Notes under the pieces: model-generated
Databases searched by the model: none
What the model was told of the DNA's origin: nothing
The model's input: only the letters and a program-made list of their open reading frames with translations
Shown: piece by piece, positions 1 to 52,345 of the stretch
How the letters are laid out: each line of letters opens with the position of its first letter
Numbering within the stretch: the first letter of the stretch is position 1
Translations under genes and position numbers: made by a program
Assembly: GCA_028282925.1 (NCBI GenBank)
Contig: JANQGV010000182.1
Span: 1 to 52,345, forward strand
Reading direction: 5' to 3'
From: Thermodesulfobacteriota bacterium
GTDB lineage: Bacteria; Desulfobacterota; WTBG01; CAIYCZ01; CAIRTM01
Length of the DNA: 52,345 nucleotides

Positions 1-453
1 ACTACCTACAAAAACGGTCGGAAAGAAGGTCTGGAAAAGGAGTTCAACCGGCTGGGGCAGCTTGTTGTCGAGAGAAAATTTCAAAACGGTAAAAAGCACG
101 GCACGATGAAATATTACTACGATATCGGTAAAATCAAAGAGGAGATAGCCTATAAAAACGGAAAGCGGGACGGGATTACCCGATACTATACCCGGCTCGG
201 CAACCTTCAGCATAAAATTATCTACAAAAGCGGCAAAAAAAACGGTGTGGCCACTTTTTATTTTAAAAACGGCAAAGTGAAAGAAACGGTGTCCTATAAA
301 GACGACCAGAAAAACGGCATTTCCAAGGCATACACACTTGTGGGTGCCCTAAAATTTGAAGATACCTATAAAGCAGATACGCTGATCAAACGGAAGCGCT
401 ATTTGCCCGGCGGTAAAACTAAAATTGAAACCGAGTTCCCCCAAAATAAGTAA
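1..453 (+). CDS. MORN_2 (YwqK-type) repeat protein, 5' end outside window
   Basis: The reading frame is open from the first base, so the upstream part and the true start lie outside the window; an internal ATG at 106 is not a convincing start. The visible ~150 residues are tandem units of about 22-24 residues with the pattern Y-K-N-G-K-x-x-G followed by an aromatic-rich strand (KNGRKEG, QNGKKHG, KNGKRDG, KSGKKNG, KNGKVKE). This is the MORN_2 repeat seen in YwqK-like proteins, sometimes annotated as toxin-antitoxin antitoxins but mostly of unknown role; an antitoxin function should not be assumed here. The protein is Lys- and Tyr-rich with no membrane segment in the visible part. It stops with TAA at 451-453. 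Confidence 0.8.
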   Translation, partial: TTYKNGRKEGLEKEFNRLGQLVVERKFQNGKKHGTMKYYYDIGKIKEEIAYKNGKRDGITRYYTRLGNLQHKIIYKSGKKNGVATFYFKNGKVKETVSYKDDQKNGISKAYTLVGALKFEDTYKADTLIKRKRYLPGGKTKIETEFPQNK

Positions 454-775
454 TTTTCGCTAGTGCATGGAGCGTTCCTTACTCTTCATTCGATAAAAAA
501 CAGCCATGTTCCGGCAAAATCCGCGGCCGACCGGCAAAATCGTTATAAGATTTTCGCCGCTCGGCCGTCTGTTTTTTGCAAAGGCCGACGAATAACGTGC
601 TCTTTTGCTGTCATTTGCCATCATTCAAAAACACAGGTGTTTTTCAGTATGTCCAGAGTGTACGGCTTTTGCCGTTGACCTGAACGGGCGTATTTTTTAT
701 ACTGTGGGCGTTTGGGGGCAGGTTCAACCCAATCGAAAAATACTGCAATACTTTTTTAGATGAAAGGGACTGTCA
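454..775. other. Intergenic region, no supported gene
   Basis: 322 bases between the MORN-repeat gene and the secreted protein. A 71-codon open frame at 463-678 has no ribosome binding site or recognisable composition and looks spurious. The segment must hold the promoter of the next gene, but no convincing -35/-10 pair or operator stands out. The only clear signal is AAAGGGA shortly before the ATG at 776. Confidence 0.5.
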
Positions 776-2647
776 ATGAAGAAATCAACATTTTTAAGGG
801 GCTTCTCCATACTAACGATGGTGCTTTGTCTGGTTGTTGCCGGCGCGTCATTCTCCTCCGGGGAGACCGAAATAGAAGGGGGCATGTACTACGGCTGCCT
901 GGGAGACGGCCAGTGGGTGTCCATGACCATATCGGCCTCCGTGATACAGGGGATACGTATTCATACGGACTGGGACGGCAATGAGGAGCTTACAACCTAC
1001 TGGCCCAACGAGGGCCCGGCGTTTGCCATTGATAACGGCACCTGGGGCACCGTGTATGACGTGCAGCCGGGCGATACCTACACCACGGTTGAGGGATTGT
1101 TCACTTCAGCATACGAAACCACCTTTTTTGCGGTACGGTACTCTAACTACGAGGCAGAAAACGGCTGGTCCAGTACCCAGGCAACCTCGCTGGAGCGCTA
1201 TTGTACCATCGAAGGGTATACAAGTCAGGATGACTTCGGCTCAGTTACGACCGTCCCGGCCAATGCCGGCGATCTCTATGACTGCCCCGGGCATGAGGTT
1301 TACAACGATAGGTATCCCGTGGGCGCCGAAGCGATTCTCACGGCAACGCCCAACGACGGGTATGAATTTTCCTATTGGGAAAACAACAACAGTAAAGAAA
1401 AGTTTTACGACAACCCGCTTACCCTTGAGGTTTCGCGTCAGGCCCTTGGCGGAGGTGGTCAGGTTGCAAGCATCCGCGCCTACTTCAGCCCGGCAGTGCC
1501 AAGCGTCACAGCGGCATCCGGGCCGTATAATCCCGATAACGAATCCGCTGCAATCGAAAGCACCGGAACGACCGCGGTTACGGTCAACCAGTTGAAGCTC
1601 ACTGCCGGATCGGTGGATAATATTACGGTGAAAAGCCTGTCCTATACCGATGCCAGCACCGGCATCACCGCCGCGATCAATGCCGTTCTGTACCGGGATA
1701 CCGACTGCGACGGTGACGGTGATGTGCGGCTTGGAACGGCCCAGGTGCAAAACTCCCGGGTGGAGTTTACGGGGCTTAATGAAACCATTTCAGCCGAACT
1801 CGGCCAGTGCTATCTGCTGCAGTATGAAATTACCCCTGATATGCTGCAGGGCGGGGAGAAAGTCGGTGCGCAGATCAGTCCGTCCGGGGTTACGGCGGCG
1901 GATTCCACAGGCAAGGAGGTGTATGCCTCGGGCGAAACCGTGGAAGGCAACGTGAACCTTGGGGCCGGGAAGCTGTATGTGGTGTCCTTTGAAGTAAGTA
2001 AGCCAATTGAATTGTTTGGTGCAATTGAGCCGTCCACGTCCACCTGGATAACCGGAGGTCTTTTTATAGCCCAGAATTGCCTTTTGACCGGCCGGGAAGA
2101 TTTCAGTCGGCTCAATGTCTTTGGCGGTGAGCGTTTTTTGACGACCTTTACAAACCTTCCCTCGGGGGGGCAGATAATCGAAATCTATTCGGAATATGGC
2201 AACCAGCCCGATGTGCGGTTCACCTATTGCGGTGAAGGATTCAGTCAACCTGAAACCATGTCCCTGGCCGCCCCGGTTGAACTGAACGGCTGCACCCTTG
2301 ACGATATAGAGCAGTGTACCATAGAGAGGACCGTTACAGACCCCTATCACGACTGCACCCTGAAGTTTTCCGGTTCCGTGAAAGTTTCCATCCGGGCTCC
2401 CGATACCGTAAGCCGGTGGGATATTATGCGGACAATTGTCCGGCCGCTCAGGCAGTCCAACCGCTGGAACGCCGTGGATGTTGTCTATGAGGGGAACAGG
2501 TTTGCAAACGGTTTTATTACAGCGACGTTACGGATAGTGACCAGTCTCTGTGTTGATACCGTTGCGGCGGAGTTTCCCGGCAGCCCGGACATTGAATCTG
2601 CTGAAGGGCGGAAGCTGGAGTTGTGGTATTACGAGGATGCTTTCTAG
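776..2647 (+). CDS. Secreted protein with InlB/Flg_new-type repeat region, function unknown
   Basis: 623 residues starting with a clear signal peptide (MKKSTFLRGF, then a hydrophobic core ending near residue 29), so it is exported. The ATG is preceded by AAAGGGA at good distance. Around residues 160-235 there is a Listeria-Bacteroides type beta-repeat signature: YPVGAEAILTATPNDGYEFSYW, read here as PVGAEAILTATP plus GYEFSYW. This module usually sits in surface or secreted proteins. The rest is rich in Thr, Ser, Gly and aromatic residues with scattered cysteines, consistent with beta-sandwich folding and possible disulfides. No enzyme motif or C-terminal anchor was recognised. It stands alone: the next plus-strand gene is over 2 kb away and the stop is followed by a dispersed repeat. 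Confidence 0.75.
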   Translation: MKKSTFLRGFSILTMVLCLVVAGASFSSGETEIEGGMYYGCLGDGQWVSMTISASVIQGIRIHTDWDGNEELTTYWPNEGPAFAIDNGTWGTVYDVQPGDTYTTVEGLFTSAYETTFFAVRYSNYEAENGWSSTQATSLERYCTIEGYTSQDDFGSVTTVPANAGDLYDCPGHEVYNDRYPVGAEAILTATPNDGYEFSYWENNNSKEKFYDNPLTLEVSRQALGGGGQVASIRAYFSPAVPSVTAASGPYNPDNESAAIESTGTTAVTVNQLKLTAGSVDNITVKSLSYTDASTGITAAINAVLYRDTDCDGDGDVRLGTAQVQNSRVEFTGLNETISAELGQCYLLQYEITPDMLQGGEKVGAQISPSGVTAADSTGKEVYASGETVEGNVNLGAGKLYVVSFEVSKPIELFGAIEPSTSTWITGGLFIAQNCLLTGREDFSRLNVFGGERFLTTFTNLPSGGQIIEIYSEYGNQPDVRFTYCGEGFSQPETMSLAAPVELNGCTLDDIEQCTIERTVTDPYHDCTLKFSGSVKVSIRAPDTVSRWDIMRTIVRPLRQSNRWNAVDVVYEGNRFANGFITATLRIVTSLCVDTVAAEFPGSPDIESAEGRKLELWYYEDAF

Positions 2648-2759
2648 GGGCAGATGGGTGATTTTCGATTAGTGAAATTTCTAAGCCCACATCCTCTGGC
2701 CGTGCGTTTCGAATAGCTTTAAGCGAATCAGGGAGAATATGTTCATAAGACGCTGTGCG

Positions 2760-2990
2760 TCTTCTCCTACTTTTCTTTGTTCGCCCCAAAGAAAAGTAGG
2801 CAAAAGAAAAGGCGCCCTGCAACTTGTCCCGCTGAAGGCGGGATACCCTCGCGGCACAATTTCAGTCGGCGGGTCAACAAACTCGCCCTAAAAAACAGGG
2901 CTCAAACATGTCGACCCTTCCTTCCTCCTGAAATCGCTGCACTCGGCGGCGTTGCAACGGGAACGAGAAAGCCCGTAACTAATCAACGGT
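2760..2990. repeat. Dispersed intergenic repeat-like sequence with a 14-bp hairpin
   Basis: A perfect 14-bp inverted repeat (2766-2779 and 2787-2800, 7-base loop) is followed by CAAAAGAAAAGGCGCCCTGC and a smaller TCCCGC/GCGGGA hairpin near 2830. From memory, sequences of the form ACTTTTCTTTG...CAAAGAAAAGTAGGCAAAAGAAAAGG recur between genes in many proteobacterial genomes and are often misannotated as short ORFs; the frames at 2517-2822(-) and 2777-2992(+) look like such artefacts. Only one copy is present here, so the repeat status rests on that recollection. The boundaries are approximate. Confidence 0.5.
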
Positions 2991-3053
2991 AAAAGCTTTT
3001 GCTAATAAGGACTGCATATACTGTTGTAATGATTACTTTTATAATTTGCGATA

Positions 3054-4886
3054 TTATCCAACCATGGGAAGGGCTTCCTGCTGCATCAGCGGCAGCAGGG
3101 ACCGGCGCACCGGAGCGGGAATCGTGCCGGAGGAAATCAGTTTGTCCGGGTCATAGCCTTTATGGACAAGTTCTTCTTTGCTGATGTTGTCACCAACAAT
3201 AATCTGATCCGCCATTGAATAGAACCAGCGCAGGAAATCTTCGGAAAAATCCCGAAGCACATCATCACCGAACAGTTCTGCAATCTGATGCTGATAACCC
3301 GGCTGGTAAATGCTTCTGCAGGGAATATGCAGTAGCCTCGAAGCAAGCATCCCCAGCAGGCCCACGGGGCCGGGAGACAGCAGGTAGATCACGTCGGGAT
3401 CCCGGGCGCTGATTATTTTTATTGATTTAAGCAGAGAAGGGAACGCAAGCGCTGTTTCGGTAAAGAATTCCGGGGTGTAACTGTGGACATGGGGAAGAAT
3501 GATCCTGCCGTCCTGCATTCCGGTTTCTTCGCCGGCATTTCTCGCGCAGGTAACCATGATCAGGTCGGAGTGCATCCGGTCTCCATCACTACAGGCTTTC
3601 ACTGACTGCTGCAGGTCGGGCAGATCTGCGGCGCTGTCTGTGAAACACAGTACCTGCCTGTTCCGTGCCTGCCGCCGGTCGCCGTATTCAACGGTCAGTT
3701 CGTTGAGCAGGGTCCGCGATTCATGTATCAGGTTCATGGTGGTGAAAAACGGCAGGGAAAGAAAGATGCCCGGAATGGTGCCCGATATGCGGTTGATCAG
3801 AGAGAACATATTGCCGTACTTCAGGTCCTGTTCAACACCCTCGATAAACATTTTGAAGAGATGGTCGGCGGCATGGGCTATTTTGTCATACAGCAGGTTC
3901 AGACGTTCATCCACCTCAAGGTCTTTGTCGGCCTGAAAGGCGTCGATAACATCGACGATCAGGCGCTTGAGGCCGTTTTCGCGACTTTCCTTCGAGTACT
4001 TCATTTTTTTTATCATCAGCCGGTCCTTCAGGCCGATGGCCTTTTCCTCGAAAATGTAGCTGTGAATGGTGTGAAACAGTGACGAAGACAAAGCACTGCT
4101 GCGGGTGCGTGAAAAGTCGTAAGCGATTTTATAGATGGCAAAAGCAAGGCCCTGGTAGTCGTTGTGTCTGCCGCCGGGAGCCGAGCGCTTTTTTTTGAGC
4201 TGTTCGATAAACAGTTCAACGCTGTCGCCCTGGGCTTCAGTAAATGTTTTTCCGATGAAGAGTCCGCTGTGATCGTCGGTCCCGCCCGTCAGCCCCTTTA
4301 TCCAGGCTGTGTCGCTGAAGGGTTCAATTTTATATTTACCGTACAGGGCGTCGATTTTTTCCGGAGTCAGGGTTGCCAGCACGTCGGTCAGGATTTCATT
4401 GGCCATGCGGCTGCGGCTGCCGTTAATCGCTTCGAAATAGTCGAACAGCAGGAGCAGCCGCTCAAAGTATTCACGGTTCAGCCTGTTGTTGACGGCATAG
4501 GTTGCATGGGCAACGGCATGGGCCAGGTTCTGTTCTTTGATGTAATCGCGAAGCTGGTAGATATCCGTGCGCAGCTTGTCGACCATAACAAACTGGGCCT
4601 CGTCCAGCCCGTATATCAGAACGTGTACCTTGCAGCCGTTCTCAGGGAAGTAGGCTGTTGCCTCAACGCCGGTAAATACCCGTTGCGGATAGCGCTCCTT
4701 CAACTGGAGCGAACCGCGAATTTCATTATGATCGGTAATTGTTACATACGACATTCCGCGGTTTCGGGCTTCGCGGTAGATTACTTCCGGATCAGTGTAT
4801 GATTCCCGGGCCCCCAGGCGCTGCAGAAACCACTCGGAGGGGCGTGCGGAAAAGGATGAATGAACATGGAGGTCGACAGTAGGCAT
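3054..4886 (-). CDS. PHP-domain protein fused to an incomplete GT-B glycosyltransferase
   Basis: 610 residues. Residues 1-250 form a PHP metal-dependent phosphoesterase-like domain: DLHVHS (H7, H9), ITDHNE (D52, H53), GVEATAYF (E75) and VHVLIYG (H88). A helical linker follows. From about 415 the sequence resembles the N-terminal Rossmann half of GT4 glycosyltransferases (DPDVIYLLSPGPVGLLGM, IPCRSIYQPGYQ, FLRWFYSMADQIIV, SKEELVHKGY). PHP-GT4 fusions I know of are about 800 residues or more and carry a nucleotide-sugar-binding C-terminal half. This one stops just after the inter-domain linker, so that half is missing. It may be inactive as a transferase, or work with another subunit. It is divergently transcribed from the ornithine-lipid synthase gene and shares the same type of upstream box array, pointing to glycolipid synthesis or its control. 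The start MPTVDLHVH is fixed by the PHP motif. Confidence 0.75.
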   Translation of the reverse strand: MPTVDLHVHSSFSARPSEWFLQRLGARESYTDPEVIYREARNRGMSYVTITDHNEIRGSLQLKERYPQRVFTGVEATAYFPENGCKVHVLIYGLDEAQFVMVDKLRTDIYQLRDYIKEQNLAHAVAHATYAVNNRLNREYFERLLLLFDYFEAINGSRSRMANEILTDVLATLTPEKIDALYGKYKIEPFSDTAWIKGLTGGTDDHSGLFIGKTFTEAQGDSVELFIEQLKKKRSAPGGRHNDYQGLAFAIYKIAYDFSRTRSSALSSSLFHTIHSYIFEEKAIGLKDRLMIKKMKYSKESRENGLKRLIVDVIDAFQADKDLEVDERLNLLYDKIAHAADHLFKMFIEGVEQDLKYGNMFSLINRISGTIPGIFLSLPFFTTMNLIHESRTLLNELTVEYGDRRQARNRQVLCFTDSAADLPDLQQSVKACSDGDRMHSDLIMVTCARNAGEETGMQDGRIILPHVHSYTPEFFTETALAFPSLLKSIKIISARDPDVIYLLSPGPVGLLGMLASRLLHIPCRSIYQPGYQHQIAELFGDDVLRDFSEDFLRWFYSMADQIIVGDNISKEELVHKGYDPDKLISSGTIPAPVRRSLLPLMQQEALPMVG

Positions 4887-4969
4887 ATAGCTGTATTTAA
4901 TTTGTTAGCTCTTTCGAATACAGTTTTCTTTTTTGTGTCATCTGCTTATGATAAGTGTATCCTGATAAA

Positions 4970-5007
4970 ATTAAGAATAATTAAATAACCGGTTATCTTT
5001 ATGTTAT
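4970..5007 (-). promoter_or_regulatory. Four-unit TTAAC-type direct-repeat box (Pho-box-like) upstream of the PHP-GT gene
   Basis: Read on the minus strand, the pentamers ATAAC (5007-5003), ATAAC (4996-4992), TTAAT (4984-4980) and TTAAT (4974-4970) follow one another with start-to-start spacings of 11, 12 and 10 bp. Two other promoters in the window have the same spacings. Direct repeats at one helical turn are typical of tandem PhoB/OmpR-family response-regulator binding. That the ligand is PhoB/PhoP is inference. Confidence 0.55.
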
Positions 5008-5061
5008 TTCTAACCTTTTTGCCGGTTTTCGTGTTCCCTCCCGGATTTTTCCGATTAAAAA

Positions 5062-5109
5062 ATAACCCGATTATAACGCTGCTTTAATACTCCATTAACA
5101 TTGCTCAAT
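5062..5109 (+). promoter_or_regulatory. Five-unit TTAAC-type direct-repeat box upstream of olsF
   Basis: ATAAC (5062), ATAAC (5073), TTAAT (5084), TTAAC (5095) and TCAAT (5105) run in the plus direction with spacings of 11, 11, 11 and 10 bp. A possible -10 element, TATGGA (5115-5120), lies just downstream, in the place expected when an activator replaces the -35 element. The 306-bp divergent intergenic region (4887-5192) thus carries one array for each flanking gene. Otherwise it holds only AT-rich sequence. Confidence 0.55.
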
Positions 5110-5192
5110 TACTTTATGGACCTATCCGGCACGTCAGTACAATTTGTGCCTGTTAAGACGGGCTTAACAAAAAATGCCTTAAGCGTACCAGC

Positions 5193-7070
5193 ATGAAAAG
5201 CACGGCGGAATCCTCAAAGCTCATTGATATCGGACGGCATTTAAGCGACTCACTGCCCGGCAAACTGTATCCTCTCATTGAGCAGCCTTTGGAAAAAGTA
5301 CTTTCGGTGAGCGACCTGAACAGTATTTATTCCAGTCTCAGTTCTCATCCGCAGTCCCATGATTTTTTCAGCGCCTGCCTGGATCTGCTGCAGGTGGGCA
5401 TTGTCATAAGCGATGAAGACATGCAAAAGGTGCCTGAAAAAGGTACGTTGCTCGCCGTGGGCAACCATCCGTTCGGCGGCCTGGACGGCATTATACTCGG
5501 CAATCTTTTGACCCGCCGGAGAAAAGATGTGAAGCTGCTGGGTAATTATCTGCTTCACATGATTCCCGAATTGCACGACAGCATTATACCGGTTGACCCG
5601 TTTCAGGCTCAGCAATCAATTTCCAAAAACCTCAAGCCGCTCAAGGAAACGATCCGCTTTTTGAAACAGGGCGGGGCGCTGGGAATTTTTCCGGCAGGCG
5701 AGGTATCGCATTTGCAGTTGAACCGGGCGCGTATTACCGATCCTTCCTGGACAACGCATGCAGCGGCCCTTATCCGGCATACCCGCGCAACGGTCCTACC
5801 GGTCTATTTTGAGGGGCGCAACAGTAATCTTTTCCACCTGGCGGGCCTGCTGCATCCACGGTTTCGAACGGCAATGCTGCCGCGGGAGCTTACGAACAAG
5901 AAAAAGGCCGAAATTACCGTACGGATCGGCTCGCCCATACCGTTTCGACATCTTTCACGGTTTCAATCGGATCAGCATCTGACCGACTATCTCAGGCTCT
6001 GTACCTACATCCTGAAGAACCGTGCGTATAACGGAAAAAAACGGAATCCGGGTACGTCACTGTATCTATCGAAAAAAGGGAGGCCTGAGAAACTTATCGC
6101 CCCGGTTTCCGCCTGCCGGCTGTCACGGGAATTGGAGAGGTTACCCCCCGAACAGGTATTGATTAAACAGCACGATTCAACGGTATACGTAGCCGACAGC
6201 AGCCAGATACCGAATGCGCTCAGGGAAATCGGACGTCTCCGTGAGTATGCATTCAGAGACGTCGGTGAAGGAACCGGTAAAGCGATAGATCTGGACCGGT
6301 TTGATCACCACTATAAGCACATTGTTTTATGGAATGCCAGCACCGAAGAGATTGTCGGGGCATACCGTGTCGGTTTAACCGACAGTATTATGCCGGTTTA
6401 CGGTATGCGGGGCCTGTATACAACGACCCTGTTTAAGTACAAAGGCGGTTTTCTGGAAAGCCTGTCTCCGGCCCTTGAGCTTGGCCGGTCGTTTATCAGC
6501 CCGCATTATCAGAAAAAACATAACTCCCTGGCACTGCTCTGGCAGGGAATCGGCACATATGTTGCCCAAAACCCGCGCTACCGCATACTTTTCGGGCCGG
6601 TGAGTATCAGTAATGACTACCATGTTGTGTCGCGAAACCTTATGTTGCGGTTTTTGAAACACACCCGGACCGATTACCGGATGGCGCGTTTCGTCAAACC
6701 CCGTAACCCGGCTCGTCACTGGCAGCCACTTGGCCTTGAGTCCCGCCTGCTCTGTTCGCCCTGTCTGACGGTAGAACAGGTATCAGGTCTTATCTCAGAA
6801 ATAGAGCAGGACCGTAAAGGTTTTCCGGTGTTGTTGCGGCATTACCTGAGGTTGAACGGTACCATCCTCTGCTTCAATATCGACAAGCGGTTTTCCCGGT
6901 CAATTGACAGCCTCCTGGTGGTTGATATGCTTAAATCCGATCCGCGGCTGTTGAAGCGGTTTATGGGAACAGATGGATATGAAGCTTTCAGGCGCTACCA
7001 CGAGCACTCAGCTTCACCGTGCGAAGGACACTGTGCTGTGCTCAATGAAACCGACCGTCCACCGGCCTGA
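5193..7070 (+). CDS. olsF: Bifunctional ornithine-lipid synthase, OlsF type (LPLAT + GNAT acyltransferase)
   Basis: 625 residues with two acyltransferase domains. The N-terminal half is a PlsC/LPLAT domain with NHPFGGLDG (H92, D98; the HX4-5D acyltransferase motif) and FPAGE (166-170). The C-terminal half (about 330-540) is an OlsB-like N-acyltransferase of the GNAT/hemolysin-related group (EIVGAYRVGL, LELGRSFISPHYQ, LLWQGIGTYV, LFGPVSISNDY). In OlsF enzymes the C-terminal domain N-acylates ornithine with a 3-hydroxyacyl chain and the N-terminal domain O-acylates the product, giving the phosphorus-free ornithine lipid at the inner membrane. Domain order and length match that family. The preceding box array fits phosphate-starvation control. 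The start has only a weak ribosome binding site (CTTAAG region). The stop is immediately followed by the ATG of the next gene, so they are co-transcribed. Confidence 0.82.
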   Translation: MKSTAESSKLIDIGRHLSDSLPGKLYPLIEQPLEKVLSVSDLNSIYSSLSSHPQSHDFFSACLDLLQVGIVISDEDMQKVPEKGTLLAVGNHPFGGLDGIILGNLLTRRRKDVKLLGNYLLHMIPELHDSIIPVDPFQAQQSISKNLKPLKETIRFLKQGGALGIFPAGEVSHLQLNRARITDPSWTTHAAALIRHTRATVLPVYFEGRNSNLFHLAGLLHPRFRTAMLPRELTNKKKAEITVRIGSPIPFRHLSRFQSDQHLTDYLRLCTYILKNRAYNGKKRNPGTSLYLSKKGRPEKLIAPVSACRLSRELERLPPEQVLIKQHDSTVYVADSSQIPNALREIGRLREYAFRDVGEGTGKAIDLDRFDHHYKHIVLWNASTEEIVGAYRVGLTDSIMPVYGMRGLYTTTLFKYKGGFLESLSPALELGRSFISPHYQKKHNSLALLWQGIGTYVAQNPRYRILFGPVSISNDYHVVSRNLMLRFLKHTRTDYRMARFVKPRNPARHWQPLGLESRLLCSPCLTVEQVSGLISEIEQDRKGFPVLLRHYLRLNGTILCFNIDKRFSRSIDSLLVVDMLKSDPRLLKRFMGTDGYEAFRRYHEHSASPCEGHCAVLNETDRPPA

Positions 7071-7784
7071 ATGTTTAAACATGGAGCTGTTTGTTTGAAA
7101 TTTGCCAGATCTTTCCTTGTCCTCCTTCTGTTCACAACACTGCTTCCACCGGATCTGAATGCAGAGGCTCCGTGTAATATTACTCTGCGTTATGCTGAGA
7201 AAACCGCCCGTAAGAAAACGGTAAAAACATATTGTATTTCAAAAAAGGATAAAGGCCTTGTTATCCGCATAGATGAAGGTGACGTGCAGAGGGAGATCGT
7301 GTGCAGCGCTTCATGTGACACAACACTTGAGCGATACAGGAATACAGGTTCAGGAGACCGGCTTGATATCGTACGCAAACAAAACGACCTGATTTTTGAC
7401 GGGACCCTGCAGTCATCACCTGTCTCAAAAACTGTCGGAATAGATCACAACCGCTGGTATGGATCAAAATTACTGTTGCGGAATTTTGTGCTGTCAAGCA
7501 GCACTGCGGAAGTGTTTTACATGACATCTCCGGAACGATGCAGAACCGTCAAGCTGCGGGCGAAAAAAGAGGGGCAGGAGGACATTGCCGTTAACGGGCA
7601 GGTACAGCGTGCGGTCAGGGTTGTATTTACGCTGCCTAAAATTCGATATAGAGTCTGGAAATCTGTTTTCTGGTACCGGGCAACGGATGGTATTCTGTTG
7701 AAGGCCGAAGAAATGCGCGGCCCCCCGTGGAAGGCTAAAACCATCGTTGAACTGATTCAGGAAACACCGAACCGTACGCCGTAG
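7071..7784 (+). CDS. Exported protein, paralogue of the protein at 8285-9040, unknown function
   Basis: 237 residues whose ATG directly abuts the TGA of olsF, implying translational coupling. A signal peptide is evident (residues about 1-32: FARSFLVLLLFTTLLPPDLNA then EAPC). The mature part is beta-rich with no enzyme motif. It shares with the protein encoded at 8285-9040 the landmarks D-x-x-W-Y near the middle, a C-terminal VFWYRATDGILLKAEEMRGP, and a final KTIVELIQ strand. The overall look, a periplasmic DUF3108/LolA-like sheet ending in FWY...DG.L...E...GPP, is my structural guess. Its place behind an ornithine-lipid synthase suggests a role in handling or sensing membrane lipid. Confidence 0.7.
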   Translation: MFKHGAVCLKFARSFLVLLLFTTLLPPDLNAEAPCNITLRYAEKTARKKTVKTYCISKKDKGLVIRIDEGDVQREIVCSASCDTTLERYRNTGSGDRLDIVRKQNDLIFDGTLQSSPVSKTVGIDHNRWYGSKLLLRNFVLSSSTAEVFYMTSPERCRTVKLRAKKEGQEDIAVNGQVQRAVRVVFTLPKIRYRVWKSVFWYRATDGILLKAEEMRGPPWKAKTIVELIQETPNRTP

Positions 7785-7832
7785 CCTGAAATTGTGCCTG
7801 TGTGCAGAGCAGCGGTATGCTTTTTATCTGAT

Positions 7833-8165
7833 TTATAACCGGTGGTGTCGGTTTGCGATCGATCCTGCCGTGGTGCAGGGCGATGCCGGTGATGTGAGTT
7901 CGCACCGGACAATTTTTTCAAAAGGTTCTCTTGCCGTTTCGGAAACGACAATATTTTTTGCATGACATAAAAGGCATCGATAAAAACGGTTGTTGTTTTC
8001 ATTGTGCAGTTGCACAGTTGCATTATGCAGATGTTCTTCTTTATGCATGTCGTCAAAAAAAACAATTGTTTTAAGGAGTGCGCCGCAACGCGGGTTTTTG
8101 CATGTCAGATACTGATATCCAAGCACCATGCAGTTTTTTCTTGAAGTATTACGCCATCGGATCAT
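7833..8165 (-). CDS. Small putative zinc-ribbon protein
   Basis: 110 residues, minus strand. The ATG at 8165 is preceded on the coding strand by AGGGGGTCGTAAA, a strong ribosome binding site at normal spacing, which argues that the frame is real although a shorter overlapping frame also exists here. Two cysteine pairs, CKNPRC (residues ~22-27) and CLLC (~64-67), with a His-rich stretch between them, suggest a zinc ribbon or rubredoxin-like knuckle. No family was recognised. It is divergent from the gene at 8285 and would share its promoter region. The alternative is that it is chance coding in a 500-bp intergenic stretch. Confidence 0.45.
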   Translation of the reverse strand: MIRWRNTSRKNCMVLGYQYLTCKNPRCGALLKTIVFFDDMHKEEHLHNATVQLHNENNNRFYRCLLCHAKNIVVSETAREPFEKIVRCELTSPASPCTTAGSIANRHHRL

Positions 8166-8237
8166 TTTACGACCCCCTTTTTTAGAAGTCGGGTAGTTAG
8201 GGTAACTTTGAACCCATTTTTTTATTTTCCTTCCTGT

Positions 8238-8292
8238 TTAATAGCTCATTAAGGTGTTGTTCGAATAAAAAGGGCATTAATTTTTTGTTAAT
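8238..8292 (+). promoter_or_regulatory. Partial TTAAT direct repeats (two 11-bp-spaced pairs)
   Basis: TTAAT at 8238 with TTAAG at 8249, and TTAAT at 8277 with TTAAT at 8288; each pair is 11 bp apart, but the pairs are out of phase (28 bp). This resembles half-arrays of the boxes seen at 4970, 5062, 11835 and 12679. The region is AT-rich, so chance is a real possibility. If real, the last unit overlaps the proposed TTG start at 8285 and favours the later GTG start. Confidence 0.25.
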
Positions 8293-9040
8293 TACCCAGG
8301 TGTGCAGAGGAATCATATTCAGTAAAAAAATCTTTAGTAAAAAGGTGAATGTATCATTGCTTTTATTTAACAGCCCTCGCGTATTAATTGTATCTCTATT
8401 AAATATCATTTTTCTTGGGTGTATCTTGTGTGCTGCCGAGCAGTCGTGCGCAGGAGAAATTGAAGAATATACATATCTGGAGTGCTCCGGCACTGAAAGA
8501 AGCAGTTTGACCTGGAGGCTCGTAAAAAACGATACCGTAAAAATCTATGTCAACAAAGAAACAGTCTCCTTCTTTAATGAATGCCGGCCGTCAGGGGCTA
8601 CGCTGAGATGGCAGATGAAGTCTGCAGATGTGGATCTCAGTGCCCGCCGTAAGGGAAACAGCATCCATATCAAGGGCAGGCTGCACGAAAAGCAGGTAGA
8701 TAATCACTACGCAATTGATGGAGACCCATGGTATCAGCCGATGAGCTATTCGCTGCGCAGGCTGGCAACTTCGAAGAACAAAGAAACTGCATTCTGGATT
8801 ATCAGGCTGGATACGTTTTGTCCGGCAAAAATGAAAGCCGTACGTAAAGGACGTGAAACAGTTGCCTTTGGAGAGAACGAAGTACCTGCCCGGCATATTC
8901 AGGTCAGACTGACCGGCATGTGGTCGTTTTTCTGGCACGGCGACTACTGGTACCGGGAAAACGATGGCTTGTTTTTAAAATATGAAGGGATGAATGGACC
9001 TCCGGGGTCTGCAAAGACACTCATTCAACTGCAAAAGTAG
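8285..9040 (+). CDS. Exported protein, paralogue of 7071-7784, unknown function
   Basis: 251 residues from a TTG at 8285; a GTG at 8345 (mature start VNVSLLLFNSP) is a credible alternative because upstream TTAAT boxes overlap the TTG, but neither start has a strong ribosome binding site. A long hydrophobic segment (VLIVSLLNIIFLGCILCAAE) precedes the secreted part; IFLGC is only a poor lipobox. The mature region repeats the landmarks of the upstream paralogue: DGDPWYQPMSYSLR, FFWHGDYWYRENDGLFLKYE and NGPPGSAKTLIQL. The pair therefore arose by duplication and diverged strongly. Gene 1 of the pair is coupled to olsF; this copy lies just upstream of the convergent glycosyltransferase gene. Function unknown. 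Confidence 0.65.
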   Translation: MLITQVCRGIIFSKKIFSKKVNVSLLLFNSPRVLIVSLLNIIFLGCILCAAEQSCAGEIEEYTYLECSGTERSSLTWRLVKNDTVKIYVNKETVSFFNECRPSGATLRWQMKSADVDLSARRKGNSIHIKGRLHEKQVDNHYAIDGDPWYQPMSYSLRRLATSKNKETAFWIIRLDTFCPAKMKAVRKGRETVAFGENEVPARHIQVRLTGMWSFFWHGDYWYRENDGLFLKYEGMNGPPGSAKTLIQLQK

Positions 9041-9108
9041 TTCCTGAATAGGATGCGCTATTATAGCGAAGTGCTTCTTGAAAAAATGAAAGGCCGGGAA
9101 GTCCTTTT

Positions 9109-10188
9109 TCAGGCATGCGCTTGCATTTCGGCATCATGGGGAGTGGAGGATATGCCCGGTGTCCACTGCACTTCAGACCATACCCGTTCAGCCAGTTCTT
9201 TTACCGTGTCCCATTTTCCCTCTCCAATCCAGTCCGCGATATGACCGGCGACATCGGGATATCCTGTCGGTTTTTGCGGCCCCTGTTCGAGCCAGGCTTT
9301 TACATCTGACGGGTCCAACGTGTCCATAGCAATTCCAAGTCCCAGTTGTGTGAGAGCGAGGGCATTGGATGACTGTTCAAGCTGTCCTGCCAGGGGGCGT
9401 ACAAGCAGTTTTTTCCCGAGATGCAGGGCCTCGCTGGACAACTCGAAGCCGGCATTGCACATAACGCCTCCGCAGTCCATTAAGTCACGAATAAAGCCGT
9501 CACGGGAAAAAGGCCGCAGGTGCATATGTCCCTCATCTCTTGGGGCGGCAATCTCGGTATAATAATAAAAATGGTGGTCCGTGAAAGGACGCAGCAGCGC
9601 AATGACTTCCTCCTGCTTTTCAAACGGCAGGTATACCAGAATATTCTGCCGGTTGTTTTTTGCCTCTGATATAGATAGTTCCGGAATAATCGGCGGTAAA
9701 ATGGGGTGTCCGAAGTGATGCCAGTGCAACCCCAGGGAATAATCGGCAGGGGCGAAATACTTTATGACGGCAAGGGCAATGGGGTCCCATTTGGCCAGGG
9801 GAACGGGATAGTGGAAGGCGTATTGATGGCCGATGCCGATACTGGGTATCTTGTTGCGTTTTGCGATGCGCGCGGCTACCGGCTCGAAATCCACAATGAC
9901 AAGGTCGAAGTCGTCCGCCTTGAAACGGTTTATGTCCCGATAGAGATTGATCGGGTGCAGATTTTTTATGGTTTGAAAATACTTCACTTTTCCGCTGGAG
10001 AACGCAAAGGTCAGCCCCTGGTAGGCATTGTATGGTTCGAATATATCAATATCCCAGAGCTTTTCAGGTTCGCGGCCGCTGAGAATCACGTGTACCCGGT
10101 GTCCGTTCTCTTTGAGTTTTCCTACAAGTTCTCTCGAGCGGCTGATGTGTCCGTTTCCTGTGGCCTGTACGCCATACAGTATGTTCAT
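9109..10188 (-). CDS. Glycosyltransferase, MJ1255/VC2487-like family
   Basis: 359 residues, GT-B fold related to UDP-sugar lipid glycosyltransferases (MurG/MGDG-synthase-like). The N-terminus MNILYGVQATGNGHISRS has the GxGH loop that binds the acceptor or phosphate. The C-terminal half carries NAGFELSSEALHLGKKLLV and PLAGQLEQ, the typical donor-site GG(x)E and Q motifs of this class. Members of the MJ1255/VC2487 family have no settled substrate. It is the last gene of a minus-strand operon after a nucleotidyltransferase and a PAP2 phosphatase. The natural reading is glycosylation of diacylglycerol released by the phosphatase, at the inner membrane; this is inference. The whole operon sits behind a TTAAC box array. 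Confidence 0.78.
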   Translation of the reverse strand: MNILYGVQATGNGHISRSRELVGKLKENGHRVHVILSGREPEKLWDIDIFEPYNAYQGLTFAFSSGKVKYFQTIKNLHPINLYRDINRFKADDFDLVIVDFEPVAARIAKRNKIPSIGIGHQYAFHYPVPLAKWDPIALAVIKYFAPADYSLGLHWHHFGHPILPPIIPELSISEAKNNRQNILVYLPFEKQEEVIALLRPFTDHHFYYYTEIAAPRDEGHMHLRPFSRDGFIRDLMDCGGVMCNAGFELSSEALHLGKKLLVRPLAGQLEQSSNALALTQLGLGIAMDTLDPSDVKAWLEQGPQKPTGYPDVAGHIADWIGEGKWDTVKELAERVWSEVQWTPGISSTPHDAEMQAHA

Positions 10189-10230
10189 AGTATAATCGCT
10201 TTTCGTTGTTTGCGGCTGATTGTGAATTCG

Positions 10231-10761
10231 TTACAGGGCTATGGCAATCCCGGCGGAAGCACTCAGAGATCCCAGAACCATCCCGGCCAGGATATCGGTT
10301 GGGTAATGTACGCCGAGGTATATCCGTGAAAAGCCGACAAGGGTTGCCCAGGTATATACCGGCAGCGCCAGAACCGGAAAAAAGCTTGAAAGCAAGACGG
10401 CCATAACAAAAGCTGCGCCCGTATGACCTGAAGGAAAACTGAACCGGTCGCTGGGTACAACGCTGTTTTGAATGTCGCCCAGGGCATCAAAGGGCCGGGG
10501 TCGGCGCACTTTTGCTTTGATCAGTTTATAAACACTGAGCTCAATACCGAAGGCTATCAGCGCGGCCTGCAGAAAGCCGTAGGCCAGATCCGGAGCGATA
10601 AAAAACAGGCATACAGCGATCAGGGGATACAGATATCCGTCTGCACTGCGGGAAATGCAGTGCATTGTACGCCGGAAAAGCTGTCGGGCATTAAGCCGAA
10701 AGATGGTTGAAAAAAACCGAACATCCCAGTATGAAACTCTGTCTATAATAAGTTCGAGCAT
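10231..10761 (-). CDS. PAP2-family phosphatase, integral membrane
   Basis: 176 residues with about five hydrophobic segments and all three signature motifs of the PAP2/type 2 phosphatidic acid phosphatase superfamily: K-A-K-V-R-R-P-R-P (residues 82-90), PSGH (110-113) and SRIYLGVHYPTD (145-156). The histidines at 113 and 152 are the expected catalytic pair. It would dephosphorylate phosphatidate, undecaprenyl pyrophosphate or a related lipid phosphate at the membrane. Between a nucleotidyltransferase and a glycosyltransferase, the most economical job is making diacylglycerol for glycolipid synthesis while releasing phosphate. The ATG follows GAGGTC; the gap to the next operon gene is 42 bp. 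Confidence 0.85.
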   Translation of the reverse strand: MLELIIDRVSYWDVRFFSTIFRLNARQLFRRTMHCISRSADGYLYPLIAVCLFFIAPDLAYGFLQAALIAFGIELSVYKLIKAKVRRPRPFDALGDIQNSVVPSDRFSFPSGHTGAAFVMAVLLSSFFPVLALPVYTWATLVGFSRIYLGVHYPTDILAGMVLGSLSASAGIAIAL

Positions 10762-10797
10762 TGTGAAAAGACCTCATATGCTGTTTGAAATGCGGTG

Positions 10798-11766
10798 CTA
10801 CATGCCGGCCGTATGTCGGGTGTCGGTTTCGCTCTGAACAATGGAAACAGATACAGGAGTTCTTTTTTCGTCATACAGGCTGAACGCCCGTATGTCCACA
10901 TAGGCTGTATACGGCAGCAGGGCCAGGTTGTGCCGGGGTTCCTGTCCCTTGATTGCCCGCCGAATCATCGACGATGAGGTTTCGAACGGAAGCGTCGGAA
11001 TCACCATGGTATCGTAACCGGATTTTAATTCACTGCAGTGAGGTCCGCAGGAAACAAAAGCCGTTGAAACACCATGCATGTTTTCCTGGAAAGAGAGGTG
11101 CTGTTTCAAGCGGGCGCATTCAGCCACTTGGGTATCGGCCGTGATACAGGTGTCGGGAACCAGTTCGGTGTGGTGGTCGGCTCCGGAGATGTACACAGCC
11201 TGTATTTTTCTGTCCTCGTTCAGTTGCAGTAAACGGAAAATATTTGTCATATCGTCGAATGCATATCCATAGGCGATGTCGGAATACGCCAGCAGCGGAG
11301 AAAACAGTTTCAGCACTGAGTGGCCCATGGCGTGCCGGACCAGGGCCGGCTCTTTTGAGTCTTGAATGTCACCTGCTATGATGTACACAACTTTGTCAAG
11401 CTTGAGTTCGGCAATGGCCTCCAGGCCGGTTGCGATATGCCCCCAGTGAATCGGGTTGGCCGCCAAGGGGAGGATACCGATACGCAGGGTTGTATCATCG
11501 GACGGTTGTGACTCGTCCTGGTACGATACCCGTAACCGTGCAAAGGGGCTGACGTCGCCCATGGAGTAAAGCGCTGTTATTTCGTCAAGCAGCTTCTCAA
11601 TAGTGCTGGATATTTCTTTGAGCAGATAATCAGCCACGTTTGATCCGATCAGGTTTCCCATCCTGCGTAATTCTTCATGCAGGGAAGAACGCATGGCCTG
11701 AACCTGCTTTTGAAAGGCGCCTGAAGTATGCATGCTGTTTCCGAAAAAGAGGGTTTGTGTCTTCAT
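10798..11766 (-). CDS. NadD/cytidylyltransferase-like nucleotidyltransferase
   Basis: 322 residues from the ATG at 11766, chosen over an upstream codon at 11790 because TTGGAGAAC stands directly before it. Residues ~95-290 form an HxGH nucleotidyltransferase: GILPLAANPIHWGH (104-110) and a late SSSMIRRAI in place of the usual ISSTxIR. About 90 extra N-terminal residues, predicted helical, are not part of the NadD core. NadD enzymes adenylate nicotinate mononucleotide; related proteins use CTP on lipid head-group precursors. Its position as first gene of an operon with a PAP2 phosphatase and a glycosyltransferase makes a lipid-related or nucleotide-salvage substrate possible, but the sequence does not decide. 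Sure of superfamily, not of substrate. Confidence 0.75.
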   Translation of the reverse strand: MKTQTLFFGNSMHTSGAFQKQVQAMRSSLHEELRRMGNLIGSNVADYLLKEISSTIEKLLDEITALYSMGDVSPFARLRVSYQDESQPSDDTTLRIGILPLAANPIHWGHIATGLEAIAELKLDKVVYIIAGDIQDSKEPALVRHAMGHSVLKLFSPLLAYSDIAYGYAFDDMTNIFRLLQLNEDRKIQAVYISGADHHTELVPDTCITADTQVAECARLKQHLSFQENMHGVSTAFVSCGPHCSELKSGYDTMVIPTLPFETSSSMIRRAIKGQEPRHNLALLPYTAYVDIRAFSLYDEKRTPVSVSIVQSETDTRHTAGM

Positions 11767-11834
11767 TGTTCTCCAATTGCTGTAATACATGCCTGCGAAT
11801 TACACTTTTATATATTTTATAATAGATATGTATT

Positions 11835-11872
11835 GTTAAGGAACAATAAGACCAGGGTTAATTATTGGTTAG
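11835..11872 (-). promoter_or_regulatory. Four-unit TTAAC-type direct-repeat box for the nucleotidyltransferase-PAP2-GT operon
   Basis: On the minus strand CTAAC (11872-11868), TTAAC (11861-11857), TTATT (11849-11845) and TTAAC (11839-11835) have spacings of 11, 12 and 10 bp, exactly as upstream of the PHP-GT and TonB operons. A TATTATAAA-like -10 follows about ten bases downstream, some 55 bp before the ATG at 11766. Confidence 0.55.
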
Positions 11873-11943
11873 CAGCAAAGGGAGCGAATAAACGGCAGAA
11901 TCTCGGGAGTATGCTTTTTTTGGGAAGGAGGAACTATCCCCGG

Positions 11944-12504
11944 TCAGTTAGTCGGTTCATACAGGATATCAAAGTAGACAGTCACGTTTTGATGTTCAAT
12001 ACGGGCGACTTCCTTTTCCGGATGGGCTTGCGAGCCATCGGTAACAACTGTTTTTATAACCGCTGATTGCCCAGCTTTCACATCAATGTCGAAATCCCGG
12101 GCAACCCATTTGGTTTTGTTGGTCCAGTAGCCTATCCGCACCCGGTGTTTGCCGGGCGAGACCCTGTAACCGCTTTCCCGAGACGATGCCATGGAGAAAA
12201 CCCCTTTAATGAAAAAAATGGGAAAGAGAGCAACATACATTACTATTTTAACAGGAGCAGGAATTGAGGACACACGAGTCTTAGTCTCGGGGGAGCTTTC
12301 TACATACCGTCCGTCAATCAGGTAGATGCAGGCGTTAACCACACCTTCGTAGCGGATGGTTCCGTAGGGAGCAACCTCATCGGGTCGCGCATGGCGCTCC
12401 AGTTCCTGTGCCCATAGGCTCTGGGTATATAGTAAAACCGCACAAACGGCAATAAGGCGAAAAAAAATTGTCATTGTTTTAGAATTGTGATGACTGTGTA
12501 ACAA
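11944..12504 (-). CDS. Exported small protein, PEGA-like, unknown function
   Basis: 186 residues from a TTG at 12504 with GGAG seven bases before it; an ATG at 12474 gives a cleaner signal peptide (MTIFFRLIAVCAVLLYTQSLWAQ) but has no visible ribosome binding site. A second hydrophobic stretch, PVKIVMYVALFPIFFIKGVF, lies mid-protein. The C-terminal half (GYRVSPGKHRVRIGYW ... WVARDFDIDVKAGQSAVIKT) reads like a PEGA/surface-presentation beta domain, with the G-x-H-x-V-x-I pattern followed by a V-x-A-G-x-x strand. No enzymatic motif. It is divergent from the TonB operon across a 388-bp intergenic region that also contains a hairpin (12516-12523 with 12545-12552). Role unknown. Confidence 0.6.
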   Translation of the reverse strand: MLHSHHNSKTMTIFFRLIAVCAVLLYTQSLWAQELERHARPDEVAPYGTIRYEGVVNACIYLIDGRYVESSPETKTRVSSIPAPVKIVMYVALFPIFFIKGVFSMASSRESGYRVSPGKHRVRIGYWTNKTKWVARDFDIDVKAGQSAVIKTVVTDGSQAHPEKEVARIEHQNVTVYFDILYEPTN

Positions 12505-12678
12505 AAAACATCTCCATAAAGGACCGGCGTTTGTTGCCGATTGTTCCTTTATTTACAGTAGTATAGATGCACTATATCTGCATCCCTGAAAGCATACCGG
12601 CCACTACCTGCCCGCTTCTTGGGAATATACCAAATGCCCGCACCTGTCTGCAATCCACAAATCTGAAAACGTTAAAAT

Positions 12679-12727
12679 TTAACCAAACATTAACAACATC
12701 TTTAACACAGCTTAACCCCGTCTTAAT
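12679..12727 (+). promoter_or_regulatory. Five-unit TTAAC direct-repeat box of the TonB operon (distal array)
   Basis: TTAAC at 12679, 12690, 12702 and 12712, and TTAAT at 12723, spaced 11, 12, 10 and 11 bp. This is the clearest array in the window. A -10-like TATGAT (12727-12732) overlaps the last unit. The order of spacings is the same as at 11835-11872 and 4970-5007. The pattern resembles PhoB/PhoP recognition (TTAACA-type repeats are known for Bacillus PhoP); the cognate regulator here is unknown. Confidence 0.6.
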
Positions 12728-12772
12728 ATGATTTTAGCATAGCACAAAAAACAAGCCGCACATTCTGCAATG

Positions 12773-12810
12773 TTAACGGGATATTAACAGGATTTTTATC
12801 ATATGTTAAT
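12773..12810 (+). promoter_or_regulatory. Second TTAAC array upstream of the TonB operon (proximal)
   Basis: TTAAC at 12773 and 12784, a weaker TTTAT at 12795, and TTAAT at 12806, all exactly 11 bp apart. It ends about 80 bp before the ATG at 12893 and overlaps a spurious ATG at 12803. It could serve a second promoter or act as an extended or repressing site. Confidence 0.45.
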
Positions 12811-12892
12811 CCGGCAGGATTACAACAGTTTAGATACGGACTATGAATTTCGCCTGCACGTCGGGCAGGCGCCATCGAAAGTGAGGAAATCT

Positions 12893-13648
12893 ATGCAGCC
12901 AGTCAAAATCGTAATGATGATCGCGGCCGTGATTTGGGGGGTGAGTGCCGCAGGTGCTGCCGAGCAGCCTGATACAATCAAGAAGACGATAGATTCGTCG
13001 ATTTCCGTCAGATCGGAAACTCAGAAAAAGGCCGCGGACTGGCAGACCAAAAAAGAACGCATGAAAGGCCGTTATTACCAGCTCAAGGATGCTGTAGAGG
13101 CCGGGAAGCTGGAAGTAAAGCATATGCAGGATGTTGTGTCCCGTCAGGATGTGTATATCCAGCGTATGCAGAACCGCATTGTGGAAATGGAAAAGATCAG
13201 GCAGAACCTGGTGCCGTATCTTGAAGAAGTGCTGGTACGAATCGAAAAAACGGTTGAACAGGACCTGCCTTTTCTGCTTGAAGAGCGGCGAACACGGATA
13301 AGCGCTTTAAAACAGCTTATTCACGACCCGGAATTGACCATGGGCGAAAAAATGCGCCGGGTGTTTGAAGGTCTGCGGGTTGAGATGGACTACGGAAAGT
13401 CGGTGGAAACGACCAAGGAGGAAATATCCTTTGACGGACAAAAGCTGATGGTGCGGGTGCTCCGGCTCGGCCGGACGGCCCTGATGATGCAGACCCTGGA
13501 CCAAAGCGAAGTCGGAATCTTTCACAACGGAGAGTGGATACCGCTTGCGGGCAAATACCGGGAAGAAATAAAAAAAGCTATTGAAATTACTGAGCGGCGT
13601 AGACCTATTGAATTTGTCAATTTACCAGTAAAGGGGATGGTTCAATGA
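12893..13648 (+). CDS. DUF3450-family periplasmic coiled-coil protein of the TonB2-type system
   Basis: 251 residues from the ATG at 12893, preceded by GAGGAA and followed by a signal peptide (MQPVKIVMMIAAVIWGVSAAGAAEQ). The ATG at 12803 would add 30 unlikely residues and overlap the regulatory array. The mature protein is a long helical coiled coil (residues ~30-150), then an alpha/beta part with VRVLRLGRTALMMQT and FHNGEWIPL, as in DUF3450 proteins. Those are encoded first in TonB2/TtpC-type operons of marine gammaproteobacteria and relatives. The probable role is a periplasmic accessory of the energy-transducing complex. The gene overlaps the next by four bases (ATGA), so translation is coupled. 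Confidence 0.8.
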   Translation: MQPVKIVMMIAAVIWGVSAAGAAEQPDTIKKTIDSSISVRSETQKKAADWQTKKERMKGRYYQLKDAVEAGKLEVKHMQDVVSRQDVYIQRMQNRIVEMEKIRQNLVPYLEEVLVRIEKTVEQDLPFLLEERRTRISALKQLIHDPELTMGEKMRRVFEGLRVEMDYGKSVETTKEEISFDGQKLMVRVLRLGRTALMMQTLDQSEVGIFHNGEWIPLAGKYREEIKKAIEITERRRPIEFVNLPVKGMVQ

Positions 13649-15096
13649 AAAAGATGTATGTAGCCGTAGTGTTGACATGGGTTCTGACTGCAACAAGTGC
13701 TTTCGGGCAACCGGCGGCGGAAAGTGCTGTGGTAACCGACAATGCCACCCGGCTTATGCGGCCTATCGATAAAGCACAGGACAAGGCCGATGCCGATGCG
13801 AAAAAGGCCCGCAAAGAAGCCATTATGAAAGAGGCGGAAATTCTGCATGCAAAGGGCGAGCTTAAGGCCAGGGTTTCTGAAATGGAAGCCGACAAGCGCG
13901 ATCAGGACAAACTGCTTGAGTCCCTGAATAACCGCTACCATGCCAATGATAAGGAAATCGAGCGGCTGCAGAAGCGCCTGGAAGAACAGGAAGGTGCAAT
14001 GAATGAGGTGTCGGGTTCGGTGCGGGGCATCGCACAGGATACGGCAACCGTGCTGCGGCGTTCGATTGTTTCGGGTGCAGTTCCGGGACGCGATAAACAG
14101 ATTGAGCCCCTGCTGTCCGAGACCGAATTTCCTTCACTCGCCAATATTATGAAAATGACCGAACTGATGTTCGATGAAATCGAGCGCAACGGAAAAATAT
14201 CAATAACAAAACAAAAATATGTTGATGCATCCGGGCGGGAAACCGAGGGCGAAGTAATACGCATCGGGGCTTTCAACGCCCTCTACCGGAATGACAACAA
14301 AATCGGCTATCTTGAATATGCCGGTGCCAAGCAGGCCTTTCACGAGTTGACCGTCGCACCACCAACGGCAATGACCAAAGAAGCCAAAAAGTTCGTCAAA
14401 AACGATTCCCAGGGACTGTTTCTTGATCTGTCGGGCGGCTCAGCTTTTCGGCAGCTGACAGACATGCCCGGCTGGTATGACCAACTCAAATCGGGCGGAG
14501 CGCTGATGTATCCGCTGGTAGCGGTTGGGCTGCTTGCCCTCATTTTAATGACCGAGCGCCTGCAGGTGCTGGTGAAAGAGGGTAAGACAACCGAGGCCCT
14601 GGCCGACAAGGTAACAAGCTCACTGCAGAATAAAAACTGGAATGAAGCCCTGCGTCTGTGCCGTGAAAAGAAAGGCAGCCTTGCGCAGGTCATTGAAGCC
14701 GGTATCGGACATCGGCACGAACGGGCCGAGGTTCTGGAGTCGGTGCTTCAGGAAGCCATCCAGAGTACGCTTCCGCGGCTTGAACGCAGCATGTCCGCCC
14801 TGCAGATCCTGGGCATGGTGGCGCCGCTGCTGGGGCTGCTGGGAACGGTTACCGGTATGATTGCGACATTTCAGATGATTACCCTCTACGGTACCGGCGA
14901 TCCGAAAATCATGTCGGGGGGTATTTCGGAAGCCCTGATAACTACGCAGTACGGTCTGATCGTCGCTATCCCCATTATTCTTATTCACGGATATTTCCAG
15001 GGACGGATCGACAGGATTATCGGCATGCTGGAAGAAAAGGGAATTATGCTGGTCAACGCCGTCAAAAAAGACTCGGGAGCATCTGAAGCCTTATGA
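13645..15096 (+). CDS. TtpC-like MotA/TolQ/ExbB proton-channel protein with periplasmic coiled coil
   Basis: 483 residues. A signal peptide (MKKMYVAVVLTWVLTATSAFG) is followed by a helical coiled coil (about 40-130), a small periplasmic domain, then a C-terminal MotA/TolQ/ExbB channel domain (about 285-475) with the hallmark stretch MVAPLLGLLGTVTGMIATF and SGGISEALITTQYGLIVAIP. Three transmembrane helices fit this. The architecture matches TtpC, the extra ExbB-like subunit of Vibrio TonB2 systems, which couples the proton motive force to TonB. It lies between DUF3450 and exbB with four-base overlaps on both sides. Confidence 0.85.
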   Translation: MKKMYVAVVLTWVLTATSAFGQPAAESAVVTDNATRLMRPIDKAQDKADADAKKARKEAIMKEAEILHAKGELKARVSEMEADKRDQDKLLESLNNRYHANDKEIERLQKRLEEQEGAMNEVSGSVRGIAQDTATVLRRSIVSGAVPGRDKQIEPLLSETEFPSLANIMKMTELMFDEIERNGKISITKQKYVDASGRETEGEVIRIGAFNALYRNDNKIGYLEYAGAKQAFHELTVAPPTAMTKEAKKFVKNDSQGLFLDLSGGSAFRQLTDMPGWYDQLKSGGALMYPLVAVGLLALILMTERLQVLVKEGKTTEALADKVTSSLQNKNWNEALRLCREKKGSLAQVIEAGIGHRHERAEVLESVLQEAIQSTLPRLERSMSALQILGMVAPLLGLLGTVTGMIATFQMITLYGTGDPKIMSGGISEALITTQYGLIVAIPIILIHGYFQGRIDRIIGMLEEKGIMLVNAVKKDSGASEAL

Positions 15097-15695
15097 TCTG
15101 GGAAGTTTCCATATCGAAATATATTGCCATGGGGGGCTGGGTCATGTTTCCGCTGATCATGCTCTCCTTTGTGCTGGCTTTTTTAATAGTTGAGCGATTC
15201 CTGTTTTTTTCCGGAATGGCTAAAGACGACATTACACCGGACGATGTTGTTGAAGCGCTGGGGCAAACCGACTGTCGCCGCCTTGAAGCCGGTACCGGTA
15301 TGCACCGGTTGTTGCTGGCGGAGTTTTTGAATGCCCGAAAGGTGTACAACCGGCTCGACAAGGCGATCGTAGACGAGGTGGTCAGGCGCACGGTGCCGCT
15401 CTTCAATCGCCACATGCAAAGCATAGGCGCTCTCACGGCAGCGGCACCGCTGCTGGGGCTGCTTGGTACGGTGTCGGGTATGGTGACGACCTTTAACGTA
15501 ATGAATGTTTTCGGCACCGGCAACGCCAAGGCCATGTCGGGCGGAATATCAGAAGCCCTGATTACAACCCAGTATGGGCTGGTGGTGGCGATTATCGGTC
15601 TGTATGTCAGTATGATCCTGGTCCGCAGGGCACGCACGTATGAAACCATGGTTGAAGAAATCAGCATACACATAATCAGAAAGTTCAAATTATGA
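15093..15695 (+). CDS. exbB: ExbB-type biopolymer transport protein
   Basis: 200 residues, a compact MotA/TolQ/ExbB protein. A first membrane helix (VMFPLIMLSFVLAFLIVERF) is followed by a cytoplasmic loop, then AAPLLGLLGTVSGMVTTF and GGISEALITTQYGLVVAIIG forming the two pore helices. It is a paralogue of the C-terminal domain of the preceding protein: the two share the GLLGTVxGM and SGGISEALITTQYGL signatures. ExbB pentamers conduct protons in the inner membrane and, with ExbD, energise TonB. ATGA overlaps at both ends tie it tightly into the operon. Confidence 0.92.
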   Translation: MIWEVSISKYIAMGGWVMFPLIMLSFVLAFLIVERFLFFSGMAKDDITPDDVVEALGQTDCRRLEAGTGMHRLLLAEFLNARKVYNRLDKAIVDEVVRRTVPLFNRHMQSIGALTAAAPLLGLLGTVSGMVTTFNVMNVFGTGNAKAMSGGISEALITTQYGLVVAIIGLYVSMILVRRARTYETMVEEISIHIIRKFKL

Positions 15696-16096
15696 TCCAG
15701 GCAAAACGACGGCGCAGTGCAGGTCCGATTGAGCTGAATATGGGTCCCCTGATGGACCTGGTGTTTTTGTTGCTCATTTTCTTTATTGTTACAACAACTT
15801 TTGTGAAGGAAACCGGCATTGAAGTGCATCGGCCGTCAGCAAAAACGGCCGCAAAGCAGGAAAAGAGCACAATCCTGATCGGCGTCAGCAAAGAGGGTAC
15901 GGTGTATATGGAAAACCGGGTCATCGACGTCAGGTCGGTGCGGGCCAATGTGGAAAAGGCGCTTTCGGAAAGTCCGGAAGCAGGTGTTATTGTTGTTGCC
16001 GATAAAAAAAGCAACACGGGAACGGTTGTCAATGTTATCGACCAGTGCCGCCTTGCCGGGGCGAAGGGGGTTTCCATTGCGGCAAAACTCGAATAG
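15692..16096 (+). CDS. exbD: ExbD-type biopolymer transport protein
   Basis: 134 residues with one N-terminal transmembrane helix preceded by a short basic cytoplasmic tail: LNMGPLMDLVFLLLIFFIVTT contains the invariant aspartate (in PLMDLVF) needed for proton coupling. The periplasmic domain (KSTILIGVSKEGTVYMENRVI ... VVIVADKKS-like) has the ExbD/TolR fold. It pairs with ExbB and TonB in the inner membrane. The ATG overlaps the exbB stop. The stop codon is immediately followed by an intergenic repeat that separates it from tonB. Confidence 0.92.
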   Translation: MIQAKRRRSAGPIELNMGPLMDLVFLLLIFFIVTTTFVKETGIEVHRPSAKTAAKQEKSTILIGVSKEGTVYMENRVIDVRSVRANVEKALSESPEAGVIVVADKKSNTGTVVNVIDQCRLAGAKGVSIAAKLE

Positions 16097-16220
16097 CAGG
16101 CTGTTGAAATCGCCCATCTCCTGCGTTGTGCACATTGCTCAACATTGCGACGTACAAGGCGAGTACGCCTCATGTTTCACAAATTCGCACGCCTTGCATA
16201 TGAACGATTTGAACAGCCTG
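16097..16220 (+). repeat. Hairpin-rich intergenic repeat, subtype A copy 1
   Basis: A 124-bp element beginning on the base after the exbD stop. Its ends form a 16-bp inverted repeat with one mismatch (16097-16112 with 16205-16220). Inside are CCCATCT, a CGTAC/GTACG pair (GCGACGTACAAGGCGAGTACG) and CGCCTTGCATATGAAC, motifs shared with the copies at 27809, 28477, 29988 and 35767. It interrupts an otherwise overlapping operon and may form an RNA hairpin between exbD and tonB. Confidence 0.75.
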
Positions 16221-16249
16221 CATAATATAGAAAATTATAAGCACTGTAG

Positions 16250-16888
16250 ATGAATACAACAGTAAAAAGATATAGTACCGCTTTTGTGATTGCCGTGGTG
16301 GTGACGTTTCTATTGATATCCGGCATGCCTTTTTTGCTGCGGTTTGCCAGCCCCCCGCGCACGGACCAGATACGCGATGCCGTGGGGCTGGTAGGCGCGA
16401 TTAAATTAAAACCGCCGCCTCCAAAGAAACGGGTGGTTCGTAAAAAGCGTAAGCCGCCACCCAAGGTGAATCCGAAGATTAAAAACATTATGCCCAAAAT
16501 GGATACATCCAAGCTTCTGGATGTTCCCTTTCAGTTCGACCTTGGGCTTTCCCAGGGCGATTCTGATATGGGGCTCTCCCTTGGTATGAAAATATGGAAT
16601 GAGGGCGATGTGGATGTGAAGCCGGTGGCCCTGTTCAGAACCCGGCCGGTCTACCCGTCAGGGGCCATGAGTAAAAATATTACCGGGCGTGTCAGTTTTA
16701 AGCTGCTGGTGGACAAGGACGGCATGGTCAAGACTGTGGAAATCATCGAAGCGGAACCCCAGGGAGTGTTCGAGGAAGCCACCGTTAATGCGGTGCGGCA
16801 ATGGCGGTTCCAACCGGCCAAAGTAAAGGGTGAAGCGGTATCGTGCTGGTGCAGGTCGTCGATAAAATATGAGCTTGATTTGGATTAA
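16250..16888 (+). CDS. tonB: TonB-family energy transducer
   Basis: 212 residues. One N-terminal membrane anchor (STAFVIAVVVTFLLISGMPFLL) is followed by a Pro/Lys-rich periplasmic spacer (KLKPPPPKKRVVRKKRKPPP) and a C-terminal TonB domain: PVALFRTRPVYPSGAMSKN, GRVSFKLLVDKDGMVKTVEI and AVRQWRFQPAK. The YP and WRF(Q)PA signatures are diagnostic. It transmits energy from ExbBD to the receptor encoded downstream. No good ribosome binding site precedes the ATG, which lies 30 bp after the repeat. It ends shortly before the TPR gene. Confidence 0.92.
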   Translation: MNTTVKRYSTAFVIAVVVTFLLISGMPFLLRFASPPRTDQIRDAVGLVGAIKLKPPPPKKRVVRKKRKPPPKVNPKIKNIMPKMDTSKLLDVPFQFDLGLSQGDSDMGLSLGMKIWNEGDVDVKPVALFRTRPVYPSGAMSKNITGRVSFKLLVDKDGMVKTVEIIEAEPQGVFEEATVNAVRQWRFQPAKVKGEAVSCWCRSSIKYELDLD

Positions 16889-16937
16889 CGATCGGAACCG
16901 CTCAAACCGGTACAATCCATTAAAGGAGTATGAACAC

Positions 16938-18158
16938 ATGAAAGTAACCATTTTTGTTTTTTTGTTGTGCCTGGTCATTTCGCTTTCGGCATCATATGCC
17001 CAGGAAGCCGGACAGATCGACTGGAAATCGATCCCGGAGCAGACGCGCAGCATCCTGTTTAAAGCCCAGCAGGAAATGAACAAAAACAGATTTGAACAGG
17101 CAATTGCCATACTGGAAAAATTCCAGAAACGCCGGGCGAAATATAATCACTTTCTGGTGGAGTTCAATCTCGGCACCGCTTACGGGTTTTTGGGAGACTA
17201 TGACAAGGCGATTCAGTATCTTGAACGGGCCGTGGCCCTGGAGGCCGGATATGCCCCGCTGTGGCTGAATTTGGGTAAGCTCTACTATATGCAGAAACAG
17301 TTTGGGAAGGCCGGAAATGCTCTTGAGACAGGATTCCGCGCAAACATCAAGAAGGAGCCGGAAATATTATTCATGGCCATGGCTGCGTTTTATCAGGCCG
17401 ATAACCTGGAAAAAACAATCGTGCTGGGCGAAGAGCTGGTAAATACCTACGGCCGCGAAAGCACGGAAGTCGTCAGCCTGCTGGCAAATGCCTATATTAC
17501 CAGGGAAGAGTATGACCAGGCCGTAACCATGCTGACCAAGCTGACCGAGCGCAATCCGGATAATATCGATGCCTGGAAACTGCTTACCCAGGCCTATTTT
17601 AAAAATCAGAAGTACCGGGAAGCCGCCGTTGTGTATGAAACCTACGGCTATATGGGCGAGATGAAGCGCGATGAGCTGTTTATCATGGGCGATTTGTTTA
17701 CCATGGTGGGCGTGCCGATGCGGGCCGCTCAGTATTACGAACGGGCCCTGGCAGAAGGCGGTACCCCGGAAGAATATGAAAAGATGTCGGTCGCTTATTA
17801 TTCGGCCTATGAGTTCGACAAAGCTATTGCATCAATCGACAAGGCATTGGAAAAAGACCGCTCGTATGAGCGGATGCTGCTGAAGGCCCAGCTGTATTAT
17901 CTGCAGGACAAGTTTACAGAAGCCCAGAACCTGTATGTGTCCGCCGCTGAAATGATGTCGAAAGACGGCCATGAGTGGCTTATGGCAGGGTATTGCGCTA
18001 TGCGGGGCGGAGATATCGAAATTGCCCGGGAGCTTCTGCACAGGGCGACCGAATTTCCGACACAGCGGAATGAGGCCATGGCGCTTTTGAAAATGCTTAC
18101 CCCGGTTGAAGAAATCAAGAACCTGATGGCATCGCTGGAAGAAGAAACCTCGATATAA
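16938..18158 (+). CDS. TPR-repeat periplasmic protein of the TonB operon
   Basis: 406 residues from the ATG at 16938, chosen because AAAGGAG stands just before it and a signal peptide follows (MKVTIFVFLLCLVISLSASYAQ). An upstream ATG at 16869 overlaps tonB and lacks these. The body consists of at least nine degenerate tetratricopeptide repeats (for example FNLGTAYGFLGDYDKAIQYL, LWLNLGKLYYMQKQFGKA, LANAYITREEYDQAV). TPR proteins are regular members of TonB2/TtpC operons and likely scaffold the complex or assist the receptor in the periplasm. Beyond this, the partner is unknown. Confidence 0.85.
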   Translation: MKVTIFVFLLCLVISLSASYAQEAGQIDWKSIPEQTRSILFKAQQEMNKNRFEQAIAILEKFQKRRAKYNHFLVEFNLGTAYGFLGDYDKAIQYLERAVALEAGYAPLWLNLGKLYYMQKQFGKAGNALETGFRANIKKEPEILFMAMAAFYQADNLEKTIVLGEELVNTYGRESTEVVSLLANAYITREEYDQAVTMLTKLTERNPDNIDAWKLLTQAYFKNQKYREAAVVYETYGYMGEMKRDELFIMGDLFTMVGVPMRAAQYYERALAEGGTPEEYEKMSVAYYSAYEFDKAIASIDKALEKDRSYERMLLKAQLYYLQDKFTEAQNLYVSAAEMMSKDGHEWLMAGYCAMRGGDIEIARELLHRATEFPTQRNEAMALLKMLTPVEEIKNLMASLEEETSI

Positions 18159-18231
18159 AAAGGATATGTCGGGCGGTGAAGGTGTTTCAGGAACAATAAC
18201 TGCGAATAGAAATCTGGAGTGAACCGGTTGG

Positions 18232-21069
18232 ATGTGGTTTCGGATACGTTCTACAACATGGTCAGGTAACATACTCAGCTGTTTGATTCTGGTGTTGTTT
18301 CTTACGTCGGGTACGGCTTTCGGCCAGGAAGCGGATACAGGAGCAGCGGGCGGAACAGCATTGGGGAAAATTACCGGTACGATACTTGATAAAGGCGAGC
18401 AAAAACCGTTGCTGGAAGCGGGAGTAGAAGCAATTGATGAGAGTGCGCCGGCAGGTACGCCCGGTACATTCGGGCTTACCAACAGCCGGGGCTTTTTCAT
18501 GATGGAAGTAGGTCCGGGGGTATATACGCTTCGGGTAACCTACCCGAACTATCAGCCCAGGATTATTAAGGGAGTAACCGTGGAAAGCGGTAAAACCGTT
18601 ACCAGAAAGATAACCATTGAGCCGTCGCTGGTGGAAATCGATGAGATGCGCGTTGTGGCAAAGCCCAAGGGCGACGTGGAGCTGGTGCAACTGATGAAGC
18701 GGAAGGCCGCCTCAAATATTCTCGACAATATCTCGGCCGAAAGTATCAGCAAGATACCCGAATCGGATGTTGCCGGTATTCTGACCCGCATGCCGGGCGT
18801 AACCATTCATGAAGGTAAGTACCTCCAGGCCCGCGGTATGCCGAAACGGTATAACCGCAGCAGCCTGAACGGCGCGGTAATGCCGACCACCAAACCCAAT
18901 GAAAAGGTGGTGCCGCTCAATCTGTTTCCGGCAGGTGTTGTTGAGTCCATCAATGTTGCCAAATCATATTCTCCCGACCTGCCGGGTAACTTCTCCGGCG
19001 GCCTTGCTCAAATAAATACAAAATCAATCCCGGACCGGTTTATGTTCAAGTTTTCAACCGGACTCAACTACAACACGGTAACGACCAACGAAGATTTTCT
19101 GACGTATCGCGGCAGCTCGACCGACTGGCTCGGCTGGGACGACGGCGACCGTGACCTGCCGGGGTCGGTGCCGGGCGGAAAGGTGACCAAGCGCGGGCGA
19201 TTTACCAAGGAAGGCTTCGGTCCGTACAAGCTGGAACAAATCGGCGAGTCGTTCAACAACAACTGGAACACCTACACCAAAGACGCTCCTTTAGATCAGA
19301 ATTACAGTCTGCTCCTGGGAAACCGCTTCAACAAGTTCGGCATCATTTTTCACACAAGCTATAAGTTCGAATACGAGAATCGTGACAAAGAGGAGATGCG
19401 GATCTATTCGGTGCAGCAGGACAACAGCCTCAACGTTGAAAAAAGATATTCATTCCTGCGCTCCAAGCACAAGTCCGAACTGAACGGGCTTTTGAATATG
19501 GGAATAGAGCTTTCCCCCGATCATACCCTTTACTTCAACAACTTTTATACCCACACGGGCGAGGATGAAACCACCTATTATGATGGTTTTAACAGCGACA
19601 TCGGCGTCGACATCTCCGATACGCGCCTGCGCTGGGTAGAAGAGGAAATATATTCCGGACAGCTCGGCGGCAAGCACCTTTTCTATCTTTTTTTCAATCA
19701 CAAAATCGACTGGACCTACACATACTCACTGGCAAATATGTGGGAGCCGGACATGCGTGAGTACATGTACGAATATAATTCGACGGTGGATGACTTTGTG
19801 CTGGCCGATGAGAGTATGAGCGGATTCAGGATGTGGACCGAACAGGAAGAAGACATTCATGATATTGCCCTTAACTGGACGATTACGTTTGAACAGTGGT
19901 CGGGCCTGACATCAAAGTTCAAGTTCGGCGGTGCCTACATGGAGCGGGACCGTGAATTCTGGTCGCGTCGCTTTCGCTATATGCCGCGGGGGACAAACGG
20001 AATCGATTTAACTCAGTCGCCCGAGGACATCTTCGCGCCTGAGAATATCAACCATTATAATTATGAAATGGAAGAAACCACCCGCGCAACCGATACTTAC
20101 GATGCCAACCAGGAAATTTCGGCATGGTACATGATGCTGGATCTGCCGTTGACTACGTATCTGCGGGTTGCCGGCGGCTTCCGCTTTGAGCGCAACGAGA
20201 TCAATGTCACAACGATCAATTTGTTCAAGCGCGGTGAAATCATCAAAACGGATATCAGCGGTGACGACTGGTTCCCCTCTATTAACCTGACCTGGACTCC
20301 CATGGAGTCCATGAATGTGCGCCTGAGCTACAGCGAAACCGTATCACGGCCGGAGTTCCATGAGCTGGCACCGTTCGAGTTTACCGATGTCCGCGGCGGC
20401 CGCAACATCAAGGGTAACCCCGACCTGAGCGTGACCGAGATAGAAAACTTCGATATCAGGTGGGAGTGGTATCTGAACGAAAGCGATCTTATTGCAGTCT
20501 CGCTTTTTTATAAGGATTTTACCGACGCCATCGAGCGCACAATCCAGCCGACCGTCGAACTGCGTACCTCCTATGTCAATGCCGAGGAGGCCGAGTTGTT
20601 CGGTGTGGAGTTTGAGCTGCGCAAAAATCTCGGATTTATCTCGCCGTGGCTGCACAACTGGAATGTTATCGGCAACTACATCTACTGCGACTCCGAGGCG
20701 GAAGTAACGCCCAAGCCGGGGTTCGTGCCCACGAACACCAAGCGCCGGATGGTGGGCCAGGCCGACCATACCTACAACGTAACCCTGGAATACGATAACA
20801 AGGACTGGGGCTTCACCGCCCGGGTGATGTTTCAGCATATTTCTGACCGTATCAATGAAGTCGGCGGGCTGGGGCTGCCGGATATTGTTGAAGAGGACCG
20901 CAGCCGCCTTGATCTGGTGCTGATAAAGAAGTTCTGGAAGCATTATGAAATTAAATTAATCGGTAACAACCTGACTAATGAAAAAATACTGTATTCGCAG
21001 GGGGGTAATCTTTTTCATACATATAAGGAAGGAGTTACCTGGAAATTTAAACTATCTTACAAATGGTAA
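18232..21069 (+). CDS. TonB-dependent outer-membrane receptor with N-terminal carboxypeptidase-regulatory-like domain
   Basis: 945 residues. Signal peptide to about residue 33; a CarboxypepD_reg-like beta sandwich at 40-125 (GKITGTILDKGEQKP ... GVYTLRVTYPNYQP); a TonB-box-like EIDEMRVVA near 135; a plug domain (SISKIPESDVAGILTRMPGV, RGMPKRYNRSSLNGAVMP, GGLAQINTKSIP); then a 22-strand-type barrel ending in the aromatic C-terminus FKLSYKW recognised by the BAM machinery. The barrel carries SYSETVSRPEFHELAPFEF, common to receptors of the Oar/TonB-dependent group. The substrate cannot be read from sequence. Co-expression with its own ExbBD-TonB and a Pho-like promoter suggests a phosphorus-containing or starvation-related ligand. 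Confidence 0.88.
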   Translation: MWFRIRSTTWSGNILSCLILVLFLTSGTAFGQEADTGAAGGTALGKITGTILDKGEQKPLLEAGVEAIDESAPAGTPGTFGLTNSRGFFMMEVGPGVYTLRVTYPNYQPRIIKGVTVESGKTVTRKITIEPSLVEIDEMRVVAKPKGDVELVQLMKRKAASNILDNISAESISKIPESDVAGILTRMPGVTIHEGKYLQARGMPKRYNRSSLNGAVMPTTKPNEKVVPLNLFPAGVVESINVAKSYSPDLPGNFSGGLAQINTKSIPDRFMFKFSTGLNYNTVTTNEDFLTYRGSSTDWLGWDDGDRDLPGSVPGGKVTKRGRFTKEGFGPYKLEQIGESFNNNWNTYTKDAPLDQNYSLLLGNRFNKFGIIFHTSYKFEYENRDKEEMRIYSVQQDNSLNVEKRYSFLRSKHKSELNGLLNMGIELSPDHTLYFNNFYTHTGEDETTYYDGFNSDIGVDISDTRLRWVEEEIYSGQLGGKHLFYLFFNHKIDWTYTYSLANMWEPDMREYMYEYNSTVDDFVLADESMSGFRMWTEQEEDIHDIALNWTITFEQWSGLTSKFKFGGAYMERDREFWSRRFRYMPRGTNGIDLTQSPEDIFAPENINHYNYEMEETTRATDTYDANQEISAWYMMLDLPLTTYLRVAGGFRFERNEINVTTINLFKRGEIIKTDISGDDWFPSINLTWTPMESMNVRLSYSETVSRPEFHELAPFEFTDVRGGRNIKGNPDLSVTEIENFDIRWEWYLNESDLIAVSLFYKDFTDAIERTIQPTVELRTSYVNAEEAELFGVEFELRKNLGFISPWLHNWNVIGNYIYCDSEAEVTPKPGFVPTNTKRRMVGQADHTYNVTLEYDNKDWGFTARVMFQHISDRINEVGGLGLPDIVEEDRSRLDLVLIKKFWKHYEIKLIGNNLTNEKILYSQGGNLFHTYKEGVTWKFKLSYKW

Positions 21070-21161
21070 AAAAAAGACAAAGGAGGTGATAGCCGAACAA
21101 AATGGTTAAAACGTCAACAAAAGGAAAAGCACCAACAAAGAAACTAAAAGGAGAAAACAAA

Positions 21162-23027
21162 ATGAAAAAGATTTTTGCAGCACTGTTGATAGCGGTTTTT
21201 ATGTGTGCTTCCCAGGGGTTTGCTCAGACCACTGTGGAAGGTGATATTACATCAGATACAACCTGGTCAAGCGATGTGCTTCTGAGCGGCGCGGTATTTG
21301 TTAAAAACGGCGCTACCCTGACGGTTCAGAAGGGCGTAACCGTATACGGTGAGAAAGCCACCATCGGAACCCTGATTATCGCCCAGGGCGCAAAGCTCAA
21401 CATCAACGGTACCAAGGACGAGCCGGTTATTTTCACCAGTGACCAGGCCAGCCCGGCCCGTGCCGACTGGGGCGGTCTCATCATCAATGGATACTCAACC
21501 CTCAACAAGCCCGGCGGCCTAGGCGAAGGTGAAGGCGACACCGGCCAGTACGGCTGCTCCGGCTCCGACTGCAACGAGGCCGACAACAGCGGTACCATGC
21601 AGTATTTCCGCGTAGAGTTCGCCGGTATCGAGTTCAGCCCCGACAATGAATTGAACGGTATCGCCCTGCAGGGTGTCGGTTCCGGCACGACCCTGGACCA
21701 TTTCCAGGTGCATGCCAACAAAGACGACGGTATCGAGATGTTCGGTGGAACGGTTAACTGGAAATACGGTATCCTGACCGAATGTGCCGACGACAGCATC
21801 GACTGGACCGAAGGCTGGCGCGGAAGCGTGCAGTTTGCCGTGGTTCAGCAGAAGGCCGACGATGCCGACCAGGGTCTGGAATGCGACAGCCTGGGCAAAG
21901 ACCCGTCCGCCGCACCGCGCGCCAACCCGGCCCTCTACAACCTGACCGTTATCGGCGACCCCTCAACCACCTATGGTGACGAGAGCGATATCGGTGTCCT
22001 GCTGCGTGCCGGAACCGCCGTCAACCTGCGCAACTCCATTGTTATGGGCTTCAAGGAAGCCGGTCTGGACATCGACGATGAAGAGACTTTTGAAGTTGCC
22101 AATGGAAACCGCGACGAGGAAATGATCGTCGACAACAATATTTTCTACAACAACAACCCCAACTTCAGCGACGAAGCCGAAGAAGAGTTTGTTGCACCGT
22201 TTACGCCGAAAACATTCATGACCTCCATGATGTCCAACAACCTGGAAGCCGATCCCAAGCTGGGCGATGCCTATGACCTGACCGCTCCTGATTTCCGCCC
22301 CGGCTCCGGTTCCCCGGCCATCGACGGAACGGTTACCGTTGCATCTGCTCCCACGGGAAACTCTTTCATCACATCAACCGACTACATCGGCGCTGTTGAT
22401 CCCGACGACGACTGGACCCGCCAGCCCTGGACCCGCTGGGGCCTTGCTGATTGGACGAAAGAACCAGAGTGTACAGACAATGACGGCGACGGCTACGGCG
22501 TAGGCGAAGGCTGCACCGGAACCGACTGCGACGATACCGATGCAAGCGTTAATCCCGGCGCTTCCGAAGTATGTGACGACGGTAAGGACAACGACTGCGA
22601 CGGCGACGTTGACACTGCCGACAGTGACTGTGAGGATGATACTCCTGATCCTACCGATTGCCCGGTAGAGATGGTGCTGGGTGCCGACAATGCCAATCTG
22701 GATATTCTGAGAAACTTCCGTGACACTGTTATGGCTGAAAGCGCAACCGGCGCACTGTACACCCAGCTGTACTATCACTACACCGAAGAAGTCAAGGCTA
22801 TCCTGGGCGCCGACGCTGCTCTGAATGCCAAGACGAAAATTGCCCTTGATAAGGTGGTTGACCTTGCCGGAAGCGCTGTTGACGGCAAGACCGTTGTACT
22901 GAGCGACTCTCTGGCACAGGAACTCCTGAGCATTCTGAGCGCCATCAGCGAAAAAGCCGGCCTGGGCCTGAAGATCACCATCTTCAAAGCCAAAGCCGAC
23001 ATTGCAAGCGGAAATCTTCCTTTCTAA
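21162..23027 (+). CDS. Secreted beta-helix-type protein with MopE-like Ca/metal-binding motif and FRD..YY C-terminal domain
   Basis: 621 residues from the ATG at 21162 (AAAAGGAG before it; signal peptide MKKIFAALLIAVFMCASQGFAQ). An in-frame ATG at 21102, behind a near-perfect AAGGAGGTGAT, would add a basic 20-residue extension. Residues ~25-420 resemble right-handed parallel beta-helix secreted proteins (GATLTVQKGVTVYG, GAKLNINGTKDEPVIFTS, ADWGGLIINGYS). Next is a MopE-type module rich in Asp and Cys: DNDGDGYG, TDCDDTDASVNPGA, DGKDNDCDG. The last ~110 residues (CPVEMVLGAD ... LRNFRDTVM ... LYYHYTEE) resemble the C-terminal domain of CFI-box proteins such as the one encoded at 30259-33675. Probably a cell-surface or released binding protein that feeds the adjacent receptor. 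Confidence 0.75.
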   Translation: MKKIFAALLIAVFMCASQGFAQTTVEGDITSDTTWSSDVLLSGAVFVKNGATLTVQKGVTVYGEKATIGTLIIAQGAKLNINGTKDEPVIFTSDQASPARADWGGLIINGYSTLNKPGGLGEGEGDTGQYGCSGSDCNEADNSGTMQYFRVEFAGIEFSPDNELNGIALQGVGSGTTLDHFQVHANKDDGIEMFGGTVNWKYGILTECADDSIDWTEGWRGSVQFAVVQQKADDADQGLECDSLGKDPSAAPRANPALYNLTVIGDPSTTYGDESDIGVLLRAGTAVNLRNSIVMGFKEAGLDIDDEETFEVANGNRDEEMIVDNNIFYNNNPNFSDEAEEEFVAPFTPKTFMTSMMSNNLEADPKLGDAYDLTAPDFRPGSGSPAIDGTVTVASAPTGNSFITSTDYIGAVDPDDDWTRQPWTRWGLADWTKEPECTDNDGDGYGVGEGCTGTDCDDTDASVNPGASEVCDDGKDNDCDGDVDTADSDCEDDTPDPTDCPVEMVLGADNANLDILRNFRDTVMAESATGALYTQLYYHYTEEVKAILGADAALNAKTKIALDKVVDLAGSAVDGKTVVLSDSLAQELLSILSAISEKAGLGLKITIFKAKADIASGNLPF

Positions 23028-23038
23028 GCAGAGGAACC

Positions 23039-23620
23039 ATGGTTTTTGTAAAGAAACAGATTAAGATACATCGTACGCCCACCAATCCCTGCCTTCGGGC
23101 AGGGGTTGGCCTCGGGCTGCTGTGCGCGCTGCTGGTACTGCTGAGCACGGGCTGTGCCGGGGTTGCCACGGTTCCGGTTTCAGGGCCGGGGCTGACCAAT
23201 GCCGGTGCTTCCATGAAAGATCTCTGCGCCCGGATGCTGGACGCACTGCATCAAAAAGACAGGGAAACCCTCCGGGCAATCAGCATTACCGAAGAAGAAT
23301 ACCGGCACATCATCTGGCCACAGTTGCCCATCAGCAAAATCAAGCAGTGGCAGAGCCGGTATGACTTTGTATGGGGACAGCACATGATGAAAAGCGGCTC
23401 CTGCCTTGAGGACCTGCTTGTCGGTTACGGTGGAAAGCACTATTCTCTTGTTGATGTGCGGATTGTAGAGGACGTGACCGATTATGAGGACTACAGGGTC
23501 CACCGGGACGCTCGGGTGATCGTCACCGACGATACGGGACGCAAGCGTGAGCTCAACCTCTTCGGCTCTATTGTGGAAATGCACGGACAGTACAAGATTA
23601 TGAGTTACAATATTCACTAA
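23039..23620 (+). CDS. Putative lipoprotein, unknown function
   Basis: 193 residues with a basic N-terminus, a hydrophobic stretch (LGLLCALLVLLSTGC) and a cysteine at 39 in a lipobox-like STGC, so likely a lipoprotein. The mature part is alpha/beta (LCARMLDALHQKDRETLRAISITEEEYRHIIWPQLP; then REL-NLFGSIVEMHGQYKI), in the general style of SnoaL/nuclear-transport-factor-like lipoproteins, though I do not assign it. The ATG is 11 bases after the preceding stop and has AGAGGA in front. The gene belongs to the tail of the TonB operon. Confidence 0.65.
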   Translation: MVFVKKQIKIHRTPTNPCLRAGVGLGLLCALLVLLSTGCAGVATVPVSGPGLTNAGASMKDLCARMLDALHQKDRETLRAISITEEEYRHIIWPQLPISKIKQWQSRYDFVWGQHMMKSGSCLEDLLVGYGGKHYSLVDVRIVEDVTDYEDYRVHRDARVIVTDDTGRKRELNLFGSIVEMHGQYKIMSYNIH

Positions 23621-23652
23621 GTATGGAAAAGTTTTACATGAAAGGATATGGC

Positions 23653-24162
23653 ATGAAACTGTTTGAATGGAAAAAGCAGGCAGTGGCTGGGCTGGCGTGT
23701 CTGCTGCTGTTGTTGCCGGCAACGGTATGTGCCGAGCCGACCGGTTATGGAAATGTGCAGACCGCCCAGGGAATTTCAATCAAGCTTCCTTTTGTCAATT
23801 TCGGATTTGAGGTGATAACCGAAGGGACCAGTTCGTATCCGATAACGCGGACGCTGACGAATTCTATGCCTCTGGACCAGGACCTGACCATTTTTCTGCT
23901 GTGGGGTTATACCGGTGACAAGTTTACGGTTACATTAGAGGATCTAGGTGATACGGGCGACCGTTTAATGGGATATATGGTAACCTCCACGGGCGAACAG
24001 CGCTGGGGCACCATGTACAGCTCATCAAGTCAGACCTCTTTTTCAATCGATATGCCGATTTTCAACACCGGTGTGATTGTCTTCCTGTATTCGGGCTTTT
24101 TGACTCCGTCAACCGGCGCGGAAGCCTACAGCTACACAATCGAGGTATCCTATCCGCAGTAG
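23653..24162 (+). CDS. Exported protein, unknown function
   Basis: 169 residues. Of three closely spaced in-frame ATGs (23623, 23638, 23653) the last is preferred: AAGGAT precedes it and it opens a standard signal peptide (MKLFEWKKQAVAGLACLLLLLPATVCA). The mature protein is beta-rich, Thr/Ser/Tyr-heavy and lacks cysteines (FGFEVITEGTSSYPITRTL ... YSYTIEVSYPQ), as in small secreted beta-sandwich domains. No family recognised. It lies 32 bp after the lipoprotein gene and is probably the last gene of the long operon. Confidence 0.6.
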   Translation: MKLFEWKKQAVAGLACLLLLLPATVCAEPTGYGNVQTAQGISIKLPFVNFGFEVITEGTSSYPITRTLTNSMPLDQDLTIFLLWGYTGDKFTVTLEDLGDTGDRLMGYMVTSTGEQRWGTMYSSSSQTSFSIDMPIFNTGVIVFLYSGFLTPSTGAEAYSYTIEVSYPQ

Positions 24163-24480
24163 GTCGCTGAAGCACAGGCTTTTTGCTGAGGACCGTGATT
24201 GATGTGCCTTCTGTTGAAAATGCCGTGCTTCATAGGCTGCTGCGTAGCCGGTGGTCCATTAGAGAGTCGATTGTTATGAGGTATAAAGCAGAAAGTACTG
24301 TTTGTTACAGCTATGGTAAACAAGCAGTACCCGTGTGGAGTTGATATGCCGGTATGTATATTGCCGGCGTAGTGTGTTGCAGTATAAAAAAAGTGCCAGT
24401 TCTTAAACCCGCCATTTAGAATCCATTCGGGAGGGGTGTTCCGCAAAGCCTCAGGTTTATTTAGAGCCCCTGGTCTTTTA
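24163..24480. other. Intergenic region between convergent genes
   Basis: 318 bases without a supported gene. An imperfect stem-loop (24295-24330, arms beginning GTACTG and ending CAGTAC) could be a transcript end, but no U-run follows on either strand. Confidence 0.4.
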
Positions 24481-25032
24481 CTACAATGATGCGGCTCCTC
24501 CATAACTGCCGGTGCTTGAAACGATGCCGCCGCCTGTAAATACCGCCACTTTATACTCTTGCGGCATCGAAAAATCTATCGAAGATCCGGTCGGGTTGAC
24601 GTATACGCGGCCGCGTTCGAAATCTCTTTGATGCAGTCCGGTTTCCGGGTCGAAATAGGCGTCGATGTCGGCATGGTTTTCGAGGGGTTTTCCCAGTTCC
24701 ACATCCATTTCAGGGTAATACTGGACCAGGGATGTGTTTTGCCCGGTTACCAGGCCCCAGTCCTCAATCATATAGACAATAGTATCCTTCTTGACAAGCA
24801 GATATGATGTATAGGCAAACAGGCGCTCATTTTGTGCTGCAATAACACCGTTTTTCTTTTTCAGCTTTGCATGGGCGATAAAGAAATTTTGTCCGGAATC
24901 TTCAATGATATAGTTTAACAGCGTTTTCCAGTATTGTAGTTCAAGGAACGTTCCGGATGAAAGGTGAAAGATAAATCCCTCCCGTACACCCTCGTCGGCA
25001 ACCTCCAGCAGTTCCCTGCCGGTATCGGACAT
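24481..25032 (-). pseudogene. Possible C-terminal remnant of a putative glycoside-hydrolase-like protein
   Basis: 183 residues with no signal peptide and a weak start region. The text resembles the C-terminal third of putative bacterial glycoside hydrolases annotated from TIM-barrel folds: a run of strand-helix (LFAYTSYLLVKKDTIVYMIED), PEMDVELGKPL, and an ending RDFERGRVYVNPTGSS with a beta-sheet tail VAVFTGGG, where R-x-F-x-x-G-x-V-x-V-N-P is typical. If so, the catalytic N-terminal part is missing, and the 315 bp upstream contain no open continuation that I could see. It could also be a complete short protein. Isolated between convergent and divergent neighbours. Confidence 0.4.
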
Positions 25033-25252
25033 ATCACTTTACCCTTGTGATCTCGATTGTATCATACTTCAGGGAAATAATAGGCCTTTTAACTACAGAT
25101 GTTCGATGTGACAGATCCTTTGTCTGGACACGACCGGGATGCCGAAAAACGCAGTATTTATTTGTGATATTAAGAATAGAATAATTTGAATTAATTTGAT
25201 TGATTTAAATATAAAATAATGTCTATTTTTTGCCTCCAGGTTTGCCTGTTTC

Positions 25253-25266
25253 TTGACTTAAGTCAA
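25253..25266. promoter_or_regulatory. CRP/FNR-family palindrome (HcpR/FNR type) before the cytochrome gene
   Basis: TTGACTTAAGTCAA is a perfect 14-bp palindrome of the TTGAC-N4-GTCAA class, used by HcpR and other FNR-like regulators of nitrogen-oxide and anaerobic respiration. It is centred about 31 bp upstream of a TACACT -10-like hexamer (25288-25293), close to the -41.5 position of class II activation, and 82 bp from the ATG. The 315-bp region 25033-25347 is otherwise AT-rich and empty. Confidence 0.6.
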
Positions 25267-25347
25267 AGAATAGCGGTAGTATGGTGTTACACTAATATAA
25301 AGGGGATACCGTATTGTTGTAATTAAAACTATTGGGAGGAGAGCAGG

Positions 25348-27705
25348 ATGAAAAAAACGGGACGGATTCTTTTTACAGTACTGATTGTTTTTATGGCGGG
25401 AGTATTACCGCTGCATGCCTTTACCCCGGGAAGTGTGCAGGTAACGGTTCAGGATTTCTACAGCGAAGCACCACTTGCGGGTGCCGCGGTATCCATGACG
25501 CCGGGTGATTACGCGGGAACAACCGGCGATAACGGTATGGTAACCTTTTCCGGGATTACACCTTATAGAAATTATGCTGTTTCAGTGAGCCTGGACGGTT
25601 ATGCCGAGGGCAAATACGGCGACGGCCGCACGGGATTTATAACGGTTGAAACCGGCACAACCACCGATATCTTGATTCCCATGCGGCAGGCCGCTTCAAT
25701 CAGTGGTGTGGTAACCTCGGGCGGAAACCCGGTAGAAAACGCTATGGTGGTTGTGTTGGAGGACCGGATGGACGGCATGGAACAGGTCGTGGCGACGAGA
25801 ACGGGAACTGACGGCACATATCTGCTCTCGGCAGTGCCCGAAGGCAACTTCAGCATCCGAGCGGTTGCCGACGGTTATTACCAGACCAAGGAAGATCTGG
25901 AGGTGAGCGCCGGGGAAGAAATCGTTAAGGACTTTTCCATTAAGCGGGGCATTACTTTTCTGTCCTATAAAATGAAGACAACCAAAAAATACTACGGTAA
26001 TTCACTCTCGGTTCAGCCCGACAACCTGCTTATCTACCTTCTGAATACGTTTTACTATGTGCCGGTTGCCATGCCGGAAGGTGCTCAGCTTCTGAAGGCC
26101 TCCAGCACCAGTGTTACGCCGACGCTTCCGGGCGATTACACCTTTGCCATGATCGTTATCGACTGGAAAGGTGTGGGCCGGGAAGTGGTACAGACCTTCG
26201 AGATGATCAATGACCCGACCCAGGCGTACCCTTCCGTTATTCCGGGTCCGTCGGAACTGCCGCTGCTGTATGACAACGAAGTATACTCCGAAACCAGCGG
26301 CCTGTCCGGTGTGCAGCCGGGCGAAAAGGTCTTTCTGCGCGGCTGGGGTAAGGACTTCAACCTGCCGTCGCCCGAGCAGTTCAATCCGGATGCACCAATG
26401 TTCGACATCTACGGCAATAAGAACGGCGACTGGGGCCAGTCGGCTTTTTCATTTGCCTGGACGCTCGAGGACGGTGACGGCAGTGACGCAACCGGCCTGC
26501 TCAGCGATCCGGCGACACGCAATCCGTCATTTACCATTCCCCAGGATGCCCAGGCCGGTGATACCTACACGGCAACACTGTCGGTTACCGGTGATGCCGG
26601 GCTGGCCGGCGACCCTGGAGAGGTCACCGTGTATGTGGCCGAGACGGCCGGCACGGATTCATGTATTTCCTGCCATACGGAAACGCACACCGACTATCTG
26701 ACCACGCAACATGCCGGCGTCAACGTGGGCTGCGAAGATTGTCACGGCCCCGGCAGCCTGCATGACGGCGATTCGGACCGGATCTCCACAACCAGCTGGC
26801 CGGGTATGTGCGGTCAGTGTCACGATGAGTTTGCGGAATGGCAGAAGTCGCGGCATTCCGACCCGCTGGCGTTCGGTCACGCCGAAGTGTCTTCGGCGCT
26901 GCAGCGCAACTGCTATAAATGCCACTATACCGAAGGATTTATCGGCGCAGCCGCCTCGGGAAATGTAGAAAATTATGATTATCCCTTCGGCACCGAAGCC
27001 CCGGTTGATACCCCCAATGTCAGTTGCGACGTGTGTCATGATCCGCATAAGCAGAGCACCGACAACCCGACCGGCCTCCGGACCGGCGGTCCCGAAAACC
27101 TGTGCAATACCTGTCATGAAAAGAAATGGCAGAACGCAACCTATGAAGCAACGGCCGGGGAAATTGAAAACGGCTATCACTGGGACGACTACTCCGCCTA
27201 TGAAGGCAGCGGAAACCTGCACCACATGGCGGACGGATGTGTTGCCTGCCATATGTCACGGGATATAACTGATACGGACAATAACAGCGTGCGGCTGGTG
27301 GGCGGTCACGGGCTCAGAATGCGCGATGTGGGCGCCGACGGAGACCCCGGTACAGTCGACGACATTCTCAATATTAACGTTTGCCAGAAGTGTCATGCCG
27401 GTATCGAAACCTTCGACCGTAACGGTTTCCAGACCAAAATCAAGCAGAAGCTGGTCAAACTCGGCGATCTGCTGAAAGGCGAGAATCACGGATTCTTACC
27501 TCCGTTTCAGCCGGGCAAGTGTGCAACCTGCCATCGTGGTGGTACGCTGCCGTTTATTAAGGACACCGCCACCGAAGACCTTAATAATGCCTATAAGAAC
27601 TACAGCCTGATCCTGCATGACCGCAGCTTCGGCATTCATAATCCGCGTTATATCGAACGGCTGCTTGACGACAGTATAGACGCTGTTGAAAAGGCAAAGC
27701 AATAA
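25348..27705 (+). CDS. Nine-heme c-type cytochrome with two carboxypeptidase-regulatory-like domains
   Basis: 785 residues; ATG after a strong GGGAGGAGA. Signal peptide MKKTGRILFTVLIVFMAGVLPLHA. Two CarboxypepD_reg/PEGA-like beta-sandwich domains follow (about 28-110 and 112-200), then an extracellular-looking region with a Ca-binding-style LEDGDGSDATG. Nine CXXCH heme-binding motifs lie between residues 439 and 729: CISCH, CEDCH, CGQCH, CYKCH, CDVCH, CNTCH, CVACH, CQKCH and CATCH. It should be a periplasmic or surface-exposed electron carrier or reductase; hemes are c554/OmcA-like in arrangement but no catalytic motif is clear. An FNR/HcpR-type operator precedes it and a terminator follows, so it is a single-gene unit controlled by electron-acceptor status. 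Confidence 0.88.
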   Translation: MKKTGRILFTVLIVFMAGVLPLHAFTPGSVQVTVQDFYSEAPLAGAAVSMTPGDYAGTTGDNGMVTFSGITPYRNYAVSVSLDGYAEGKYGDGRTGFITVETGTTTDILIPMRQAASISGVVTSGGNPVENAMVVVLEDRMDGMEQVVATRTGTDGTYLLSAVPEGNFSIRAVADGYYQTKEDLEVSAGEEIVKDFSIKRGITFLSYKMKTTKKYYGNSLSVQPDNLLIYLLNTFYYVPVAMPEGAQLLKASSTSVTPTLPGDYTFAMIVIDWKGVGREVVQTFEMINDPTQAYPSVIPGPSELPLLYDNEVYSETSGLSGVQPGEKVFLRGWGKDFNLPSPEQFNPDAPMFDIYGNKNGDWGQSAFSFAWTLEDGDGSDATGLLSDPATRNPSFTIPQDAQAGDTYTATLSVTGDAGLAGDPGEVTVYVAETAGTDSCISCHTETHTDYLTTQHAGVNVGCEDCHGPGSLHDGDSDRISTTSWPGMCGQCHDEFAEWQKSRHSDPLAFGHAEVSSALQRNCYKCHYTEGFIGAAASGNVENYDYPFGTEAPVDTPNVSCDVCHDPHKQSTDNPTGLRTGGPENLCNTCHEKKWQNATYEATAGEIENGYHWDDYSAYEGSGNLHHMADGCVACHMSRDITDTDNNSVRLVGGHGLRMRDVGADGDPGTVDDILNINVCQKCHAGIETFDRNGFQTKIKQKLVKLGDLLKGENHGFLPPFQPGKCATCHRGGTLPFIKDTATEDLNNAYKNYSLILHDRSFGIHNPRYIERLLDDSIDAVEKAKQ

Positions 27706-27733
27706 TTAGACTGCCTTTAGCTAAAACAGTATC

Positions 27734-27768
27734 AAAGCCCCTGTATCTAAAAGACACGGGGGCTTTTT
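27734..27768 (+). terminator. Rho-independent terminator of the cytochrome gene
   Basis: AAAGCCCCTGT pairs with ACACGGGGGCTTT with a one-base bulge, followed by a T-run and ending about 60 bp after the stop. Confidence 0.8.
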
Positions 27769-27808
27769 CGTATGTTGCAAAGAAACTATTTTTGTATTAA
27801 ATTCTAGA

Positions 27809-27945
27809 AGACTGTCGGAGAACGCCCATCTATCCCGATTATATCGGGATTGCGCTCACCCTTCGTCACTGAGGCGTACAGAAAAAAGCACGCCTCACTC
27901 CTTGGGGTTTCGCGCGCCTTGTATCTGAACATTCTCCAACAGTCT
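27809..27945 (+). repeat. Hairpin-rich intergenic repeat, subtype B copy 1
   Basis: 137 bp bounded by a near-perfect inverted repeat (AGACTGTCGGAGAA against TTCTCCAACAGTCT). It contains a perfect ATCCCGAT/ATCGGGAT hairpin and a GAGGCGT/ACGCCTC hairpin, so the strand can fold as a closing stem with two inner stem-loops. It is about 85-90% identical to copies at 28477 and 29988 by eye. Confidence 0.85.
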
Positions 27946-28003
27946 CCCTGTGCGAGGGTATTCCGATATCCTCTGGATAACATATTTCAAGGGAAGGCAG
28001 AGG

Positions 28004-28474
28004 ATGAAAGATTCAGTGAAAATAGTCGTTGTCTCCGACAGCCACGGCAGCTATGGAAAGCTTGCCGCCATTATACGGCAGGAATTGCCCTTCGACCATC
28101 TCGTTCACTGCGGCGACGGGGCGGACGATCTGGACCAGATAGCCTTGCCGGCAACGGTTGGCACCGTTCGGGTGGCAGGCAATATGGACAGTCGGACTTG
28201 CTACGGTATGGAGCGTATAATTATTACGACCATCGGCGATATGAAGGTCATGGTCGTCCATGGCGACCGGTTCGGGGTTGTACATGACTACCAGGGGCTG
28301 CTGTACAAAGGCATGGAGGAAGCGGCAGATATGGTCTTTTTCGGACATACCCATAAAAAGTATTTACAGAACGACGAGAAGCCGGCTCTGTTTAATCCCG
28401 GTCCGGCAAACAGCGGGGTTTACGGCGTTGTAATGGTAGGAGACTCCCTTGAGTTTTGCCATAAAAAAATTTAG
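28004..28474 (+). CDS. Calcineurin-like metallophosphoesterase, YfcE/MJ0936 type
   Basis: 156 residues from the ATG at 28004 (GGGAAGGCAGAGG before it); a longer frame running from 27950 into the repeat is spurious. The dinuclear-metal motifs are complete: VVSDSHGS (DxH), HCGDGADD (GD), VAGNMD (GN[H/x]D), VVHGDRFG (H-G-D/H) and FFGHTHKK (GHTH). Such enzymes hydrolyse phosphodiesters such as bis-pNPP; the natural substrate is usually unknown. It stands between two copies of the subtype-B repeat, with the stop two bases before the second. Confidence 0.85.
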   Translation: MKDSVKIVVVSDSHGSYGKLAAIIRQELPFDHLVHCGDGADDLDQIALPATVGTVRVAGNMDSRTCYGMERIIITTIGDMKVMVVHGDRFGVVHDYQGLLYKGMEEAADMVFFGHTHKKYLQNDEKPALFNPGPANSGVYGVVMVGDSLEFCHKKI

Positions 28475-28476
28475 GG

Positions 28477-28612
28477 GGCTGCCGGAGAACGCCCATCTAT
28501 CCCGATTATATCGGGATTGCGCTCACCCTTCGTCACTGAGGCGTACAGAAAAAAGTACGTCTCACCCTTCGGGGTTTCACGCGCCTTGTGTCTGAGCATT
28601 CTCCAACGGCCT
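28477..28612 (+). repeat. Hairpin-rich intergenic repeat, subtype B copy 2
   Basis: 136 bp starting two bases after the phosphoesterase stop. Terminal inverted repeat GGCTGCCGGAGAAC against ATTCTCCAACGGCC. Both inner hairpins are kept: ATCCCGAT/ATCGGGAT unchanged, and GAGGCGTAC against GTACGTCTC with one G-U pair, consistent with selection for pairing in RNA. Confidence 0.85.
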
Positions 28613-28648
28613 CTCGTTATGAACAGATTTCAGCAAGGAAACAGCCTT

Positions 28649-29299
28649 ATGGATACACAGGAAGCACTGAAAACCCGCAGGAGCATCCGCGCTTTTACTA
28701 AAGAGGTGCCGGACAGGGAGACTATCCGGGAATGTCTCGAGGCTGCTACCTGGGCTCCCAGTGCCACAAATCAGCAGCCGTGGGAGTTTATTGTTTTGAC
28801 CGGTGTTGAGCTGAAGCAGGTGTGTGATCTTATCGAAGAACGTTTTGCCGAGGACCTTGGCGACATTGATCCCTTCGGCAATCTGCCGGATGTTTGCCGG
28901 GAGCGTCAGCAGGAGATTATGACGACCCTGATGCAGATCGCCCATGAGGAGGGTATTGACGGCAATGAAATTTTTGAAAGAAGCCTTCGCTTTTTTGATG
29001 CCCCGGTGGGTGTATACTTTGTTACCTATAAGCGTAATGACAACCAGTATGCCGTAAGTGTTGCGGCGGCAATTGAAAATTTTCTGCTGGCCGCCCGGGC
29101 CAGGGGACTGGGGACGTGCTGGCTGACGGTTACGGTAGTGTGCCGGGAAGCTTTAAAAAAATATCTGGGATTGCCTGAAGATAAAGAGTTGGCCGGGGGT
29201 GTGGCGCTGGGCTATCCCGACATGACATCGCCGTTTAATACCTTTCCGCGGACCCGCGAGCCGGTGGATGCCTGTACTTTCTGGAAAGGGTTTACATAA
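28649..29299 (+). CDS. Nitroreductase-family flavoprotein
   Basis: 216 residues from the ATG at 28649 (AAGGAA before it). The start at 28517 would read through the repeat and is rejected. N-terminal TRRSIRAFTKEVP and ATWAPSATNQQPWEF are the FMN-binding signatures of the nitroreductase/BluB superfamily, and the C-terminal GTCWLTV ... LALGYP closes the fold. Members reduce nitro groups, quinones or flavins with NAD(P)H; the sequence does not say which. Its neighbours are a phosphoesterase and a split-barrel flavin protein, each separated by repeat copies or short gaps. Confidence 0.88.
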   Translation: MDTQEALKTRRSIRAFTKEVPDRETIRECLEAATWAPSATNQQPWEFIVLTGVELKQVCDLIEERFAEDLGDIDPFGNLPDVCRERQQEIMTTLMQIAHEEGIDGNEIFERSLRFFDAPVGVYFVTYKRNDNQYAVSVAAAIENFLLAARARGLGTCWLTVTVVCREALKKYLGLPEDKELAGGVALGYPDMTSPFNTFPRTREPVDACTFWKGFT

Positions 29300-29357
29300 A
29301 CAGGAGATTATGAGAAGGATACAGAACTAAAAATAGACATGTAACGTGGGAGAAAAC

Positions 29358-29975
29358 ATGGCAAATACACAAAAGAAAAAGAGTCCAGGGAAAGCCGGCA
29401 AGAAGAGTACAACAAGTCAGGCTCAGTTGAAAAAACGGATTTTGCAGTTTGTTACGGAGGCATCTTCTAAAGTGGTGAAAAACGCTAAAGGCGGTGCGCA
29501 AGTGAAACACGGACTGGGGTGTGTTCTGGCAACCGCAAAAAACAACCTGCCCCGGGCCACGCCGGTTGATTTTTTCAGTGACGGGTTGACCCTCTGGATA
29601 GTGGGGGACCCCGGGAAAAAAGTGGTCAACATCAAATCCAATCCCAATGTGTCGGTGGGTATTTATCATCCCTTGCGGCCCGGCGAGTTGAACCGCAGTA
29701 CCCAGATAGTGGGAAAAGCAACCCTGGTCAACCTGAAGGAGAACCGCCGGACTTTTTTGGCCCGCTTGAAGAAGATCGGTCTGTATACTGTTATCGAAAA
29801 AAACGCCCGTCATCAGGCCGAAGCCGAGGGACTTTCTAAAGCGGAAATGGAGCAGGTGCGGCTTAAAATGTTGGGCTGGTTCAACCTGATTAAGATCGAG
29901 CCGGAAGAAATAACCTTTCTGTATATGCATCCTACCAAAGGGTATGATAAAAACATATGGCGTAAAAGACGGTGA
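29358..29975 (+). CDS. Pyridoxamine-phosphate-oxidase-like (split-barrel flavin-binding) protein
   Basis: 205 residues from the ATG at 29358, with GGGAG upstream. A 35-residue Lys/Ser/Gln-rich leader (QKKKSPGKAGKKSTTSQAQ) precedes a split beta-barrel of the PNPOx-like superfamily: GLGCVLATAKNNLPRATPVDFF, LWIVGDPGKKVVNIKSNPNVSV and STQIVGKATLVN. These bind FMN, heme or F420 and have diverse roles. A Lys-rich tail of this kind is unusual and might bind nucleic acid or membrane. The stop is 12 bases before another repeat copy. Confidence 0.8.
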   Translation: MANTQKKKSPGKAGKKSTTSQAQLKKRILQFVTEASSKVVKNAKGGAQVKHGLGCVLATAKNNLPRATPVDFFSDGLTLWIVGDPGKKVVNIKSNPNVSVGIYHPLRPGELNRSTQIVGKATLVNLKENRRTFLARLKKIGLYTVIEKNARHQAEAEGLSKAEMEQVRLKMLGWFNLIKIEPEEITFLYMHPTKGYDKNIWRKRR

Positions 29976-29987
29976 AAATGATTTAAG

Positions 29988-30122
29988 AGACCGCCGGAGA
30001 ATATCCATCTATCCCGATTATATCGGGATTGCGCTCACCCATCGTCACTGCGGCGTACAACTGAGTACGCCTTATTCCTCAGGCTTTCGCGCGCCTTGTA
30101 TCTGAGCATTCTCCAACGGTCT
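29988..30122 (+). repeat. Hairpin-rich intergenic repeat, subtype B copy 3
   Basis: 135 bp with closing stem AGACCGCCGGAGAA against TTCTCCAACGGTCT. Inner hairpins: ATCCCGAT/ATCGGGAT again, and a perfect GGCGTAC/GTACGCC pair. The closing stem differs in sequence from the other copies but still pairs. Confidence 0.85.
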
Positions 30123-30258
30123 TTTGCTGTACGTGTGGTTTAGAGTAGTTGATTACTTGAGAGTGTTTATACCCTTATACATCAGGGGTATGTGGTCTAA
30201 AAGCTTTCAGCCGTTGGGGGGGGTGGGTGGCACACCTTCAATCTGTATTTTAATAATG

Positions 30259-33200
30259 CTATTTGCCGAAGTGTTTCGATCTTGTTCGGTGTACAAACAG
30301 AACCGTCATTGCCAGGCTGATTGCCAGAAGGGCAAAGGCTGTATACAGCGGTCCAAGCTGTAATGCCAGCCAGCCGGCACCAACCAGGGGCAGCAGGCTC
30401 CAGCGTACGGCACAGCGCAGGACGGGGCTGCCTGCAATCGCTGCGGCGATGGGTGGGGACACCCGATAGTACAACGATACGAACGACCTTCCGGCTGCAT
30501 TCCTGAGCAGGAACCGGTCACGAAATGCGCGCAGAACCATAACATGGGGCTCCATTTTCGACCCATAAGCGGCGGTGGCTATGAAACAGTGGTCGGTGCC
30601 GTTGTTGCCGGTGGAAACGGCCACCACCCCTCCGGCATCATAAATCTGTATTTCAACTCCTTCGGACGAATCGGTGGCTACCTCCTGGCGCGACCCGGGC
30701 ACCATCCAGTCTTCGCCGCCGGGCAGCACGTTGCCGTCGGCATCACAGACCTGAACCCACGCAGTGCCGTTGTCACGATAGACAACCAGATCTTCAGAAC
30801 TTGAATGCTCGGGACCGTTGACCTGGACGGTAACCGGTGTGGTATAGCGTGTCCGGGGCTGGATGTTGACAGGCTCTCCGGCATCATCGATTTCAGTCTC
30901 GCTGTTCAGCAAGGGAAGATATCCTTTGGTGCGGACCGCCCGGGTGTGCCTGAAAGGTGTCAAACCCTCCGGCGGGCCGAATACCGGCGTAAAGGGCTCC
31001 TCATCGTTATAATAGATATAGGCACCCTGGCCGATTCCTCTGGAAATATAGATCCCGGCATTGTAGCGGCTGTCAGCCAGGTTGTCGGGTTCCAGCGGAT
31101 CTCCCTGGGGCAGATCGCATTGGACGTCAAAGGGATTCATTGTCGGTGTCAGGTCGTCCTCCTCGCAGTCGTCATCCATGGGATTCATGGTTTCCATCAT
31201 CTTGCATTCAGGTTCCATGGGATTTAACGTCCAGGGGATATCCTCCACGCAGGCACTATCCATGGGGTTCATGGTTTCGCGTATATCATCTTCGCAGCGA
31301 TAGTCCATGGGGTTAAATGTTTCCGTTAATTCGCAGCGTTCATCCATGGGGTTCATGGTGAGAGTCATTTCGTCTTCACACACCGGTTCCATGGGATTCA
31401 TGGTAGGCGGTATGTCCTGTTCGCAACGATAGTCCATGGGATTGATGGTGGGCGTAATATCGTCACCGCACTCCCTGTCCATGGGGTTGAAGGTGAACGG
31501 CAGCTCGCAGAAACGGTCGGTGGGATTAAACGTGGGCAAAAATTCGCATTTCTCATCAAGCGGGTCCATGGTTTCGGGTAGTTCACACAGCTCATCCAGG
31601 GGATCTATCGTATCAATCAGCTCGCAGGTGGGGTCGCCGGGGTCGACGGTCTCCTTGAGCCCGCAGGTGATGTCGGTCGGATCCATGGTGGGTGGTATGT
31701 CGCAATTTTGGTCTGCAGGGTCCATAGTGTAGGGGAGCGCCCCGCCGCAGTTACTGTCCATGGGGTTCATTGTGGGCTCAAAGGTACAATTTGTGTCCAT
31801 GGGGTTCATTGTGGGCTCGAACTCGCAGGTATAATCCATGGGGTTCAGTGTAATAAGAATAACGTCTCCGCAGTCTTCTTCCATGGGGTTGAATGTGGGT
31901 TGTATGCTGTTTTCACACGCTTTATCCATGGGATTGAAGGTGGACTGTATATTGTCGTCGCACTCTTGTTCCATGGGATTAAAGGTGACGGCAATGGTAT
32001 CACAACGACCGTCCATGGGATTGAGGGTGGGCTGGACGGTATCGTCACATGCCGGTTCCATGGGGTTCATGGTTTCCCCGAATTCACAGGCCTGGTCCAT
32101 GGGGTTGAGCGTCGGTTGAATGTCTTCTTCACAGGCTACATCCATGGGGTTGAGTGTCGGCGGTATCTCTTCGGCGCAGTTACTATCCATGGGGTTCATC
32201 GTGGGTGGAATGTCTTCGGCGCAGGATTGATCCATGGGATTCAGTGTGGGCCTGATGTCGTCGGAGCACATGTTATCCATGGGGTTCAGGGTCAACGGTA
32301 TTTCATCGGAGCACCCTTGATCCATGGGGTTCAGGGTTGGAGAAATTGTCCCGCTACAGCGCTCATCCATGGGATTCATGGTGGGTTCCAACTCACAGTT
32401 CGGGTCCATGGGATTCATGGTCGGTTGAATACTGCAGGCCGGGTCAATGGGGTTCATTGTGGGGAAAATGTTATCGGTACAGTTGGTATTTACCGGGTCC
32501 AGGGTTTCCTCGATATATTTATGGCAACGGTCATCTATTGGATCGAGGGTCGATGCAATTTCACAGTTTGTATCCAGGGGATTAAACGTGATTTCAAAGT
32601 TGTCTGCACAGGTATCTTCTGCCGGATTCAGAGTGGGTTCAATTTGTCCGCAAATCGGATCAGCAGGGTTCAGGGTCGGTTCGCCGCCACATTCCGGAAT
32701 TGATGCATCCATGGTTTCGTTACTGTCGCAGATGGGGTCGCTGGGATTATAGCAGGTGTCGCCTGGATCGCAGGGATCGCAGCCGGCGTCTCCGCCGCAG
32801 ATAGGATCGTCAGGGTTATAGCATGGCCCAGTGGGATTACAGGGGTCACAGTTGCCGCAGATAGGATCGTCGGGGTTGTAGCAGGTGTCGCCTGGATCGC
32901 AGGGGTTGCAGCCGGCGTCTCCGCCGCAGATAGGATCGTCAGGGTTATAGCAGGGTCCGTTTGGATCGCAGGGGTCACAGTTGCCGCAGATAGGATCGTC
33001 GGGATTATAGCAGGTACCGTTTGGGTCGCAAGGGTCACAGTCGGCGGCCCCACCGCAGATAGGATCGTCAGGGTTATAACACGTCCCGTTGGGATCGCAG
33101 GGATCACAGTTGCCGCTGCATGCGGGATCAACAGGGTTGTAGCAGGTGCCGCCTGGGTCGCAGGGGTCGCATCCGGCAGCCCCGCCGCAGATAGGGTCAT

Positions 33201-33675
33201 CAGGGTTATAGCACGTCCCGTTGGGATCGCAGGGATCACAGTTGCCGCTGCATGCGGGGTCATTGGGGTCGTAGCAGGTACCGTTTGGGTCGCAAGGGTC
33301 GCATCCGGCGGCCCCGCCGCAGATAGGGTCATCAGGGTTATAGCACGTCCCGTTTGGGTTACAGGGATCACAGTTGCCGCTGCATGCGGGGTCATTGGGG
33401 TCGTAGCAGGTGCCGCCTGGGTCACAGGGGTCGCACCCGGCCCCGCCGCAGGCCGCGTCATTGGGATCTGATGTTTCCTGCTGGGATTGAATGTTGTAGC
33501 CCAGGGGGATGATGGCGGCTTTTCCGGTCATGCGGGCAATGGAACGTTCCAGGGCGGCTTTGAAAATGGGAGATTTTTTTACATCGTGTTTTCCGGCACG
33601 GGCGGTGTAAGGGCAAAGTGTCTGTCCGACCAGTAGTAACAGAATGACAATTACAGGGAGCTTTCGGGAGCGCAC
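30259..33675 (-). CDS. Giant Cys-rich tandem-repeat protein with CFI-box C-terminus
   Basis: 1138 residues. Signal peptide ([20 protein letters not shown]). Residues 81-319: eleven 20-23-residue units of the form [20 protein letters not shown] with four cysteines each. Residues 335-853: about 37 shorter units of 13-15 residues centred on N-P-M-D-x-x-C with one cysteine each ([32 protein letters not shown]). Both unit types share the core [N/D]-P-x-D-x-x-C, so one probably gave rise to the other. A beta-rich region (854-1025) follows, then [11 protein letters not shown] (~1030-1040) ... [12 protein letters not shown] ... [11 protein letters not shown], and a final membrane helix with a basic end ([21 protein letters not shown]), the CFI-box C-terminal arrangement. 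I infer a surface-anchored stalk, cross-linked by disulfides or binding metal. Function unknown. Confidence 0.85.
31117..32673 (-). repeat. Coding tandem repeat array B (about 37 NPxDxxC units, 39-45 bp each)
   Basis: Direct repeats inside the 1138-residue gene. Most contain the CCATGG-type core that encodes P-M-D. Units alternate between about 39 and 45 bp. The array produces long open frames on the opposite strand (31708-32703), which are shadows. Confidence 0.85.
32719..33435 (-). repeat. Coding tandem repeat array A (11 [18 protein letters not shown] units, 60-69 bp each)
   Basis: Eleven nearly identical direct repeats; neighbouring units differ at few bases, for example those around 33100-33250, suggesting recent unequal crossing-over or gene conversion. 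Copy number is likely to vary between strains. Confidence 0.88.
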
Positions 33676-34212
33676 GCTTGACGCCTTTCTTTTTATGGAA
33701 CAGATTTATTTGTTGTGCCCGGACTGAACGGTACCGGCAATGACGGCCGCCTTTCTTCTTTAACGCTGTATGCCATAACGAAACACCTGCTTTTTTATAA
33801 CGAATCCTGCATGTGCTGCCGGCCTGTATCACCAATGATTTCGTTTTTATACGCTATTACAATAGAGGAAACCAACCGCATAATCTGTCATATCGGAATG
33901 CGCACCGTTGAATTGAGAATTAAAAATGATGTATGCGGGTTTTTTCGGAGGAACAGGTGTACGTTAAAAAATGACGTTATTATAAACCGTTATGATCAAA
34001 AATGGTGTAATAACAAAGAGATGTGTTTCTGAAACTCATTACAGGACTTCAATAAAAAGGGCAGCAGTAAAAATGACAACATTATTATGGGTAAATTATA
34101 TACCCATAATGTAGCTTTTAAATCATTATTGAAGTTGAGTATGACTGTGGTAATCTCATAATATGGGTAGCTGTTGATAACAATAAACACAGGAAAAGGG
34201 AGGGTGTATACG
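33676..34212. other. Divergent intergenic region with TATGGGTA palindrome
   Basis: 537 bases. A 105-codon frame at 33715-34032 lacks supporting features. At 34084-34110 a perfect 10-bp inverted repeat (ATTATGGGTA and TACCCATAAT, 7-base spacer) stands about 100 bp before the C45-peptidase ATG, and TATGGGTA recurs at 34161-34168. These could be operator sites for that gene. The remainder is AT-rich. Confidence 0.4.
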
Positions 34213-35766
34213 ATGAAAAAGAGAATGAGGCTTTGTACGGCAATTATAGTCGGGGTTGCGTTGTGCGTACTTCCGGCCGGGTCTGCTGTCGGGAGTGAGG
34301 GAACTATTGTCAAAGAAGCCCCTGTTGCACGGTTTACGGGGAACTGGTTTGAAATCGGCAAACAGGTCGGGATGACGTATCCTGAATTTATTTACGAATT
34401 CGGACAAACCATGGGTATGGTTCTGAACTTTGCCGGACCCGGAAACGGCTGGACGCCCCAGGCCTATTATGAAGAAGTAAAAGATCTTTTGCCCCAGAGC
34501 AGTAAAGACCATATGCAGGGTATGGCCGAAGGGCTTGCGGAAGCCAGCATACTCAGCAGCCAGCAGGCCTGGGATATTGTTCTGACCCAGAATTTTGCCA
34601 CTGATCTGCTCAATATGAAAAGGAGCCTTTCGGAAATTCCCGCTCCGTCGGCGGTTGAAATCCGCGGCTGTACCGCGTTTGCAGTGACGTCGGCAGCGGG
34701 GTCGTTTTTATGCCATAACACCGATGCCACCTTCGGCAGCGGCGACGACAATACTGCAATTATGTACTGGGCGCCCGATAACGGCGACTATGCCTATTTA
34801 ACCATGGATCCTCCCGGCTGGGCCGACGTGGCTTACGCCCTCAATGAAAACGGCATCGGTGTTTCCATGAATGCCGGAAGACCCAATGACAATGGTGCCA
34901 TCGGGATGCCGGTTAATTTTATGATTCGCAATGTTATGGAGAAGGCCGCGACCCTTGATGAAGCGGTGGGCTTCTTTCAGGATCTTATCGACAGCGGCAA
35001 GAATTTCGGCCCCGGCGGAGCCATGGTGCATATTATGGATTTCAACGAGCAGACCATGGCCCGGCTGCAGATCAGGTCGGCGGTAATCGACGTAACCTAT
35101 GGCGAGGAAAATCCCTCCGGAGCCACGTATATAGCATCTGCAAACCATTATACGGGCGATTTTAATCCCGACTCCACCTTTGAATATGAGTCGTCATTTG
35201 AACGCTATGATCGCCTCATTGAACTTATGAATCAGACCGAAACGTTTGATCCGGATACCTGCTGGTCGATTTTGAGCGACACCAACGGCGGCGAGGCAGA
35301 TGATAATACCATCTCACGGCGCGGTGATACCAACGGGACGGTGTTTGCAACCATTTTTACCGAAGACGGTGTCTATTATACCCTGGGGCCGCCCCACGAG
35401 TATTTTGCGGTATACGATTCTCCTGCTTTTGCGGGCTATGAAACCATATCTTCAAGCACTCTTGCCGCGTTTGCGGCTGTGCCCGGCTCGAGGAAAATAA
35501 CCCTCAACTGGCAGGTCGATAACAGCACCGGCATCACCGGATACAATCTGTACAGGTCCGCATCCCAGGCCGGTGCCTACGAGAAGCTGAACGACACGGT
35601 CATTACCGGCGACCAGTCAACCATTACCTATGAAGACACGGGCCTTGCAAACCGCAACCGGTATTTTTATAAGCTGGGTATTGTCGGCGCTGAGGGTGAA
35701 ACAATGCAGACGGCTATTGCCAGCGCTACGCCGCGGTTGCTGTACCTGCTGTTTCCTGTGAAGTAG
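34213..35766 (+). CDS. C45-family (acyl-CoA:6-APA acyltransferase-like) Ntn-hydrolase with C-terminal fibronectin III domain
   Basis: 517 residues from the ATG at 34213, with AGGGAGGG before it; signal peptide MKKRMRLCTAIIVGVALCVLPAGSA. The AAT/C45 Ntn-hydrolase fold is seen in the helical N-part (GNWFEIGKQVGMTYPEF ... GMAEGLAEAS) and in IRGCTAFA, where C153 would be the nucleophile freed by autoprocessing, followed by HNTDATF and SMNAGRP. A fibronectin type III domain (~415-505: ITLNWQVDNSTGITGYNLYRS) ends the protein. The enzymes hydrolyse amide bonds in acyl amino acids, beta-lactams or choloyl conjugates. Exported and monocistronic, with possible TATGGGTA operators upstream. Confidence 0.82.
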   Translation: MKKRMRLCTAIIVGVALCVLPAGSAVGSEGTIVKEAPVARFTGNWFEIGKQVGMTYPEFIYEFGQTMGMVLNFAGPGNGWTPQAYYEEVKDLLPQSSKDHMQGMAEGLAEASILSSQQAWDIVLTQNFATDLLNMKRSLSEIPAPSAVEIRGCTAFAVTSAAGSFLCHNTDATFGSGDDNTAIMYWAPDNGDYAYLTMDPPGWADVAYALNENGIGVSMNAGRPNDNGAIGMPVNFMIRNVMEKAATLDEAVGFFQDLIDSGKNFGPGGAMVHIMDFNEQTMARLQIRSAVIDVTYGEENPSGATYIASANHYTGDFNPDSTFEYESSFERYDRLIELMNQTETFDPDTCWSILSDTNGGEADDNTISRRGDTNGTVFATIFTEDGVYYTLGPPHEYFAVYDSPAFAGYETISSSTLAAFAAVPGSRKITLNWQVDNSTGITGYNLYRSASQAGAYEKLNDTVITGDQSTITYEDTGLANRNRYFYKLGIVGAEGETMQTAIASATPRLLYLLFPVK

Positions 35767-35891
35767 GAGACTGATGGAAAACATCCATCTGCTGCGTTAT
35801 GCGAAATATTCGGCATTGCGACGTACAACCGAGTACGCCTCATGCCTCATGATTTCGCAGGCCTTGCATCTGAACATTTTCCCCCATTCTC
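35767..35891 (+). repeat. Hairpin-rich intergenic repeat, subtype A copy 2
   Basis: 125 bp starting on the base after the C45-peptidase stop. The ends pair (GAGACTGATGGAAAA against TTTTCCCCCATTCTC, with mismatches). Inner text CATCCATCTGCTGCG, GCGACGTACAACCGAGTACGCCTCA and GCCTTGCATCTGAACAT matches the element at 16097. It lacks the ATCCCGAT hairpin of subtype B. Confidence 0.75.
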
Positions 35892-35961
35892 TAAGAGAAT
35901 CCATAGAGAGTGCGGGACTCGGCTAAAAAAGTTTTTCTGTTGGGCTGTGTGTATTTGTTGT

Positions 35962-36990
35962 CTAAAAGTCTGGCTGGATGCTCTTTTCTGCGAGATCGAT
36001 TATGACCTTTTCAAGACCGGCAACCACCCGGGCCATGCGGTCATAGTCGATCTTGTCGGGGGTATCTTCCGGTGTGTGGTAGTACGGATACCGAAACAGG
36101 GCCGTGTCGGTTATCATAAGGGCTTTATACCCCATTTTCCAGAACGGCCAGTGGTCCGACCAGAAAACTCCCGGAACAAACCAGGGTAACGCAGCCCCTT
36201 CGGAGGGGAACTGTACCTGTCTGCGAAAAGACGCTATGACCGTGTTGAGCAGGCTGCGGGACGACAGGTTGGAAACAAAGGCGATGAAGTTGCCCCGGGA
36301 GGGATAGAAAAGTCCCAGAGGAAACATGTAGTGCTGCGATCCCGTGCGATCTGCATAGTATCCTATGGTTTCCAGAGACAACATGGCCGTGATAGCTTCG
36401 GCCCGATCTTTACACCTTTCCGCATATCTATAGCTCCCCATCTGCTTAGTCCAGAAGAAGGGCGACTCTTCATTGGCAAAGGCAACAAACCGGACGGTTA
36501 CCGGCGGGTCGGCAAGGGCGATTGCCCGGGCAAGGGCAAGCAGCGCTGCAATGCCTGAGCCGTTGTCGTTTGCCCCCGGTGAGGCAACCGCCGAATCATA
36601 GTGGGCTCCGATAATGAGTATTTTTTGGGGAGACTGAACCCCCTCCTTTTCTGCCTCAATATTATAAAAGGTTTTATCGTCGACAATAAAGGGCTGTCTG
36701 TTTACGGACAGCCCTGTCCGGTTGAGAGCGCTTTCAATGAAGTCGGCGGCGGCGCATAATTGCCGGTAAAAAATGTAATTGCGGTCCCCGATGGAGCCGG
36801 CAAGGGTTTCAACGGTTGAACGCATATCCTCGCTCAACTGAGCCTCATGTGGGGTAAGAGGGGGCAAATCGCCCGAAAAGCTGTGCTCGGGCATGGCGGT
36901 CCACACCGATAACGCAGTAAGGGTGAGTATGCTTGCCAGGAAACCCGCCACCACAATTCGCAGCACAGCTTTTCCAGACACTATTTTCAT
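35962..36990 (-). CDS. M28-family zinc aminopeptidase/carboxypeptidase, exported or membrane-anchored
   Basis: 342 residues. An N-terminal hydrophobic segment (LRIVVAGFLASILTLTALSVWTA) acts as signal or anchor. The two-zinc site of M28 peptidases is complete: GAHYDS (H130, D132), GANDNGSG (D142, zinc-bridging), ANEES (E174/E175, base and ligand), SLETIGYY (E207) and YYHTPEDT (H305). Expected to remove N-terminal amino acids from peptides in the periplasm. A single-gene minus-strand unit convergent with the C45 gene. Confidence 0.85.
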   Translation of the reverse strand: MKIVSGKAVLRIVVAGFLASILTLTALSVWTAMPEHSFSGDLPPLTPHEAQLSEDMRSTVETLAGSIGDRNYIFYRQLCAAADFIESALNRTGLSVNRQPFIVDDKTFYNIEAEKEGVQSPQKILIIGAHYDSAVASPGANDNGSGIAALLALARAIALADPPVTVRFVAFANEESPFFWTKQMGSYRYAERCKDRAEAITAMLSLETIGYYADRTGSQHYMFPLGLFYPSRGNFIAFVSNLSSRSLLNTVIASFRRQVQFPSEGAALPWFVPGVFWSDHWPFWKMGYKALMITDTALFRYPYYHTPEDTPDKIDYDRMARVVAGLEKVIIDLAEKSIQPDF

Positions 36991-37160
36991 ATGCGATACC
37001 TGAAAGTGATAAGAGGTTTCCCCTGATTTAAACTGTAGGATGCAGAAGCAGCAGTGTCAATGCTAAAGCCGGGTATGCTGCCGGAAAACGTCTATCTGAG
37101 ATGTACAGAAGCATGTATTTTGCCTGTATTCAGGAAAACAGGCTGGGAGGAACGTAAAGC

Positions 37161-37838
37161 CTAGCGCTTTTCCCTGATGAGACGATAGGTAACCTGGTTG
37201 AAGGGATCGGGGCAGCAGCCGTGAATACTGTCGGGGTCGGCTTCCCAGGCCATGCTGCCGCCTGAAAGAAGCACGTTGAGATACTGGTAGAGCTCCCAGT
37301 ACAGAAAACCGCATACCTTGCCCACATTGAAGCAGTCGAGTTCCACCCGCTGGCCCTCACAGTGTCCCCAGGTGCATTTGTTGGCAACGCTGACGGTTTC
37401 GAGATATACGCGGTAGGTGTCGATGCCGGAAAATCCTTTGCCGGTCATGTCCCGGAAGGTGTTTTCCGTGCGGAGAGCGGTGGGCTTTGGAAGTTCACGG
37501 CGTTTTACCTCAACCTTCACCCGGCCCTCTGCGCATATCCCGCTGAAGACAGGTTCACCGCTCCAGGGCAGCAAACCGCCGTAGTGCAGGGTGACCAGGT
37601 TGGGATGAATGGCCTGGTACAGGGAGCCGCACATGTTGTTGGAATTCATATTTGTCAGGGTGAATGTGTCCCCGGCTGTATGGCCGTAGGGGCAGGTGCC
37701 GTTTATGTCCGTAATGGTAACATCCTCGCAGTAGCGGTAGGCCTCACGCCTGATTTTTTCCAGATAATCGTCAACCTCTTCCATGTTTTGTTCGTTGAGG
37801 TTGTTCATGAAATTGTCGTCATGTCCGGTGCCGGGCAT
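37161..37838 (-). CDS. Tandem TIGR04076-type protein
   Basis: 225 residues with a strong AGGAGG before the ATG. It contains two copies of a ~80-residue Cys-rich unit: CPYGHTAGDTFTL ... NNMCGSLYQAIHPNLVTLHYGGLLPW (about 49-130), and CTWGHCEGQRVELD ... CGFLYWELYQYLNVLLSGG ... CCPDPFNQVTYRLIR (about 150-222). The pattern C-x-x-G-H-x-x-G, then C-x-x-L/A in a helix and an aromatic G-G-x-x-W, is that of TIGR04076, a family common in anaerobes with unknown function; most members have a single unit. The cysteines may bind a metal or cofactor. It is second in a two-gene operon, ten bases after a bilin-reductase-fold gene. Confidence 0.75.
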   Translation of the reverse strand: MPGTGHDDNFMNNLNEQNMEEVDDYLEKIRREAYRYCEDVTITDINGTCPYGHTAGDTFTLTNMNSNNMCGSLYQAIHPNLVTLHYGGLLPWSGEPVFSGICAEGRVKVEVKRRELPKPTALRTENTFRDMTGKGFSGIDTYRVYLETVSVANKCTWGHCEGQRVELDCFNVGKVCGFLYWELYQYLNVLLSGGSMAWEADPDSIHGCCPDPFNQVTYRLIREKR

Positions 37839-37848
37839 ACAATACCTC

Positions 37849-38571
37849 CTAAAAAAGGGCTTTCAGGCTCAGTTCGGCCAGCTCTTTGCCGACGGCCTGC
37901 TCCACCATGAATCCGCCGGGATCTTTTTCAATCATATTTTGGCGGATGGCTTCCTTGCGCTCGTTAAGACGCTGCATGTAAACAGGGTCACGGGGAGTGT
38001 CTTTTTCCCAGAGGTCTTTGTAGATATTCAAGTAATCAATGGTGATCTGCATGAGCCGGTCCTGGGTCTTTTTTGTGCTGGGATGAAAGTCGGCATTGAT
38101 ATAATAAGGCGAAACCATGGCCCGAAACCAGTTGGGGTCGCGGTTGGAGATGTCCGGGAAGAGTTGTTTGCCCTTGTCGTATAGCGTCTCAAGAGGCTCA
38201 AGATACTGTTCCATCCAGGGGATGTCGCAGATACAGTCGGCCGTGGGGTACAGGTCGAGAATAAAGTAGCTGCCCTTTTCGCTTTCCGCCCAGAAAGAGG
38301 AATAGATCGGCAGGGCATGTTCATCGTCGGGCCAGATCATGGTGGCAAAGGACATAAGCTTGTCCCGGAAGGACTGAACCGTGATGGCGATTTTGTCCAG
38401 TTTCGGCACGGCATACAGGTATTTATAGCTCCACAGCAACGGGCCGCCCTTCAACTCCCACAGGGGGGTTACATCCATGCCCTTGTAGGTTTCCATTTTT
38501 GTACCGCCGAATGATTCAATGATTTTCAGCAGTTCTTCACCATAGGCCGGAAAAGTGTACTCTTCACTCAT
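37849..38571 (-). CDS. Ferredoxin-dependent bilin reductase (HY2/PcyA) fold protein lacking the PcyA catalytic residues
   Basis: 240 residues; AGGAG before the ATG. Compared by eye with PcyA as I remember it, residues 53-111 align without gaps: YAVPKLDKIAI ... MIWPDDEHALPIY ... FILDLYPT against YQTPQFRKMHL ... VMFPEPLYGLPLFG ... AIADLSPT. The C-terminus fits too: RQNMIEKDPGGFMVEQAVGK and LSLKALF against QQKNDKTRRVLEKAFGE and MSQVLF. The three PcyA catalytic residues E76, H88 and D105 fall on T64, A76 and F93. So the fold probably matches but the chemistry cannot be that of PcyA; it may bind another tetrapyrrole, or act otherwise. It is in a tight operon with a tandem TIGR04076 protein, and the organism shows no photosynthesis genes here. 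Confidence 0.6.
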   Translation of the reverse strand: MSEEYTFPAYGEELLKIIESFGGTKMETYKGMDVTPLWELKGGPLLWSYKYLYAVPKLDKIAITVQSFRDKLMSFATMIWPDDEHALPIYSSFWAESEKGSYFILDLYPTADCICDIPWMEQYLEPLETLYDKGKQLFPDISNRDPNWFRAMVSPYYINADFHPSTKKTQDRLMQITIDYLNIYKDLWEKDTPRDPVYMQRLNERKEAIRQNMIEKDPGGFMVEQAVGKELAELSLKALF

Positions 38572-38727
38572 TGGTATCTCCTCTGAATGATGGAAAACGG
38601 TTGTATTTGACTGATTACTTATTGAGGGCTGAGTTATTGCCTCTTCTGCGGTATAGTGTTATTCTGACACGAAAAGCGGAAAATGCCAAATTTTTAATCT
38701 CAAGCGTCTTTGAGGGGGCGGAGTACC

Positions 38728-39621
38728 ATGAAATCGTCATTCGGCGTGCACTGTGTTTACTCGATGATTATCGGTATCGGCAGGTGCCTGCAATGGCTGC
38801 CGTATCCACTGACCCTGGTACCCGGCACCGGTATAGCTGCCCTGTTTTTTCTTGTCGCACCGGGGCGACTGTTCATCGCACTCCAAAATATCGGTATTGT
38901 TTTCCCCGACCGGTCACGATGGTGGCGTCTGCGGATATGTTTTTTGTCGTATCTGCACCACGGGCTCAGTTTATGGGAGCTGCTGTGCTGTCCGGCTTCA
39001 GCGCAGCCGAGGATTGCACGGGTCCTGGCGCTGGATGAAGAAGATCGCACATTACTCAGTATGGGCGGAATTATATTTGTGATGCCTCATGGGGGCTGCT
39101 GGGAGCAGGCGGTATGTTCCATGGGGGCATTGCAGAAGGGAGCATTTTATGTGTACCGGAAAATGCATTCGGGCTTTGCCGAAGAACTGGTGCGCAGTAT
39201 CAGGAAAAGTCACGGAACCGGTCTCGTGTGTTCCAAAGGTGCTGTCGGGGCCGCAGAAACGCTGCTTGCGGAAAGTCATTCGGTCTGGTTTGCCCTCGAC
39301 CACCACTTTACCTCCCGCGAGGGTGTGCCGGTTTCTTTTTTCAAAAAGCAAATCAGCGCCGCTCCGGGACCGGCGGTGCTTCAGGGAAAAACGAGATGCC
39401 GGGTGCTTGTGGGCGGCTTTTTCCGTGACTGGAACAACGGTTCGTACCGGCTGATTAAAGAGCAGTTTATTGAGCCGGTTAAGGATATGCAGTCGGAGTC
39501 TGCTTTTATCGGGACGCAGACCCAGGCGTGCTTTTCAGGGCTTGAGCATTTGGTGCAACGATATCCCGAACAGTACTGGTGGTTTCATAAACTTTTTAAA
39601 AAGAGCCACCAGTATGGGTAG
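38728..39621 (+). CDS. LpxL/HtrB-family lysophospholipid acyltransferase
   Basis: 297 residues from the ATG at 38728 with GGAG closely upstream (a TTG at 38710 is less likely). Features of the LpxL/LpxM/HtrB branch: MPHGGCWEQ (the HX4E acyltransfer motif, usually HFGNWE), FALDHHFTSREGVPVSFF (usually DQ...VPFFG) and RYPEQYWWFHKLFK (usually PEQWLWLHRRFK). N-terminal hydrophobic helices give inner-membrane association. These enzymes add a secondary acyl chain to lipid A or, in other lineages, to glycolipids or ornithine-type lipids. The divergent GGC in the first motif leaves the acceptor open. Monocistronic. Confidence 0.75.
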   Translation: MKSSFGVHCVYSMIIGIGRCLQWLPYPLTLVPGTGIAALFFLVAPGRLFIALQNIGIVFPDRSRWWRLRICFLSYLHHGLSLWELLCCPASAQPRIARVLALDEEDRTLLSMGGIIFVMPHGGCWEQAVCSMGALQKGAFYVYRKMHSGFAEELVRSIRKSHGTGLVCSKGAVGAAETLLAESHSVWFALDHHFTSREGVPVSFFKKQISAAPGPAVLQGKTRCRVLVGGFFRDWNNGSYRLIKEQFIEPVKDMQSESAFIGTQTQACFSGLEHLVQRYPEQYWWFHKLFKKSHQYG

Positions 39622-39707
39622 CAGACTGCTACACGGGTATTCGGGCAGCTCCTTGGTTCGTTTACCGGGAGCTGATTTTTACTTTCCTTTGATCACGTCC
39701 GATGGAT

Positions 39708-39845
39708 TTATGCTTTTTTGGTAAGATCCTGCATCAGGGCGTTGTAGAGACCCAGTATGATCATTACGGGCGGAAAAAGAATCATGAAAATGCATATCCG
39801 CGGTAAGCGAAGCAAGGCTTTTACGATGGTTTTAATATCTTTCAT
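39708..39845 (-). CDS. Small single-span membrane protein (45 residues)
   Basis: A short frame in a 490-bp gap. AGAGGGGG stands about 11 bases before the ATG at 39845. The product begins MKDIKTIVKALLRLPRIC, a basic amphipathic stretch, then IFMILFPPVMIILGLYNALM, one membrane helix, and ends DLTKKA. The positive-inside pattern, clean start and stop, and codon usage support a real small protein, perhaps a regulator or subunit; nothing similar was recognised. It is convergent with the LpxL-like gene. Confidence 0.5.
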   Translation of the reverse strand: MKDIKTIVKALLRLPRICIFMILFPPVMIILGLYNALMQDLTKKA

Positions 39846-40111
39846 GTAGAGTTGTCCCCCTCTCTCTTTTTTTATGTAGCTCCGGCAAGAGTATATGTAT
39901 ATCGTAAAAAGTGTCTAATGTCAATTCTTTTAAATACATCCGACAGACTACATTTGTTGAAATAATATGAAAAATATGCTAAGAAATGGTAGTATTAGGG
40001 TATAATAGTATTTTGCCCTAGGGTTTTAGATTATAAGCTGCAAGGGGCATTTACCGTACTGATTTGAGCCAACATACTTGAATAACTTATTTTTTTGGAG
40101 GATGAGCTTAG

Positions 40112-40552
40112 ATGGGACAGCCAATTTCAGAACAGGAAATCAGAAAGCTGATGGATGATGAAAAGTGGGGTACCTTGATTACCGTGGATGATGGGCGGCC
40201 CTATGCGGTGGAAACATCGTTTGCCGCGGACGATAATTACCTGTATACCGGCACAAAACGCGGTGGCCGTATGAACCGTGCCCTTGAGAAAAACCAGGCG
40301 GCCTCGTTCAAGATTTGCGACGGAGACCACCGGGGACATAATTACCGGGCCGCTATTGTAGAGTCCCGGGCCGAAATACTCACCGACCGCGAAGATATTC
40401 TGTATTGCCTGAAAATAATCTTTGCCAAGCTGGGCCTTTCCCTGGATTCGATTGAGCAGAAAGCGGATACCTTTGCAGCCGGTAAAGGCTCGTTGAGCCT
40501 GTATCGTTTGCCCCTGGAAAACATTGGAGGCATTGCTTCCGGCAAACGCTGA
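40112..40552 (+). CDS. Pyridoxamine 5'-phosphate oxidase-like protein (NimA/flavin split barrel)
   Basis: 146 residues, GGAGG upstream of the ATG. Motifs of the NimA-like PNPOx branch: WGTLITVDDGRPYAVETSFAA at the start of the barrel, LYTGTKRGGRMNRALEKNQAASF and NYRAAIVESRAEIL. Related proteins bind FMN or heme and include nitroimidazole-resistance reductases; activity cannot be assigned. Second split-barrel protein in the window but not closely similar to the one at 29358. Single gene. Confidence 0.85.
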   Translation: MGQPISEQEIRKLMDDEKWGTLITVDDGRPYAVETSFAADDNYLYTGTKRGGRMNRALEKNQAASFKICDGDHRGHNYRAAIVESRAEILTDREDILYCLKIIFAKLGLSLDSIEQKADTFAAGKGSLSLYRLPLENIGGIASGKR

Positions 40553-40637
40553 TTCTTTTAAGAGAAAATGCCGTACGGTATCTCATACATAACAGTTATT
40601 CAACGACAATAAAACCATTTCAAGAAAAGGAGTAAAA

Positions 40638-42233
40638 ATGCACAAAAAAATAGCAGGTTGTATTGTTTTTCTGATTGTGGCCCTGCTGTCTTCAACAGCG
40701 GCCGGGGTGATTACGGAGGTCAATGTTACCGACAACCAGTCGGTTGTAGATGTCTTTGAGCGGTTTACGGTTACCGGCATTACAACTCCGATTCCCGACC
40801 GGGAAACCCCGGGCGCGGTTGATATTCCCGGGTTTCTGGGTGTTGCCTTTGTGTCGGTCGGCGACCTCAACGGTGACGGCATTAAGGAGATTGTGGCCAC
40901 ATCGGGCGGCGGAAGCGACCTTGATCTGCAGACCGCCAACGGTGCCGTGGCCGTGTTTACCTGGGACGGAAAGGATTTGAGCACATGGAACCAGGCCGTT
41001 ATCAATGAAACCTTCGCGTTTCCCAATGAGACCCTGCTGCGTGACATGGACGGCGACAATGATACGGATATCATGGTACTGGACAATTTCATTATTCCCA
41101 TGAATATTGCCGGTATTTACTACCTGGAGAACCAGGGCGGTGATATCAGCCGGCCCGATAACTGGATCAAGAAGGCCATCTACGAGGGGGATAACACTCT
41201 CAAGGGCAAAGCATCGTACCACCGGGCCGTCTTTTTTGACGCCGACAACGACGGCGATGAAGATTTTGTTACCACGAGAATCAGCATGCTGCTCTGGATG
41301 TGGGGATTCCGTTCCATGTGGACCGAGATTTTCATCAATGAGGGCGACGGAACCTTCGACGGGCCTTATGACATCGGTGAAGGGGCCGGGTTTCTTTTCC
41401 GGATGAACGACCTTGACAATGACGGCGACCCCGACATCGTCGGACCGCAGCTTTTTATTTTTAACGCATTTCAATACAACGTTCTGGGATCGGAGCTGTT
41501 TCATACCTTCCGGGGTGATTCCCTGATGTGGTTTGAAAATCCCGGTCCGGGTCCGGCTCTAACCCGGCCCTGGCCGCGATATACCATCAACAACTGGTAT
41601 CTGTCGGACAAACCCATCGGAAAAGCGTTTGATGTTGTGTTTGAAGACCTGCAGGGTGACGGGAGCACGGAAATGTTTGTGACCGGGCATAACCACCAGA
41701 GCTATGTCAACGGGAAACGCCTGTGGCCCTCGGGAGTGTACCTGTTTGAAATACCGTCCGATCCCGCGAATACCGATGCATGGGTGCCGGTGGTGATCGA
41801 CCAGGGCGACCCCAACCTCGACCCCGAGGATAAGGACGCCGTGGCCCGGGACACGTATGCGGTCGACCGGCCCGGTTCGGCCTATACCCAGGGGTCGCCG
41901 GGAATGATTGATATTGCCGACCTTAACAATGACGGCCGCAAGGACCTGCTGGTTGCCGGGGACGGCAAAGGAGCTCTCTATTACTACCGCAACGACGGCA
42001 TCAGCGGCACGACGTTGAACCTGAGCCGTGGTGCTCTCTATATCGATCGGGCCTGCATGGCGGCTGAAGTGCAGGCGGCTGATATCGACGGCGACGGCAT
42101 ACCCGAAATTATCGCCCCGGTTTACGATACCAGTATTGTCATAAAAACCGAGGATGATCCGGAAACCGAGATTGATGAATCAGATATCCCGGTGAAATCG
42201 AGTTCGATTTTCCTTTTCCAGTTGAAAAAGTAG
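40638..42233 (+). CDS. Exported FG-GAP/VCBS beta-propeller protein
   Basis: 531 residues with AAAAGGAG before the ATG and signal peptide MHKKIAGCIVFLIVALLSSTAAG. Seven FG-GAP-type calcium-binding loops D-x-[D/N]-x-D-G are visible: GDLNGDGIKEI, RDMDGDNDTDI, DADNDGDEDF, NDLDNDGDPDI, EDLQGDGSTEM, ADLNNDGRKDL and ADIDGDGIPEI, as expected for a seven-bladed integrin-like propeller. Probably a surface or periplasmic protein binding calcium and a ligand. It ends at a strong terminator. Confidence 0.82.
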   Translation: MHKKIAGCIVFLIVALLSSTAAGVITEVNVTDNQSVVDVFERFTVTGITTPIPDRETPGAVDIPGFLGVAFVSVGDLNGDGIKEIVATSGGGSDLDLQTANGAVAVFTWDGKDLSTWNQAVINETFAFPNETLLRDMDGDNDTDIMVLDNFIIPMNIAGIYYLENQGGDISRPDNWIKKAIYEGDNTLKGKASYHRAVFFDADNDGDEDFVTTRISMLLWMWGFRSMWTEIFINEGDGTFDGPYDIGEGAGFLFRMNDLDNDGDPDIVGPQLFIFNAFQYNVLGSELFHTFRGDSLMWFENPGPGPALTRPWPRYTINNWYLSDKPIGKAFDVVFEDLQGDGSTEMFVTGHNHQSYVNGKRLWPSGVYLFEIPSDPANTDAWVPVVIDQGDPNLDPEDKDAVARDTYAVDRPGSAYTQGSPGMIDIADLNNDGRKDLLVAGDGKGALYYYRNDGISGTTLNLSRGALYIDRACMAAEVQAADIDGDGIPEIIAPVYDTSIVIKTEDDPETEIDESDIPVKSSSIFLFQLKK

Positions 42234-42267
42234 TATCGGCAACATACCATTCGGTTACGTTGCACTT

Positions 42268-42304
42268 GAAACCCACGGCCACCTGCCGTGGGTTTCGGTT
42301 TTTC
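42268..42304 (+). terminator. Rho-independent terminator after the FG-GAP gene
   Basis: Perfect 11-bp stem (42268-42278 with 42286-42296, GAAACCCACGG/CCGTGGGTTTC), followed by GGTTTTT. Confidence 0.85.
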
Positions 42305-42372
42305 AGGCTGTTTTGTTTTGATTGACACCCGGCGACTAGTTTTCTATAGTTTTTCATACAGCTTCATAGGCT

Positions 42373-42568
42373 CTAGAGCACATTCCACAATACTATAGCC
42401 ATGGGGAATAATAGCACAGGCTGATACGGTTAGATTGCCTGCGGCCATGTGCTCGCAGGAAAAGGGAGATACAAAAGAGAAATCATCGCTCGCACCGCCG
42501 CGGCTGCTCTCACCGTATCAGCCTGTGCTATCTATTTAAGGGCTACAGAAAAAAGAAAGATGCTCTAG
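42373..42568. mobile_element. MITE-like element with perfect inverted repeats
   Basis: A 196-bp unit with matching ends CTAGAGCA (42373-42380) and TGCTCTAG (42561-42568), and an inner perfect 20-bp inverted repeat (42411-42430 with 42512-42531). It also has TAGCC pairing and a central CCTGCG/CGCAGG hairpin. No coding capacity and no transposase nearby. The design is that of a miniature inverted-repeat element or a long structured RNA. Confidence 0.6.
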
Positions 42569-42595
42569 TATATTTTTTCCACATAAGGGGATGGC

Positions 42596-42925
42596 ATGAA
42601 AAAAGTGAGTGTTGCTGTTATTATTCCGACTGTGCTGCTTCTTGCAGCCACATGGGTATCGGCCGGGGTGTATACCTGCAAATGCAAAGGGGTGAAAAAG
42701 AGAACGCTGATCGTGTTTACCGAAAACACGGGGTGCGGATACGGATATGAAACCGGCGCGCCGGGTGACGTCAGAAAGGTTGTTCCGGACGGACAACTCC
42801 GTGACTATGTTCCCCAGGAAAAACTGCATGAGCTTAAGACCGAAGACTGTACGTACAGCTCCGATTCCGGCTGGGCCTGCGGCAAGGTAACCGGTCTTGA
42901 ACTGCCCGCATGCGTGGATGATTGA
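42596..42925 (+). CDS. Small exported cysteine-rich protein, unknown function
   Basis: 109 residues, AAGGGGAT just before the ATG; signal peptide MKKVSVAVIIPTVLLLAATWVSAG. The mature part has seven cysteines (CKC, GCGYG, EDCTY, WACG, PACVDD), probably disulfide-bonded. No family recognised. It is framed by a MITE-like element upstream and a terminator downstream, so it is expressed alone, or starts within the element. Confidence 0.65.
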   Translation: MKKVSVAVIIPTVLLLAATWVSAGVYTCKCKGVKKRTLIVFTENTGCGYGYETGAPGDVRKVVPDGQLRDYVPQEKLHELKTEDCTYSSDSGWACGKVTGLELPACVDD

Positions 42926-42966
42926 TCATGGAATCACCTGATAGGATGCTCTGAAATCAGCTACAT

Positions 42967-43001
42967 AAGCGGGTAGAACTCAAACTTTACCCGCTTTCTT
43001 T
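42967..43001 (+). terminator. Rho-independent terminator after the Cys-rich protein gene
   Basis: Perfect 9-bp stem AAGCGGGTA/TACCCGCTT (42967-42975 and 42988-42996), followed by TCTTTTTC. Confidence 0.8.
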
Positions 43002-43128
43002 TTCAGCACAAGAGGAATTGTGCCGACTAAAAAAACTGTCGCGGGATGCGTATTTTTCACAGAATGCCGATAGGTATAGGGCATCCTGAAGAGTCTCTTT
43101 ACAGTATTAATGCAAAAGAGTTGCCTGT

Positions 43129-43950
43129 ATGAATATTCTGGCCTGTCAAATCGCCGTACCGAAAATAAGCTGTCGCGACGACAAGCTGGCCCATCTGCAG
43201 CGGGTGGCCGAGCGAATTTCAGAAGCGTGCAGTTCAACGGATATCGACCTGGTTGTTCTACCTGAGTTGGCAAGTATCGATTATTCCCGTACAACCATGA
43301 CCAACATCAGGGACTTTGCCGAAGACCTGAGCGGCGACAGCCACGCCATTTTTGAACAAATAGCCGCTGAATCCTCCTGCTTTATAGCCTATGGCATTCC
43401 CCGGATTGAAGGGGAACAGGTATATGTTTCGCAGGTGGTGGTGGGACCACAAGGAGAGGCGGTAACCCATTACGACAAGCTGCATCTGGCACAGTTCGGC
43501 GCTGCCCGTGAGAAGGAAATTTTTACGGCCGGTAACAGGCTCTGCGTCTTTGAGCCGGACGGCATGCGGGCCGGGATTATTATTTGTTATGATTTTCGTT
43601 TCCCGGAGCTGACGCGCATGCTGGCCCTTGAGCACGGCTGCGATCTTATCCTGCACCCGGTGGGCTTTACCCGTGATATCAGCTTTGCCAGTTGGCATCA
43701 TTTTGTGATCTGTCGGGCCCTGGAAAACCAGGTCTATTTCCTGAGCCTTAACCGGGCCGGGCCGGAGTGGGGCAAATCCATCTTTTGCCCACCCTGGATC
43801 AACAGCCGAGTGAAGCCGACGGTGCTCGACACCGATGAAGCGTTCTGTGTTGTAACGGTCGAACCGGAAAAAATCGTCGAGGCCCGCAAGAAGATAGCGT
43901 TGCGGGATGATCGTTTGCCCGATTATTCCAATTTAAGACGATGCATATAA
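43129..43950 (+). CDS. Carbon-nitrogen hydrolase (nitrilase superfamily)
   Basis: 273 residues. The catalytic triad is complete: E46 in VVLPELAS, K117 in YDKLHLAQF and C153 in IIICYDFRFPEL. The full nitrilase fold is present, with ALENQVYFLSLNRAG near the C-terminus. Family members hydrolyse nitriles, omega-amides, N-carbamoyl amides or similar; the substrate is not evident. The ribosome binding site is weak (AAAAGAG). Upstream of the M20/YbdK pair but separated by 80 bp. Confidence 0.85.
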   Translation: MNILACQIAVPKISCRDDKLAHLQRVAERISEACSSTDIDLVVLPELASIDYSRTTMTNIRDFAEDLSGDSHAIFEQIAAESSCFIAYGIPRIEGEQVYVSQVVVGPQGEAVTHYDKLHLAQFGAAREKEIFTAGNRLCVFEPDGMRAGIIICYDFRFPELTRMLALEHGCDLILHPVGFTRDISFASWHHFVICRALENQVYFLSLNRAGPEWGKSIFCPPWINSRVKPTVLDTDEAFCVVTVEPEKIVEARKKIALRDDRLPDYSNLRRCI

Positions 43951-44030
43951 CCCGCTTTTTTTTGCTTGTCCAACGGTACTTTTCTTTTGACACACGGCCC
44001 AATTTTATTTAATGATGGTGGCAATCTTCA

Positions 44031-45266
44031 ATGAGTAACGATATGGGTGAAATGTCTATGCTTGATGCGATTCGGAGGGAGGCCGGAGCAATTGTAAAAG
44101 ACGCGATTACTGTGCGCCACCGGCTGCACCGGGTTCCCGAAGAAGCGTTCAGGGAAGTAAAAACAGCGGCACTCATCGTTGAAGAGCTTCGGCAGGCGGG
44201 TATCGAGGCCAGGAGCGGTGTTGCCGGCACCGGCATAGTTGCAACGGTGCGGGGAAAACGCCGGGGTGATACCGTGGCGGTGCGTGCGGATATGGACGCT
44301 CTCCGCATAGAAGAAGAGGGAACCCTGTCCTATGCTTCGCAGCACCCGGGTATGTCACACAGTTGCGGGCATGACGGGCATATGGCGTGTGCCTTGGGGG
44401 CTGCACGTGTTTTATCAAAACTTGCGGACAGCCTGGCGGGAACCGTACAGATTCTTTTTCAGCCGGGGGAAGAATCGGGCGACGGCGCTAAAAACATCCT
44501 GAGTGAAGGCGCCCTGGGCGACCCGTTGCCCAAGGCCATACTGACGCTGCATGCCTGGCCCTATATACCATGCGGGGCAGTATCGACCAAGCCGGATATG
44601 CTGACATTCAGCAATGAGCGTTTTACCATTACCGTAAAAGGTAGAGGCGGTCATGGAGCACGTCCCCATGAACATATCAACCCCATCATAAGCGCCGGGG
44701 TGCTGGCCCGGGACCTTAGTGATTTGACCGGAGGTGATACGGACGGCAGGCCCGAGTGTATCGTCAGTGTCGGGAGAATAGAGGGAGGCAAGCAGGCCAA
44801 TGTGGTTCCAGATGAAACGCTGCTGCAGGGTACACTCCGTTGCCGCCATGAGTCGGTGCGGGCCGGATATCTGCAACAACTCAATGAGATTGTCGACCAA
44901 GAATGCACGCGGCACGGGGTTACTGCCGATATTGCTCTAGACGGGTATTGCCCGCCGGTGTACAACCATCCGGATTTGTACCGCGTATTCGAAAAGACCG
45001 CCGACGAGTTGCTGGGCCGACCCAGCCGCATGATGATGCAGGAGCAGAGTACCGGGGCGGAGGATTTCGGCTATTTTACCCGGAGTATGCCGGGCCTGTT
45101 GGTTCGGCTGGGCATGGGCCGTGAAGACCGCCCCCTGCATACCAGCAAGTTTGATTTCGCCGATGCGGCCCTGGGGCCGGGAGTTATGCTGCTGGCAGCT
45201 CTTGCGGCGCAGGTTACCGAGCCTGATTTTCATATTTCAATAGAGAGAAGAGATGAAAGCATTTAA
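44031..45266 (+). CDS. M20-family amidohydrolase (N-acyl-amino-acid/IAA-amino-acid hydrolase type)
   Basis: 411 residues. Motifs of the M20D branch: LHRVPEEAFREVKTA, DMDALRI, SHSCGHDGHMA (metal-binding CGHDGH), FQPGEESGDGA and a lid domain with GGHGARPHEHINP; LVRLGMGREDR ends the active site. These two-metal enzymes remove acyl groups from amino acids. The last 14 bases overlap the start of the next gene, a glutamate-cysteine-ligase-like enzyme, suggesting a shared pathway making and breaking amide or gamma-glutamyl bonds. Several nearby ATGs could be the start; 44031 is the longest. Confidence 0.85.
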   Translation: MSNDMGEMSMLDAIRREAGAIVKDAITVRHRLHRVPEEAFREVKTAALIVEELRQAGIEARSGVAGTGIVATVRGKRRGDTVAVRADMDALRIEEEGTLSYASQHPGMSHSCGHDGHMACALGAARVLSKLADSLAGTVQILFQPGEESGDGAKNILSEGALGDPLPKAILTLHAWPYIPCGAVSTKPDMLTFSNERFTITVKGRGGHGARPHEHINPIISAGVLARDLSDLTGGDTDGRPECIVSVGRIEGGKQANVVPDETLLQGTLRCRHESVRAGYLQQLNEIVDQECTRHGVTADIALDGYCPPVYNHPDLYRVFEKTADELLGRPSRMMMQEQSTGAEDFGYFTRSMPGLLVRLGMGREDRPLHTSKFDFADAALGPGVMLLAALAAQVTEPDFHISIERRDESI

Positions 45267-46371
45267 GCCTAATGATTTTCCGACCCTCGGTGTGGAAGAA
45301 GAGTTTCACCTGATAGACCCTGAAACAGCGGAACTGATGCCGCGGGTTGATGCTGTTATGGACAGCCTCGAAGGGGAGATGCGGGAGCGGGTCTGCTATG
45401 AGCTGTTGCAGTGTGTGCTGGAGGGCCGTTCGCCTGTATGCCGAACGGTTGATGATCTGGTTGAAAATGTAGGGCAGGGACGCAGAACTCTTGCAGAAGC
45501 CTGCTCAGAACGGGGAGTGCGTCTTGTGGCAAGCGGCAGCCATCCGTTCGGCTCGTGGAGGGAGATGCCCTTTATTGATACCGATCACTACCGCTGGGTG
45601 CGGGAAAATCACGGTTATGTCGCTCATCGTTTATTGGCGTTTGCACTCCATATTCATGTTGGTTTGAAAAGCGCTGAGGCCGCCCTGTATGTGATGCATG
45701 AAATGCGGCGCTGGGCATATCCGCTGACGGCCATGGCGGCCAATTCCCCCTACTACGAAGGCCTGCAAACCGGGCTGGCATCAACCCGCATTCACCTTTT
45801 TCATTCCATGCCGCGTTCACGCTTTGCGCCTCGTTTTGCTTCTTTTTCCGAGTTGGAGGACTATTATGATAAACTGGTTGCCGCCGGGGATATTACCAGG
45901 CCCGGAGACCTGTGGTGGTGTATACGGCCCCAGCCGCCCCTGGGTACTATTGAGTACCGGTTTTTTGATCTTCCTACTTCGGTAAAGCGCATTGGGGTGT
46001 TTGCGGCGATTGTGCAGGCGGCCTCCGCCTTTTACCAGGAGCGTTTTTTATCGGGTGTGCCCGCAACTGTACTGCATGATGGATATCTTGAGCAGAACTG
46101 GTGGCGGGCGTTGCGGGACGGCTTGCAGGCCGATTTTGTCGATTCCGCAACCGGTGACGTGAAAAGCGCCCGGGAGCAGGTCGGAGAATTATTGACCCTG
46201 GTGGCCCCGAAAGCCGAAGAACTGCACACCGCCCGCTATCTTGCCGATGCCTGGGCGATTTTGCGGGAAGGAACAGAGGCCGAGGGGCAAATTACCCTGT
46301 GTGGAGAACTGAACAATGATTTTCGAGCGCTTGAACTTGCGCTTGCAGAGCGTTCTCTTGACGGCTGCTGA
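45253..46371 (+). CDS. ybdK: YbdK-type carboxylate-amine ligase (GCS2 family)
   Basis: 372 residues. Starts with the GCS2 signature TLGVEEEFHLIDPET; HIHVGL, ANSPYYEGLQTGLASTRIHLFHSMPRSR and PLGTIEYRFFDLPTSV follow, all typical of YbdK-like ATP-dependent carboxylate-amine ligases, which have weak glutamate-cysteine ligase activity in vitro. The physiological amine is unknown. The gene overlaps the M20 amidohydrolase by 14 bp in a different frame, a strong sign of coupled synthesis. Confidence 0.85.
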   Translation: MKAFKPNDFPTLGVEEEFHLIDPETAELMPRVDAVMDSLEGEMRERVCYELLQCVLEGRSPVCRTVDDLVENVGQGRRTLAEACSERGVRLVASGSHPFGSWREMPFIDTDHYRWVRENHGYVAHRLLAFALHIHVGLKSAEAALYVMHEMRRWAYPLTAMAANSPYYEGLQTGLASTRIHLFHSMPRSRFAPRFASFSELEDYYDKLVAAGDITRPGDLWWCIRPQPPLGTIEYRFFDLPTSVKRIGVFAAIVQAASAFYQERFLSGVPATVLHDGYLEQNWWRALRDGLQADFVDSATGDVKSAREQVGELLTLVAPKAEELHTARYLADAWAILREGTEAEGQITLCGELNNDFRALELALAERSLDGC

Positions 46372-46476
46372 AAATTTTCCAGGGATCATTCCGGGCAATA
46401 AACGCTTTTCTCATTTCGGCCTTTCTGATAAAATTATATTTTTTTAATCATCTCAATACAGGACCCGGAGACGACA

Positions 46477-47109
46477 ATGAAGATTCTCGGTTATTTGGGA
46501 AGTCCGCGGGTAAAAGGGCTTACCGGCAGGCTCCTGCAAAGCACACTGGACGGTGCTGCAAGCTCGGGAGCTGAAGTAAAACGTATCGATCTGATAAAGT
46601 GCAGTATCAAGTTCTGTATGGGGTGCGGCAACTGCTATTCCAAAAACCCGGAATTGTCGATCGGTGTCTGTCCGTTGAAGGATGATATGGCCGGCATACT
46701 GGAAGAGTATATGCAGGCGGACGGGTATGTGTATGCCAGTCCGACCTATGACATGTATGTGACGGCCCTGATGAAGATGTTCCTGGAGAGGAAAATCGCT
46801 TTTACCTATAAGGCCAAAGAAGATGCAGGGCTTTTTCCTACACCCCGGCCGGGTGTGGCGGTTAATTTTACCAAAAAGGCCTCCATGATTGTTACCGGCA
46901 ACTCGGCCGATGAATTTAAAGAGGTGATGGGCGACCCCTGTTTTGAGGCCATGGAGGGCGATTTGATCTGGGAGCAGATCGATACCGTGGACACCCTCTA
47001 TGTGGGAGGGGTGGAGACCATCCCGGAAGAGGTGCTTGCTGAACGTATGGACACAGCGTATAAGATGGGCAAGCGGCTGGTTGAAGAGATTGAGAAGTCA
47101 CGGCAGTAG
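46477..47109 (+). CDS. Iron-sulfur flavoprotein / NADPH-dependent FMN reductase-like
   Basis: 210 residues. Flavodoxin-like FMN-binding start (KILGYLGSPRVKGLTGRLL), then a compact cysteine cluster CMGCGNC ... GVCP (C47, C50, C53, C65), as in Isf-type iron-sulfur flavoproteins that carry one [4Fe-4S] cluster. YASPTYDMYVTALMKMFLER is the second FMN-phosphate region. A soluble electron carrier between ferredoxin or NAD(P)H and other acceptors is likely. GGA near -15 gives a moderate ribosome binding site. Single gene, convergent with the next. Confidence 0.82.
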   Translation: MKILGYLGSPRVKGLTGRLLQSTLDGAASSGAEVKRIDLIKCSIKFCMGCGNCYSKNPELSIGVCPLKDDMAGILEEYMQADGYVYASPTYDMYVTALMKMFLERKIAFTYKAKEDAGLFPTPRPGVAVNFTKKASMIVTGNSADEFKEVMGDPCFEAMEGDLIWEQIDTVDTLYVGGVETIPEEVLAERMDTAYKMGKRLVEEIEKSRQ

Positions 47110-47205
47110 GCCTGAGAAAAGTCTTTGTTCGTCTTCTCCTTAACAGGTCTGAGAAAACCTACTCCTTTACCCGCTTTTCAGGAATTGCTTCACCGCTCTC
47201 TTAGA

Positions 47206-48858
47206 TTATTTCTGTTTTCCGGTGTACAGCGATTCAATATCCTGCAGTGTTTTTTCAACAAAGGCATCCGGTGTAACTTCCTTTACACATTCTATTACCA
47301 GATCTTCGGTAACAATGTTGCGGCTGCCTGTTCCGGCAACAATGGCTTTCTTGAGCTGTCGCGAAGAAATGGGCCGAATAAAAAAAGGTGAGGCATTTAC
47401 GGCCCGGTCGAACATTGCTTTGCTGTTGCCTTTCCACGACAGTTGTTCGGTGCCGGTCTTTGCGAGTCGTGATCTGGTTTTTTCGGCAGGCGATGTATTG
47501 CTTGGTTTTTTCGGCGGCGGACGGACTGATGAAACCGCCTTTTTCTCCACTGGTCCCTCGGGAGTATCGATGTGTTTCAGTTCCCAGAACCGTACGTCAT
47601 GCAGCAGGTGGGTGCTCTGGGGCAAGCTGTAGTTGTACAGGTTTATAACGTGTTCTTTAACAATCCCGGTGTCCGGAGCCAGCCAGATATAACCGATACG
47701 CACGACGTCGAACATCAGCTCGAAGTTGCTGATATTGTAAAACATGCCGATTTTCACACAGTCCCTGAATGTGCCCATTGGTACGGTAACATCCTCCACG
47801 CACACCGGCAGGCTGGCATACAGCAACTCGGGGTGGTTTTCCTCAAACATGGTCAGACTGCGGGGTTTGAAAGAGCGGGGGTGTGAAAAGGAGGTGTGCA
47901 GGCGGCCGATTTCCAGTTGAGCCGGAAAAATAACAGCCGGGTTTCCCGGCTCGGGATAGGCGGACAGTCCGTCGTAGGCGGTCCAATAGCGCTGGGGCAT
48001 TACAAGGCCCCGTTCATCGAAGACTACATAATGGATATCGCCGAGATGATCGACATAGGGTGTTACGTTTGTGCCGTGGAGCCGGTCTTTTTCCAGCGGT
48101 TTGATTTCGGTAGCGGCTGTTGCGTTTTTGCCGGTCATAAACGTTTTGCGGGTACCTGGGCGCAGGGGCAGGAGCTTGCGGATCGGCAGAGGGCCGGGTG
48201 CCTTCCCGGGACTTCCGTGGTAGGAGTGGAGATGGTAGGTTGTTTCACGGCCCTGTTCTTTAACAACACGTTTGACCGGCCCCACAGAGTGGGCCAGCCA
48301 GATGGTCTCCGTGACCGGCCCGCCCGGGTCTGAGGTTGATTTTTCAATTATGATACAGTCCGTATATGTTTTGTCGTCGATGGTTACGATATCATAGCCC
48401 TTCATAAGAAAAGAGACCGTTTGCGGCTCGGTGGCGGTCCGCGCGAATGTGGCGCTGCCGGGCGGCATGGTGAAGATCTCCATGTCTACCGAACGGGTAA
48501 CCGGCGGGGCGTCGGGAAGAACTTCGATATCCCGGGGCAGAAACAGGGCGGGCTGTGCAGGTATGCGATATTCTTCGGAGCCGAATTCGGCATACATTTG
48601 TATGCCCTGCCAGTCCTCGCGCAGGCACAAGATCCGTCCGTTTTCCATAAGCATCATGTGTACTTTACCGATATCGCGTAACGAAAGGCTTCCGATGACC
48701 GTCCACGATGAAATGTCTGCTGTTTCGGTATCACTGAAGTTCCAGAAAGATCCCTGGCGCAGAGGAAAGCAGCCCTTGATTACCAGGCCATCGGCTGTGG
48801 CGGTATAACAGAAAGCCACGGCAAGGCACAACGCCGTGATCAGGCAGTGTTTTTTCAT
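47206..48858 (-). CDS. Exported protein with repeated DUF3108-like part and C-terminal PCP_red-like domain
   Basis: 550 residues from the ATG at 48858, preceded by GGGAGACC and followed by a signal peptide (MKKHCLITALCLAVAFCYTATADG). Two related beta-rich halves repeat a pattern of F-P-L-R-x-G-x-x-W or LPLRPGTRKTF, YTDCIIIEKS or FRDCVKIGM, and WLAHSVGPVKRV or WLAPDTGIVKE, as in DUF3108-like exported proteins. After a Pro/Lys linker, the last ~75 residues (WKGNSKAMFDRAVNASPFFIRP ... GSRNIVTEDLVIE) resemble the PCP_red domain of light-independent protochlorophyllide reductase subunits. That domain also occurs in other anaerobic proteins. Finding it on a secreted protein is unusual. Function unknown. 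Confidence 0.65.
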   Translation of the reverse strand: MKKHCLITALCLAVAFCYTATADGLVIKGCFPLRQGSFWNFSDTETADISSWTVIGSLSLRDIGKVHMMLMENGRILCLREDWQGIQMYAEFGSEEYRIPAQPALFLPRDIEVLPDAPPVTRSVDMEIFTMPPGSATFARTATEPQTVSFLMKGYDIVTIDDKTYTDCIIIEKSTSDPGGPVTETIWLAHSVGPVKRVVKEQGRETTYHLHSYHGSPGKAPGPLPIRKLLPLRPGTRKTFMTGKNATAATEIKPLEKDRLHGTNVTPYVDHLGDIHYVVFDERGLVMPQRYWTAYDGLSAYPEPGNPAVIFPAQLEIGRLHTSFSHPRSFKPRSLTMFEENHPELLYASLPVCVEDVTVPMGTFRDCVKIGMFYNISNFELMFDVVRIGYIWLAPDTGIVKEHVINLYNYSLPQSTHLLHDVRFWELKHIDTPEGPVEKKAVSSVRPPPKKPSNTSPAEKTRSRLAKTGTEQLSWKGNSKAMFDRAVNASPFFIRPISSRQLKKAIVAGTGSRNIVTEDLVIECVKEVTPDAFVEKTLQDIESLYTGKQK

Positions 48859-49031
48859 AATAGGTCTCCCACTCTGTATGTGTTTACTGTGAATCGGGTG
48901 CCGGGTTTTTTCCCGGGAAACACACATAACGGTACGGTATGTAACAGGCGTGCCCCTTTACCATCCTGCTGAAAATCCCGGTCGTCCCCCTTTTTAAACG
49001 GTTCTTTTTTTCGATGCCGTACAGTTGTCTG

Positions 49032-50615
49032 TTATTGCAACAACGGTTTGTCCCGTGATTTAAGGTCATCGGTTTTACCGGTGCCCCTGTCCGGCACGTG
49101 TTTTTTGTCTTTCGGCACAGGGCGGTTTTTGGCAACGAGTACCTGCTGCCTGAAATCCTGCACCAGTCCGGCATCCTGTTGCTGGGAGCATATATACGCT
49201 TCCAGGGACTTCCGGGGCATATTTTGTCGAACGTTTTGCGGCAGTTCGTGCTCCCAGGTGCCTGCCCGGAGGTGTTCATAGTAGTCACGGCACCATTGCC
49301 TGAAGCGCAGGCTGGTGTAGAAGGTGAGGAATTTGTAGGGATTCGACAGAACACGCAGGATAATATTCGGCCACGTGTACATTCCGCAATATGTTTTTAC
49401 GAAGTACAGGTGAAACTGTTCGGGATCCTGGTGCTCGGCCCTAACCACCAGATTCTGGCAGGTATAGTTGTCCCACTCCTCATCCACAATAAGCTTTTTC
49501 TCTTTATATTCTTTAAACAGCTTTGTGCCGGGAAACGGTGTGATAATGGTAAAAGCCGGCATGACAACACGGCTTTCGCGGACGAAACGTAAAATGGCAT
49601 CCATATCTTCAGGAGTGTCGATGGCGGGATTGACGACGAAGTTCGCCTGGATACAAAGCCCCGCCTTGCGGCACTGGCGGATAATTCTTTTGAATTTGTC
49701 GATGATATTGACCGACTCCTTGCCGTAGTACTGTTGCGCCCGGGGGTTAAGAGACTCAAAGCCCACCAGCACCATCATGCAGCCGGCATCCACCAGGAGC
49801 CTGACGGTCCGGGGGTCTTCCAGGAGGTTTATGCTGCAGTAGGTGCTGAAAAGGATGTTGCACTCTTTGAGTGCGGTGAGTATTTCCCAGGTCTTTTCCT
49901 TGTTGATGGCGATGTTGTCGTCGCAGAACTGGAACCAGGGTCTTTTTTCGTGGCTGGTTTCACGGAACCATGTACGGCGGGCTGCCTCAATTTGCGCAAC
50001 AACGGCTTGCGGTGTCTGGATACGGTACTGTTTGTCGGTCAATTCCGGCGTGCAGCAGAAGGAGCACTCGTACGGACAGCCCCTGCTTAAAAAGATGGGT
50101 ATCGGTTTGCGCACATCCACCCTGTCGCGCTTGCTGAGGGTAAAAAGCCGTTCATAGTCAAGGCCGGGTGGATTGTCGACAGGGGGGAAGTCGCCGGCAT
50201 TATAACGGCTTTTAAGAGTTCCCCGGCTCAGGTCCTGCAGAACGGTTTCCCAGAGGTTTTCGGCTTCGCCGCACACGACGGAACTGCAATGTTCAATGGC
50301 CTCATCGTAATTCAGAGACGGATGGGGTCCACCGAGGATCACGGTTGTGCCCCGGCGCATGAATTCATCGGCAATGTCGTATGAACGATGCGCATTCAGG
50401 CTCCGGACCGTAATGCCGACAAGGTCGTAATCGCCGCCATAGTCGATGAGATCACCCCAGATCTCATCGACCAGTTCGATGTGGTGATGTTTCGGTGTAA
50501 TGGTTACCAGAGTACCGATGGACATGGAAAAAATCGGCCGGTGATGACTGTCTTCTTCTTTGCGCCCCTGGGGTGTAATAAAGACTATTTTAAGTGGTTT
50601 ATTACGTGGCTCCAT
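49032..50615 (-). CDS. B12-binding-domain radical SAM protein
   Basis: 527 residues; AAGGGGTACC precedes the ATG. The N-terminal B12-binding-like Rossmann domain (~10-140: GITVRSLNAHRSYDIADE, VILGGPHPSLNYDEA) lacks the DxHxxG cobalamin histidine. It is followed by a radical SAM TIM barrel with C180-x3-C184-x2-C187 (SRGCPYECSFCC), FCDDNIAINKEKT and FESLNPRAQQYYGKE. A C-terminal region of ~150 residues ends in a Lys/Arg-rich tail (DKKHVPDRGTGK). Such proteins modify lipids, tetrapyrroles, hopanoids or peptides; the substrate is unknown. Single minus-strand gene with an AT-rich promoter region. Confidence 0.85.
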   Translation of the reverse strand: MEPRNKPLKIVFITPQGRKEEDSHHRPIFSMSIGTLVTITPKHHHIELVDEIWGDLIDYGGDYDLVGITVRSLNAHRSYDIADEFMRRGTTVILGGPHPSLNYDEAIEHCSSVVCGEAENLWETVLQDLSRGTLKSRYNAGDFPPVDNPPGLDYERLFTLSKRDRVDVRKPIPIFLSRGCPYECSFCCTPELTDKQYRIQTPQAVVAQIEAARRTWFRETSHEKRPWFQFCDDNIAINKEKTWEILTALKECNILFSTYCSINLLEDPRTVRLLVDAGCMMVLVGFESLNPRAQQYYGKESVNIIDKFKRIIRQCRKAGLCIQANFVVNPAIDTPEDMDAILRFVRESRVVMPAFTIITPFPGTKLFKEYKEKKLIVDEEWDNYTCQNLVVRAEHQDPEQFHLYFVKTYCGMYTWPNIILRVLSNPYKFLTFYTSLRFRQWCRDYYEHLRAGTWEHELPQNVRQNMPRKSLEAYICSQQQDAGLVQDFRQQVLVAKNRPVPKDKKHVPDRGTGKTDDLKSRDKPLLQ

Positions 50616-50993
50616 TGGTACCCCTTAATAAAAGTTTTTAGTAAATATATATTTACATGTATATTATTCTATTAATTATCAATGTTATATTTAAGTAAAA
50701 TTTTTGATTTAATAATGTATAATATGTGTACGTTACTAGCATACATTTTCAAATATGGTCAATAGCCTGAAATGGTTACTTTTTAAAATTGTTTGGAGTA
50801 TTAATTACTTTTTAACATTCATTATTAGTAATAAATACCTATATATCGTCATTTTATAGGGTTTTATTCCGGCAACACAGTGATAGCGGGGGTGTGTATC
50901 GGCCCGGGAGGGAATCGATATGATACTTTTGCGAGAGGCAGGAATACGAAAGGGCCTGTCACGGTTCCAGCCGGAACAGGCCCTTTCGGCGAA
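50616..50993. other. AT-rich intergenic region with palindrome
   Basis: 378 bases, markedly AT-rich compared with its neighbours. A perfect 16-bp palindrome, GTAAATATATATTTAC, lies at 50641-50656, about 26 bp upstream of the radical-SAM start; in AT-rich sequence this may be chance, or an operator. No gene was seen. Confidence 0.4.
50948..50987 (-). terminator. Stem-loop after the aldehyde:ferredoxin oxidoreductase gene
   Basis: A perfect 12-bp inverted repeat (50948-50959 with 50976-50987) lies just downstream of the minus-strand stop at 50994. The T-run that follows on the minus strand is weak, so terminator efficiency is uncertain. Confidence 0.65.
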
Positions 50994-52345
50994 TTAGAAA
51001 TTGAACAGGGTGTCCATATCCTCGTTTTCAACCAGGAAGGTTTTATTATGGGGCGGCAGCGGCTCGGTATAGTAAAAATCGGGTAGACGGTCATCTTCGC
51101 TTGTCAGGCCGGCGGCCAGATTGAAGCCGTGCTCCGTGCGCAGTACGCGCTTGCCCAGCTCGGCAACATCATCAGGGCCGAGGGCCGTGCCCAGTTTGCC
51201 GTTGAGCATTTCAAGGAGCCCTTCGCCGCCGCTGGGGGTGTCGCCCAGGGGAAACCCGGTAAACTGGCACAGCCCGGTGCAGTCTGCGGCTGCGGTTGCA
51301 ATCTGGATCTGGCGGGATATATCAACCTGGCCTTCGGCAGACAGGGCGTTCCCGGCCCCGCCAAGGGCTTCGAGGTTGGCACCGACGGTCCAGCCGGCGG
51401 TATGATCAGCGCCCTGGGGGCAGGTGGCATAGGTAACGCCCATGCCCTGGATGGCGCGAGGATCATAGGCGGCCACCGACTGCTTTTTCACCACCGGTAT
51501 CCGCTTTACTCCATACTCTTCTCCGACTGCGGCAGGGCCGCTGCCTATACGTCTTCCCAGGTCGGATCCCGTGCGTATTTCTTCAACCAGCGCAAGGGCT
51601 CCATCCCTGTCGCCGAATTTTTTCAGTCCGGCCTCCATGGCAACGGCAACGGCACAACCGGTGTTCATGGTGTCCACTCCCAGATCATCACACAGATAGT
51701 CGAACCGGGCAATGGTGTCAAGATCGGCAATATCGCACATGCCGCCCAACGCCCAGATGGTTTCGTATTCAAGAGAGCCGGTGACATATTTTTTGTTTTC
51801 ATCCACAAAAACATTGGAGCAGCGGATGATGCAGTTCGAACATCCCACATGGGTGGTCCGGCCTCCGCGGGAAGCTATCAACTCGGCCATGGTTTCACCG
51901 CTGATCTGTTCCCATTTTTCGTACACCCCGACCCGGGCGTTCAGAGCCGGAAAAGCGCCTGCGGCATTAATGGGGCCCACAACCATGGCCGTGCCCAGGG
52001 CCGGCATGGCTTCGCCGGAGACGGGGTGATTTTGAATCGCTTCGGCCACCTTTTTCCGGCCGGCCTTGAAAAGTTCGGCATCGGCCAGGGCCGGGGCCGA
52101 GCCCTTGCTGTCGTCTACAATAATCGCCTTCAGGCCCATGGCCCCCATAACCGCTCCCAGGCCGCCGCGCCCGGCCGCGCGGCAGGGGTTGCCGTCCAGG
52201 TCGGTAACCTGGATGGAAGCGGAAAGCAACTGCTGCTCTCCGGCAGGACCAATGCAGAGTATGGCATTTTTTTTGCCGTATTTTTCATGCAGCATCCGGG
52301 TAAGGTCATAGGTGCCCAGTCCCTTTACACCGGTGTCGGCTATAA
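50994..52345 (-). CDS. Aldehyde:ferredoxin oxidoreductase (AOR family), 5' part outside window
   Basis: The frame is open to the end of the window; the ATG at 52295 is internal and the N-terminal ~150 residues lie outside. About 450 residues are seen of the usual ~600. The middle and C-terminal AOR domains are clear: DLDGNPCRAAGRGGLGAVMG, a [4Fe-4S] cluster motif HVGCSNCIIRC, ALGGMCDIADLDTIARF, GMGVTYATCPQGADHTAGW and CTGLCQF. The enzyme uses a bis-pyranopterin tungsten or molybdenum cofactor to oxidise aldehydes to acids, giving electrons to ferredoxin in the cytoplasm. Which aldehyde cannot be told. A stem-loop closes the gene. Confidence 0.9.
   Translation of the reverse strand, partial: IADTGVKGLGTYDLTRMLHEKYGKKNAILCIGPAGEQQLLSASIQVTDLDGNPCRAAGRGGLGAVMGAMGLKAIIVDDSKGSAPALADAELFKAGRKKVAEAIQNHPVSGEAMPALGTAMVVGPINAAGAFPALNARVGVYEKWEQISGETMAELIASRGGRTTHVGCSNCIIRCSNVFVDENKKYVTGSLEYETIWALGGMCDIADLDTIARFDYLCDDLGVDTMNTGCAVAVAMEAGLKKFGDRDGALALVEEIRTGSDLGRRIGSGPAAVGEEYGVKRIPVVKKQSVAAYDPRAIQGMGVTYATCPQGADHTAGWTVGANLEALGGAGNALSAEGQVDISRQIQIATAAADCTGLCQFTGFPLGDTPSGGEGLLEMLNGKLGTALGPDDVAELGKRVLRTEHGFNLAAGLTSEDDRLPDFYYTEPLPPHNKTFLVENEDMDTLFNF

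Follow-up and report, generated by a model that had tools for sequence, protein, structure and literature searches.

Which ligand does a TonB-dependent receptor import when it is encoded with a motor of its own, and under which conditions is it made? This question is raised by a locus in a 52,345-nucleotide stretch of DNA from a Thermodesulfobacteriota bacterium, referred to here as the window. The original prediction, made from the letters of the sequence, described a complete TonB2/TtpC-type module with a dedicated receptor and secreted partners, and suggested a possibly phosphorus-rich macromolecule or a metal complex as the ligand. We consider it probable that this is a PhoB-controlled operon which brings a TonB2-type motor of its own and serves to scavenge phosphorus through the outer membrane.

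Gene content of the operon

All of the named genes were confirmed as open reading frames (ORFs) and, up to the beta-helix protein, by Pfam and NCBIfam profiles, on the forward strand throughout and in the predicted order of DUF3450 protein, TtpC-like protein, ExbB, ExbD, TonB, TPR protein and receptor followed by the secreted partners, with all six components of the module together (Table 1). The intergenic gaps, in operon order, are -4, -4, -4, 153, -20, 73, 32, 11 and 2 bp, which makes a single operon of ten genes likely; a dispersed repeat lies inside the 153-bp gap between ExbD and TonB. For the DUF3450 protein we prefer the originally predicted start at 12893 over the longest-ORF start at 12803, because residue 31 of the longest ORF is a methionine followed by an apparent signal peptide and because the upstream start falls within the Pho boxes. 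The true start of the beta-helix protein is probably 21162, not the opening of its ORF. The best NCBIfam match of the receptor is TIGR01782 (TonB-Xanth-Caul) at 258 bits, under the cut-off of 310. No Pfam or NCBIfam family matched the proteins at 23039 and 23623, and the same profiles placed neither a SusD family, as would mark a SusD-type lipoprotein beside the receptor, nor a carbohydrate-enzyme family among the ten operon proteins. A multihaem cytochrome gene (25348–27705) was considered as part of the operon and rejected, because an ORF on the opposite strand intervenes and no ORF with a CxxCH motif is among those listed for the loci of five relatives.

Table 1. Positions of the operon genes, Pho-box-like repeats and OlsF-like gene in the window
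Feature	Position	Strand	Evidence and remarks
Tandem Pho-box-like repeats, TTAAC, 11-bp period	12679..12810	+	clusters 12679-12738 and 12773-12809
DUF3450 protein, TtpB-like	12893..13648	+	Pfam E=3e-69; longest ORF from 12803
TtpC-like protein, N-terminal extension plus MotA/TolQ/ExbB domain	13645..15096	+	MotA_ExbB
ExbB	15093..15695	+	MotA_ExbB
ExbD	15692..16096	+	ExbD profile
TonB	16250..16888	+	TonB_C
TPR protein, TtpD-like	16869..18158	+	TPR profile
TonB-dependent receptor	18232..21069	+	CarboxypepD_reg, plug and barrel
Secreted right-handed beta-helix protein, ElpS/FII-type core, MopE linker, helical tail	21162..23027	+	ORF from 21102
Lipoprotein, NTF2/cystatin-like fold (weak assignment)	23039..23620	+	
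Small secreted protein, no known family	23623..24162	+	kept in three family relatives and L079
Pho-box-like repeat before OlsF-like gene	5062..5100	+	same regulon, separate unit
OlsF-like bifunctional acyltransferase (ornithine lipid, phosphate-sparing)	5193..7070	+	best match NF052615, 396 bits, below cut-off of 620

Pho boxes and phosphate genes

The part that is new relative to the predicted gene run is its putative regulation by Pho boxes. The tandem repeats lie 83–214 bp upstream of the probable operon start and reach a four-unit score of 21 out of 24. Seven four-unit matches scoring at least 18 were found in the window, where a first-order Markov model gives an expectation of 0.1, and all of them are located before the operon or the OlsF-like gene. 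Elsewhere in the same genome, a secreted-protein/porin unit on contig C18 is preceded by a box with a four-unit score of 22, and the corresponding scores are 21 for phoB and 19 for pstS; the 11-bp tandem boxes are common to the operon, phoB-phoR and pstS. The PhoB of this genome has TIGR02154 as its best NCBIfam match, below the cut-off, while PstS scores above its own. The genome has a second TtpC module (C281), which served as a negative control and shows no box of this kind scoring 18 or more. No box scoring at least 17 was found within about 1.4 kb upstream of the PhoA-like gene, and searches for PhoX and PhoD gave no match in this genome. In Synechocystis, a PhoB site tested by EMSA consists of a triple TTAA repeat, according to the available text of the study (PMC11126600). 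On sequence grounds, we infer that the operon belongs to the Pho regulon, with PhoB acting on the candidate boxes. Our literature search, mostly of papers outside subscription, found no published link between a TtpC motor and the Pho regulon among the papers listed.

Phosphate genes also recur around the module in relatives. In three members of the family (G002, G003 and G007) phoB lies directly behind the operon, likewise with phoR in G002 and G003; the order in G003 is receptor, beta-helix protein, lipoprotein, secreted protein, phoB, phoR and porin. Two further loci are not independent, since L059 apparently belongs to the genome of G003 and L060 to that of G002. Confirmed matches numbered at least 432, and the best 80 of these supplied the 79 loci counted from tblastn maps; among the 79, Pst/PhoU genes are present in 12 and PhoB-like genes (at least 110 bits) in 29; a pst cluster within 20 kb would occur by chance at about 1%, which is an estimate and not a measured control. 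In Nitrosomonas (L123 and L136) the beta-helix gene is separated from pstSCAB by PhoX, and a metallophosphoesterase, named by eye, follows the beta-helix gene in G053. The surroundings of the module in G106, G363 and G034 yielded no Pho gene. Together with the boxes and the published counterparts made under phosphate starvation, these phoBR, pst and phoX neighbours support the phosphorus-related ligand that had been proposed.

We also assessed the repeats in the 69 loci with at least 400 bp upstream. With a period of 11, 31 of them have their best three-unit repeat upstream of the module, versus 9–17 of the same loci for the nine remaining periods between 7 and 16. In the unit-shuffle control at period 11, 20 column-permuted units gave 10–29 loci and the reversed unit gave 23. 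Enrichment of the box as judged by permuted units was dropped, since these reach 29 against 31; only the 11-bp period stands out among the controls.

The receptor and its beta-helix partner

The receptor was predicted to be a dedicated one, and it proves to have both plug and barrel as well as a conserved partner. Orthologous operons, checked for loss of the secreted beta-helix gene, keep it next to the receptor at all but one of the 47 well-flanked loci (46 of 47; 67 of 79 overall), and the protein accompanies the receptor in all 10 receptor-bearing genomes of the phylum. The pair spans Bacteroidota to Alphaproteobacteria, often near pst, phoBR or phoX. The prediction holds less well for the other downstream secreted genes: of the 79 loci, 20 have the lipoprotein and three have the small secreted protein, and both are therefore accessory. 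The structure search for the lipoprotein gave a best Foldseek E of 0.03 and a best Z of 9.5 (4qan, cystatin-like; rmsd 4.7, 136 aligned), and its predicted fold leans towards NTF2/cystatin-like.

An AlphaFold model of the beta-helix protein (pLDDT 87) has a pectin-lyase-like core, for which the closest fold is the pectate lyase Pel9A (Z 23.1, rmsd 3.2, 288 aligned), with alginate epimerases and lyases tied on Z and the metal protein NosD sharing the fold; identity to the fold neighbours is 7–14% among the matches listed. A five-sequence query found no sequence relative in the PDB at E≤1, and two matches of a 58-sequence query (E 0.6–0.9) were rejected as chance level. The family alignment comprises 58 sequences (55 of 70 listed ORFs plus the window protein, L056 and L057) without the long alphaproteobacterial proteins of about 900 aa, and the tail and invariance counts apply to this set. 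An acidic ladder (D188 D189 E192 / D210 D211 D214 / E240) is invariant in all 58, and the core residues conserved in at least 85% include Arg 150 and Arg 282 and no lysine or histidine. A lipobox, searched by regular expression, occurs in 30 of the 58 homologues and is absent from the window protein, which leaves its surface location uncertain.

The Cu-binding_MopE profile matches the window protein at 41.8 bits against a cut-off of 27. The motif, searched by regular expression, is found in two of the 58 homologues; five of the 58 have the C-terminal tail. Dozens of other places in this genome carry the tail domain as well (43 of 45 other matches cover it), with NF041770 (CFI-box-CTERM) scoring 30 bits, below the cut-off of 40. 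The motif is not core to the family and is located in a variable, lineage-specific tail/linker. We discarded it as a ligand clue because this tail is lineage-specific and shared within the genome, and on these counts it no longer serves as the sign of metal uptake for which it had been taken.

Function and comparison with known systems

Under the phosphorus-scavenging reading, PhoB would bind the tandem boxes when phosphate is short and would switch on a dedicated motor like the TonB2 system of Vibrio (TtpB, TtpC, ExbB, ExbD, TonB and TtpD) together with the receptor and its secreted partner. At or near the cell surface, the beta-helix protein would capture or trim a phosphorus-bearing polyanion, probably via the acidic ladder, which could hold Ca2+. 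The receptor would then import the ligand, periplasmic phosphatases would free phosphate, and PstSCAB would take it in. As ligand we favour a polyanionic organophosphate, and the metal alternative loses support. More tentatively, a siderophore-kind TonB2/TtpC motor may have become private to the Pho regulon in several phyla, in an operon of motor, receptor and Ca2+-bridging beta-helix capture protein that serves a phosphate polymer such as nucleic acid, polyphosphate or teichoic/LPS phosphate.

A phosphate-regulated operon could instead import a metal such as iron, calcium or copper, be it iron released from iron-phosphate or a cofactor that phosphatases need, with the beta-helix protein and its MopE motif binding the metal. 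TtpC modules of known ligand serve siderophores, as far as the available text of PMC6957404 describes them, and the motif score, the invariant ladder and the fold of NosD would all suit this idea. We nevertheless consider it unlikely, given how few homologues carry the motif or tail, how many other genes share that tail, the box-free second TtpC module, and the phosphate genes that recur around this one.

That the pair activates without importing, an ElpS-like protein stimulating a secreted phosphatase while the receptor aids surface display or signals, seems quite unlikely. A six-gene dedicated motor would be costly for display alone, the receptor has plug and barrel, and ElpS production persists after deletion of the Caulobacter receptor gene cc0171; yet ElpS increased the activity of alkaline phosphatase in culture supernatants (both in the available text of PMC2996285), and the adjacent PhoX in Nitrosomonas and metallophosphoesterase in G053 are consistent with such a role. 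A polysaccharide lyase acting on a uronate-type polysaccharide, as a source of carbon or of phosphate decoration, is suggested by the closest folds and by a published likening of FI/FII to polygalacturonase (available text of PMC8115612). The low identity to these folds, a conserved core with arginines but neither lysine nor histidine, the phosphate context and the lack of a carbohydrate-enzyme family among the operon proteins make this very unlikely.

Receptors induced by phosphate starvation are already known, whereas their cargo and driving motor mostly are not. With motor, receptor and capture protein in one block, and phoB too in relatives, each part lends itself to deletion or expression as a unit, and the old question of what Pho-regulated TonB receptors carry becomes directly testable. 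Across many phyla the ElpS/FII family gains a fixed partner, and the locus suggests a use of TtpC-type motors beyond iron. If a motor has indeed become private to the Pho regulon, it would give large phosphorus compounds an energy-driven way in, produced and regulated separately from iron uptake.

Among known systems, MopE is a copper-binding protein of Methylococcus; the window protein has one Cu-binding_MopE motif, but in a variable linker and missing from most beta-helix homologues. Synteny of its homologues places the window protein with Caulobacter ElpS: the order at L114 is beta-helix protein, receptor and GspC-D-E-F-G (Pfam), as in the published cc0170-cc0171-gspC, and L124 has the same order as judged by ORF length and order only. 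In C. crescentus, as here, the secreted protein (ElpS, CC0170) adjoins a TonB-dependent receptor (CC0171); the available text of PMC2996285 describes ElpS as made specifically under phosphate starvation and cc0171, unlike elpS, as constitutive. In contrast to that locus, the window operon has a whole TonB motor, no type II secretion genes, phoB behind it in relatives, and a beta-helix protein without lipobox.

ElpS has been likened in print to Flavobacterium FI, FII and FIII. In F. johnsoniae, FII (Fjoh_0546, IPR011050) is induced on Pi depletion and adjoins the receptor Fjoh_0545 in a phoBR cluster that also has an OprP-like gene; the FI/FII/FIII lipoproteins and receptors form PUSIII and, with phoBR, PUSIV, whereas a TtpB/TtpC/TtpD motor is not mentioned in the available part of that paper (PMC8115612). 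The six protein kinds of the Vibrio TonB2 system, namely TtpB2 (the DUF3450 counterpart), TtpC2, ExbB2, ExbD2, TonB2 and the TPR protein TtpD2, are the same as those in the window. The Vibrio system is described in the available text of PMC6957404 as iron-induced and devoted to siderophores, while the window operon has Pho boxes and the company of phosphate genes.

Operon structure and Pho-box-like repeats

Our preferred reading of the operon is a TonB system that scavenges phosphorus, is switched by PhoB and has a motor of its own. Pho regulation of the operon is well supported and in our view very likely, acting through predicted PhoB sites; that the cargo of the receptor contains phosphorus we consider probable, with less assurance. 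The original prediction described a gene run from DUF3450 through the receptor to secreted partners, and ORF calling with Pfam and NCBIfam bears this out, with all genes present on a single strand. They are overlapping or tightly spaced (successive intergenic gaps of -4, -4, -4, 153, -20, 73, 32, 11 and 2 bp), and the first (DUF3450) protein probably starts at 12893 rather than at 12803. The sole long gap, between exbD and tonB, is occupied by a dispersed, MITE-like element of 132 bp with 22-bp inverted ends (86% complementary), which has 44 matches in the genome, itself included. A multihaem cytochrome c with CarboxypepD_reg domains lies behind the operon; no CxxCH ORF was found near the module in the loci of five relatives.

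Features of the window, with one unit elsewhere in the same genome (L045)
Feature	Position	Strand
Glycosyltransferase gene near OlsF-like gene	3054-4886	-
Pho-box-like repeat of OlsF-like gene	from 5062	
OlsF-like ornithine-lipid synthase	5193-7070	
Glycosyltransferase gene near OlsF-like gene	9109-10188	-
PAP2 gene near OlsF-like gene	10231-10761	-
TTAAC-like units 5' of operon	12679, 12690, 12701/2, 12712, 12723, 12773, 12784	
Operon	12893-24162	+
132-bp element	16095-16226	
CFI-box-CTERM-like tail of beta-helix protein	22680-23024	
Multihaem cytochrome c	25348-27705	
Further match to dispersed element	35777-35879	
Porin_5 porin and 169-aa secreted protein beneath the genome's strongest Pho box	L045:1713-3687	

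The TTAAC-like units preceding the operon are spaced by about 11 bp. When four such units are scored at this period (maximum 24), the 52-kb window has seven matches of at least 18, confined to the sites before the operon and before the OlsF-like gene, while 0.1 are expected by chance under a first-order Markov model. A whole-genome scan allowing up to two mismatches gave 27 sites versus 11 with a backwards control, and the top sites, all on contig C18, lie upstream of phoB-phoR (21), pstS (19) and a secreted-protein/porin unit (22). Because the best sites precede phoB-phoR and pstS, the repeats look, from their sequence, like the Pho boxes of this genome. Its PhoB has TIGR02154 (PhoB) as best NCBIfam match, at 259 bits and below the cut-off of 296; PstS exceeds its cut-off. 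Synechocystis PhoB is described as binding three tandem repeats of the same TTAA core (PMC11126600).

The boxed OlsF-like gene fits a Pho regulon: ornithine lipids are reported to replace phospholipids in a Desulfovibrio under phosphate limitation, with a fitness loss in an olsF mutant (PMC5193443); its neighbourhood, with PAP2 and glycosyltransferase genes, suggests lipid remodelling. A natural negative control is found on contig C281 (L046) of the same genome, where a second complete DUF3450-TtpC-ExbB-ExbD-TonB-TPR module, named by eye, has no Pho box of the operon type in the four-unit scan. Next to this module lie a 712-aa protein that looks by eye like a receptor, a DtxR-like gene and two ABC-exporter-like genes, these names likewise given by eye. 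The genome encodes a PhoA-type phosphatase, its gene without a box, and yielded no match to PhoX or PhoD.

Conservation within and beyond the phylum

Receptor carriers, the window's own genome included, number 6 of 58 genomes searched at E<=1e-60 and 10 of 395 phylum genomes at E<=1e-100; in all ten receptor-bearing phylum genomes a beta-helix homologue adjoins the receptor or lies within about 7 kb. Three relatives (G002, G003 and G007) share the order DUF3450, TtpC, ExbB, ExbD, TonB, TPR, receptor, beta-helix, lipoprotein, small secreted protein and phoB, with neither a separate ExbB nor a TPR gene in the ORF list of G007. Among these three, G002 and G003 alone have phoR behind phoB; pst genes are found near the module in G002 and porins in G003, where two porins and the same small protein as beneath the strongest Pho box of the window's genome adjoin the TonB operon. 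G053 has a divergent PhoB-like gene with tonB-, exbB- and two exbD-like genes, receptor, beta-helix and a metallophosphoesterase-like gene; PhoB/PhoR-like genes lie near the module in G185 and pst-like genes in G091, and no Pho genes were found within 14-20 kb in G106, G363 and G034.

The beta-helix alignment was also searched against 84,980 species genomes, and 79 loci were kept from the best 80 of at least 432 confirmed matches. These best loci span Acidobacteria, Poribacteria, Calditrichaeota, Myxococcota, Latescibacterota, Bacteroidota, Alpha-, Beta- and Gammaproteobacteria, and others. By tblastn, the receptor is present at 67 of the 79, including 46 of the 47 whose flanks reach 5 kb or more on each side, and TtpC at 28. 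The expectation that the secreted genes accompany the receptor thus holds for the beta-helix gene and fails for the lipoprotein (20/79) and the small secreted protein (3/79). PhoB-like genes occur at 29 loci at a threshold of at least 110 bits, which is at OmpR-family level and unspecific. Pst/PhoU genes were found at 12 loci, for a chance expectation of pst that we estimate at about 1% per locus, and either Pst/PhoU or PhoB of at least 180 bits at 25. PhoX sits between the beta-helix gene and pstSCAB at two Nitrosomonas loci, and in Robiginitomaculum PhoR-PstSCAB-PhoU-PhoB is divergent from the beta-helix-receptor pair.

For each whole locus we took the best three-unit tandem of a degenerate PhoB unit. 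At period 11 it falls upstream of the module, no further than about 1.6 kb away, in 31 of 69 loci (7.2 expected by length); the other nine periods between 7 and 16 gave 9-17. The AT-rich tendency of upstream DNA probably accounts for every one of these counts lying above 7. The 11-bp period is the firm part of this result; the unit letters are weakly tested, because at period 11 the reversed unit gave 23 and 20 permuted units gave 10-29.

The beta-helix protein

In the structure predicted from 58 aligned sequences (pLDDT 87, pTM 0.72), a right-handed beta-helix leads into a linker modelled at low confidence and then a helical tail. Among solved structures, its fold comes closest to pectate lyase Pel9A (Z 23.1), with alginate epimerases and NosD at a tied Z, and identity is 7-14% among the matches listed. 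E124, E163, D188, D189, E192, D210, D211, D214, E240, W103, N115 and N165 are invariant in all 58; Pel9A binds Ca2+ via an apparently similar Asp cluster. A post-core tail of over 100 residues occurs in five sequences, the window's included, and the other 53 end within 10 residues of the core. MopE motifs are found in two, and lipoboxes in 30, none of them tailed. Of 45 further matches to the protein within the genome, 43 cover the tail and not the core, and the CFI-box-CTERM-like tail, common to more than 40 stretches, may be a lineage-specific sorting signal. Since tail and MopE motifs are rare in the alignment and the tail recurs in this genome, tail and MopE linker probably make up a lineage-specific module for sorting or anchoring.

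Comparison with published systems

Among the papers listed in our literature searches, none places a TtpC-type motor inside the Pho regulon. For the Vibrio TonB2 motor, TtpB2 and TtpD2 are described as essential components (PMC6957404), and Caulobacter PhoB is reported to govern various TonB receptors (PMC11208175). The Flavobacterium lipoproteins FI, FII and FIII, with a stated 31-36% identity to the Caulobacter lipoprotein, are described as strongly induced upon Pi depletion, their genes lying next to receptor genes and within the phoBR cluster, with FIII an orphan (PMC8115612). Caulobacter ElpS (CC0170) is described as a surface lipoprotein whose production is specific to phosphate starvation and which is linked to alkaline phosphatase activity, its gene adjoining receptor CC0171 upstream of gspC-N (PMC2996285). 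At one cross-phylum locus (L114), homologues of the window's beta-helix protein and receptor lie ahead of GspC, D, E, F and G (Pfam), which is the published Caulobacter CC0170-CC0171-gsp order.

Follow-up and report, generated by a model that had tools for sequence, protein, structure and literature searches.

A probable IS5-type MITE family with copies behind stop codons in a Thermodesulfobacteriota genome

Repeats and genes in the window

The window, a stretch of 52,345 nt from a Thermodesulfobacteriota bacterium (contig JANQGV010000182.1, assembly GCA_028282925.1), contains five related repeats on its forward strand, each consisting of one long imperfect hairpin: three of ~140 nt with an extra small hairpin and two shorter ones without it. 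The repeats and the genes next to them are listed below; the coordinates of the copies stop where the inner closing stem ends, and the outer parts of copy 1 are given in addition.

16097–16220, + strand: module-less copy with ends CAGGCTGTTGAAATC ... GATTTGAACAGCCTG, abutting the TAG stop (16096) of an ExbD gene
27804–27807, + strand: CTAG, left 4-bp target duplication of copy 1, assigned from the sequence and from the NTAR flanks and 4-bp duplications of relatives
27808–27972, + strand: copy 1 of the probable MITE, the sole window copy with a recognizable outer 3′ inverted repeat
27808–27946, + strand: inner long hairpin of copy 1, AAGACTGTCGGAGAA ... TTCTCCAACAGTCTC
27832–27850, + strand: small hairpin module of copy 1, ATCCCGATTATATCGGGAT, an extra that is missing from most genomic copies
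27961–27972, + strand: TTCCGATATCCT, the outer terminal inverted repeat on the 3′ side of copy 1, in degenerate form; intact copies end in TTCCGACAAACTCC followed by TAG
27973–27976, + strand: CTGG after the outer repeat of copy 1, which is CTAG with one base changed
28004–28474, + strand: YfcE-like phosphodiesterase gene, whose TAG stop abuts copy 2
28475–28613, + strand: copy 2 of the probable MITE, inner hairpin; its first base directly follows the stop codon and its 3′ tail is decayed
28499–28517, + strand: small hairpin module of copy 2
28619–29299, + strand: nitroreductase-family gene, ATG with nearby AAGGA at 28649
29346–29975, + strand: gene for a PPOX-class (pyridoxamine phosphate oxidase-like) flavoprotein, TGA stop
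29983–29986, + strand: TTAA, target-like flank of copy 3, from the sequence
29987–30123, + strand: copy 3 of the probable MITE, inner hairpin; 3′ tail decayed
30011–30029, + strand: small hairpin module of copy 3
35767–35891, + strand: module-less copy abutting the TAG stop (35766) of a C45 acyltransferase-like gene

The original prediction described copies 1 to 3 as repeats starting at 27809, 28477 and 29988; the repeats are real and the starts were off by 1–2 nt, whereas the outer 3′ inverted repeat and the target duplication had been overlooked. Within the window a target duplication is found only at copy 1, as CTAG/CTGG, and the ends of the copy at 16097 are the nearest to intact IS5 ends. 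It had also been noticed that copies closely following a gene start 0–12 nt after its stop codon, and this holds: the copies at 16097, 28475 and 35767 begin directly after a TAG, and copy 3 begins 11 nt past the TGA of the PPOX gene. Copy 1 lies 102 nt downstream of a cytochrome gene. The flavin and phosphodiesterase genes beside the repeats are incidental, because other stop-adjacent copies follow genes for ALAD, TilS, polyprenyl synthetase, GATase and ExbD.

At 28635–28651, inside the decayed 3′ tail of copy 2, lie the ATG of the nitroreductase gene and what is probably its ribosome-binding site (AAGGA), so this copy may have contributed part of the leader of that gene.

Outer ends and target duplications

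In the genome of the window, GAGGCTGTCGGAGAA preceded by TAG or YTAR marks the left boundary of the element. Most copies there lack an outer 3′ repeat; a minority extend beyond the inner stem to ...GGTATTCCGACAAACTCC followed by TAG, where the 5′ end recurs in inverted form as an outer repeat. Copies in Desulfobacterota MAGs have the form CTAA-CAGGCTGTTGAAAAA ... TTTTTCAACACCCTG-CTAA or CTAG-GAGGCTGTCGGA ... TCCGACAGGCTC-CTAG, and the terminal inverted repeats are CAGGCTGTTGAAAAA / TTTTTCAAYARCCTG in relatives and GAGGCTGTCGGA / TCCGACARNCTC in the genome of the window. In this genome, too, the outer ends pair with each other: the pattern YTARGAG..TGTCGGA has 86 matches and the reversed pattern 42, and the former was found at both ends of single elements.

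The element was present in all eight relatives searched (from the same family, order or class), with 12–40 scored matches in each. Two genomes of relatives supplied sets of young copies, at 90–94% and 90–99% identity; the sets comprise 30 and 27 copies. Complete young copies are nearly always 151–152 bp long and have 15-bp terminal inverted repeats (CAGGCTGTTGAAAAA). Exact 4-bp target duplications, mostly of TTAG, ATAG, CTAG or CTAA, flank 26 of the 57 (15/30 plus 11/27), and the left flank is NTAR in 41 of 57, mostly TTAG, CTAG, CTAA and ATAG, as in insertions at a YTAR target. These comparisons show an intact element of ~151–175 bp, bounded by terminal inverted repeats of 12–15 bp, which inserts at NTAR sites (for the most part YTAR) and duplicates these 4 bp. 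The family spans several orders of Desulfobacterota, and its young and old copies could be used to separate insertion preference from selection.

The element is short, non-coding and multicopy, as a MITE should be: it measures 151–175 bp, contains no gene, and the genome-wide copy count suggested together with the original prediction gave 145 non-overlapping matches in a profile search of 1.79 Mb of the 5.6-Mb genome, a sample in which some contigs had been picked for containing copies, so that its density cannot be taken as an unbiased estimate of copy number. A first-look search of the same genome had yielded 41 scored matches out of 248 candidates. A few hundred copies is a fair estimate for the entire genome.

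The parent insertion sequence

Eight loci with a DDE_Tnp_1 domain were found in the genome of the window, one of which is a complete IS of ~1.34 kb (L173:805–2154, contig C197) with the structure CTAG-CAGGCTGTTGAAAAA ... TTTTTCAACAGCCTG-CTAG. Its product is a 357-aa transposase with the Pfam domains DUF772 and DDE_Tnp_1, assigned to the IS5 family by NCBIfam NF033581 (263.5 bits, cut-off 140), and its ends and target match those of the MITE subtype with CAGGCTGTTGAAAAA ends. This IS was reached only through its transposase family; a blind search of the fetched DNA for inverted-repeat pairs around long ORFs retrieved no IS. No IS or transposase with exact GAGGCTGTCGGA ends was found, and several relatives with very young copies have no close homologue of the transposase of L173; in one relative that has a homologue, TTTAG-CAGGCTGCTGAAAAA lies beside it. 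The pairing of MITE and transposase is for these reasons drawn from the ends and the target, and for the relatives without a homologue it must be assumed that another transposase of the group was active or that one was lost or left unassembled.

The window repeats therefore correspond, very probably, to an IS5-type MITE family whose copies in the window are partly decayed. As in IS5-family IS with a YTAR target and the MITEs derived from them, the terminal inverted repeats are identical to those of a full IS in the genome and 4 bp of the form NTAR are duplicated; the window's element differs from an IS of this family in having no transposase gene, a structured hairpin interior and a polarity with respect to stop codons. 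We suppose that a transposase of the L173 type would act in trans on the MITE ends. The outer ends, the target duplications and the parental IS remove the repeats as a candidate new structured RNA: they are not a new RNA class, and IS5-type MITEs are a known kind of element of which this is a new family. Searches of Rfam at gathering and permissive thresholds matched the repeats to no family, the element had no match in plasmid and phage collections, and a literature search found no description of this repeat family.

ERIC and BOX are palindromic, MITE-like intergenic repeats with modular inserts; they differ from the window's element in ends, target and hosts, and are likened to it by description only. 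The same applies to two kinds of repeat from related anaerobes. One is Chunjie, an intergenic MITE of 178–235 bp, of which Geobacter uraniireducens has tens of copies besides partial, decayed ones (PMC10969869). The other comprises families of palindromic intergenic repeats in Geobacter and Pelobacter genomes, described as ‘multicopy nucleotide sequences’, one class reportedly resembling multicopy sequences in many genomes (PMC2700814, PMC2996986, PMC3543383). The REPs of E. coli (20–40 nt, linked to Y1 RAYT transposases and devoid of target duplications) share with the window's element their proximity to stop codons, many copies lying within 15 nt of a stop and stalling ribosomes there (PMC12306157).

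Placement at stop codons

We examined placement for the 106 copies that have both a readable 5′ end and a gene upstream, with genes called by a simple in-house codon-score caller. A same-strand stop codon was found at −2 to 12 nt from the start of 61 copies (58%), and at −2 to 1 nt for 37 of these, so that the link with stop codons proposed from the window extends genome-wide, against some 5–14% for matched target sites. In the matched null, built with gene-sparing sites, 4.5% of NTAR and 13% of CTAG sites lie exactly at a same-strand stop, and 5.8% and 13.6%, respectively, lie 0–12 nt from one. Neither placement nor orientation is random: the 61 sense copies at stops compare with ~5 antisense ones, a generous count of those with the 3′ end by a convergent stop. 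The puzzle is clean and countable, with sense copies fused to stops in a ratio of ~12 to 1. Copies away from stops have no orientation bias (25 sense and 20 antisense), and those between divergent genes are scarce (7/103).

The stops at the 37 abutting copies are TAG in 28 cases, TAA in 6 and TGA in 3, while the background is 611 TAA, 365 TGA (28% expected) and 339 TAG. TAA and TAG can lie within NTAR targets, which accounts for insertion at stops, for the enrichment of TAG and for the shortage of TGA. The target accounts for the stop spectrum and for part of the enrichment; it does not account for the full excess or for the sense polarity.

A different origin of the adjacency, in which the element creates the stop by truncating a gene, was rejected. 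Random insertion would give an in-frame stop at the junction in one case out of three, and many ORFs running into the element would be expected; few do so, and C-terminal domains are complete. Genes abutted by a copy show no sign of truncation, since Pfam domains are complete in most of those with a domain near the C-terminus; for example, ALAD, GATase_5, TilS_C, ExbD, SLBB_2 and OmpA domains extend to, or almost to, the ends of their models.

Because TAA and TAG stops lie inside the preferred target, insertion there would restore the stop codon and be harmless, and insertions into gene bodies or promoters would presumably be purged. For the residual excess and the sense polarity we lean, with low confidence, towards selective retention over targeted insertion. 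Adjacency and polarity are weaker among the young copies of relatives (17/57, or 30%, sense and 7/57 antisense), as expected under retention; against it, stop adjacency in the genome of the window has no age trend and does not rise with divergence, and hairpin pairing is equal at stop-adjacent and other copies.

Hairpin structure and a possible host role

A single copy folds better than all of 200 shuffled sequences on either strand (z = −4.6 sense, −5.8 antisense). In an alignment of 39 insert-free copies, two-sided changes were found at 25 of the 32 helix pairs, with 119 two-sided change cells compared to 31.9 in shuffles and 19–33 in slid controls, in agreement with the initial view that the stems change in sequence and continue to pair. 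Entire helix segments switch together, e.g., ATTGT/ACAAT in place of CCTTT/AAAGG, or CTCGTATCAT/ATGATAACGAG, and the covariation is in part the shared descent of subfamilies; this is insufficient to explain it, because the slid controls retain the relatedness and yet fall far short. Two adjacent pairs, G-C and then T.G (alignment columns 31–32 with 98–99), are invariant in all 39 copies and adjoin the conserved motifs CGTT and GCCTTG.

Mismatches on the sense strand are A.C in 70 cases and G.U in 17, at 22 and 11 pair positions, respectively, and an A.C on the sense strand is a G.U on the antisense strand. This is the opposite of the pattern expected from selection on a sense transcript, and the G-U pair singled out in the original prediction as a sign of preserved pairing is not general. 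The structure is conserved, but there is no sign that the sense transcript is what was selected. Selection on structure, as first proposed, consequently stands for a part of a mobile element and has no support as a functional RNA of the neighboring genes; the hairpin would be maintained by the needs of the element lineage and not by individual host genes. With a repeat that is a transposon, covariation alone is no warrant for an RNA function in the host.

It is nevertheless conceivable, if unlikely, that the element is a MITE by origin that the host has adopted as a 3′-UTR element, its folded sense transcript protecting the mRNA 3′ end, slowing terminating ribosomes or ending transcription. 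Such a role would agree with the polarity at stops and its absence elsewhere, with the covariation of the hairpin, with the higher stop adjacency in the genome of the window than among young copies of relatives, and with the ribosome stalling at E. coli REPs. The tests for it were negative or weak: besides the excess of A.C over G.U, pairing is no better at stops (86.3% in 24 stop-adjacent copies vs. 84.8% and 83.3% in 8 and 6 copies elsewhere), a T-run follows the stem in 14 of 56 copies vs. 17% of control stretches, an excess that is not clear, and no site resembling an intrinsic terminator ends at the closing stem. The lack of an Rfam match also argues against it, as does the absence of a functional class shared by the upstream genes. 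That the whole transposon family has turned into a portable 3′-UTR, in which sense copies behind stops persist through an action of the folded transcript on translation termination or on the 3′ ends of mRNAs, we consider rather improbable; if true, it would amount to a common transposon-borne tail on hundreds of genes.

It seems distinctly improbable that the transposition complex is steered to the ends of genes with a set orientation, guided for instance by the termination of transcription or of translation. Adjacency that remains constant across copy-score bins (53–71% in every bin) is what such targeting predicts, as are the copies within 12 nt of a stop that do not overlap it, but the polarity is weak among the young copies of relatives, and the target is near-palindromic, which leaves polarity without an obvious source. 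Mobilization as REP/REPIN elements by a Y1 (RAYT) transposase is very improbable: the genome contains 11 Y1_Tnp matches, the element is palindromic and its left flank is often GTAG or TTAG, but only one of ten Y1 loci (~3 kb each) contains a copy, about what its density predicts, and the combination of terminal inverted repeats with duplicated 4-bp targets is characteristic of transposition by DDE enzymes and not by Y1 enzymes; neither the association with Y1 genes nor the lack of a target duplication typical of REPs was found. Integron-type attC sites with gene cassettes would explain the order element-gene-element-genes-element in a single orientation across 27808–30123 and the position right behind stop codons, but we give them practically no credence, since intact relatives have long inverted repeats, 4-bp duplications and, by inspection, no attC-like core at their ends, and copies are dispersed genome-wide in both orientations away from stops.

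Inserts and other repeats

The apical loop of some copies of the MITE holds one of two large inserts, of ~112 or ~185 nt. Representative loci are:

L108:16932–17112, L052:1797–1967 and L217:4300–4480: free-standing MITE of ~185 nt, ends CCCCAAATCAA.. and ..TTGATTTGGGG, flanks CTAG/CTAG
L074:18208–18323, L072:10454–10567 and L127:11027–11139: multi-hairpin insert of 112 nt (CAACAGGAAAAA..TTTTTCCTGTTG and further hairpins)

The 185-nt insert is a second MITE nested inside the first, because it also occurs alone elsewhere, bounded by inverted repeats and NTAR flanks of its own. Its single fixed position within the window's element makes it seem that the composite copies multiplied as one unit. 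The 112-nt insert was found solely within the window's element, in nine composite copies.

The window contains, in addition, a separate palindromic element of 121 bp (42411–42531) with complementary 20-bp ends, ATAGCACAGGCTGATACGGT / ACCGTATCAGCCTGTGCTAT, probably another MITE. A minus-strand ORF of 1138 aa (30259–33675) comprises many tandem repeats of 39–45 bp (+-strand sequence TCCATGGGATTCATGGT) and, at 32735–33449, another block with repeats of 129–132 bp.
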